Source: Conexibacter sp.
GTDB lineage: Bacteria > Actinomycetota > Thermoleophilia > Solirubrobacterales > Solirubrobacteraceae
Direction of reading: 5' to 3'
Length of the DNA stretch: 33,343 bases
Assembly: GCA_025964325.1 (NCBI GenBank)
Contig: JAOPZA010000229.1
Location: 1 to 33,343 of the forward strand
Positions 1 through 33,343 of this stretch are shown piece after piece (the stretch's first letter is position 1; each line of letters starts with the position of its first letter). Both the position numbers and the translations under genes were made by a program. The notes beneath the pieces were generated by a model, which searched no databases, was not told where the DNA came from, and saw only the letters and a list, made by a program, of their open reading frames with translations.

Positions 1-2
1 CG

Positions 3-185
3 AGCGTTCCGCACAGCGTGGCGGTGAAGGGCAACGGCGTGAACGGAGTCTCGCCGCAGGGCTCGGTCGGTCAGGGTCAGGACGCGAGAGTGACGGCGAC
101 CCTGAAGCCCGGCAGCTACACCTTCTACTGCCCCGTGCCCGGCCACGAGGCCGCCGGCATGAAGGGGACGCTGACCGTCAGATGA
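3..185 (+). CDS. Cupredoxin-domain protein (plastocyanin-like), C-terminal part only
   Basis: The open frame enters from the left edge and ends with TGA at 183-185, so only the last 60 residues are visible. They contain the complete set of type-1 copper ligands in the usual spacing: a His in VPHSV, then Cys, His and Met in FYCPVPGHEAAGM. The segment ends KGTLTV, a typical plastocyanin/azurin-like final beta strand. Such domains bind one mononuclear blue copper and carry single electrons outside the cytoplasmic membrane; here the signal peptide and any other domain lie outside the window. It converges on the marR gene, with 43 bp between the stops. Its redox partner cannot be told from this fragment. 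Confidence 0.85.
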   Translation, partial: SVPHSVAVKGNGVNGVSPQGSVGQGQDARVTATLKPGSYTFYCPVPGHEAAGMKGTLTVR

Positions 186-194
186 GGTCGAGCA

Positions 195-210
195 CCCGGG
201 CCCGCCCGGG
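195..210. terminator. Short GC hairpin between convergent stops
   Basis: A perfect 6-bp dyad, CCCGGG-cccg-CCCGGG, lies in the 43-bp gap between the cupredoxin stop and the marR stop. Its position between convergent genes suggests a bidirectional terminator. No T-tract follows on either strand, so the call is weak. Confidence 0.35.
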
Positions 211-228
211 GACCGCGGCCGGAGGCGC

Positions 229-744
229 TCACGCCTGTGGGTCGGGCCCTTCGGTCGCGAGCAGCAGGTCGCGCAGGTCGGCGGAGAGGCGCCGCTGCAG
301 GCCGCGGTCGATCGCCGCGAAGATCTCCTGCTCGGCGGCGTTGTTCGCCTCGATCACCTGCAGTGCGCGGGCGACGCCGCTGGGCGTGATCGTGACGAGC
401 ACCTGGCGCCGGTCGTCGGGATCGACGTCGCGTCTGACGTGACCTTCGCGTTCCAGCCGGGCGATCCGATTCGTGATCGCGCCGGACGTGAGCTGCGCGA
501 TGTCCTGCAGCTCGCCCATCGTGATCGCGCCCTCGCTGCGGCGGATCGCGCAGAGGATCTCGAGCTCCCACAGCTCGATCCCCTGCGGCGCCAGCCGCCG
601 GCGCACCTCCGTGTCGACGTGGTGGGCCGCTCGTCGCAGCCGCCACGCGACCGACTTCGTCGTCAGGTCGCGCCCGGGCGCGAGCTCGAGGATGAACGCG
701 AGCATCGAGTCGACGCGGTCGGGTACGGAGTCAGCTCGTGACAT
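229..744 (-). CDS. MarR-family transcriptional regulator
   Basis: A 171-residue protein of normal MarR length, with an N-terminal dimerisation helix, a winged helix-turn-helix in the middle (the stretch around IRRSEGAITMGELQD and LTSGAITNRIARLE) and the beta-wing with RRDVDPDDRRQ, typical of MarR. The family represses divergent efflux or stress genes and is released by phenolic or other small ligands. I chose the ATG at 744 rather than the in-frame TTG at 777, because it is a better start codon with a weak GGA upstream and leaves the operator-like dyad non-coding. It is divergent from an MFS exporter 66 bp away, the classic arrangement for a repressor controlling itself and a pump. The ligand is not predictable. 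Confidence 0.9.
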   Translation of the reverse strand: MSRADSVPDRVDSMLAFILELAPGRDLTTKSVAWRLRRAAHHVDTEVRRRLAPQGIELWELEILCAIRRSEGAITMGELQDIAQLTSGAITNRIARLEREGHVRRDVDPDDRRQVLVTITPSGVARALQVIEANNAAEQEIFAAIDRGLQRRLSADLRDLLLATEGPDPQA

Positions 745-751
745 CCCATCC

Positions 752-773
752 GATTCTATCAACGCAAAGAATC
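752..773. promoter_or_regulatory. Operator-like inverted repeat between marR and the MFS gene
   Basis: GATTCT (752-757) and AGAATC (768-773) form a perfect 6-bp inverted repeat with a 10-bp spacer. It sits in the 66-bp divergent intergenic region, so one bound MarR dimer could block both genes. A TCAACG hexamer also occurs twice here, at 759-764 and 774-779. The spacing between half-site centres (16 bp) is longer than in many MarR sites. Confidence 0.5.
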
Positions 774-810
774 TCAACGTTCATGTACCTGCTAGCTTCG
801 CGGTCGGACG

Positions 811-2307
811 ATGAGCGACGAAAGGCCTGAGCGGATGGCGGAAGCGGCGAGCAGTCGGGGCGCGGATCGCGCCGAGCGCACGCGAGCAGCGGACGGCGCG
901 AGGGCCGAGGGCGCGCGCGCCCAGCGCGCCGTCGCGCTGACGATCGCCCTTGCGGTCCTCGGCGTCTTCGTGACGTACGTGCCGATCACCGCGGTCAGCG
1001 TCTCGCTGACGACGATCCGTGCGGCGACGGGCGCCTCGACCGCAGACCTGCAGTGGGTGACCGACGGCTACATCATCCCGATGGCGGCGATGATCCTCTC
1101 GGCCGGCGTCTTCGGCGACCTCCACGGCCGTCGCCGCGTCTACCTGATCGGCATGGCGCTGACCGTGCTCGGCGCGACGACCGCCGCGCTCGGCAGCACG
1201 CTCGGCGGGAAGGACGCGCTGCACGTCCTGTGGGTCGGTCAGGCGATCACCGGCGCCGGCGCCGGGCTGCTGCTGCCGACGACTCTCGCGCTGATCGCCC
1301 ACGCCGTGCCCGACCTGCGCGCCCGCGCGCGCTTCGTCGCGCTGTGGGCGACCGGACTCGTGCTCGGCCTCGCCGTCGGGCCGCTGATCTCGGGGGTGAT
1401 CCTCGAACACGCGTCGTGGGGCTGGATCTTCGTGCCGGTCGCGGTGCTCGCGGTCATCGCCGGCGGCCTCGCCGCGCTGCGACTGCCGGAGTCGAAGGCG
1501 CCGGAAGGCCGCCATCTCGACTGGCCCGGTCAGATCACGGCGACGGTCGCGATCGCGACGAGCATCTTCGGCGTCATCGAAGGCGGCCAAGCCGGCTGGG
1601 GCTCGCCGAAGACGATCGCGGGACTGGCCGTTGGCGCCGTCGCGCTCGTCGCGTTCGTGCTCGTCGAGCTGCGCTCCAGCTCGCCGATCCTCGACATCGC
1701 CCTGTTTCGCTCGCCCGCGTTCAGCGCCGCCGGCTTCTCCGCGCTGATCGCCCTGTTCGCGCTCGTCGGAGCGATCTTCCTGCTGAGCCTCTTCTTCGGC
1801 ACCGCGCAACATCTCTCACCGCTGGAGATCGGCGTCCGGCTGCTCTTCATCAACGGCGTCACCGCGCTCGTGAACCCGTTCGTCGGGCGACTGCTGGCCC
1901 GCTTCCAACCGATCGCGCTGCTCTCCTTCGGGCTCGCGCTCGGGGCAGTCGCGATGTTCCTCCTGACCGCGATCGAGGCGAGCACCTCGATCGGCGGCGT
2001 GGCGTGGCGCCTCGCCGTGCTCGGCGTCGCCGACGCCTTCATGCTCAGCGCCGTCGCGGTCGCCGCGATCCACGCCGTCCCGCACCGCCTCGCCGGCATG
2101 GCGTCCGCAGCCAACACCGCCCTGCGCCAGTACGGCGCCGCGCTCGGGCCAGCCGTGCTCGGCGTCATCCTCACGAGCCGCATCGCGGGCGGCGCCGACA
2201 TGGCCCAAGCGCTGCACACCGCCCTCGTCGCCAACGGCATCCTGCTGCTCCTCGCGGCCGTCGCCTGCGCACTGACCGCACGACACGCCGCGCGCGCGAG
2301 CGGCTGA
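811..2307 (+). CDS. MFS drug exporter, DHA2 (EmrB/QacA) type, 14 TM
   Basis: A 498-residue integral membrane protein. An Arg/Ala-rich cytoplasmic N-terminus of about 45 residues precedes the first membrane helix (TIALAVLGVFVTYVPIT). The DHA2 hallmark LQWVTDGYIIPMAA lies in TM2, motif A is GDLHGRRRVYLIG, and motif C is GAGAGLLLPTTLALI in TM5. Length and hydrophobic pattern match the 14-TM proton-antiport drug exporters rather than 12-TM members. It probably expels toxic amphiphiles using the proton gradient. The gene is divergent from marR and is presumably repressed by that protein through the dyad at 752-773. The start has only a weak upstream GGA; the long basic N-terminus could mean that translation begins slightly later. 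Substrate unknown. Confidence 0.9.
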   Translation: MSDERPERMAEAASSRGADRAERTRAADGARAEGARAQRAVALTIALAVLGVFVTYVPITAVSVSLTTIRAATGASTADLQWVTDGYIIPMAAMILSAGVFGDLHGRRRVYLIGMALTVLGATTAALGSTLGGKDALHVLWVGQAITGAGAGLLLPTTLALIAHAVPDLRARARFVALWATGLVLGLAVGPLISGVILEHASWGWIFVPVAVLAVIAGGLAALRLPESKAPEGRHLDWPGQITATVAIATSIFGVIEGGQAGWGSPKTIAGLAVGAVALVAFVLVELRSSSPILDIALFRSPAFSAAGFSALIALFALVGAIFLLSLFFGTAQHLSPLEIGVRLLFINGVTALVNPFVGRLLARFQPIALLSFGLALGAVAMFLLTAIEASTSIGGVAWRLAVLGVADAFMLSAVAVAAIHAVPHRLAGMASAANTALRQYGAALGPAVLGVILTSRIAGGADMAQALHTALVANGILLLLAAVACALTARHAARASG

Positions 2308-2334
2308 GCGCGCGCGGCGCTGTGCCATGGTCGG

Positions 2335-3162
2335 TCAGCCGGTGAACGAGCGGAACGCCCCGAGCGGGGAGGGCAGCGTCGGCGTGAACGGGTGGAAGGC
2401 GAAGGAGCGGGTCGTGTCGAAGCCCGCTCTCGCCGCCCGGCTTCTCTGGGCGAACGCCAGCAGCGCGTTGACGGCCTGGGCGATCTGCGTCCAGCGAAGC
2501 GTCCGCTCGTAGCCGTTGTTGTTGGGCGGATCGACGCTCTCGGCCCGGCCCTGGATGCCGGTGACCCGCTCGATCGGGCCGCCGTCCTGTCTCGCGACCC
2601 CCGGCGCGACGACGCGGGCGAGCGTGCGGTGGTCGCTCTCGATCCCCATGATCCGCGCCGCCGTCACGCGCAGGTCGGCCGTGCTGAACCGGCGCACGCC
2701 GACGAGGTAGGCGGCGATGAAGGCGTCCTCGAGCGATACGAGGACGTTCAGGGTCGTCCGCGCATCGGAGAACGTTCTCGGCGGATAGAAGAACGTCGTG
2801 AACGGCGACGCTCTTCTCGTGACGCTGAGCTCGAGCGCGTAGTGCGACATCTCTTCCTGGCGCGCCGCTCTGAGATAGCCCTGGTCGTCGGCGGCCAGCC
2901 GCGAGAAGAACGGAGCCGCGATGATGTTCGTGTACGTCGTCACCGCGAGCGCTTCGGCCACCTGCGCGGCCTGGAGGATCGCCAGATCGCCCGGCGTCGC
3001 CCCTTGCGCAAGCGCCGTCGCCGGCACGCCGAGCAGCGCCTCCCCCGCGACAACGCCGACTCCGCCGATCGCGGCGCCGCGGATGAACTGCCGGCGGTTC
3101 GTGCCCCCGTCCGCCGGCAGCGTCGCAATGGAGGCCCGTGGCCGCTGCAGCTGAGACGACAT
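2335..3162 (-). CDS. Tat-exported ferritin-like domain protein
   Basis: A 275-residue protein starting at the ATG at 3162, preceded by AGGAG at a 6-nt distance; a longer frame upstream is not needed. Residues 22-53 form a twin-arginine signal (NRRQFIRG, then a Gly/Ala/Val hydrophobic stretch ending ATALA). The mature part is a four-helix ferritin-like bundle of the Ferritin_2 type, with candidate diiron ligands Glu70, Glu104 and His107 (EEMSHY), Glu145, and Glu175 and His178 (ESDH). These proteins are exported folded, possibly with the metal loaded, and are often found in desiccation- or stress-related contexts; the reaction is not established. The 229 bp upstream, up to the oxidoreductase stop, hold its promoter and nothing else convincing. 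It converges on the MFS gene, with 27 bp between. Confidence 0.85.
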   Translation of the reverse strand: MSSQLQRPRASIATLPADGGTNRRQFIRGAAIGGVGVVAGEALLGVPATALAQGATPGDLAILQAAQVAEALAVTTYTNIIAAPFFSRLAADDQGYLRAARQEEMSHYALELSVTRRASPFTTFFYPPRTFSDARTTLNVLVSLEDAFIAAYLVGVRRFSTADLRVTAARIMGIESDHRTLARVVAPGVARQDGGPIERVTGIQGRAESVDPPNNNGYERTLRWTQIAQAVNALLAFAQRSRAARAGFDTTRSFAFHPFTPTLPSPLGAFRSFTG

Positions 3163-3391
3163 GATGAGCTCCTTCGGTTGGACGGTGATCCTCTCGTTTG
3201 CGGAGCATCGCACCGGGCGGATCAGGCGCGCCGCCAACGTGGCGCACGCTTGGGCGGGACGCGCGCCGCCGCCAGCGCGAGCTCGACCGCGGCGATGATC
3301 GTCTCGAGCATGCTCATCGGCGGCGTTGCACCGACGCCGGCGCCGATCGCGACGACCGCCGTCTCCTCGCCGATGACGTCGTCGTGTGGCC

Positions 3392-5071
3392 TCAGTCGGC
3401 CAGCACGTCGTGCGCGAACCGCACGACCATCGCGCCGTCGCCGACCGCGCCCGCCACGCGCTTGGATGCCCCTGCTCGCACGTCGCCCGCGGCGAACACG
3501 CCGGGGCGAGTCGTCTCCAGGAGATGCGGCTCGCGGTCGCTCAGCGGCCAGCAGAGATGTCCGTCGCGCTTCGCCGCGCCGCTGCCGCAGAGCAGGTATC
3601 CGGCGGCGTCGACGGCGAGGATCCCGGTCGCCGCCTCGGTGCACGGGTCCGCCCCGATCATCACGAAGACGGCCGTCGACGCAACCTGCTCGACGCTGCC
3701 GTCGCGGCGGTCGACGAGGCTCACGGACTCGACGGTCGCCGAGCCGTGCACGGCAGAGACCTCGGTCTCGGTCCTGACCTCGATCCGCGGCGAGCGCTCG
3801 ATCCGATCGACGAGGTAGCGCGACATCGTCGACTTCAGCGCCGTGCCGCGGACGACGACGCGGACGCTGCGGGCACGCGAAGCGAGGTGGACCGCCGCCT
3901 GGCCGGCAGAGTTGCCACCGCCGACGACGACCACGTCCTCGCCGCGGCAGCGCTCCGCGTCGGTCGCCATCGCCGCGTGGTACACCCCGGCGCCGCGGAA
4001 GCGGTCGACGCCGTCCGCCTGCAGCTCCCGCCAGCGGGCGCCCGTCGCCATCACGACGCAGCGAGCGAGGACGTGCTGGCCGTCGTCGAGGTCGACGCGC
4101 ACCAGTCCCTCGGGCCCGTCGGCCAGCTCGACCGCCCGGTGGAAGCTGGAGAGCACCGCGTCGAAGCGGCGCGCCTGCAACGTCGCCTTGCGCGTCAGCT
4201 CGGTCCCCGAGATCCCGGTCGGGAAGCCGAGGTAGTTCTCGATCCGCGTGCTCGTGCCGGCCTGGCCGCCAGGCGCCCATGCCTCGGCCACGAGCGTCCG
4301 CAACCCTTCCGAGCCGCCGTACACCGCGGCCGCCAGCCCGGCCGGGCCGGCGCCCAGCACGACGACGTCGAAGCGTTCCCCGTCGACCTCGGCGCGCAGG
4401 CCGAGCGACCGCGCGACCTGGGCGGCGGACGGGTTGCGCATCACGGTCGTGGCGTGGACGAGCACCGGCGTCTCCGAGCGCGGGATGTCGAGCCACTCGA
4501 GCAGCGCCGCGCTCTCGGCGTCGGTGTCCACGTCGTAGGCGCGCACGGGCAGCAGGTTGCGCTCGAGCAGGTCGCGCACCTCGAACGCCCGCCGGGAGCC
4601 ACGCGGCGCGATCAGGCGCATGACGCCGTTTCCCTCGGCCTCGTGCCACGTACGCCTCGCCAGCAGCGTGCGGAAGACGTGTTCGCCGAACTCGGGCCAG
4701 CGCGCGAGCATCTCGCGCAAGCCGGATCTGTCGAAGGCGATCACGTCCGTCGGCTCGACCGCCACGCAGGCGCTGATCGTCGGCTCGCCGGTGAACGCGG
4801 CGATGTCGCCGATGAACGTACGGCTGTCGGCCTGCGCGACGTAGACGTCCTTGCCGGGCTTGCGGTCGACGAACTCGACGAGCCCGTGCACGATCACGTA
4901 GAACGGCGCGTCACGGACGGCGTGCTCGTAGAGCACGGCGCCGGGCTCGAACGCAAGCCGCTCGCCGCGCTCGGCCAACCACGTCAGCTTGGCGTCCGAG
5001 AGCCGGGGGAAGAGCACCTCGTCGTCGAGATCGGGAAACCGCTCGCTGCGAATCACCTGCGTCGTCGCCAC
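3392..5071 (-). CDS. Cyclic-nucleotide-binding domain fused to thioredoxin-reductase-like flavoprotein
   Basis: A 559-residue three-part protein. Residues about 15-140 form a cNMP-binding/Crp-type beta-barrel. Residues about 160-225 look like a degenerate thioredoxin/glutaredoxin-fold linker (DLLERNLLPV, then TPVLV). From about 235 a thioredoxin-reductase fold follows, with an FAD site GAGPAGLAAA, the GGQAGTSTRIENYLGFP motif, an NADPH site GGGNSAGQAA at 384-393, and the closing GVFAAGDVR. The usual redox CxxC is absent: the equivalent region reads YHAAMATDAERC (364-375). It is therefore unlikely to reduce thioredoxin by dithiol exchange. This domain fusion recurs in bacteria and is usually annotated as an FAD-dependent oxidoreductase. 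The start is GTG with no obvious ribosome-binding site, possibly leaderless. A cytoplasmic sensor-enzyme is likely; its substrate is unknown. Confidence 0.88.
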   Translation of the reverse strand: MATTQVIRSERFPDLDDEVLFPRLSDAKLTWLAERGERLAFEPGAVLYEHAVRDAPFYVIVHGLVEFVDRKPGKDVYVAQADSRTFIGDIAAFTGEPTISACVAVEPTDVIAFDRSGLREMLARWPEFGEHVFRTLLARRTWHEAEGNGVMRLIAPRGSRRAFEVRDLLERNLLPVRAYDVDTDAESAALLEWLDIPRSETPVLVHATTVMRNPSAAQVARSLGLRAEVDGERFDVVVLGAGPAGLAAAVYGGSEGLRTLVAEAWAPGGQAGTSTRIENYLGFPTGISGTELTRKATLQARRFDAVLSSFHRAVELADGPEGLVRVDLDDGQHVLARCVVMATGARWRELQADGVDRFRGAGVYHAAMATDAERCRGEDVVVVGGGNSAGQAAVHLASRARSVRVVVRGTALKSTMSRYLVDRIERSPRIEVRTETEVSAVHGSATVESVSLVDRRDGSVEQVASTAVFVMIGADPCTEAATGILAVDAAGYLLCGSGAAKRDGHLCWPLSDREPHLLETTRPGVFAAGDVRAGASKRVAGAVGDGAMVVRFAHDVLAD

Positions 5072-5154
5072 ACACAGAGGCTAGCGCCAGGCGACGCTGC
5101 CGCCGGCACGCGAACGAGCCGACAGGCGATTGGAGCGCAGCCGTGCGCCAACCA

Positions 5155-5227
5155 CGTTGCGTCCGCTTCGCGTGGGGCGGCGAGCCGCGGCTTCTGCCGC
5201 AGGCGAGTGGCTGCTTCTGACGCAACG
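5155..5227 (-). terminator. Nested hairpin just downstream of the glycosidase stop
   Basis: A perfect 9-bp inverted repeat, CGTTGCGTC (5155-5163) and GACGCAACG (5219-5227), encloses a second stem, GCCGCGGC-ttct-GCCGCaGGC, of 8 bp with one bulged base. On the minus strand it begins about 30 nt after the stop of the glycosidase gene, so it could end the sugar-uptake operon. It has no T-tract, and it also lies about 84 bp upstream of the oxidoreductase start, so an mRNA leader or small structured RNA remains possible. Confidence 0.4.
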
Positions 5228-5256
5228 ACGTCGACCAGGGCTCCCGCCGCTATTGA

Positions 5257-8136
5257 TCAGGTCTTCGGTGTGCGGCTCGCGACCGGGATGCGGACCTCGA
5301 CGACGTGGGACCGCGTGAGCGTCGGGGCTCCGGCGAGCCCGCTCGGCTGAAGGCCGTCCTGGTAGGGCGTGCCGGCGTAATAGCGGTTCGCGGCGGCACT
5401 GGCGACGGCGAACTCGAGCTCGTTCCCCCGCTCGCGCAGCGCTTCGCAGGGCACGACGAGCCGGTACGGCGACCAGCCGCGCATCCCGAGCGGCACGTCG
5501 TTGAGACGGGCCTCGACCGCGCAGTGCACCGCTGGCAGCTCGAGCGTCCAGGGACCCGCCTCGGGATCGCCGGGCAGGTCGAAGGTACAGCGGTAGACGC
5601 CGACCCCTGCGAACGTCTCGAGGCCCTGCAGCTCCCAGCCGCGGTCGACGAGGATCGGCACGCCGGGACCGTCGCCGATCGCGAGCGTCCACCCGTCCGA
5701 CAGCTCGCACGCGGGTGCGTCCGCCGCGCGGGCGATCGTCACGGTCGAGGTCGTGCCCCCGGCGTGGCGGACCGTCAGCGACGTCGATGCGACGGTGGAC
5801 GCCACCGTTCGCACGACGAGATCGACCCCGTCCTCGCGCACGTCCTCGACGGGCGTGGGGCAGTCGCTCAGCGACGCGGCCGGTGACTCCGGCGTGAGCA
5901 GCAGGCACGCGACCTCCCCCGGCTCGACGTCGATCGAGACGCGCGTGCCGGCGCCGCTCGGGACGCTCCAGGGCCACGACTGCCGGCTCCCGAGCTCGGG
6001 CCGCCAACGCTCGGCCCGCACGGTCCTCCCCATCTCCACCGTGACGCGGCGCCGGGAAGGGCCGTCGTTGAGGAGCGCGATCCGCCAGCCGTCCGCGTCC
6101 CGGCCGACCCAGCGGTAGACCACGCCGGCGCCCTCACCAACGTCGATCCGCGGACCCCCGTCGAGATCGATCAGCGCGTCGAGCAGCACCGGCGGGATGC
6201 CGCGCCCGTCACCGCCGTCGGTCGAGAGCGCGGCGACGCGACGAGCGAGCAGCGGGTCGGCTCCTCCGTCCGCGGTCGCGCCGGGGAGCGGTGCCGACGC
6301 GACGACGACACCGCCGTCGTCGACGAGCCGCTCCAACACACCGACGGTCGCAGCCGACGCGAACGTCGTCACGCCCGGGAGGATCACGGCGCGGTACCCG
6401 TGGTCGCCGAACCACGCTCTGCCGTCGCGCACGTGGTGTCTCGCAAGCTGGCGCTCGTCGACGAGGTCGAAGCCGACGCCAGCGGCGCTCAGCAGCTCCG
6501 CCCATGCACCTACGAGCTCGGCGTGGACGTGGTGCGGGCCCTCGGCCCAGGCCGTGTGGAGCGGGTACAGCAGCGCGACCTCGCGCACCGGCTCGCCGCC
6601 GTCGATGAACGCGGACAGGCGGGCGGACTCGGTCGCGAAGCTGGCGTGATGGCGGAACCACGGCTCGAAGTTGATGCCCGGAGGGAAGTCGAAGCGCGGG
6701 TTCGTGAAGCCTTCGACGTCCGTGTCGGTACCGTCGGTCTGGAAATAGGCGTGGAAGAGGAACTGGCGTGCGCCGAGCAGATGGTGCCGCAGCGCCTGCA
6801 TGCGCAGCTCGCCGAGCGTCAGCTCCCACGTGCCGGCTGCGACGGGTCCCGGGCGGCCCGGACGGCAGGCGTACTGCTCGACGATGCAGCGCGAGCGTCC
6901 GTGCGCGCGCGCGACGGAGTCGCCGAGCTTGGCGCCGAGCTGCGGCGCGGAGTCCGACGCGTCGACGGTGGTGTGCGTGCGGTGGCGCTCGACGCGGAAG
7001 CAGTCGAGCCCGAAGTTCGTGCGGCCGTCGATGTCGGGAAAGCCGCCGTCGAGGCTCCAGCCGCCGACGTGCGCGAGCAGCTCGTGGCCGGCGAGCCCGA
7101 CGCCGTGCGCCGCGGTCCAGTCGGCGAGCGTCCCGAGGAAGCTGTCGATCCCGCGACGGCTGTAGGCGTCGAAGAACGAGCAGCGCAGGAGCGCCGTCAG
7201 CGGACCGACGTCGTCGATCAACGCGAGCAGCAGCGTGCCGAGCGGCCGGCGCTGCTCGCGCGCGAGCTCCGCCCCGAAGCGCTCGTGCCACATCAGGCTG
7301 TTGCCGACGTCGCCGCGACGCTGCGTCCAGTCGTAGAAGCCGCCGTACGGGTGGTCGAAGAAGAAGTAGCGGATCGGGTCGCCGAGCAGGCCGGCGCACG
7401 CCTGCGCGTAGGGCTCGTAGGAGACCTCGACGAATCGCCGCGCCGCCGCCGGGTCGAGGTAGTTCACGAGCCGCGAGCTCGCGCAGCGCGCGCTGACGAA
7501 GCTCGTCACCGTCCACCCGTCCGGGATCGGCGCCGCCGGGTCGATCCGCGTCTCGCAGCCGTCCGGCCGTCCGTCGACGGCGGCCCAGCCGGTCACGTCG
7601 ATCAGCTCGTCGGGATCCCCGACGGACGGCGGGTGCGCGACGGCGGCGACGAGCGTCCAGTCCGCCCACGTCGGCCGAGCGCCCTCGTAGACCCACGACA
7701 TCACCGCCGCGCCGAGGCTCTGCAGGAACTCCGAGCCGATGCCGCCGACCGAGCAGACGACGCGCCCGTCGCGGCGCTCGGCGGTCGACCACAGCAGATG
7801 CCGCTCGCGCAGGTGATCGGCGCCGGCCACGGTGCGGCCGCCGGCGTGCCCGCTGATCCAGTTGTAGTCGTCGTAGACGCCGACCTCGAGGCCGGCTGCC
7901 GCCGCCGCCTGCACCGCCGTGCGGTAGGCGGACAGGTACGCGGGGCTCAGGTACGCCTCGCGCGGGAACGAGAGGCGCGCCTGCACGAGCACCGTCGAGT
8001 AGCCGGCCGCCGCGATCTCGCGCGTCTGGCGCACGGCCTCCTGCGGCGTCGGGAGGCTGCTCCAGAACCAGTAGGCGGCAGGACGGACCGCGGGAGGAGG
8101 ATCGTGGAACCGCCCGCGGTCCGTCGCCGTGCTCAT
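5257..8136 (-). CDS. Glycoside hydrolase, GH106 (alpha-L-rhamnosidase)-like, cytoplasmic
   Basis: A 959-residue enzyme. The N-terminus (RPAAYWFWSSLPTPQEA, then a helix and GYSTVLVQAR) matches the first strand and helix of the GH106-type TIM barrel, followed by YDDYNWISGHAGG. A long catalytic barrel runs to about residue 600, a beta-rich part follows, and the last 200 residues form a galactose-binding-like sandwich (GVGVYRCTFDLPG, LNDVPLGMRGWSPYRL). Family members release terminal alpha-L-rhamnose from pectin fragments or plant glycosides. There is no signal peptide, so it should act on an imported glycoside. The gene starts 10 bp after the binding-protein stop and closes the ABC operon. The barrel assignment is good; the exact sugar is uncertain, because a ribokinase-type enzyme accompanies it rather than rhamnose enzymes. 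Confidence 0.7.
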   Translation of the reverse strand: MSTATDRGRFHDPPPAVRPAAYWFWSSLPTPQEAVRQTREIAAAGYSTVLVQARLSFPREAYLSPAYLSAYRTAVQAAAAAGLEVGVYDDYNWISGHAGGRTVAGADHLRERHLLWSTAERRDGRVVCSVGGIGSEFLQSLGAAVMSWVYEGARPTWADWTLVAAVAHPPSVGDPDELIDVTGWAAVDGRPDGCETRIDPAAPIPDGWTVTSFVSARCASSRLVNYLDPAAARRFVEVSYEPYAQACAGLLGDPIRYFFFDHPYGGFYDWTQRRGDVGNSLMWHERFGAELAREQRRPLGTLLLALIDDVGPLTALLRCSFFDAYSRRGIDSFLGTLADWTAAHGVGLAGHELLAHVGGWSLDGGFPDIDGRTNFGLDCFRVERHRTHTTVDASDSAPQLGAKLGDSVARAHGRSRCIVEQYACRPGRPGPVAAGTWELTLGELRMQALRHHLLGARQFLFHAYFQTDGTDTDVEGFTNPRFDFPPGINFEPWFRHHASFATESARLSAFIDGGEPVREVALLYPLHTAWAEGPHHVHAELVGAWAELLSAAGVGFDLVDERQLARHHVRDGRAWFGDHGYRAVILPGVTTFASAATVGVLERLVDDGGVVVASAPLPGATADGGADPLLARRVAALSTDGGDGRGIPPVLLDALIDLDGGPRIDVGEGAGVVYRWVGRDADGWRIALLNDGPSRRRVTVEMGRTVRAERWRPELGSRQSWPWSVPSGAGTRVSIDVEPGEVACLLLTPESPAASLSDCPTPVEDVREDGVDLVVRTVASTVASTSLTVRHAGGTTSTVTIARAADAPACELSDGWTLAIGDGPGVPILVDRGWELQGLETFAGVGVYRCTFDLPGDPEAGPWTLELPAVHCAVEARLNDVPLGMRGWSPYRLVVPCEALRERGNELEFAVASAAANRYYAGTPYQDGLQPSGLAGAPTLTRSHVVEVRIPVASRTPKT

Positions 8137-8146
8137 CGCTCGCCGC

Positions 8147-9163
8147 CTAGCTGCAGGAGCTGAGGTAGAGGAACGGCTTCGACGCCGGCGCCTCGACGTT
8201 GTCCTTCGTCAGCACCTTGAACGGCGTCGGCACGTACGCCTCGGTCGCGGCCGGGACGGGTCCCGACGTGCCCTGCTTCAGGTACGAGACCAGCGCGCGC
8301 ACGCCCTGCTGGCCCTCGAGGAACGGGCTCTGGGCGACGAGCGTGTCGATCGCGCCGCTCTTGAGCTGGCTGACCTCCTGCGGCGTGGCGTCGAACGCGA
8401 ACAGCTTCACCGAGCCCTGACGCTTCGCGGCCGCGATCGCGGAGGCGACGCCCGCGGCCTGCGGTCCGTTCGTCGCATAGAGCACGTTGAGCTCCGGGTG
8501 GGCACGCAGCAGGCCGGCGGCGATCGACGCCGATCTGGCCGTGCTGACGTTGGCGTACTGCACCGGCAGCACGGTGATGCCCGGATACTTCGCCTCGAGC
8601 ACCTTGATCAGCGCCGCATAGCGGTTGCCGTCGAGCGGATCGCCCGGATCCTGCGCGACGATGCCGAGCGTCCCGTGCGCGCCGAGTGCGCTGGCCATCC
8701 GCTGCGCGAGCGCCGCGCCGGCGGCGTTGATGTCCGCGTGGAAGGTTCTGTACGCAACCTTCTGCGAAAGCTCGCCGTCGGCGAGCGTGACCGGCGTGCC
8801 GGCCTTCATGATGCGCTGCACCGGCGCGACGAACGCGGTCGGCGAGAACGGGCTGATCATGATCCCGTCGGGCTTCGTGATGCTGACGGTGTTGAGCGCC
8901 GAGACCTCCTTCGCGGTGTCGACCGCGGCCGGTCCCTGCCAGTTGAGCTTCGCGCCCGAGCGCTTGGCCTCCTGTTCGGCGCCGCACTGCATCGAGACGT
9001 AGTAGGGGTCCGCCGCGTCGGCGACGACCGCCGCGATCGAGTAGCTCTTCGATCCGCCACTCGACGACGAGCTCGAACCGCAGCCCGTGATCGCGACGGC
9101 GGTGAGCGCGGCGATCCCCGCCAGGCCCGTGAGTCGCTGCGCTCCGCGTGTTCTCATCCTCAT
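8147..9163 (-). CDS. Sugar ABC transporter substrate-binding lipoprotein (RbsB/FrcB type)
   Basis: A 338-residue protein with a bacterial lipoprotein signal: basic start MRMRTRG, hydrophobic core, lipobox ITGC with Cys28, then a Ser/Gly-rich tether. The mature part is a two-lobed periplasmic-binding-protein fold of the ribose/fructose family (YSIAAVVADAADPYYVSM, PDGIMISPFSPTAF, ALFAFDATP-type hinge strands). It captures the substrate outside the membrane and delivers it to the permease encoded 28 bp upstream. The ATG at 9163 has AGGAG upstream. The gene is the third of the operon ATPase, permease, binding protein, glycosidase. The ligand could be an intact glycoside or oligosaccharide, because a hydrolase without signal peptide follows; this is inferred from context. 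Confidence 0.9.
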   Translation of the reverse strand: MRMRTRGAQRLTGLAGIAALTAVAITGCGSSSSSSGGSKSYSIAAVVADAADPYYVSMQCGAEQEAKRSGAKLNWQGPAAVDTAKEVSALNTVSITKPDGIMISPFSPTAFVAPVQRIMKAGTPVTLADGELSQKVAYRTFHADINAAGAALAQRMASALGAHGTLGIVAQDPGDPLDGNRYAALIKVLEAKYPGITVLPVQYANVSTARSASIAAGLLRAHPELNVLYATNGPQAAGVASAIAAAKRQGSVKLFAFDATPQEVSQLKSGAIDTLVAQSPFLEGQQGVRALVSYLKQGTSGPVPAATEAYVPTPFKVLTKDNVEAPASKPFLYLSSCS

Positions 9164-9191
9164 GCCTCTCTCCTGTCTCCGAGTGCCATCG

Positions 9192-10242
9192 TCACGATCT
9201 GAGCCGGGCGCGCACGCGACCCGGTCGTCCGCTGCGCTGCCGCCGCTGCTGGTCGAGGTGGACGGCGGCGATCAGCACGACGCCGGTGGCGATCAGCTGG
9301 AAGAACGGGGAGAGCCCGACGACCACCAGCCCGTCCTGGAGGATCACGGCGAGCAGCGCACCGAAGAGCGCACCCAGCAGCGGCACGCGTCCGCCCCACA
9401 GGCTCGCGCCGCCGATCACGGCCGCGCCGATCGAGGCGAGCGCGTCGGTCTGGTGGCCGCTGACGTTCGTCGTCCCGAAGCGGCTGATGTCGATGAAGCC
9501 GGCAACCCCGACGAGCGCGCCGGTGAGCAGGAACAGCACGATCAGCAGCCGATCGACGCGCAGCCCGGAGCGCACGGCGCTCTCGCGCGAGGAGCCGAGC
9601 GCCAGGATCCGCACCCCGGAGCGCGTGAACCTGAGCACCAGCCAGGCGACCCCGAACAGCGCGAGCGCGACGAGCGCCGGGAGCGGGACGCCGAGCACGA
9701 CGCGACTGCCGAAGGCGCTCTGCAGCTGCAGGGGGAAGCCGGCGAGGTCGCTGCCGTTGGTGATCAGGTCGGCGGCGCCGGTCGCGATCCCCAGCGTGCC
9801 GAGCGTCGCCACGAGCGAGTTGACGCCGAGCTTCGTCACGACGATGCCGTTGACGGCGCCCATCCCCGCGCCGCAGGCGACGCAGGTGAGCGCGCCGAGG
9901 AGGATCGCCGGCAGCGTCCCGGCGCTGCCGAGCGCGAGCATGACCTTGCCGCCGATGACCGAGGACAGCACGACGTTCGCGCCCTGCGAGATGTCGAACT
10001 CGCCCGCACCGAGCAGCAGCGCGACGCCGGTCGTCAGCAGCAGCGCCTCGGCCGAGTCGACGGCGAGGTTCTGGAAGCTTCCCAGCGTCCAGAAGACGTT
10101 GTTCGGCGAGAGCAGGCCGAAGATCAGGATCAGGGCGACGTCGATCAGCGCGATCCAGAAGGCGGGGTGTCCCGCGACGCGCTGGAGCACCGCGCGCCGC
10201 TCGCCCCGCTCGGGCGCCGCAGGTCGTGAGCTGACCGCGTGC

Positions 10243-10250
<8 letters not shown>
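9192..10250 (-). CDS. Sugar ABC transporter permease (RbsC/FrcC family)
   Basis: A 352-residue, strongly hydrophobic protein with about ten membrane segments and the typical RbsC-family stretches: GAGEFDISQGANV near the second periplasmic loop, GAVNGIVVTKLGVNSLVATLG, and GGASLWGGRVPLLGALFGA towards the end. The N-terminal 35 residues are cytoplasmic and polar. It forms the membrane channel of the importer, presumably as a homodimer. Its start overlaps the end of the ATPase gene by 8 bp, so the two are probably translationally coupled. A divergent regulator gene and the LacI operator lie upstream of the operon. Confidence 0.92.
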
Positions 10251-11034
<784 letters not shown>

Positions 11035-11089
11035 GGATCCTCTTCCCTCGGTGGCTGACGCCCGCGGAGCGGCGACCGCGCCACGGTTC

Positions 11090-11105
11090 GTGTAACCGAT
11101 TCCAC
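11090..11105. promoter_or_regulatory. LacI-family operator between the ABC operon and lacI
   Basis: The 14-mer TGTAACCGATTCCA at 11091-11104 fits the common LacI-family operator pattern TGNAANCGNTTNCA at every defined position, including the central CG, and one more complementary pair (G11090/C11105) extends it. It lies 56 bp upstream of the ATPase start and 56 bp upstream of lacI, ideal for joint repression. A CGGTT/AACCG dyad overlaps it on the left. Confidence 0.75.
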
Positions 11106-11160
11106 AAAACCGAACGTCCGGCATCGGCGCGCTTTCCAATGACCTGACGGAGTTCCTGGC

Positions 11161-12234
11161 ATGATTGTTTATGAGATGCCGAAGGAATCCGACACCGCGC
11201 TGCCAGATCTGATGGAACCGATCTCACGGAAGCCGCGTCTGCGCGACGTGGCAGCCGCGGCCGGCGTGTCGGTCGCGACGGCCTCCCGCGTGTTCTCGAA
11301 CAGCCCCAACGTCTCCCCCGCGGCGGTCGGCGCGGTGCTGGCGGCGAGCGAGCGGCTCAACTACCGGCTCGACCCGATCGCGCGAGCGCTGCGGACGCAG
11401 GTGACGGGAACGGTCGGGATGCTCGTGCCCGACATCTCGAACCCATTCTTCGCCGAGCTGATCGAAGCGGTCGCGCGCGTGCTCGAGCGCGCCAACCTCG
11501 ACCTCCTGCTGGCCGACTCGCGCGGCTCGCTGGAACGCGAGGCGCGCTGGCTGGTGACGCTCGGCGAGCGCAAGGTCGACGGACTGCTCGTCGTCCCCTC
11601 ACACCATCACCAGAGCCTCGAGCCGCTGCGGCGGGCGTCCGCAGCGGTCCCGGTCGTCCAGCTCGACCGCCAGGTCGACGACCTCCCCGCGGACTTCGTC
11701 GGCGTCGACAACATCGCCGGGCTGCGGATGGTGCTCGACCACCTCCTCGACCAGGGCGTGCGGCGTGTCGCGATGATCTCCGGCGTCTTCACGACGTCGA
11801 CCGGCCGTGGTCGTCTCGCCGCGTTTCGCACGATGCTCGAGCAGCGCCCGGCGCTCGAGGCGGGCGAGCCGCTGCTCGGCGACTTCTCGGTCGCGTTCGG
11901 CCGCTCGGCGGCCCGCGCTCTCGTCGCGGGCGGCCAGCTCCCGGAAGCGGCCGTGTGCGGATCCGACATCATCGCGCTCGGCGTGATGGCCGAGCTCAGG
12001 ACGCTCGGCCTTCACGTCCCGCGCGACGTGCTGGTCACCGGTTTCGACGGCATCCCGATGACCGAGCTGACCGATCCGCCGCTGACCACGGTCCGCCAGC
12101 CGTTCGCCGGCATCGCCGCCGAGGCCGCGCGGCTGCTGCAGCTGCGCATCGGGGGAGACGACGGGCCGCCGCAGCGCAGCGAGATCGTCCCCGAGCTCGT
12201 CGCGCGCGCCTCCTCGCACCGGGAGTCCCCATGA
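11161..12234 (+). CDS. LacI-family transcriptional repressor of the sugar regulon
   Basis: A 357-residue regulator. The N-terminal DNA-binding domain spans about residues 26-75: RLRDVAAAAGVSVATASRV, then the hinge-helix region NYRLDPIARALRT. The rest is a periplasmic-binding-protein-like effector domain (VGMLVPDISNPFFAELIEAV, DGLLVVPSHH, VCGSDIIALGVMAEL, VTGFDGIPMTELTDPPLTTV). The ATG at 11161 has GGAG 8 nt upstream; later ATGs at 11176 and 11212 would also keep the HTH. The gene ends in an ATGA overlap with the kinase gene, so both are translated from one message. It probably binds the operator at 11091-11104 and is released by the imported sugar or its phosphate. Confidence 0.93.
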   Translation: MIVYEMPKESDTALPDLMEPISRKPRLRDVAAAAGVSVATASRVFSNSPNVSPAAVGAVLAASERLNYRLDPIARALRTQVTGTVGMLVPDISNPFFAELIEAVARVLERANLDLLLADSRGSLEREARWLVTLGERKVDGLLVVPSHHHQSLEPLRRASAAVPVVQLDRQVDDLPADFVGVDNIAGLRMVLDHLLDQGVRRVAMISGVFTTSTGRGRLAAFRTMLEQRPALEAGEPLLGDFSVAFGRSAARALVAGGQLPEAAVCGSDIIALGVMAELRTLGLHVPRDVLVTGFDGIPMTELTDPPLTTVRQPFAGIAAEAARLLQLRIGGDDGPPQRSEIVPELVARASSHRESP

Positions 12235-13139
12235 CGCGCATGGTCGCGGTCGTCGGCAGCCTGAACCTGGACCTCACGATCGACGTCGACCACCTGCCGT
12301 CACCCGGCGAGACGGTCCTCGGGAGCGGATCGCGCAGCGGCTACGGCGGGAAGGGTGCCAACCAGGCCGCTGCCGCGGCAGCGCTCGGGAGTCAGGTCGC
12401 GATGGTCGGTCGCGTCGGCGACGACGCGGTCGGCGAGGAGCTGGTCGCGGACCTCCGCCACCGTGGCATCGACGTCGCCCACCTGCTCCGAACGCCCGGC
12501 GTCCGGAGCGGGAGCGCCACGATCGCCGTCGACGCGACGCGCGGCGAGAACCTGATCCTCGTCGACCCGGGCGCCAACGGCGCCGTGACGGCCGCGGACG
12601 TGCGCGTGCAGCCGGTGCGCGAGGCGGCTGTCGTCGTCGCACAGCTCGAGATCCCGCTGCCCGCGGTCACGGCCGCGGCCGCGCATGCGCGGGGCCTCGT
12701 CCTGCTCAATCCCGCGCCCGCGCGCGAGCTGCCGCGCGACCTCGTCGCACGCGTCGACGTGCTCGTGCCCAACCAGTCGGAGCTGGCGCTGCTGACGGCC
12801 GCTCCGACGCCGGCGACGGTGGAGGAGACCGCGACCCTCGTGCGCGGCCTCGGCTTCCGAGGCGCGATCGTCGTGACGCTCGGCGCCGCCGGCGCGCTCG
12901 TCTACGAGCCTGCCGGCGACGCGGTCCTCCACGTCCCGGCTCCGACGGTGCGCGTCGTCGACACGACGGGAGCGGGCGATTGCTTCTGCGGCGCCCTCGC
13001 CGTCGCGCTGGCCGCCGGCGAACGCCTCTCCGACGCGGCACGCACGGCCGTGATCGCCGCCTCGCTCTCCACCCGCGCGCACGGCGCTCGCGATCGCCTG
13101 CCGAGCGCCGCCGAGGTTCAGCAGCTCGCGACGGCTTGA
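12231..13139 (+). CDS. rbsK: Ribokinase-type PfkB sugar kinase
   Basis: A 302-residue PfkB-family kinase that closely follows ribokinase: MVAVVGSLNLDLTIDVDHLPSPGET at the N-terminus, the sugar-contacting GGKGANQ at 39-45, NPAPA, VPNQSE, and the anion-hole and catalytic motif DTTGAGD with the base Asp250. It transfers phosphate from ATP to the hydroxymethyl group of a furanose such as ribose. The start ATG overlaps the lacI stop (ATGA). In this regulon it should phosphorylate a sugar released from the imported substrate by the glycosidase, or imported directly. Close relatives that act on deoxyribose, ribose or nucleosides cannot be told apart by sequence reading, so the symbol reflects the family. 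Confidence 0.85.
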   Translation: MTRMVAVVGSLNLDLTIDVDHLPSPGETVLGSGSRSGYGGKGANQAAAAAALGSQVAMVGRVGDDAVGEELVADLRHRGIDVAHLLRTPGVRSGSATIAVDATRGENLILVDPGANGAVTAADVRVQPVREAAVVVAQLEIPLPAVTAAAAHARGLVLLNPAPARELPRDLVARVDVLVPNQSELALLTAAPTPATVEETATLVRGLGFRGAIVVTLGAAGALVYEPAGDAVLHVPAPTVRVVDTTGAGDCFCGALAVALAAGERLSDAARTAVIAASLSTRAHGARDRLPSAAEVQQLATA

Positions 13140-13147
13140 CGTAGCGA

Positions 13148-13194
13148 GGTCACATCCGCGATCCCGATCTGTCGATCGCGGACGTTCCGTGACC
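13148..13194 (+). terminator. Nested inverted repeat after the kinase gene
   Basis: Nine nucleotides after the kinase stop begins a double dyad: GGTCAC (13148-13153) pairs with GTGACC (13189-13194), enclosing TCCGCGATC (13155-13163) and GATCGCGGA (13174-13182) around a 10-nt loop. Both arms are perfect. It is well placed to end the lacI-kinase transcript; there is no T-tract. It also lies upstream of the VOC gene, so a role in that gene's control is an alternative. Confidence 0.5.
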
Positions 13195-13255
13195 GCAATT
13201 GCCGCTAGCGTCGCGCTGGACATCGACCGTACGAACCTCCTAGAAAGGACGCCTC

Positions 13256-13627
13256 GTGGACTGGAAGCTCGAGCTCGTGCCGATCCCCGTCTCCGACGTG
13301 GACCGGGCAAAGGCCTTCTACAGCGAGCAGGTCGGCTTCAGCGCCGACCACGACCACACGGTCAGCGACGAGATCCGCTTCGTCCAGCTGACGCCTCCCG
13401 GGTCCGCCTGCTCGATCTCGCTCGGGAAGGGGCTCGTCGACACGCCGCCGGGCTCGGTGCAAGGCCTCCAGCTCGTGGTGGCGGACGTCGAGGCCGCGCG
13501 CGCGGAGCTCGCCGTGCGGGGCGTGGACGTCAGCGACGTCCAGCACTTCCCCTGGGGGTCGTTCGTCTTCTTCTCGGATCCGGACGGCAACGGCTGGGCG
13601 GTGCAACAGCTGCCGGCGCGCGACTAG
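13256..13627 (+). CDS. VOC (glyoxalase/bleomycin-resistance) family protein
   Basis: A 123-residue single vicinal-oxygen-chelate domain made of two beta-alpha-beta-beta-beta repeats: LVPIPVSDVDRAKAFYSEQVGF opens the first and GLQLVVADVEAARAEL the second, and the end FVFFSDPDGNGWAVQQLP is the standard closing strand. The start is GTG with AAAGGA upstream. Enzymes of this fold include glyoxalases, extradiol dioxygenases and resistance proteins; this short cytoplasmic form is of unassigned function. It stands alone between the sugar regulon and the convergent pucR-like gene. The stop codon lies inside the first arm of a hairpin. Confidence 0.88.
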   Translation: MDWKLELVPIPVSDVDRAKAFYSEQVGFSADHDHTVSDEIRFVQLTPPGSACSISLGKGLVDTPPGSVQGLQLVVADVEAARAELAVRGVDVSDVQHFPWGSFVFFSDPDGNGWAVQQLPARD

Positions 13628-13659
13628 TGCTGTGACCGTTGCCTGACACGGCACTAGTC
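13622..13659. terminator. Long bidirectional hairpin between convergent genes
   Basis: GACTAGTGC-t-GTG (13622-13634) pairs with CAC-g-GCACTAGTC (13647-13659): 13 consecutive pairs, one of them a G-U type, around a 12-nt loop. The VOC stop codon TAG is inside the left arm. It lies between convergent genes and most likely ends transcription in one or both directions. The high symmetry could also mark a small repeat unit. Confidence 0.55.
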
Positions 13660-13720
13660 ACCGAACTTCGGAATCGGACACGAGCTCGAGGTCGAATCAC
13701 GCGCCTGTGGGCGGTGCGCG

Positions 13721-15286
13721 TCACTCCGCTTCGCGCGAGCTCGCGGCGCGGTCGACGAGCGTCGCGAGATAGAGGTTCGCGATCGTCGCGGGCTCGGCGA
13801 GCGAACGGCCCAGCTCGCGCTCGATGCGCGAGAGCCGGTAGCGCACGGAGTTCGGATGGAGGTTCAGCGCGGCAGCGGTCCGTGGCACGTCGAGCTGGTG
13901 CGCGAGATAGGCAGCGAGCGTCTCGCGCAGCGGGGCGCCGAGGCGCGCGTCCGCGAGCGCGTCGCGGCGCCGGCCCAACAGCACCGGCTCGGCTTCGCAG
14001 ACGACGCTCGTCGCGAGGTCGAAGGCGTCGTGGCTGAGCACGCGCGGCGCGGGCGTGGACGCTTCGGAGGCGGCGAGCTGCTCGACCGCGAAGCGCGCGT
14101 CGAGGTAGCTGCGCGGGAGGCCATCGAGGGTCGCCGCCGCGCGGCCGATCCCGACGTCGAGCAGGACCTGCGCGGCGGCGAGGTCGGCGAGCGACGCCTC
14201 GAGCGCCGGCGTCGCCGGTGCGGGGACGACGAGCACGACATCGTGCTGGTGGTGGGCGATCAGGAACGGGACGGCGGCGAGCGTGAGCTGCTCCTCGATC
14301 TCTCCGTGCGCGCGGCCCAGCTGCTGCGAGCGCTCCTCGCGCGGCTGTCGCGGCGCGGGCCGCAGTCGCAGCACCGCGACGTTCAGCGGCTCGTCCACTC
14401 CGAGGCCGAGCGCCGCAGCGCGATGCCCGAGCTGCTGCCGGTCTCCGGCGGGGCGCCATCCGAGCAGCGCCTGCGCCAGCTCGGCGCGCACCGCGCGCGC
14501 CTCCGCCGGCCGTGGCGGCCGCGCGCGGTGGATCAGCCGCACGAGCCGCTCGGCGCTCGCCAGCGCGCGGCGGGCGAGCTGGTCGGGCAGCGCGTCCGGG
14601 GCGCCGGCCACGACGAGCCAGCGGCGCGCGCCGACGCGGTCGCCGATCGGCGCGGTCACGTACCGCACACCGCGGAGGTGGTGCAGGCGCACGCCCCGGC
14701 CGCCGCGCAACGGCCCCCAGAGCGCGTGTGGGAGCGCGGCGTTCGGGGCGCCCTCGACCGCGCCGGTCTCGTCCGCCAGCAGCGCGGTGCCGCTGAGCAG
14801 CGAGCCGAGCCGGCGCAGCAGCTCGGCCTCCGGCTCGGGCGCCGCGAGCGCCTCCATCAGGTACGTCTGCATCGCGAGCGTCCGCTGTGCGGTCTGCAGC
14901 TCGTGCGGGCCGCTACGCTGCGCGATCGCCGCCAGCACGAGGCCGAACGGCGTGACGGCGGGGATCGCGACGAGCGGCAGCGACAGCAGTTCGCAGGTCT
15001 CGCGCACCGTGTCCGGCACGTCGGCGTGGACGAGCCCGACGGAGAAGCCGATCGCGGCGGCGCGCGCGTCGGCCGCGCGCTCGACGAGCAGCCGCTGGAC
15101 GTGCGCGCCGTGGCCGAGCGCGACGCCCGTCGTCAGCAGCATCCAGCCGGAGTCGAGCCAGGGGCGCGGGTCGGGCAGCTCGCAGACCTCCGCGCCGAGC
15201 AGCTCGACGCCGTCCGCGTTCTCGCAGCCGGCGATCGTGAGCAGGCCGAGCTCGCGCCGGGCGAGCAGCTCCGCGAGACGGATCAT
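13721..15286 (-). CDS. PucR-family transcriptional regulator
   Basis: A 521-residue regulator. The N-terminus (MIRLAELLARRELGLLTIAGCENADG, then LLTTGVALG) is the purine-catabolism-regulator (PucR) sensor domain. A central variable part follows, and the C-terminus has the PucR/CdaR helix-turn-helix: LAAYLAHQLDVPRTAAALNLHPNSVRYRLSRIE. These proteins commonly activate nitrogen-compound catabolic genes next door in response to a pathway intermediate. I start it at the ATG at 15286; the longer frame to 15487 would run across the divergent promoter into hyuA. It is divergent from hyuA-hyuB with 148 bp between, so it probably controls them. It converges on the VOC gene. Confidence 0.9.
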   Translation of the reverse strand: MIRLAELLARRELGLLTIAGCENADGVELLGAEVCELPDPRPWLDSGWMLLTTGVALGHGAHVQRLLVERAADARAAAIGFSVGLVHADVPDTVRETCELLSLPLVAIPAVTPFGLVLAAIAQRSGPHELQTAQRTLAMQTYLMEALAAPEPEAELLRRLGSLLSGTALLADETGAVEGAPNAALPHALWGPLRGGRGVRLHHLRGVRYVTAPIGDRVGARRWLVVAGAPDALPDQLARRALASAERLVRLIHRARPPRPAEARAVRAELAQALLGWRPAGDRQQLGHRAAALGLGVDEPLNVAVLRLRPAPRQPREERSQQLGRAHGEIEEQLTLAAVPFLIAHHQHDVVLVVPAPATPALEASLADLAAAQVLLDVGIGRAAATLDGLPRSYLDARFAVEQLAASEASTPAPRVLSHDAFDLATSVVCEAEPVLLGRRRDALADARLGAPLRETLAAYLAHQLDVPRTAAALNLHPNSVRYRLSRIERELGRSLAEPATIANLYLATLVDRAASSREAE

Positions 15287-15328
15287 CCGGTCAGTGTGGC
15301 GGATGTCCGCTGCCCCGATTGTGGAGAG

Positions 15329-15343
15329 CACGAATGGTTCGTG
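15329..15343. promoter_or_regulatory. Operator-like palindrome upstream of hyuA
   Basis: CACGAA-tgg-TTCGTG is a perfect 15-bp dyad in the 148-bp divergent region, 43 bp upstream of the pucR-like start and 91 bp upstream of hyuA. It is the only clear palindrome there and is a candidate binding site for the PucR protein. Confidence 0.45.
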
Positions 15344-15434
15344 TGCATCACCACGGCGCTCCGGATCAGAATGGGCGCCAGCGTCGCAGCGGGCGGTCGA
15401 GCCACCTCCCGCGGGATCGAAAGGATCGCAGCGG

Positions 15435-17486
15435 ATGAAAGCCGTGTCAGGAACCGTGGTCGCCGTCGATGTCGGAGGGACGTTCACCGACGTGTGCGTC
15501 CTGCACCACGAGAGCGGCGTGCTCGAGGTCGCGAAGGTCGCCTCGACGCCGGATCCGATCGACGGCGTGCTCGCCGCCGTCGCCCAGACGGGCGTCGAGC
15601 TGCGCGATGTCGCGCTCTTCTGTCACGGCACGACCGTCGCGACGAACGCGCTGATCACGCGCCGGCTGCCGTCGGCGGCGATGGTGACGACGCGCGGGTT
15701 CCGCGACGTGATCGAGATCCGTCGCGGCACCCGCGACGATCTGTGGGATGCCTACGCCGACAACGCCGCGCCGTACATCCGGCGGCGCGATCGGCTCGAG
15801 GTGCCCGAGCGCATCGACTACGCCGGCACGGTGGTCGAGGAGCTCGACGAGGACGCCGCGCGCGACGTCGCGCGGGTGCTGGGACGGCGGGGCGTCGAGG
15901 CGGTCGCCGTCTGCTTCGTCAACGCCTACGCGAACCCGGCGCACGAGCAGCGGATGGAGGAGATCCTGCGCGAGGCGCTGCCGGAGGTGGCGATCTCGAC
16001 CTCCAGCGGCGTGTTGCCCGAGCTGTTCGAGCACGAGCGCTTCAGCACGACCGTCGCGAACGCCGTCCTCTCGCCACTCGTCTCGGGCTACGTCTCCGAG
16101 CTCGAGCGCCGTCTGCAGGCCGACGGCTACCAGGGGGACCTGCTGATCCTGCACTCGGGCGGCGGCGTGATGACGCCCGAGGCGGTCGACAAGCTCGCCG
16201 TGCGGCTGGCGGCGTCGGGCATCGCCGCCGGCGCGGTCGCGTGCCGCTACACGGCCGAGCAGTGCGGCTACCCGAACGCGATCGGGCTCGACATGGGTGG
16301 CACGAGCACCGACATCTCGCTCGTCCACGACGGCGAGCTGCGCATGACGAACGAGTGGTACGTCGAGTACGGCTATCCGATCTGCTTCCCCTCGATCGAG
16401 GTGCTCACGATCGGCGCCGGCGGCGGCTCGCTCGCGACGATCGACGGCGCCGGCTCGTTGCGCAACGGACCGCAGTCGGCCGGCTCGACGCCGGGGCCCG
16501 CGTGCTACGGCGCCGGTGGGACGCAGCCGACCAACACCGACGCGAACCTCGTGCTCGGGCGGCTGGGCCGGCAGCTCGCCGGCGGCGGCATGACGCTGGA
16601 GCCGAGCGCGGCCGAACGGGCGATCCGCGACGAGGTCGCGGAGCCGCTCGGCCTCTCCGTCCCCGCGGCGGCGAGCGCGATCATCAAGGTCGCGAACGCG
16701 AACATGGCCGACGCAGTGCGACTGATCTCGCTCCAGCGGGGCTATGACCCGCGCGAGTTCGTGCTCGTCGTCTTCGGCGGCGCAGGCAGCTTGCACGGCG
16801 TCGAGCTCGCGCGCGAGCTGTCGATCCCGACCGTCGTCGTGCCGCCGCGACCGGGCGCCTGGTCGGCGCTGGGGTGCCTGATGGTCGACATTCGCCACGA
16901 CCTCTCGACGATGTTCCTGACGCGCGCCGACGCCGCCGATCCGGAGGCGCTGGAGGCCGCCTTCGCGGAGCTGGAGCGCGAGGGCCGGCGCCTGCTGGCG
17001 GCCGAGGGCGTGACCGACGATCGCGTCGTGCTCGAGCGCTCGATCGCGATGCGCTACCTCGGCCAGTGGCGTTCGATGCAGGTGACCGTCGAGGCGCCCG
17101 TCGCGGACCTCTCCGCCGCGACCGAGGCGTTCCACCGCGAGCACGAGCGCGAGTTCTCCTACCGACGCGATGACGCCCCGGTCGAGCTCTACCGGCTGCA
17201 GCTGCGGGCGATCGGTCGGACGGACGACGTGCGCATGCCGCGGCAGGAGCCCCAGCCCGGCGCCGCGCTGCCGCGACCGACCGCGACGCGCCCCGTCTGG
17301 TTCGACGGCTACGACGCGCCGCAGGAGACGCCGGTGTACGAGCGCGCAGCACTGCCGGCGGGCGTGCAGTTCGTCGGACCCGCGGTGATCGATCAGCTCG
17401 ACACGACGACGCTCGTCCCGCCCGGGGTGCTGGTCGAGACCGACGAGTGGCTGAACCTGCGGATGCACATCACCGAGGGGAGCTGA
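15435..17486 (+). CDS. Hydantoinase/oxoprolinase family subunit A (HyuA-like)
   Basis: A 683-residue member of the ATP-dependent hydantoinase/5-oxoprolinase/acetone-carboxylase superfamily. Two actin-like ATPase motifs are seen: VAVDVGGTFTDVCVL near the start, and IGLDMGGTSTDISLV around residue 285. CHGTTVATNAL, GAGGGSLATID and the GPACYGAGG loop, all typical of HyuA, are present. The subunit uses ATP to activate a lactam, cyclic imide or ketone by phosphorylation, working with HyuB. The ATG has AAAGGA about 9 nt upstream. The hyuB start follows the stop by one base. The PucR neighbour hints at a nitrogenous cyclic substrate such as a hydantoin or an oxoproline, but acetophenone/acetone-type carboxylation is not excluded. 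Confidence 0.88.
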   Translation: MKAVSGTVVAVDVGGTFTDVCVLHHESGVLEVAKVASTPDPIDGVLAAVAQTGVELRDVALFCHGTTVATNALITRRLPSAAMVTTRGFRDVIEIRRGTRDDLWDAYADNAAPYIRRRDRLEVPERIDYAGTVVEELDEDAARDVARVLGRRGVEAVAVCFVNAYANPAHEQRMEEILREALPEVAISTSSGVLPELFEHERFSTTVANAVLSPLVSGYVSELERRLQADGYQGDLLILHSGGGVMTPEAVDKLAVRLAASGIAAGAVACRYTAEQCGYPNAIGLDMGGTSTDISLVHDGELRMTNEWYVEYGYPICFPSIEVLTIGAGGGSLATIDGAGSLRNGPQSAGSTPGPACYGAGGTQPTNTDANLVLGRLGRQLAGGGMTLEPSAAERAIRDEVAEPLGLSVPAAASAIIKVANANMADAVRLISLQRGYDPREFVLVVFGGAGSLHGVELARELSIPTVVVPPRPGAWSALGCLMVDIRHDLSTMFLTRADAADPEALEAAFAELEREGRRLLAAEGVTDDRVVLERSIAMRYLGQWRSMQVTVEAPVADLSAATEAFHREHEREFSYRRDDAPVELYRLQLRAIGRTDDVRMPRQEPQPGAALPRPTATRPVWFDGYDAPQETPVYERAALPAGVQFVGPAVIDQLDTTTLVPPGVLVETDEWLNLRMHITEGS

Positions 17487-17487
17487 G

Positions 17488-19461
17488 ATGTCCGCGCACC
17501 AGACCGACTCGACACTCGATCCGGTCACGTTCGAGGTCCTGAAGAACTCCTTCGTGACGCTCGTCGACGAGATGGCCGAGCAGATCCTCCGCACGTGCCA
17601 CTCGTTCGTGATCTTCGCCCGCGACTTCTCGTGCGCCCTCTGCGACGCCGAGGGAAACACGATCATGCAGGGCAGCCAGGACATCGCCGTGCACGTCGGC
17701 ACGCTGCACCTGAAGGCGAAGGCGGTGCTCGAGGACTTCGCCGGCGACATCAACGAGGGGGACGTCTTCGCGGTCAACGACCCCTACCGTGGCGGCACGC
17801 ACTTCAGCGACGTCTCGATCGTGCGGCCGATCTTCTCCGACGGCACGCTGATCGCGCTCGCGCAGGCGAACGGTCACTGGGCGGACATGGGCGGCAGCAC
17901 GCCCGGCAGCTTCGACGTCTCGGCGACGGACCACTTCGGCGAGGGCGTGCGGATCCCGCCGGTGCGGATCGTCGACCGCGGCGTCGTGCGCGAGGACGTG
18001 ATCGCGCTCGTCGCCAGCAACACGCGCGCCCCTGGCGCGATCGTCGGCGACTGCCACGCGCAGGTCGAGGCGACGCGGATCGCCGAGCAGGAGGTCTTCC
18101 GGCTGATCGACAAGTACGGGAACGCCACCGTCGTGACGGCGTTCGGGGAGGTGCAGGACTACGTCGAGCGGCTGACGCGCGCTCGCATCGCGGGCCTGCC
18201 CGACGGCGTGTGGGAGACGGAGGACCACATCGACGCCGACCCGGCGGCGCCGGAGGGCCTCGTCGCGGTGCGCGTGAGGATGACGATCGCCGGCGACGAG
18301 ATCCACTACGACCTGTCCGGCTCGGACCCCGCGATCGCGAGCTTCCTCAACGCCGGCGCGGGCGTCGCCTTCTCCGGCGCGATCGCGTCCGCGAAGACGT
18401 TCATGCCGGACATCCCGCTGAACTCCGGCTTCTACCGTGCGATCCACGTGGACGTCGGGCCACAGGGCACCGTCGTCAACGCCGGCTGGCCGATCGCCGT
18501 GACCGGTTGCGTCTCGGGCGCCTACGAGAAGATCATGAACGCCGGCTTCGAGCTGTGGTCGCAGCTGATGCCCGAGCGCGCGATGGCGTGCTGCTTCAAC
18601 CTCGAGTATCTGCTCGTGGGCGGCCGCGACGCGCGCAGCGACGAGCGCCCGTTCTTCATGTGGTACGACTGGATGGCCGGCGGCTGGGGCGGCCGCAACG
18701 GCAAGGACGGCCAGAACGCGACCTCGCCGGTCTTCGGCGTGGGACTCGCGGTTCAGCCGCTCGAGGGCCAGGAGCGCCTCACCCCCGTGCTCACGACGAG
18801 CCACGAGATCCTCCCCGACTCGGGCGGTCCCGGTCGCCACCGCGGCGGCTGCGGCGTGCGCAAGGGCGGCACCGTCACGGCGGTCGAGGACACCGTCATG
18901 TCGTACTGCTGCGACCGCTCGCGCGCCGTCGCCTGGGGGATCATGGGCGGGCTGCCGTCGCTGCCGCACGGCGTCTGGCTCAACCGCGGGCGCGAAGGCG
19001 AGCGGTTCCTGGGCGCGAACTTCTCCAACGTCGCGGTCGTGCCGGGAGACAGCTTCGAGCGCCCGTCGGCCGGAGGAGGAGGCTTCGGCGATCCGCTCGA
19101 GCGCGACCCGGCCGAGGTGCTGGAGGACGTCGCCGACGGCTACGTGACGGTCCGCCGCGCCGAGCGCGACTACGGCGTGATCATCCAGGAGGTCGACGTC
19201 GAGCTGTGCGAGTACCGCGTCGAGGAGGAGGCGACCGAGCGTGCTCGCGCGCAGCAGCGCGCGGAGCGAGGCGGCTGGCTGGCCGAGGATCCCGAGCAGG
19301 TCGCCCGCCGCTTCCGCAACGGCGAGCTGGACACCTTCGACCTGGTCCGCCACTACGGCGTGATCCTCGACTGGGGCACCGGCGAGCTGCTCCCTCGCAC
19401 GACCGTCCAGTATCGGGCGCTCCTGCGACGACGCAGCGCCGCGCACTGGCGCGAGGCGTGA
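17488..19461 (+). CDS. Hydantoinase B/oxoprolinase family subunit (HyuB-like)
   Basis: A 657-residue partner subunit of the preceding gene. Family marks include DPVTFEVLKNSFVTLVDEMAEQ at the N-terminus, NDPYRGGTHFSDVSIV, NAGAGVAFSGAI and the C-terminal GPGRHRGGCGVRKGG block; GGGGFGDPLERDP follows. With HyuA it should perform ring opening, or the transfer step, on the phosphorylated substrate. It starts one base after the hyuA stop, with GGGGAG just upstream. The protein is about 80-100 residues longer than minimal HyuB: the tail carries a charged helix and then RHYGVILDWGTGELLPRT. No carbamoylase or racemase is adjacent, so a complete hydantoin pathway is not visible here. Confidence 0.88.
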   Translation: MSAHQTDSTLDPVTFEVLKNSFVTLVDEMAEQILRTCHSFVIFARDFSCALCDAEGNTIMQGSQDIAVHVGTLHLKAKAVLEDFAGDINEGDVFAVNDPYRGGTHFSDVSIVRPIFSDGTLIALAQANGHWADMGGSTPGSFDVSATDHFGEGVRIPPVRIVDRGVVREDVIALVASNTRAPGAIVGDCHAQVEATRIAEQEVFRLIDKYGNATVVTAFGEVQDYVERLTRARIAGLPDGVWETEDHIDADPAAPEGLVAVRVRMTIAGDEIHYDLSGSDPAIASFLNAGAGVAFSGAIASAKTFMPDIPLNSGFYRAIHVDVGPQGTVVNAGWPIAVTGCVSGAYEKIMNAGFELWSQLMPERAMACCFNLEYLLVGGRDARSDERPFFMWYDWMAGGWGGRNGKDGQNATSPVFGVGLAVQPLEGQERLTPVLTTSHEILPDSGGPGRHRGGCGVRKGGTVTAVEDTVMSYCCDRSRAVAWGIMGGLPSLPHGVWLNRGREGERFLGANFSNVAVVPGDSFERPSAGGGGFGDPLERDPAEVLEDVADGYVTVRRAERDYGVIIQEVDVELCEYRVEEEATERARAQQRAERGGWLAEDPEQVARRFRNGELDTFDLVRHYGVILDWGTGELLPRTTVQYRALLRRRSAAHWREA

Positions 19462-19512
19462 CCGCCCCACCCGATCCCGCGGTTCCCTCCCGGTCGCGTC
19501 GCTTCCGCTGGC

Positions 19513-20058
19513 TCAGGCGACGGCCACCTCGGTCTCCGCGACGCGCTCGGCGTGCAGCGCGGGCAGCAGCGCGTTGTGCGCCGCGTTCAGCGTCGCGCTG
19601 ACGGTGCCGGTGTGGATCTCGAGCGCCTCGCCGATCTCCGCGTAGGACAGGTCGACGTAGTAGCGCAGGAACAATATGAGGCGCTGGCGCTCCGGCAAGC
19701 GTCTGATCCGCTTGCGCATCGAATCCGAGAGGATCGCCGGCTCGCCCCCGTTGGGCGGTGGGGGCTCCGGTGAGTCGGCCGACAGCAGCGCTCTGCGCGC
19801 CATGCGGCGATGGTCCCGGGCGACGTTCGTGACGAGACGCCAGAGCCACGCGTCGAGCGGGCCGTCTCCGCGGTAGTCGAGGCGGTGGTCGATCGCACGC
19901 GCGAATGCCTCCTGCACGGCGTCGCGGCCGCGTTCCGCGTCGCCGAGGATCGCGGCCGCGACGCGCAGGAACTGAGGGAAGCGCTCCGTGTAGGCCCCCT
20001 CGATCGCCGCCATCGACGCGCCGCCCCGATCGCCGTGGGTCGTGGTCGCGTCGCTCAT
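19513..20058 (-). CDS. ECF-type RNA polymerase sigma factor
   Basis: A 181-residue sigma-70 family protein with only regions 2 and 4. Region 2 runs from about RFPQFLRVAAAILGDAERGRDAVQ to LDAWLWRLVTNVARDHRR; region 4 is LPERQRLILFLRYYVDLSYAEIGEAL followed by HTGTVSATLNAAHNAL, the recognition helix. The start is uncertain: ATG codons at 20058 and 20094 are both possible and neither has a clear ribosome-binding site; I prefer 20058, which leaves the dyad at 20093-20110 non-coding. No anti-sigma factor gene is adjacent, so its control is not evident. It follows the response regulator on the same strand, 120 bp downstream, and converges on hyuB. Confidence 0.85.
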   Translation of the reverse strand: MSDATTTHGDRGGASMAAIEGAYTERFPQFLRVAAAILGDAERGRDAVQEAFARAIDHRLDYRGDGPLDAWLWRLVTNVARDHRRMARRALLSADSPEPPPPNGGEPAILSDSMRKRIRRLPERQRLILFLRYYVDLSYAEIGEALEIHTGTVSATLNAAHNALLPALHAERVAETEVAVA

Positions 20059-20092
20059 GGAAGCAGCATCGCGTCGTGCGATCCCCGCGTCC

Positions 20093-20110
20093 ATCGTGCT
20101 TTCGCACGAT
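20093..20110. promoter_or_regulatory. Dyad upstream of the ECF sigma gene
   Basis: ATCGTGC-tttc-GCACGAT is a perfect 7-bp inverted repeat about 35 bp upstream of the chosen start. Related pieces lie either side (GTGCGATCC at about 20077-20085, GATGCACGA at about 20113-20121), so it may be an operator array or a terminator hairpin for the upstream two-component genes. Confidence 0.4.
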
Positions 20111-20178
20111 CCGATGCACGACATCGCGGCTCCCGATTGACGATGCCGTCATCGCGGCGGTGAGCGTCGGAGGCCGCG

Positions 20179-20841
20179 CTACAGCAGCAGGCCACGACGG
20201 AGCGCGTGCACGACCGCAGACGTGCGGTCGCTCACGCCGAACTTCTCGTAGACGTGCTGGAGGTGCGTCCGCACCGTCGTCCTGCTGAGGTGGAGCCGCT
20301 CGCCGATCTCGATCGCGGATAGGCCATCCGCAACCAGACGCAGCACCTCGAGCTCGCGCGAGCTGAGCACGGGGCGGTCGTCCGCCGGTCGTCGCATCCG
20401 GATCTCCTGCAGCAGCCCCGCCTGGATCGCCGATGCGATGACCGTCTTCCCCCGCGCGACCGCGAGCACCGAGTCGACGATCTCCGTTCCGGTGCTGCTC
20501 TTCGGCAGGAACGCATCCGCCCCGACGGAGAGCGCGTGGTAGATCGTCGCGCTGTCCTCCCGCGCGGAGATCAGCACGACCCGCGTCGCGAGACCCTGTC
20601 GCTTCGCCGCGTCGAGAACGCCGAAGCCGTCGACGCCCGGGAGCGAGACATCCAGCACGATCACGTCGGGCCGCAGCTCGCGGATTCGGTCGAGCGCCTC
20701 GCGGCCGTCCGCGGCCTCGCCCAGCACCTCGATCTCCGCCTGTGCCTTCAGCAGATTGACGATGCCGTCGCGGTACACCGGATGATCGTCGGCGACGACC
20801 ACTCCGACACGACCACGCACTCGCGGCGCCGGCTCGCTCAT
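20179..20841 (-). CDS. NarL/LuxR-type response regulator
   Basis: A 220-residue two-domain regulator. The receiver domain (about residues 11-130) has acidic Asp18/Asp19, the phosphoacceptor Asp64 in IVLDVSLPG, and Lys114 in FLPKSS. The C-terminal LuxR helix-turn-helix starts at LSSRELEVLRLVADGLS and includes the recognition helix LSRTTVRTHLQHVYEKFGV. Phosphorylation should allow DNA binding as a dimer. Its ATG overlaps the stop of the hybrid kinase gene (ATGA), so the pair is co-translated and it is the likely phosphate target. The regulated genes are unknown; the sigma-factor gene and the aromatic-catabolism operon are the nearest candidates. Confidence 0.93.
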   Translation of the reverse strand: MSEPAPRVRGRVGVVVADDHPVYRDGIVNLLKAQAEIEVLGEAADGREALDRIRELRPDVIVLDVSLPGVDGFGVLDAAKRQGLATRVVLISAREDSATIYHALSVGADAFLPKSSTGTEIVDSVLAVARGKTVIASAIQAGLLQEIRMRRPADDRPVLSSRELEVLRLVADGLSAIEIGERLHLSRTTVRTHLQHVYEKFGVSDRTSAVVHALRRGLLL

Positions 20842-22814
20842 GGGCTTGTCGCGCCTTGCGGCCGACCGGCCAACGACGCGCGCGCGAGCTCGACCAGCTG
20901 CGCCAGTCTGACCGGCTTGGTCACGTAGCCGGCGGCGCCCTCGGCGAGCACTCTGCGCTGCTTGCGCGGACTCGCGTCCGCCGACATCACGAGGACCGGG
21001 ATGTCGCGCGTCCGACCGTCTGCCTTCAGCTCCGCCAGCACCTTCTCGCCGGGAACGTCCGGGAGGTTCAGGTCGAGCAGGATGAGGTCGGGCGCCAGCT
21101 CGACCGCCATGCTGATGCCGAGGCGTCCGTGCCCGGCGTGCAGCAGCGTCACGTCGCCGGCTGCGATCAGCGCCTCCTCGACCAGCTCGACGTTCGCCGC
21201 GTGGTCGTCGACGTAGAGGATCGTGCCGTGCAACGGCAGCTCGTCCTCGATCGCCGGCGCGCGTGATCCGAAGACGATCTCGCGGGCGTTCGAGGGAGCG
21301 TCGACGCGGTTCAGCTCCACGAAGATCGTCGTGCCGCGCCCGACCGCGGCGGACTCGACGCCCACCCTCCCGCCCATCGCCTCGATCAGCGTCTTCGACA
21401 CCGCGAGGCCGAGACCGGCGCCCGCCGGGTGCAACCCCTCGCGGTCGAACCGTTCGAACGGCAGGAAGATCCGTGCGCGGTCACGCGCGCGGATCCCCGA
21501 ACCCGTGTCCGCCACCAGCACGCGCAGCGTGTCGCCCGTCTGCCGGAACGAGACGCGCACCTCTCCCCCGGGACGGTTGTAGTGGACGCCGTTCGAGATC
21601 AGGTTGACCAGCACCTGGACCAGGCGTCGCGCGTCGCCGGCGACGAACTCGTTGATGCCGCCGTGCAGGTCGACCGCCAGCTCGATGCCCTGCGCGTTCG
21701 CGAGCGGCGTCATGATGTCGGCGGCCTTGACGACGGGCTCCGACGCATGCACGGGGACGATCGAGATGCGGTCCGCCCCCGTCTCGATGCTCGACATGTC
21801 GAGCAGGTCCTCGATCAGCGCGAGCAGGTGGACGCCGGCGCTGGACATCCGCGCCACCGCCTTGGAGGCCTTCGCGGGCAGCTCCTGCGACTCGAGCAGC
21901 TCGGTGTACCCCAAGATCGAGTGCAGCGGCGTACGGAGCTCGTGGCTGACGCGTGAGAGGAACCGCGACTTCGCGCGGTTGGCACGCTCCGCCTCCGCTC
22001 TTGCCTCGCGGCTGGCGGTCTCCGCTCGCTTGAGGGCGGTGATGTCCGTCGCGACGCCGCAGAGCGCATAGGCCTCGCCGTCCGTGTTCAGCAACGGGAA
22101 CTTGAGCGAGTAGTACATGTGCAGCTCGCCGTCGTGCAGCGACCACTCCTGGAACTCGAGCGGTCTGCCCGCCGCCAGTGCCGCGGCATCGTGCTGGCGG
22201 AACTGCTGCGCTTCCTCGCGACCGGCGAAGTCGGGATCGGTGCTGCCCATGACGCCCTTGTAGTGCGCGCGTGCATGGCGGTTCGCGAGCATGTAGCGGC
22301 CGTCGAGATCCTTGATGAAGACCAGCGCGGGCACGCCGTCGATGATGTCCTGCAGCAGCTTCCTGCTGTCTGCCACCTCGGGGTGCGCGCCCCGATCGCA
22401 TTCCGGACCGTCATCGCCGTCGGACCGCTCGAGGACGACGAGCGCGTGACCGGCGGCGCGGCCCCCGCTCGCGCAGCCGGTCAGGCGCGCGTGGATCACC
22501 GCCGCCTCGCCGGCGCCGCACCGGCATCGCACGGCGAGCGGCTCGGCCGCCGACGGACCGGCCCGCGCGCGGGCGACGGCGTCCTCGAAGACCGCGGCGT
22601 CCGACGAGGCGACGAGCTCCGCCAGCCCGGCGCACGCGAGCTCGTCTCGGGGGCGTCGGAGCGCCTCGCAGAACGCGTCGTTGAACGCGACGAGCGGACA
22701 CCCGTCCGTCGTCTCGACGATCGCGTGAGGCGTCGGCGACGCCAGGAACGCGGCCTGCAGCAGCTCGGCGGAGACCGAGGCCGTGCGACCGGCCTGCCGA
22801 CTCGACGGACTCAT
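20838..22814 (-). CDS. Soluble hybrid sensor histidine kinase (PAS-PAS-HisKA-HATPase-REC)
   Basis: A 658-residue protein with no membrane segment, hence a cytoplasmic sensor. A first, divergent PAS-like region covers about residues 15-130, and a second, clear PAS/PAC spans about 148-265 (LVFIKDLDGRYMLANRHA, then LCGVATDITALKRAE). HisKA has the phosphorylated His291 in SRVSHELRTPL. The HATPase N box is LVNLISNGVHYN, with G boxes DTGSGI and GAGLGL. A C-terminal receiver (about 530-645) has Asp581 in LLDLNLPDVPG and Lys633. The ATG at 22814 has no ribosome-binding site but sits right behind a good promoter, so the transcript is probably leaderless. The open frame continues further upstream through the monooxygenase gene, but only as a shadow. 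Confidence 0.9.
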   Translation of the reverse strand: MSPSSRQAGRTASVSAELLQAAFLASPTPHAIVETTDGCPLVAFNDAFCEALRRPRDELACAGLAELVASSDAAVFEDAVARARAGPSAAEPLAVRCRCGAGEAAVIHARLTGCASGGRAAGHALVVLERSDGDDGPECDRGAHPEVADSRKLLQDIIDGVPALVFIKDLDGRYMLANRHARAHYKGVMGSTDPDFAGREEAQQFRQHDAAALAAGRPLEFQEWSLHDGELHMYYSLKFPLLNTDGEAYALCGVATDITALKRAETASREARAEAERANRAKSRFLSRVSHELRTPLHSILGYTELLESQELPAKASKAVARMSSAGVHLLALIEDLLDMSSIETGADRISIVPVHASEPVVKAADIMTPLANAQGIELAVDLHGGINEFVAGDARRLVQVLVNLISNGVHYNRPGGEVRVSFRQTGDTLRVLVADTGSGIRARDRARIFLPFERFDREGLHPAGAGLGLAVSKTLIEAMGGRVGVESAAVGRGTTIFVELNRVDAPSNAREIVFGSRAPAIEDELPLHGTILYVDDHAANVELVEEALIAAGDVTLLHAGHGRLGISMAVELAPDLILLDLNLPDVPGEKVLAELKADGRTRDIPVLVMSADASPRKQRRVLAEGAAGYVTKPVRLAQLVELARASLAGRPQGATSP

Positions 22815-22822
22815 GCGGCGCG

Positions 22823-22852
22823 AGTATCGCCGGCCCTGTTTCGGCAAGTCAA
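22823..22852 (-). promoter_or_regulatory. Sigma-70-type promoter of the kinase/regulator pair
   Basis: Read on the minus strand, TTGACT (22852-22847) and GATACT (22828-22823) are separated by 18 bp and match the -35 and -10 consensus well. The expected start point is at about 22816, almost on the kinase ATG at 22814, which lacks a Shine-Dalgarno sequence. This indicates a leaderless message independent of the upstream monooxygenase operon. Confidence 0.6.
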
Positions 22853-22897
22853 GACGCGGTCTGCGCACCGGCCGCTCCGATCGATCGGGGCGATCGC

Positions 22898-24358
22898 TCA
22901 CTCGAGCCCGATGATGCCGGCGACGCGCCGCTTGAAGCGCTGCCGATCCGGCTCGTGCTCGAGGTAGAGCAGCTGGCGCAGCAGGTAGGCGGGCAGCCCG
23001 TTGACGTTCTCGAACAGTGCGCTGCGGCCCGCGTGCGCCGACGTCGTCAGATCCCACACGAAGTTCAGCAGCAGGTTCTTCTGGCGCGCCGTGACGCCGT
23101 TGTGCTCGAGGTAGTACTCGAGGTCCTGCGCGAGCGTCGGGTTGTCGAAGTCGCGCTCGGAGAAGCGCATCACGAGCCCCTGTCCGCACAGCTCCTGGAG
23201 TGCGTGGACGATCTCGGGGTAGGTGTCGAGCGCATACGCGCGCATCGCTCGCACCGTCACGACGTCCGGCAGCAGGACGTCGCCCTCCGTCGGCGAGGCG
23301 AGCTCCTCGGCGGCCAGCGCGCCGGCCCGGAGAATCGCCGCGTACTGGCTGATCTTGCCGACCGCATCGCGAATCGCGGGGATCGTGGTGAGCCCCAGGA
23401 CCTCGGCCAGCGTCTGGGCGACCCCGGCGAAGATCTCCGCCTTGACGCAGAGCCGCGTCAGGCCGCACCAATGCTCGCCTCGCGATACCTGGGCGAAGAG
23501 GGCCGGATCGTGCAGCTGCGGGGCGCGCAGGCTCCAGACCCGATCCCAGGGAACGAGCACGTCGTGGAAGACCACGAACGCGTCGGACTCCTCTCCGCGG
23601 CTGGCAAGCGGATGGTCGTACGAGGCGCCCTCCCCGGCGGCGGTCGTCTCGCGGCAGATCAGACGGAGCCCCGGCGCGTTGACCGGTATCGCCGCCCAGA
23701 AGCTCTCGTCCGGTCGCACGTGCGGGAAGTAGATCCCGCCCACGAGCAGCTCGTTCGCCTGTGGCGCATAGGAGCCGACCGCGCGCGCCCCCCGCACGAC
23801 GATCCCCTCGCGCGTCTCCTTCACCACCTGCAGCACCCCGGCCCGGTCCTCGCCGGCCATCGCGGAACGGGCGCGCCCTCCCTGAGGCTCGATGATCACG
23901 CCCGCGAGGTGGATGTTGCCCTCCTGTGCCTCCGTGGTGTAGCGGGCGAGGTTCTCGGCCAGCTCCGAGCTGTGCTTGCGGAACGTCGGCAGCACCGCGA
24001 GCAGGCCGATCTGGGTCCAGGCGATGATGTCCGGCTGGCGTCCCATCAGGCCGCACGTGTGCCACGCGACGTGCTCGGTGAACGCGCGCTTGCGGGCCAG
24101 GTCGGCTTTCGTACGGGGCACGAGCCAGCAAGTCGAGACCTGTCTGCCGTCCTCCCGCGCGTACGTCAGGACCTCCGCGGTCTCCGGCGCACGCTGCTGG
24201 TCGTAGAGGTCGGCGTAGAGGTCGATCGCGTCCGCGGTCGCATGATGCGTCGTGACGTCGGCGACGCGCTCGCCGCGATACCAGACCTCGCGCTCGTCGC
24301 GCAGCGATCCCCGGTACTCCTCTCCGGTCTTCAGGAAGCCCTCGACGGTGGCGGTCAC
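22898..24358 (-). CDS. HpaB-family flavin-dependent monooxygenase (first of two)
   Basis: A 486-residue protein of the FADH2-using 4-hydroxyphenylacetate 3-monooxygenase family: VWYRGERVADVTTHHA at the start, DHPLASRGEE and VFHDVLVPWDRVWSL in the middle, helical C-terminus. It needs reduced flavin from a separate reductase, which is not in this window. Compared with T. thermophilus HpaB as I remember it, Arg100 is kept (Arg107), but Tyr104 is Ile111 and His142 is Gly153. These are the residues that hold the phenol hydroxyl, so the substrate should differ. The start is GTG at 24358, overlapping the upstream stop (GTGA) and preceded by GGGAGA. It is the last gene of the operon with the Amt-like protein and the molybdenum hydroxylase. 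Confidence 0.88.
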   Translation of the reverse strand: MTATVEGFLKTGEEYRGSLRDEREVWYRGERVADVTTHHATADAIDLYADLYDQQRAPETAEVLTYAREDGRQVSTCWLVPRTKADLARKRAFTEHVAWHTCGLMGRQPDIIAWTQIGLLAVLPTFRKHSSELAENLARYTTEAQEGNIHLAGVIIEPQGGRARSAMAGEDRAGVLQVVKETREGIVVRGARAVGSYAPQANELLVGGIYFPHVRPDESFWAAIPVNAPGLRLICRETTAAGEGASYDHPLASRGEESDAFVVFHDVLVPWDRVWSLRAPQLHDPALFAQVSRGEHWCGLTRLCVKAEIFAGVAQTLAEVLGLTTIPAIRDAVGKISQYAAILRAGALAAEELASPTEGDVLLPDVVTVRAMRAYALDTYPEIVHALQELCGQGLVMRFSERDFDNPTLAQDLEYYLEHNGVTARQKNLLLNFVWDLTTSAHAGRSALFENVNGLPAYLLRQLLYLEHEPDRQRFKRRVAGIIGLE

Positions 24359-25794
24359 CGGGTCTCTCCCGGAATCGACGAGACGGTCCCTGCCCCGCCC
24401 AGGACGGCGTCTCCGTTCCCGGCGGAGGGAGCGACGGGAACGCCGGGCTCGGGCACGCTCGGGAGGTTCCAGTAGGCGTGGTCGAGGCCCTCCAGCTCGG
24501 CGGTCTCGGAGACGCGGAGCGAGCCGGTGCGCGCGAACACGAAGCACAGGATCAACGCCGGGATCGCTGCCAGCGCGATCGCCGAGCCGATGCCGACGAG
24601 CTGCCACCAGGGCGTGATGTGCGCGTGCTGGAACGCGTACTTGCCGCTCGTGATGCCGGGATACCCGCCGGTCTTCACGTTCCAGGCGACGAAGCCGGAC
24701 ACGAGCGCGCCGTAGATGCCGGGTCCGAGCGTGAGCGGAGCGACCTTGAGGTCGTCGAGCCCGCGTCGCTGGAGCAGCTTGTAGACGCCGTACACCGTGA
24801 ACGGCGCGAAGAAGGTGACGATCAGCGTCTTCCACGGCGCGGCGACGTCGAACAGCGTGCCGCCCGCGATGTAGCCCGCGAGCGGCCCCAGGAGAACCCA
24901 GAAGGGGTTCTTCGTGCGGTAGGAGAGCACCGCGCCACCGGCGATCCCGGACACGAACGTCACGAACACGTTCACGAACACGAGGCCGATGCCGCTCGTC
25001 GTGCCGGAGATGCCGACGAACCCGAAGGTGCCGGGGAAGAGGAATCCGCAGCCGAGCATCGCGGCGGGGATGCCGATCATCATCACCAGCACCCCGACCG
25101 CGACCCCGGTGAGGTTCTGGGGCACCGGACCGACCGTGCGCGGATGCGCCACGAACGTGCCGAGCCGTGGTCGCAGTCTCCACGACATGATGAGCGACCA
25201 CGTGCCGATGAAGATGTAGAGCGAGAAGACGCCGCTGAAGTCGTGGACGCCCAGATTCGACAGCGGGCCGACCGGGCCCCACGTCAGATAGGTGCCGATC
25301 GGGATCAGCAGCCCGCCCACGATCGCGGACATGATCACGAGCGGGAGCGGCTTCAGTCGCTCGACGCCGCTGCTGGCGATGAAGATCCCGGCGATCATCA
25401 CGTAGCCGATGAAGAACGCCATGAAGACCTGGTAGACGTCGAGGTTCGGCGACGCCGCCGGGTCGACGGCCTGCGGGAGATGCGTCAGCAGCGAACCGCC
25501 GATCCACCACCCGTCGATCGCCGCCTTGAGGGGCGAGGGAACGCCGAACGCGGCGTTGAACTGCCAGTTCCAGATCGCGTAGCCGATGCCGAGGAACGCG
25601 ATCCCCGCCACCGCGGCGGCGACGAACTTCTGCACGTAGCTGTCGAGCGCGTTCTTGGCTCGAACGAGGCCGCCGTCGATCAACGCGAGTCCGAGCATGA
25701 TGACGATCAGCGAGATCCCGGGGAGGGCGTAGAAGACATCCTGAAGGAGGACGTCCGGCCCGATCTGCTTCGTGAATACTGCCGCCAGGTCCAT
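24355..25794 (-). CDS. Divergent Amt/ammonium-transporter-fold membrane protein
   Basis: A 479-residue protein with about eleven membrane helices. ALIDGGLVRAKNALDSYVQKFV (near 38-58) matches the Amt signature in which GGLVRxKN follows TM1; VHDFSGVFSLYIF (183-195) matches the LDFAGGxVVHI segment, and DDLKVAPLTLG (347-357) the second pore motif. By this alignment the Asp equivalent to AmtB Asp160 is kept (Asp185), but the two pore histidines, His168 and His318, become Tyr193 and Leu356. An ordinary NH3/NH4+ mechanism is therefore doubtful. The ATG has AGAGGG 7 nt upstream. It lies between the molybdenum-hydroxylase large subunit (43 bp) and the monooxygenase (4-bp overlap). No GlnK is near. It may move the pathway substrate or released ammonia. 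Confidence 0.82.
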   Translation of the reverse strand: MDLAAVFTKQIGPDVLLQDVFYALPGISLIVIMLGLALIDGGLVRAKNALDSYVQKFVAAAVAGIAFLGIGYAIWNWQFNAAFGVPSPLKAAIDGWWIGGSLLTHLPQAVDPAASPNLDVYQVFMAFFIGYVMIAGIFIASSGVERLKPLPLVIMSAIVGGLLIPIGTYLTWGPVGPLSNLGVHDFSGVFSLYIFIGTWSLIMSWRLRPRLGTFVAHPRTVGPVPQNLTGVAVGVLVMMIGIPAAMLGCGFLFPGTFGFVGISGTTSGIGLVFVNVFVTFVSGIAGGAVLSYRTKNPFWVLLGPLAGYIAGGTLFDVAAPWKTLIVTFFAPFTVYGVYKLLQRRGLDDLKVAPLTLGPGIYGALVSGFVAWNVKTGGYPGITSGKYAFQHAHITPWWQLVGIGSAIALAAIPALILCFVFARTGSLRVSETAELEGLDHAYWNLPSVPEPGVPVAPSAGNGDAVLGGAGTVSSIPGETR

Positions 25795-25837
25795 GACTGG
25801 TCCCTCTTTCTGAAGAAGAAGCGGAGTGCGCGAGGTC

Positions 25838-28216
25838 CTACGGCTTCGGCGTGCGCTGGGCGGGGCCCCGCGCCACCAGCGCCAGCACGTCCGAGGGCCG
25901 CACCGGTGTGTGGTTGATCTCGGGCTCGAACGGAGCGAGGGCGTCGGTGATCGCGTTCACGACCGCCGCCGGTGCGGCGATCGTGCCGCCCTCGCCCATG
26001 CCCTTCATCCCGCCCTCGGTCGTCGGGGACGGCGTCGTCAGGTGCGAGACCTCGATCGAGGGGATCTCCATCGAGGACGGGTAGAGGAAGTCCGCCAGGG
26101 TGCCGGACAGCAGCTGCCCGGCGTCGTCGTAGACCATCTCCTCGTAGAGCGCGCCGCCGATCCCCTGCGCGATCGCGCCGTGGACCTGCCCGTCGACGAT
26201 CATCGGGTTCAGCATCGTGCCGCAGTCCTCGACCGCGACGACCCGCTGCAGCTCGACCGCGCCGGTCTCGATGTCGACCTCGACGATCACCACGACGACG
26301 CCGTTGCTGTAGGTCTCCGGCGCGTCGTAGTAGCGCGTCGCGCTGAGCGTGTGCTCCTGGCCCTCCGGCCGCAGCGGCCCGCCGAAGTAGCCGATGCCGG
26401 CGAGCGTCGCGATCGGCAGCGTCTTCTCCGGCACGCCGGTCACCGTCGCGTGCCCGTCGTAGAGCTCGATGTCGTCGGGGCTCACCTCGAGCATCTGCGC
26501 GGCGATGCGCAGGAGCTTGTCCCGCACGTCGGTCGCGGCCAGGATGATCGAGCCGCCGGCGACCGTCGCCGTCCGGCTCGCGTAGGTGCCAGCGCCCCAG
26601 GTCGCCTTGGAGGTGTCGCCGTCGACCACGCGGACGGACTCCAGGCGGACCCCGAGGCGATCGGCGGCGACCTGCGCCAGGCTCGTGTGATGGCCCTGTC
26701 CGTGGCTGAACGTGCCCGTCGTCACCGTCACGGTCCCGTCCGGCTCCATCGTGACGCTCGCCGTGTCGTAGAACTCCGCCGGGAATCCCAGCGCTCTCGC
26801 GCCCTCGGAGCCCCACGTGCCCGCCTCGACGAACGGGCTGAAGCCGATGCCGATGTAGCGTCCCTGCTCGCGGGCGGCGAGCTGCTCGCGGCGGAAGCCC
26901 GCGTAGTCGACCAGCTCCTGCGCGAGCTCGATCGACTCGATGTAGCTGCCGCCGTCGTAGTGCATGTCGTTCGCGGTGACGTACGGCTCCGACGAGATGC
27001 AGTTCTTCACGCGCAACGCGACCGGGTCGATCTTCAGCTTGCGCGCGATGTCCTCGATCAGCGTCTCGCGCGCGAGGTGGCCCGGGTGCATCCCCGGCCC
27101 GCGATACGCCGTCGTCTGGCACTTGTTGGTGAGGGCCGAGTCGACCGTGTATCCGAGCTCGCGCACGTCGTAGAGGCTGGGCAGCAGGCTCGCGGCCGGG
27201 AGCGGATCGATCAGGCAGCTCCAGGGGAACCCGGAGTAGGCGCCGCCGTCGCCGATGTAGCGCCCGCGGAACGCCTGGAAGCGCCCGTCGTCGCTGACGG
27301 CGATCTCGACGTCCATGACGATCTCCTTCGCGTGCCCGCTCGCGGCGAGGTGCTCGATGCGATCCTCGACCCACTTCACGGGGCGGCCGACGCGCCGGGC
27401 GACGAGCGGGATGATCGCCTCTTCGACGAAGACGTGGGCCTTCAGGCCGAAGCCGCCCCCGACGTCCGGAGCGATGACGGTGATGTCGCCCTCGCTCAAG
27501 CCCAGGTGCGGTGCGATCAGCGTGCGCAGGAAGTGCGGCAGCTGCGTCGAGGACCACATCGTCAGCTGCTCGGTCCCGAGGTCGAAGTCGGCCACGACGC
27601 CGCGGGTCTCGAGCGGCGCGGCATGCGACCGGCCGCAGTGGAACCGCTTGCCGAAGACGTGATCGGCCGCCGCGAACGCGGCGTCGACGCCGTCGGTGGC
27701 GAACTCGATGTGGGCGACGTTGTTGTTCGGCACGTCGTCGTGGAGCTGCGGCGCGTCGCCCGAGATCGCCTCCTCCGCGTCGACGACGGCGGGCAGCAGC
27801 TCCCATTCGATCTCGACGAGGTCGCAGCCGTCCTCCGCGAGGTAGCGGGACTCGGCGATCACGATCGCGACGGCTTCGCCGACGTGGCGGACCTTGTCGG
27901 TCGCCAGCAGCGGCTTGGTGACCGACAGGACGTCGGGCCGCTGCAGCTCCGTCACGAACGCGGAGCCGAGCTCGGCGAGCTCCTCGCCGGTGAGGACCGC
28001 GACGACGCCCTCGAGCGCCTTGGCCGCGCTCACGTCGACGCGCTTGATCAGGGCATGCGCGTGCGGGCTGCGCACGAACGCTGCGTGCGCCATCGCGGGC
28101 AGCACGACGTCGTCGAGGTATCTGCCGCGGCCGAGGAGGTACTTCTTGTCCTCGACGCGCAGGACGCGCGCACCGACGTACTGCGGGGACCGGACTGTCA
28201 TCGGCTCAGCCGCCAT
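25838..28216 (-). CDS. Molybdenum hydroxylase large (Mo-cofactor) subunit, XDH/CoxL family
   Basis: A 792-residue molybdopterin-cytosine-dinucleotide-type subunit. The N-terminal a/b-hammerhead domain contains GRYLDDVVLPAMAHAAFVRSPHAHA, the cofactor-binding GGGFGLK is at 253-259, the active-site loop AYRGPGM is at 370-376, and the catalytic Glu is probably Glu742 in KGMGEGG. CO dehydrogenase would need a Cys-containing AYxCSFR loop, so this is not CoxL in the strict sense. It adds a water-derived hydroxyl to a ring carbon, usually next to a ring nitrogen. AGGAGG lies 5 nt upstream of the ATG. It follows the 2Fe-2S subunit by 60 bp. The substrate is inferred only from context as an N-heteroaromatic. 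Confidence 0.92.
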   Translation of the reverse strand: MAAEPMTVRSPQYVGARVLRVEDKKYLLGRGRYLDDVVLPAMAHAAFVRSPHAHALIKRVDVSAAKALEGVVAVLTGEELAELGSAFVTELQRPDVLSVTKPLLATDKVRHVGEAVAIVIAESRYLAEDGCDLVEIEWELLPAVVDAEEAISGDAPQLHDDVPNNNVAHIEFATDGVDAAFAAADHVFGKRFHCGRSHAAPLETRGVVADFDLGTEQLTMWSSTQLPHFLRTLIAPHLGLSEGDITVIAPDVGGGFGLKAHVFVEEAIIPLVARRVGRPVKWVEDRIEHLAASGHAKEIVMDVEIAVSDDGRFQAFRGRYIGDGGAYSGFPWSCLIDPLPAASLLPSLYDVRELGYTVDSALTNKCQTTAYRGPGMHPGHLARETLIEDIARKLKIDPVALRVKNCISSEPYVTANDMHYDGGSYIESIELAQELVDYAGFRREQLAAREQGRYIGIGFSPFVEAGTWGSEGARALGFPAEFYDTASVTMEPDGTVTVTTGTFSHGQGHHTSLAQVAADRLGVRLESVRVVDGDTSKATWGAGTYASRTATVAGGSIILAATDVRDKLLRIAAQMLEVSPDDIELYDGHATVTGVPEKTLPIATLAGIGYFGGPLRPEGQEHTLSATRYYDAPETYSNGVVVVIVEVDIETGAVELQRVVAVEDCGTMLNPMIVDGQVHGAIAQGIGGALYEEMVYDDAGQLLSGTLADFLYPSSMEIPSIEVSHLTTPSPTTEGGMKGMGEGGTIAAPAAVVNAITDALAPFEPEINHTPVRPSDVLALVARGPAQRTPKP

Positions 28217-28276
28217 CGGGTCCTCCTCTCATCCATCTCGGGTTACGGGATCCGTTCGGGCGTCGCCGCTCAGCTG

Positions 28277-28822
28277 TCACGACGCGGCAGCGGGCGTCGT
28301 CGCGACGCTCGCCTCCGCCCCTCCGCCGGCCTGCGCCGCCGCCTGCACCGCTTCCACGATCCCCACATATCCGGTGCAGCGACAGATGTTGCCCGAGAGG
28401 TGCTCGCGGATCTCCTCGGACGACGGTGCCGGGTTCTCCTCCAGCAGGACCGCGGCGCTCAGCAGCATCCCCGGGGTGCAGAACCCGCACTGGAGTCCGT
28501 GCTTCTCGTTGAACGCCTGCTGGAGCGGGTGCAGCTCGCCGTTCGCAAGGCCCTCCACCGTCGTCACGTCGGCGCCCTGCGCCTGCACGGCCAGCATCAG
28601 GCACGAGCGCACGGGCGCACCGTCGACGAGCACGGTGCACGCTCCGCAGACGCCGTGCTCACAGCCGAGGTGGGTGCCGGTGAGGACGAGCTCCTGGCGC
28701 AGGAAGTCGGCGAGCAGCATGCGCGGCTCGGCTCGTCCGCGGCGGGACGCGCCGTTGACCTGGAGTCGAACCTCGATCTCACCGTCGACGATCGCTCCGT
28801 CGTGATTATCGTCTCGCTTCAT
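28277..28822 (-). CDS. Molybdenum hydroxylase small subunit, two [2Fe-2S] clusters
   Basis: A 181-residue iron-sulfur subunit. The N-terminal plant-type ferredoxin domain binds one cluster through Cys54, Cys59, Cys62 and Cys74 (GCEHGVCGAC, then RSC). The C-terminal helical domain binds the second through Cys112, Cys115, Cys147 and Cys149 (QCGFC, ICRC). It passes electrons from the molybdenum centre to FAD. I start it at the ATG at 28822, with AAGGGAG at 11 nt; a GTG at 28834 is the alternative. It overlaps the end of the FAD-subunit gene by 17 bp. The last 20 residues are an Ala-rich tail beyond the usual family length. Confidence 0.93.
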   Translation of the reverse strand: MKRDDNHDGAIVDGEIEVRLQVNGASRRGRAEPRMLLADFLRQELVLTGTHLGCEHGVCGACTVLVDGAPVRSCLMLAVQAQGADVTTVEGLANGELHPLQQAFNEKHGLQCGFCTPGMLLSAAVLLEENPAPSSEEIREHLSGNICRCTGYVGIVEAVQAAAQAGGGAEASVATTPAAAS

Positions 28823-29690
28823 CGGCGCCGTCACTCCCTTCGATCGCGGCCTTCAACGCGCGCTCGACCAGCACCGCGATGACCTGCTTGCGGTAGCTGC
28901 CCGGTGCATGGATGTCCGACGGCGGGTCGAACTGCGCCGCTGCCCGACGGCCCGCCTCCGCGAACGTGCGCGGATCGTTGGCATCCTCCTGCTGGAGGAA
29001 GTCCTGAGCCGCCGTGGCCAGCAGCGGCCGGTCCGCGACGCCGCTGCATGCGATGCGCGCCGAGCGAACCGCGCCGTCCACGTACTCGAACGAGACGGCC
29101 ACGCCGGCGAGCGCGAAGTCGCCGTGCCGACGCGCGATCTCCACGAAGCCCGAGCGGGCGGCCGCCGGGGGCCTCGGCACTTCGACTGCCGTCAGCAGCT
29201 CGTCGGCCGAGACCGCCGTCGCGAAGAGGCCTTCGAAGAAGTCCTCCGCCGCCACCGTACGCTGGCCGCCGGGGCCGCTGACCGCCATTCGCGCATCGAG
29301 CGCCAACGCGATCGCCGGCAGTTCCGCGGCGGGATCCGCATGCGCGATGCTGCCGCCGACCGTGCCGCGGGAGCGGATCCCGACGTGACCGACGTAGCGC
29401 AGGCCCGCAGCGATGATCGGCGCGATCCGCGCCGCGTCGGCTGATCGCTCGATCGTCCGCTGACGCACGACCGACCCGATCCGAAGCGCTCCGTTGACCT
29501 CGATGTCGCCGAGGCCCGCGACCGCGTTGATGTCGACGACGAGCTCCGGACGAGCCAGCCGCGCGTTCATCAGCGGCATGAGACTCTGGCCTCCGGCGAG
29601 GACCTTCGCATCATCCCCGTGGGCGGCCAACAGGCCGATGACCTCCTCGACCGAGGTCGGCCTTGCGTAGTTGAAACGTGATGGCTTCAC
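28806..29690 (-). CDS. Molybdenum hydroxylase medium (FAD) subunit
   Basis: A 294-residue FAD-binding subunit of the CoxM/XdhB type. The two flavin motifs are AGGQSLMPLMNARL (32-45) and TVGGSIAHADPAAELP (110-125), and a CO_deh_flav_C domain follows (FVEIARRHGDFALAGVAV). It takes electrons from the iron-sulfur clusters to an external acceptor. The start is GTG at 29690, chosen because homologues begin MKPxxFxYxxP exactly here; no ribosome-binding site is visible, and the longer open frame would run across the divergent promoter. It is the first gene of the minus-strand operon: medium, small and large subunits, Amt-like protein, monooxygenase. No XdhC/CoxF-like maturation genes are seen in the window. 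Confidence 0.9.
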   Translation of the reverse strand: MKPSRFNYARPTSVEEVIGLLAAHGDDAKVLAGGQSLMPLMNARLARPELVVDINAVAGLGDIEVNGALRIGSVVRQRTIERSADAARIAPIIAAGLRYVGHVGIRSRGTVGGSIAHADPAAELPAIALALDARMAVSGPGGQRTVAAEDFFEGLFATAVSADELLTAVEVPRPPAAARSGFVEIARRHGDFALAGVAVSFEYVDGAVRSARIACSGVADRPLLATAAQDFLQQEDANDPRTFAEAGRRAAAQFDPPSDIHAPGSYRKQVIAVLVERALKAAIEGSDGADEARR

Positions 29691-29725
29691 GAGGAAGAGC
29701 AAAGCCGACCGCGTCAGCGCCGAAC

Positions 29726-29743
29726 ATCCTGCACCGAGAGGAT
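29726..29743. promoter_or_regulatory. Dyad ATCCT-N8-AGGAT, copy 1
   Basis: A perfect 5-bp inverted repeat, ATCCT-gcaccgag-AGGAT, 36 bp upstream of the FAD-subunit start. The same arms with the same 8-bp spacer occur again at 29842-29859, while the spacers differ in sequence. This is a candidate operator for the divergent catabolic operons. Confidence 0.45.
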
Positions 29744-29841
29744 CCGGCAGATGACCCAGCGAGAGGAGCGCGGCTTGACCGACGACGGCGAGCGCCGGCC
29801 GGCCGCAGACCGTCCGATCGCCCTCGGCGACCATCACCTCG

Positions 29842-29859
29842 ATCCTCCCGCAGCAGGAT
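29842..29859. promoter_or_regulatory. Dyad ATCCT-N8-AGGAT, copy 2
   Basis: ATCCT-cccgcagc-AGGAT repeats the arms and spacing of the site at 29726-29743; the centres are 116 bp apart, close to eleven helical turns. It ends 34 bp before the hydrolase start at 29894, on the promoter side of the plus-strand operon. Its presence argues against the alternative hydrolase start at 29858. Confidence 0.45.
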
Positions 29860-29893
29860 GGGCGACGCCTCGGAAGATCGCGACGATCCCCGC

Positions 29894-30772
29894 ATGGCTA
29901 CGCCACAGGAGGTCCCGAGGAGCGCCCGCACCGCGCGGAAGGTCGTAGGACGCAGCCGATTCGTCGGCCGCGGCGACGACGTCGTCCTGCACTGCCTCGA
30001 GTACGGCGAGCCCGCGACGGAGGCGGACAGCGGCCCGACGCTGCTGATCCTGCCGGGGATCACCTGCCCCGCGGCGACCTGGGAGTTCGTCGCCGAGCCG
30101 CTCGCACGCGACGTTCCCGTCGTGATGTGGGACGCGCGCGGACGCGGTCTCTCGGACAACCCGGTCGACGGGTTCTCGATGGAGGACTACGCCTCCGACG
30201 TGCGGCTCGTGCTGGACGAGCTCGGGCTCCGCCGCCCCGCGATCCTCGGGCACTCGATGGGCGCCCGCATCGCGGCGTACTTCGCCGCTCGCCATCCCGA
30301 TCGCGTCGGCCCGCTGATCCTCGCCGATCCACCGATGATGGGGCCCGACCGGCCGTACACGACGCCGATCTCAGCCTATGTCGAGGAGATCCACCGAGCG
30401 CAGAGCGGTGCGCTCAGCCTCGACGAGCTGCGCGACGCCTGGCCCTCGTGGGACGAGGAGCGCATCCTCGATCGCCACGAGTGGCTTCGCACCTGCGACG
30501 CGCACGCGGTCAGCGAGAGCTACGCCAGCCTGGGAGCCGACGACCTGCTCGCCTCCTGGCGGCGGCTTGCCGCGCCGCTGCTGCTCGTCCGCGGCGGCGA
30601 CAGCCCCGCCCTGACGGCCGCGGACGCAGCGGCTCTGCGACGGGCGAACCGCGCGGCCGAGCTCGCGTCGGTGCCGGGCACCGGCCACATGATCCCGTTC
30701 GAGGACCTCGACGGCTTCCTGCGCGTCGTCCGGCGCTTCCTGAGAGCTGCACCCGATGAAAGGACACGCTGA
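29894..30772 (+). CDS. Alpha/beta hydrolase resembling N-formylmaleamate deformylase (NicD)
   Basis: A 292-residue hydrolase. It matches NicD of nicotinate degradation over most of its length: LPGITCPAATWEFVAE, DARGRGLSDNP, GHSMGAR, LADPPMMGP, the EWLRTC segment and GTGHMIPFEDLDGF. The predicted triad is Ser121, Asp145 and His265. The spacing (+24 and +144) is the same as in the Ser101/Asp125/His245 triad I recall for P. putida NicD, including the unusual acid position. NicD removes formate from N-formylmaleamate after pyridine-ring opening, so an N-formyl or related amide intermediate is likely here. The start is uncertain (29894 or 29858; neither has a ribosome-binding site). A monooxygenase gene follows after 3 bp. 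Confidence 0.82.
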   Translation: MATPQEVPRSARTARKVVGRSRFVGRGDDVVLHCLEYGEPATEADSGPTLLILPGITCPAATWEFVAEPLARDVPVVMWDARGRGLSDNPVDGFSMEDYASDVRLVLDELGLRRPAILGHSMGARIAAYFAARHPDRVGPLILADPPMMGPDRPYTTPISAYVEEIHRAQSGALSLDELRDAWPSWDEERILDRHEWLRTCDAHAVSESYASLGADDLLASWRRLAAPLLLVRGGDSPALTAADAAALRRANRAAELASVPGTGHMIPFEDLDGFLRVVRRFLRAAPDERTR

Positions 30773-30775
30773 CCC

Positions 30776-32314
30776 ATGGCGATCAACACCACCAAGGCAC
30801 TGCTCCGCACCGGCGATGACTTCAAGCAGTCGCTGCGCGACGGACGGGTCGTGTGGTACGCGGGCGAGCGCATCGAGGACGTGACGACGCATCCCGCCAC
30901 CGCCGGCGGCATCGATCGCATCGCCGAGCTCTTCGATCTGCAGCACGATCCCGCCCACCGCGACGTGATGACCTACGAGCGCGAGGACGGGCAGCGCGTG
31001 ACGCGCGCATGGCAGCTGCCACGCTCGCACGAGGACCTCGACGCGAAGCGCAGGATGGGCGAGCTGTCATCGATCAAGACGCTCGGGATGTTCGGACGCC
31101 AGTTCGACAACATCGCGTGGACGATGCTCGGCCTCGGCGCGTACGAGCACCTGTTCACGGCGGACAACCCCGAGCTCGCGGGCAACATCGGGCGCTACAT
31201 CCGCTACGCGCAGGACAACAACCTCATCATCGGGGGCATCGTCGCCGATCCGCAGGGCGCCCGCGCGAAGGAGAAGTGGTCGATCGGCGAGCGCGTCCCG
31301 CTCGAGCATCACGGTGAGGTCGACCGGCTTCCGCCGCTGCTGCGCGTCGTGGAGCAGCGCAGTGACGGGATCGTCGTCGCCGGCGCCAAGATCGTCGGCA
31401 CGGTGATCCCGCAGGCCAACGAGCTGATCATCCTGACCCAGCCGGGGGTCTCGCCGGAGGAGAGCTTCTGGTGCGCGATCCCCGCCGCCTCCGAGGGACT
31501 GCACATCGTGCTGCGCCAGTCGCTGGCACCCGGCGCGAGCGGCCACGCGCATCCGCTCGCCTCGCGCGGCGAGGAGCAGGACTGCCTGATCATCCTCGAC
31601 AACGTCTTCGTCCCGATGGACCGCGTCTTCTCGCTCGGGAACCCGGCGCTGCCGATGGAGTACGGCGACATCGGCGCCGGCGAGCATTGGAGCACGCTGA
31701 TCCGGATGTGCGTCAAGGCCGAGCTGCTCGTCGCGCTCGCGCAGCTCGTGATCGACTCCGTCGGCACGGCGCGCGTCGCGAAGGTGCGCGAGCAGGTCGC
31801 CGACCTCGTCCTCTACGCCCAGGTGCAGCGCTCGCTCGTCCAGTCCGCGCAGGACTACTTCATCACGACCGAGTCCGGCGTCGCCTGGCCGCAGGTCGAT
31901 TACGTCACGGCCGGACGCGTCTACGGCGTCGAGAACTACGGCAAGATGATCGGCGTGCTGCGGGAGCTCTCCGGCCAGGGGCCGCTGATGCTCTTCTCCA
32001 AAGCCGACTTCACCCATCCGCAGCTCGGACCGCTGCTGTCACAGGTGACGGAGGGGTTCGACATGGTCTCCGAGGCCAAGAACACGCTGATGGGACTCGT
32101 GTGGGACATCACCTCCGACAGCTTCGGGATGCGCGTGGACTACTTCGAGCGCCTCAACGGCTACCCGCTGTTCTTCCTGAAGGAGCGGCTCTTCGGCGAG
32201 TACGATCGCGTCGCCAACGTCGAGTTCCTCGCACGCTTCCTCGAGCTCGACGTCGAGCAGCTCGCCAGACCAGCCCGCGTGCTGGCCGCGACCCGCAAGC
32301 CCGCGCTCGGATAG
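30776..32314 (+). CDS. HpaB-family flavin-dependent monooxygenase (second of two)
   Basis: A 512-residue relative of 4-hydroxyphenylacetate 3-monooxygenase: VVWYAGERIEDVTTHPAT near residue 25, LFDLQHDPAHRDVMTYE, HPLASRGEEQDCLIILDNVFVPMDRVFSLG in the middle, and a helical C-terminus. It should use FADH2 supplied by a reductase that is not in this window. In the HpaB active-site positions Arg108 is kept, whereas the phenol-binding Tyr and His are Asn112 and Gly154. It shares the GRQxDxIAWT motif with its paralogue at 22898-24358, so the two probably act on related ring substrates or at successive steps. The ATG has AAAGGA at 11 nt and sits 3 bp behind the NicD-like gene; the acyl-CoA synthetase starts 4 bp after its stop. 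Confidence 0.88.
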   Translation: MAINTTKALLRTGDDFKQSLRDGRVVWYAGERIEDVTTHPATAGGIDRIAELFDLQHDPAHRDVMTYEREDGQRVTRAWQLPRSHEDLDAKRRMGELSSIKTLGMFGRQFDNIAWTMLGLGAYEHLFTADNPELAGNIGRYIRYAQDNNLIIGGIVADPQGARAKEKWSIGERVPLEHHGEVDRLPPLLRVVEQRSDGIVVAGAKIVGTVIPQANELIILTQPGVSPEESFWCAIPAASEGLHIVLRQSLAPGASGHAHPLASRGEEQDCLIILDNVFVPMDRVFSLGNPALPMEYGDIGAGEHWSTLIRMCVKAELLVALAQLVIDSVGTARVAKVREQVADLVLYAQVQRSLVQSAQDYFITTESGVAWPQVDYVTAGRVYGVENYGKMIGVLRELSGQGPLMLFSKADFTHPQLGPLLSQVTEGFDMVSEAKNTLMGLVWDITSDSFGMRVDYFERLNGYPLFFLKERLFGEYDRVANVEFLARFLELDVEQLARPARVLAATRKPALG

Positions 32315-32318
32315 CGCG

Positions 32319-33343
32319 ATGAGCGTCCAGGCCCCGACGACGTACGAGGAGGCGTTTCGGCAGCATCGCTGGGCGGTGCCCGAGCGCTACAACATCGCCG
32401 TCGACGTCTGCGACAAGCATCCCGCCGAGAAGCTCGCGATGGTCTACGAGCGCTTCGACGGGTTCCGGCGCGACGTCCTCTGGGGCGAGCTGCAAACGCT
32501 CGCCAACCAGGCCGCCAACGTGCTGCGGGACGCGGGCGTCGAGCGGGGGGACCGCGTTGCGGTGGTCCTCCCGCCGACACCGGAGACGGCCGCCGTCTTC
32601 TTCGCCACCTGGAAGCTCGGCGCGATCCTGCTCAGCATGTCGGTGCTCTACGGCGACGCCGGTATCCGGCACCGCCTCGAGGACTCCCAGCCGAGGGTGA
32701 TCGTGACCGACCGTGCGAACGCCGCCCGGTTCGACCATCCGAACGTGCTGCTGCTCGACGAGGGGCTGCTGGCCGGCGCCCGCGCCGACTTCGTCACGGT
32801 CGACACTGCCGCGGACGATCCGGCTCAGCTGTACTACACGTCCGGGACGACGGGGTTGGCGAAGGGGATCGTGCATGCCCATCGGTACCTGCTCGCGCAC
32901 GAGGAGTTCGTCTACTGCCACGAGGTGCGTGACGGCGAGCGCTTCCACGGCATGGGCGAGTGGGCGTGGGCCGCGGGCGTCGCGCCGCTGCTGGGGCCGT
33001 GGCGCCTCGGCGCCGTGCAGGTGGTCCTGCAGCGCCGCGGCGGCTTCGACCCGGAGGTCCAGCTCGACTTCCTCAGCCGCCACGAGGTCACCAACGTCTT
33101 CACCACGCCGACGGCGATGCGCTCGATGATGGGCATCGAGGACGCCGGCACGCGGTACCCGTGCCGGTTCCGGCGCGTGTGCTCCGCCGGCGAGCCGCTG
33201 AACCCGGAGGCGATCCGCTGGTTCCACGAGCACTACGGGGTCACGGTGCTCGACTACTACGGTCTCACCGAGTCCTACCCGCTGTGCGCGAACTACCCGT
33301 TCATGGAGGTCCGGCACGGCTCGATGGGACGCCCGATGCCCGG
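32319..33343 (+). CDS. AMP-forming acyl-CoA synthetase, N-terminal part (runs off window)
   Basis: The first 341 residues of an ANL-superfamily ligase are visible; the frame is open to the right edge. Motifs: the P-loop YYTSGTTGLAKG at about residue 172, a plausible acyl-pocket region HGMGEWAWAAG, and the adenine-binding YYGLTESYP at about 313-321. The overall look is that of the medium-chain or aromatic acyl-CoA synthetases. It would activate a carboxylic acid with ATP and CoA. It is the third gene of the plus-strand operon, 4 bp after the monooxygenase stop, so it probably activates an acid made by the pathway. The C-terminal lysine domain is beyond the window, and the acid is unknown. Confidence 0.9.
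   Translation, partial: MSVQAPTTYEEAFRQHRWAVPERYNIAVDVCDKHPAEKLAMVYERFDGFRRDVLWGELQTLANQAANVLRDAGVERGDRVAVVLPPTPETAAVFFATWKLGAILLSMSVLYGDAGIRHRLEDSQPRVIVTDRANAARFDHPNVLLLDEGLLAGARADFVTVDTAADDPAQLYYTSGTTGLAKGIVHAHRYLLAHEEFVYCHEVRDGERFHGMGEWAWAAGVAPLLGPWRLGAVQVVLQRRGGFDPEVQLDFLSRHEVTNVFTTPTAMRSMMGIEDAGTRYPCRFRRVCSAGEPLNPEAIRWFHEHYGVTVLDYYGLTESYPLCANYPFMEVRHGSMGRPMP

Follow-up and report, generated by a model that had tools for sequence, protein, structure and literature searches.

An Amt-fold protein subfamily without the twin pore histidines, encoded beside catabolic genes and proposed to take up organic nitrogen bases

The window, by which is meant the whole 33,343-nucleotide stretch of Conexibacter sp. 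DNA that was analysed, carries a gene for an unusual relative of the ammonium transporters, for which we coin the name AmtY (Tyr-type, twin-His-less Amt-fold transporter). The gene and its flanking features are as follows.

20179-20841, minus strand: NarL-type response regulator (NCBIfam response-regulator matches), adjoining the kinase
20838-22421, minus strand: PAS hybrid histidine kinase (PAS_4, HisKA, HATPase_c, Response_reg)
22898-24358, minus strand: oxygenase component of an HpaB-type two-component flavin monooxygenase (HpaB_N 7.6e-73, HpaB 5.1e-35; PDB matches to aromatic/phenol monooxygenases)
24355-25794, minus strand: AmtY (PF00909, pore residues, AF2 model with pLDDT 92, structural match to AmtB)
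25838-28216, minus strand: molybdenum hydroxylase large subunit (MoCoBD_1/2; closest solved relative quinoline 2-oxidoreductase, 1t3q, E 1.6e-197)
28277-28834, minus strand: molybdenum hydroxylase [2Fe-2S] subunit (Fer2_2 6.6e-34, Fer2)
28806-29837, minus strand: molybdenum hydroxylase FAD subunit (FAD_binding_5 9.6e-43, CO_deh_flav_C; true start probably near 29693)
29678-30772, plus strand: alpha/beta hydrolase resembling N-formylmaleamate deformylase (PDB 4l0c, E 2.5e-41; true start probably near 29980)
30776-32314, plus strand: second HpaB-type monooxygenase oxygenase component (HpaB_N 3.4e-70)
32319-33343, plus strand: AMP-binding gene of the acyl-CoA synthetase type (PF00501 1.6e-59), truncated by the contig end

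The minus-strand genes run in the order molybdenum hydroxylase FAD, [2Fe-2S] and large subunits, amtY, and HpaB-type monooxygenase. The large-subunit gene ends 43 bp upstream of the amtY start codon, and the GTG start of the monooxygenase gene overlaps the amtY stop by 4 bp (GTGA, 24358-24355), so that the earlier note's account of a transporter gene following a molybdenum hydroxylase and overlapping a monooxygenase gene held in both respects, as did its statement that GlnK is absent, no glnK gene having been found in the window by tblastn. A CO dehydrogenase identity for the large subunit was considered and rejected because quinoline 2-oxidoreductase scores higher. Divergent from this operon lies the deformylase-like hydrolase gene, which recurs beside NicX in related loci and is the only candidate gene for the maleamate route in the window, the NicX copies of this genome being located on other contigs. 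The histidine kinase gene lies 476 bp downstream of the HpaB-type gene, and a shared operon is unproven.

Further from the operon, positions 13721-19461 hold a minus-strand PucR-type regulator adjoining a plus-strand HyuA/HyuB hydantoinase/oxoprolinase pair, possibly a unit for cyclic amide or imide hydrolysis, while positions 8147-13139 hold ribose-type ABC transporter genes, a LacI regulator, and a PfkB kinase, the LacI-PfkB order being also seen near amtY in loci of the nicotinamide type described below. Both blocks (at 8-13 kb and 14-19 kb) were left out of the functional reading, as nothing beyond proximity connects them to it. A 959-aa open reading frame at 5257-8136 on the minus strand has a coding GC pattern and no Pfam match.

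The amtY reading frame is intact, begins with ATG, encodes 479 residues, and shows the GC3 pattern of a real gene. Its product matches PF00909 over the whole domain (residues 29-440, E 2.1e-35, 122.7 bits against a cut-off of 23.2), and scores below the curated cut-offs of the narrower families, reaching 126.5 bits against TIGR00836 (amt; cut-off 343.3) and 54.9 bits against TIGR03644 (marine_trans_1; cut-off 514). Other family members likewise reach only 109-146 bits against TIGR00836. An AF2 model built from 41 sequences has the Amt fold with a mean pLDDT of 92 and a pTM of 0.91, and its best solved matches in Foldseek are Sd-Amt1 (8qpf, 1e-16) and AmtB (4e-15), with VIA Z values of 44.9 to Sd-Amt1 and 43.8 to AmtB (2ns1); it superposes on the latter at 2.4 Å over 384 residues. 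Urea transporters are only distant fold matches (Z about 13). A PDB search with the single AmtY sequence gave no match at E 0.01, and the profile search did find one. Given this confident model and the identity of its best solved matches, the Amt fold, although predicted by a model, is secure. The C-terminal tail is modelled with low confidence, and there is no fused signalling domain.

The pore residues are where AmtY departs from its relatives. When aligned to Escherichia coli AmtB (L081), AmtY retains the outer-site residues D160 (D185) and W148 (W172), while the twin-histidine sites H168 and H318 are occupied by Y193 and T355, the Phe-gate sites F107 and F215 by Y131 and A245, and W212 and S263 by I242 and L302, respectively. 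In an independent alignment of profiles, comparing 41 family members and 17 ordinary Amts, the register was identical at both histidine sites, and misalignment was therefore rejected as an explanation, since two methods agree. The earlier note had described, from the letters alone, an Amt-fold protein with Tyr193 and Leu356 at the two histidine positions and the acidic outer residue kept, and had proposed profile alignment and structure prediction as checks. These confirmed the Amt fold, Tyr193, the retained aspartate, and the lack of histidine at either pore site in the alignments; only the second position was misplaced by one residue, Leu356 being the counterpart of AmtB G319.

The same replacements run through the family. 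Among all Amt proteins gathered, tyrosine occupies site 168 in 52/52 family members, and because the peptide patterns used to find members excluded this position (residue 193 in the window protein), the pattern is not a chance result of the search. Histidine is found at site 318 in none of the 51 members with data, being replaced by Ala (21), Phe (14), Gly (7), Thr (7), Leu (1), or Val (1). D160 is kept in 52/52 and W148 in 51/52, the S263 site is Leu, Ile, Phe, Val, or Ala, and F215 is non-aromatic in 46/52; all 22 ordinary Amts in the alignment, on the other hand, carry His168, His318, and Phe215. A pseudogene reading was rejected, as 52 members across phyla share the invariant Y168 and D160. 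In sequences labelled by a methylated-amine context, positions 162 and 318 are mostly Phe and 165 is Gly or Ala; in those labelled by a pyridine context, 318 is Ala, Gly, or Thr, with Asp frequent at 162 and Phe at 165. This split could reflect two substrate shapes, though it is confounded with phylogeny.

When 61 related genomes were searched at the protein level, AmtY relatives were at least 37% identical over their full length, compared with about 24-32% and far weaker scores for other Amts, and a scan of a genome collection with an 8-row profile yielded 48 loci. In a maximum-likelihood tree the Tyr-type sequences form one clade with 100/100 support on a long branch (2.05), the window protein falling in a starred 12-row set, and their sister group consists of twin-His Amts from methylated-amine clusters. 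Members are rare, occurring in 4 of the 396 genomes from the window's phylum, and the clade reaches the Actinomycetota and the Alpha-, Beta-, and Gammaproteobacteria; a scan of viral contigs found no relatives. The fully supported clade and the family-wide replacement of pore residues mark AmtY as a distinct, unnamed Amt subfamily without the twin histidines.

The genes around members of this subfamily differ from those around ordinary Amts. At least one catabolic marker set was present in 43/57 Tyr-type loci as opposed to 0/22 ordinary Amt loci of related genomes (Fisher p about 2e-10, a guide only, as the counted loci are phylogenetically related). The pyridine set was found in 15/57, the methylated-amine set in 18/57, and two further sets in 5 and 7, while 14/57 had none. 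GlnK is encoded at 21/22 ordinary Amt loci but at only 1/55 Tyr-type loci, and that single copy adjoins a second, ordinary Amt. A catabolic gene is within 600 bp in 13/14 pyridine-type loci, whereas in methylated-amine loci the nearest marker is within that distance in only 4/14 and is often several kb away; for one locus (L059), the methylated-amine label depends on a reductase match that is weak.

In the pyridine context, one recurrent neighbour of amtY in relatives is NicX, which matches a 2,5-dihydroxypyridine dioxygenase (7cn3, E 1.1e-93), and other neighbours match the deformylase 4l0c and hydrolases of the maleamate-amidase type (4l07). All three occur beside AmtY in five loci (L037, L039, L040, L042, and L075), and from these matches it is likely that these loci hold most of the maleamate route (nic/hpo type) of pyridine catabolism. 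In Gordonia desulfuricans NBRC 100010 (L074), the genes for NicX, AmtY, HpaB, and a flavin reductase stand in a row.

The methylated-amine context includes trimethylamine monooxygenase (Tmm; 6kbw, E 4.7e-179), trimethylamine N-oxide (TMAO) demethylase (Tdm; 9q59, E 3.7e-269), dimethylamine monooxygenase, and genes of the N-methylglutamate pathway, and is represented among others by plasmid records with RefSeq annotation and by a Paracoccus copy in a TMA cluster (L084). Several of these clusters encode a second Amt (L056:18542, L063:8090, L068:13573, L071:19961, L079:13623, L080:18610, and L082:22876), which has both histidines wherever it could be aligned (all but L082). The four copies scanned fall below the cut-offs of both TIGR00836 and TIGR03644, and these clustered twin-His Amts may be a separate subfamily of their own, perhaps linked to monomethylamine (MMA).

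A third context, possibly nicotinamide salvage, is less clear than the pyridine and the trimethylamine (TMA)/TMAO/dimethylamine (DMA) contexts, and comprises a nicotinamide-phosphoribosyltransferase-type gene with PRPP synthetase, nucleoside hydrolase, and ribokinase-type genes. In L035, L036, L041, L051, and L053, amtY lies near such a phosphoribosyltransferase gene together with varying sets of PRPP synthetase, GATase1-like, PNPOx-like, nucleoside hydrolase, and ribokinase genes, possibly an unnamed cluster for pyridine-nucleoside salvage or breakdown. In L054, L055, L057, L059, and L066 (Nocardioides, Mycolicibacterium, and Prauserella), amtY is found near DapB-like genes (2,4-diaminopentanoate dehydrogenase C-terminal), accompanied by an FAD-linked oxidase, an AMP ligase, and mostly an Aldedh gene.

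The host genome encodes two ordinary twin-His Amts and two further AmtY proteins, one (on contig C229) divergent from a NicX homologue and the other (on contig C89, L010) following a molybdenum hydroxylase large-subunit gene at a contig end. Four NicX homologues with 54-59% identity are present (contigs C229, C166, C42, and C1), an unusually rich set of pyridine-degradation genes. On C42 (L145) the order is flavin reductase, HpaB, Ami, NicX, MoFAD, MoFeS, and on C89 it is MoL, amtY; the ends of these two contigs possibly belong to one cluster in the order of L075, the joining of the contigs being inferred.

Since most of the pore residues are replaced and the gene travels with catabolic genes, we read AmtY as an uptake system for a catabolic substrate. 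Our preference, held by a modest margin, is for a channel or transporter of small organic nitrogen bases, here a pyridine-type heterocycle, though its substrate class, direction, and energetics are all inferred and no transport assay is available. In AmtB, conduction involves the hydrogen-bonding residues H168, H318, Y32, and S263, and a double-histidine mutant (H168A/H318A) loses transport of both ammonia and methylamine (PMC3647058). By analogy with that mutant, the AmtY pore is likely not a normal ammonium pore, ammonium conduction itself being a matter of inference. The Amt scaffold with its outer-site W148 and D160 is retained, while the hydrogen-bonding pore residues have been exchanged (H168 for Tyr, H318 for Ala, Thr, Gly, or Phe, S263 for Leu) and the inner-gate F215 is mostly lost. 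The substrate may be recognized at a vestibule formed by W172, D185, and Y131 and would then cross a more hydrophobic, less gated pore incapable of the NH4+ deprotonation and proton relay of the twin histidines, with net influx driven by metabolism of the substrate. In the window, the molybdenum hydroxylase and the HpaB-type monooxygenase encoded next to amtY would hydroxylate an imported pyridine-type N-heteroaromatic. For the sister clade, the imported base would be tri- or dimethylamine, oxidized by the neighbouring enzymes. The base may pass in either its neutral or its protonated form.

This reading agrees with the earlier note's suggestion that a branch of the Amts has been repurposed for another small solute, possibly an uncharged heterocycle, an idea well supported by comparative genomics through the twin-His-less clade, the lack of GlnK linkage, and the repeated adjacency to pyridine and trimethylamine/dimethylamine catabolism, though the substrate remains inferred without transport data. 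Several points speak against it. Pyridine and neutral TMA cross membranes unaided, so that it is not evident why a carrier should be needed; methylated-amine clusters include steps releasing MMA or ammonia, where an ammonia role is not excluded; 14/57 loci lack every marker set; and NicX is missing from the window, which leaves the exact ring pathway there to inference. A bolder version, that the whole subfamily gave up ammonium and is now dedicated to importing organic bases whose nitrogen does not form a head group like NH4+ (pyridines, bases of the nicotinamide type, DMA, and TMA) by way of an opened gate and no twin-His relay, is slightly more likely than not.

The likeliest alternative is that AmtY releases the ammonia or ammonium freed from the heterocycle or amine, as the earlier note also suggested, or takes it back up. 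NH3 is eventually liberated in every neighbouring pathway, the fold is that of an Amt, published methylated-amine clusters name the gene amtB or amt (PMC5520151, PMC7574528), and related plasmid records annotate it as an ammonium transporter. This role is nonetheless unlikely and weaker than substrate uptake, because both histidines and S263 are replaced and F215 is mostly lost throughout the family, the double-His AmtB mutant no longer conducts, the host already has two ordinary Amts, the methylated-amine clusters frequently include an ordinary twin-His Amt as well, and AmtY genes are not linked to glnK.

It is also unlikely that AmtY is a channel for a protonated organic cation such as trimethylammonium, or a cation channel of low selectivity. 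In favour of this, twin-His substitutions in AmtB and ScMep2 can open a direct path for K+ and NH4+ (PMC9040831), and the aromatic and acidic residues of the outer site are kept. Most TMA carries a proton at neutral pH. Pyridines, however, are mostly neutral at neutral pH, and yet the family also adjoins pyridine pathways; the AmtY pore is, moreover, more hydrophobic than that of AmtB (S263L, H318A/F), and leaking cations would come at a cost to the cell. A sensor or transceptor that signals the substrate to the nearby histidine kinase and response regulator would be in keeping with the sensor Amt Sd-Amt1 as nearest fold match and with the kinase and regulator genes downstream in the window, but is very unlikely given the absence of a fused signalling domain, the distance of the kinase gene from the HpaB gene, and the lack of a conserved kinase partner at other loci.

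If uptake of organic bases by AmtY is borne out, it would supply the missing entry step of two catabolic routes, those of the pyridines and of the climate-relevant methylated amines, and correct the database label of ammonium transporter, which probably misnames this clade. The prevailing view of Amt/Mep/Rh proteins is that they specialize in ammonium and have a near-invariant twin-His pair and Phe-gate, both described as highly conserved in a 2024 review (PMC10794816), and AmtY would then offer a natural clade of test cases for the roles of these residues. In the open-licence literature that was searched, no report of the missing-histidine pattern or of a link to pyridine catabolism was found, nor anything on point about transport of TMA, DMA, or pyridine by an Amt-type protein, which is weak evidence of absence.

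Compared with the known Amt/Mep transporters (E. coli AmtB, A. fulgidus Amt-1, and Sd-Amt1), AmtY shares the fold, the whole-domain Amt profile, and the equivalents of D160 and W148, but differs in its replaced twin histidines, S263, and usually F215, in its identity of only about 22%, and in its location in catabolic operons without glnK. The clustered twin-His Amts share F104, a histidine at position 159, and gene clusters with AmtY, but unlike AmtY keep both histidines and F215; against TIGR03644 they score 136-184 bits compared with 55-83 bits for AmtY. The amt/amtB genes in TMA/DMA/MMA clusters of Roseobacters and Methylocella have a neighbourhood (Tmm, Tdm, Dmm, Mgs/GmaS) like that of L078 and L082-L084, and are labelled as ammonia or ammonium transporters with no further remark in the relevant passages (PMC5520151, PMC7574528); each could correspond either to AmtY or to its twin-His neighbour. 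Fungal Mep1 and Mep3 and engineered twin-His variants likewise depart from the twin-His motif, but in Mep1/Mep3 only the first histidine is replaced, by Glu, and ammonium is still moved (PMC3647058, PMC9040831), whereas AmtY has lost both, to tyrosine and to a small or hydrophobic residue.
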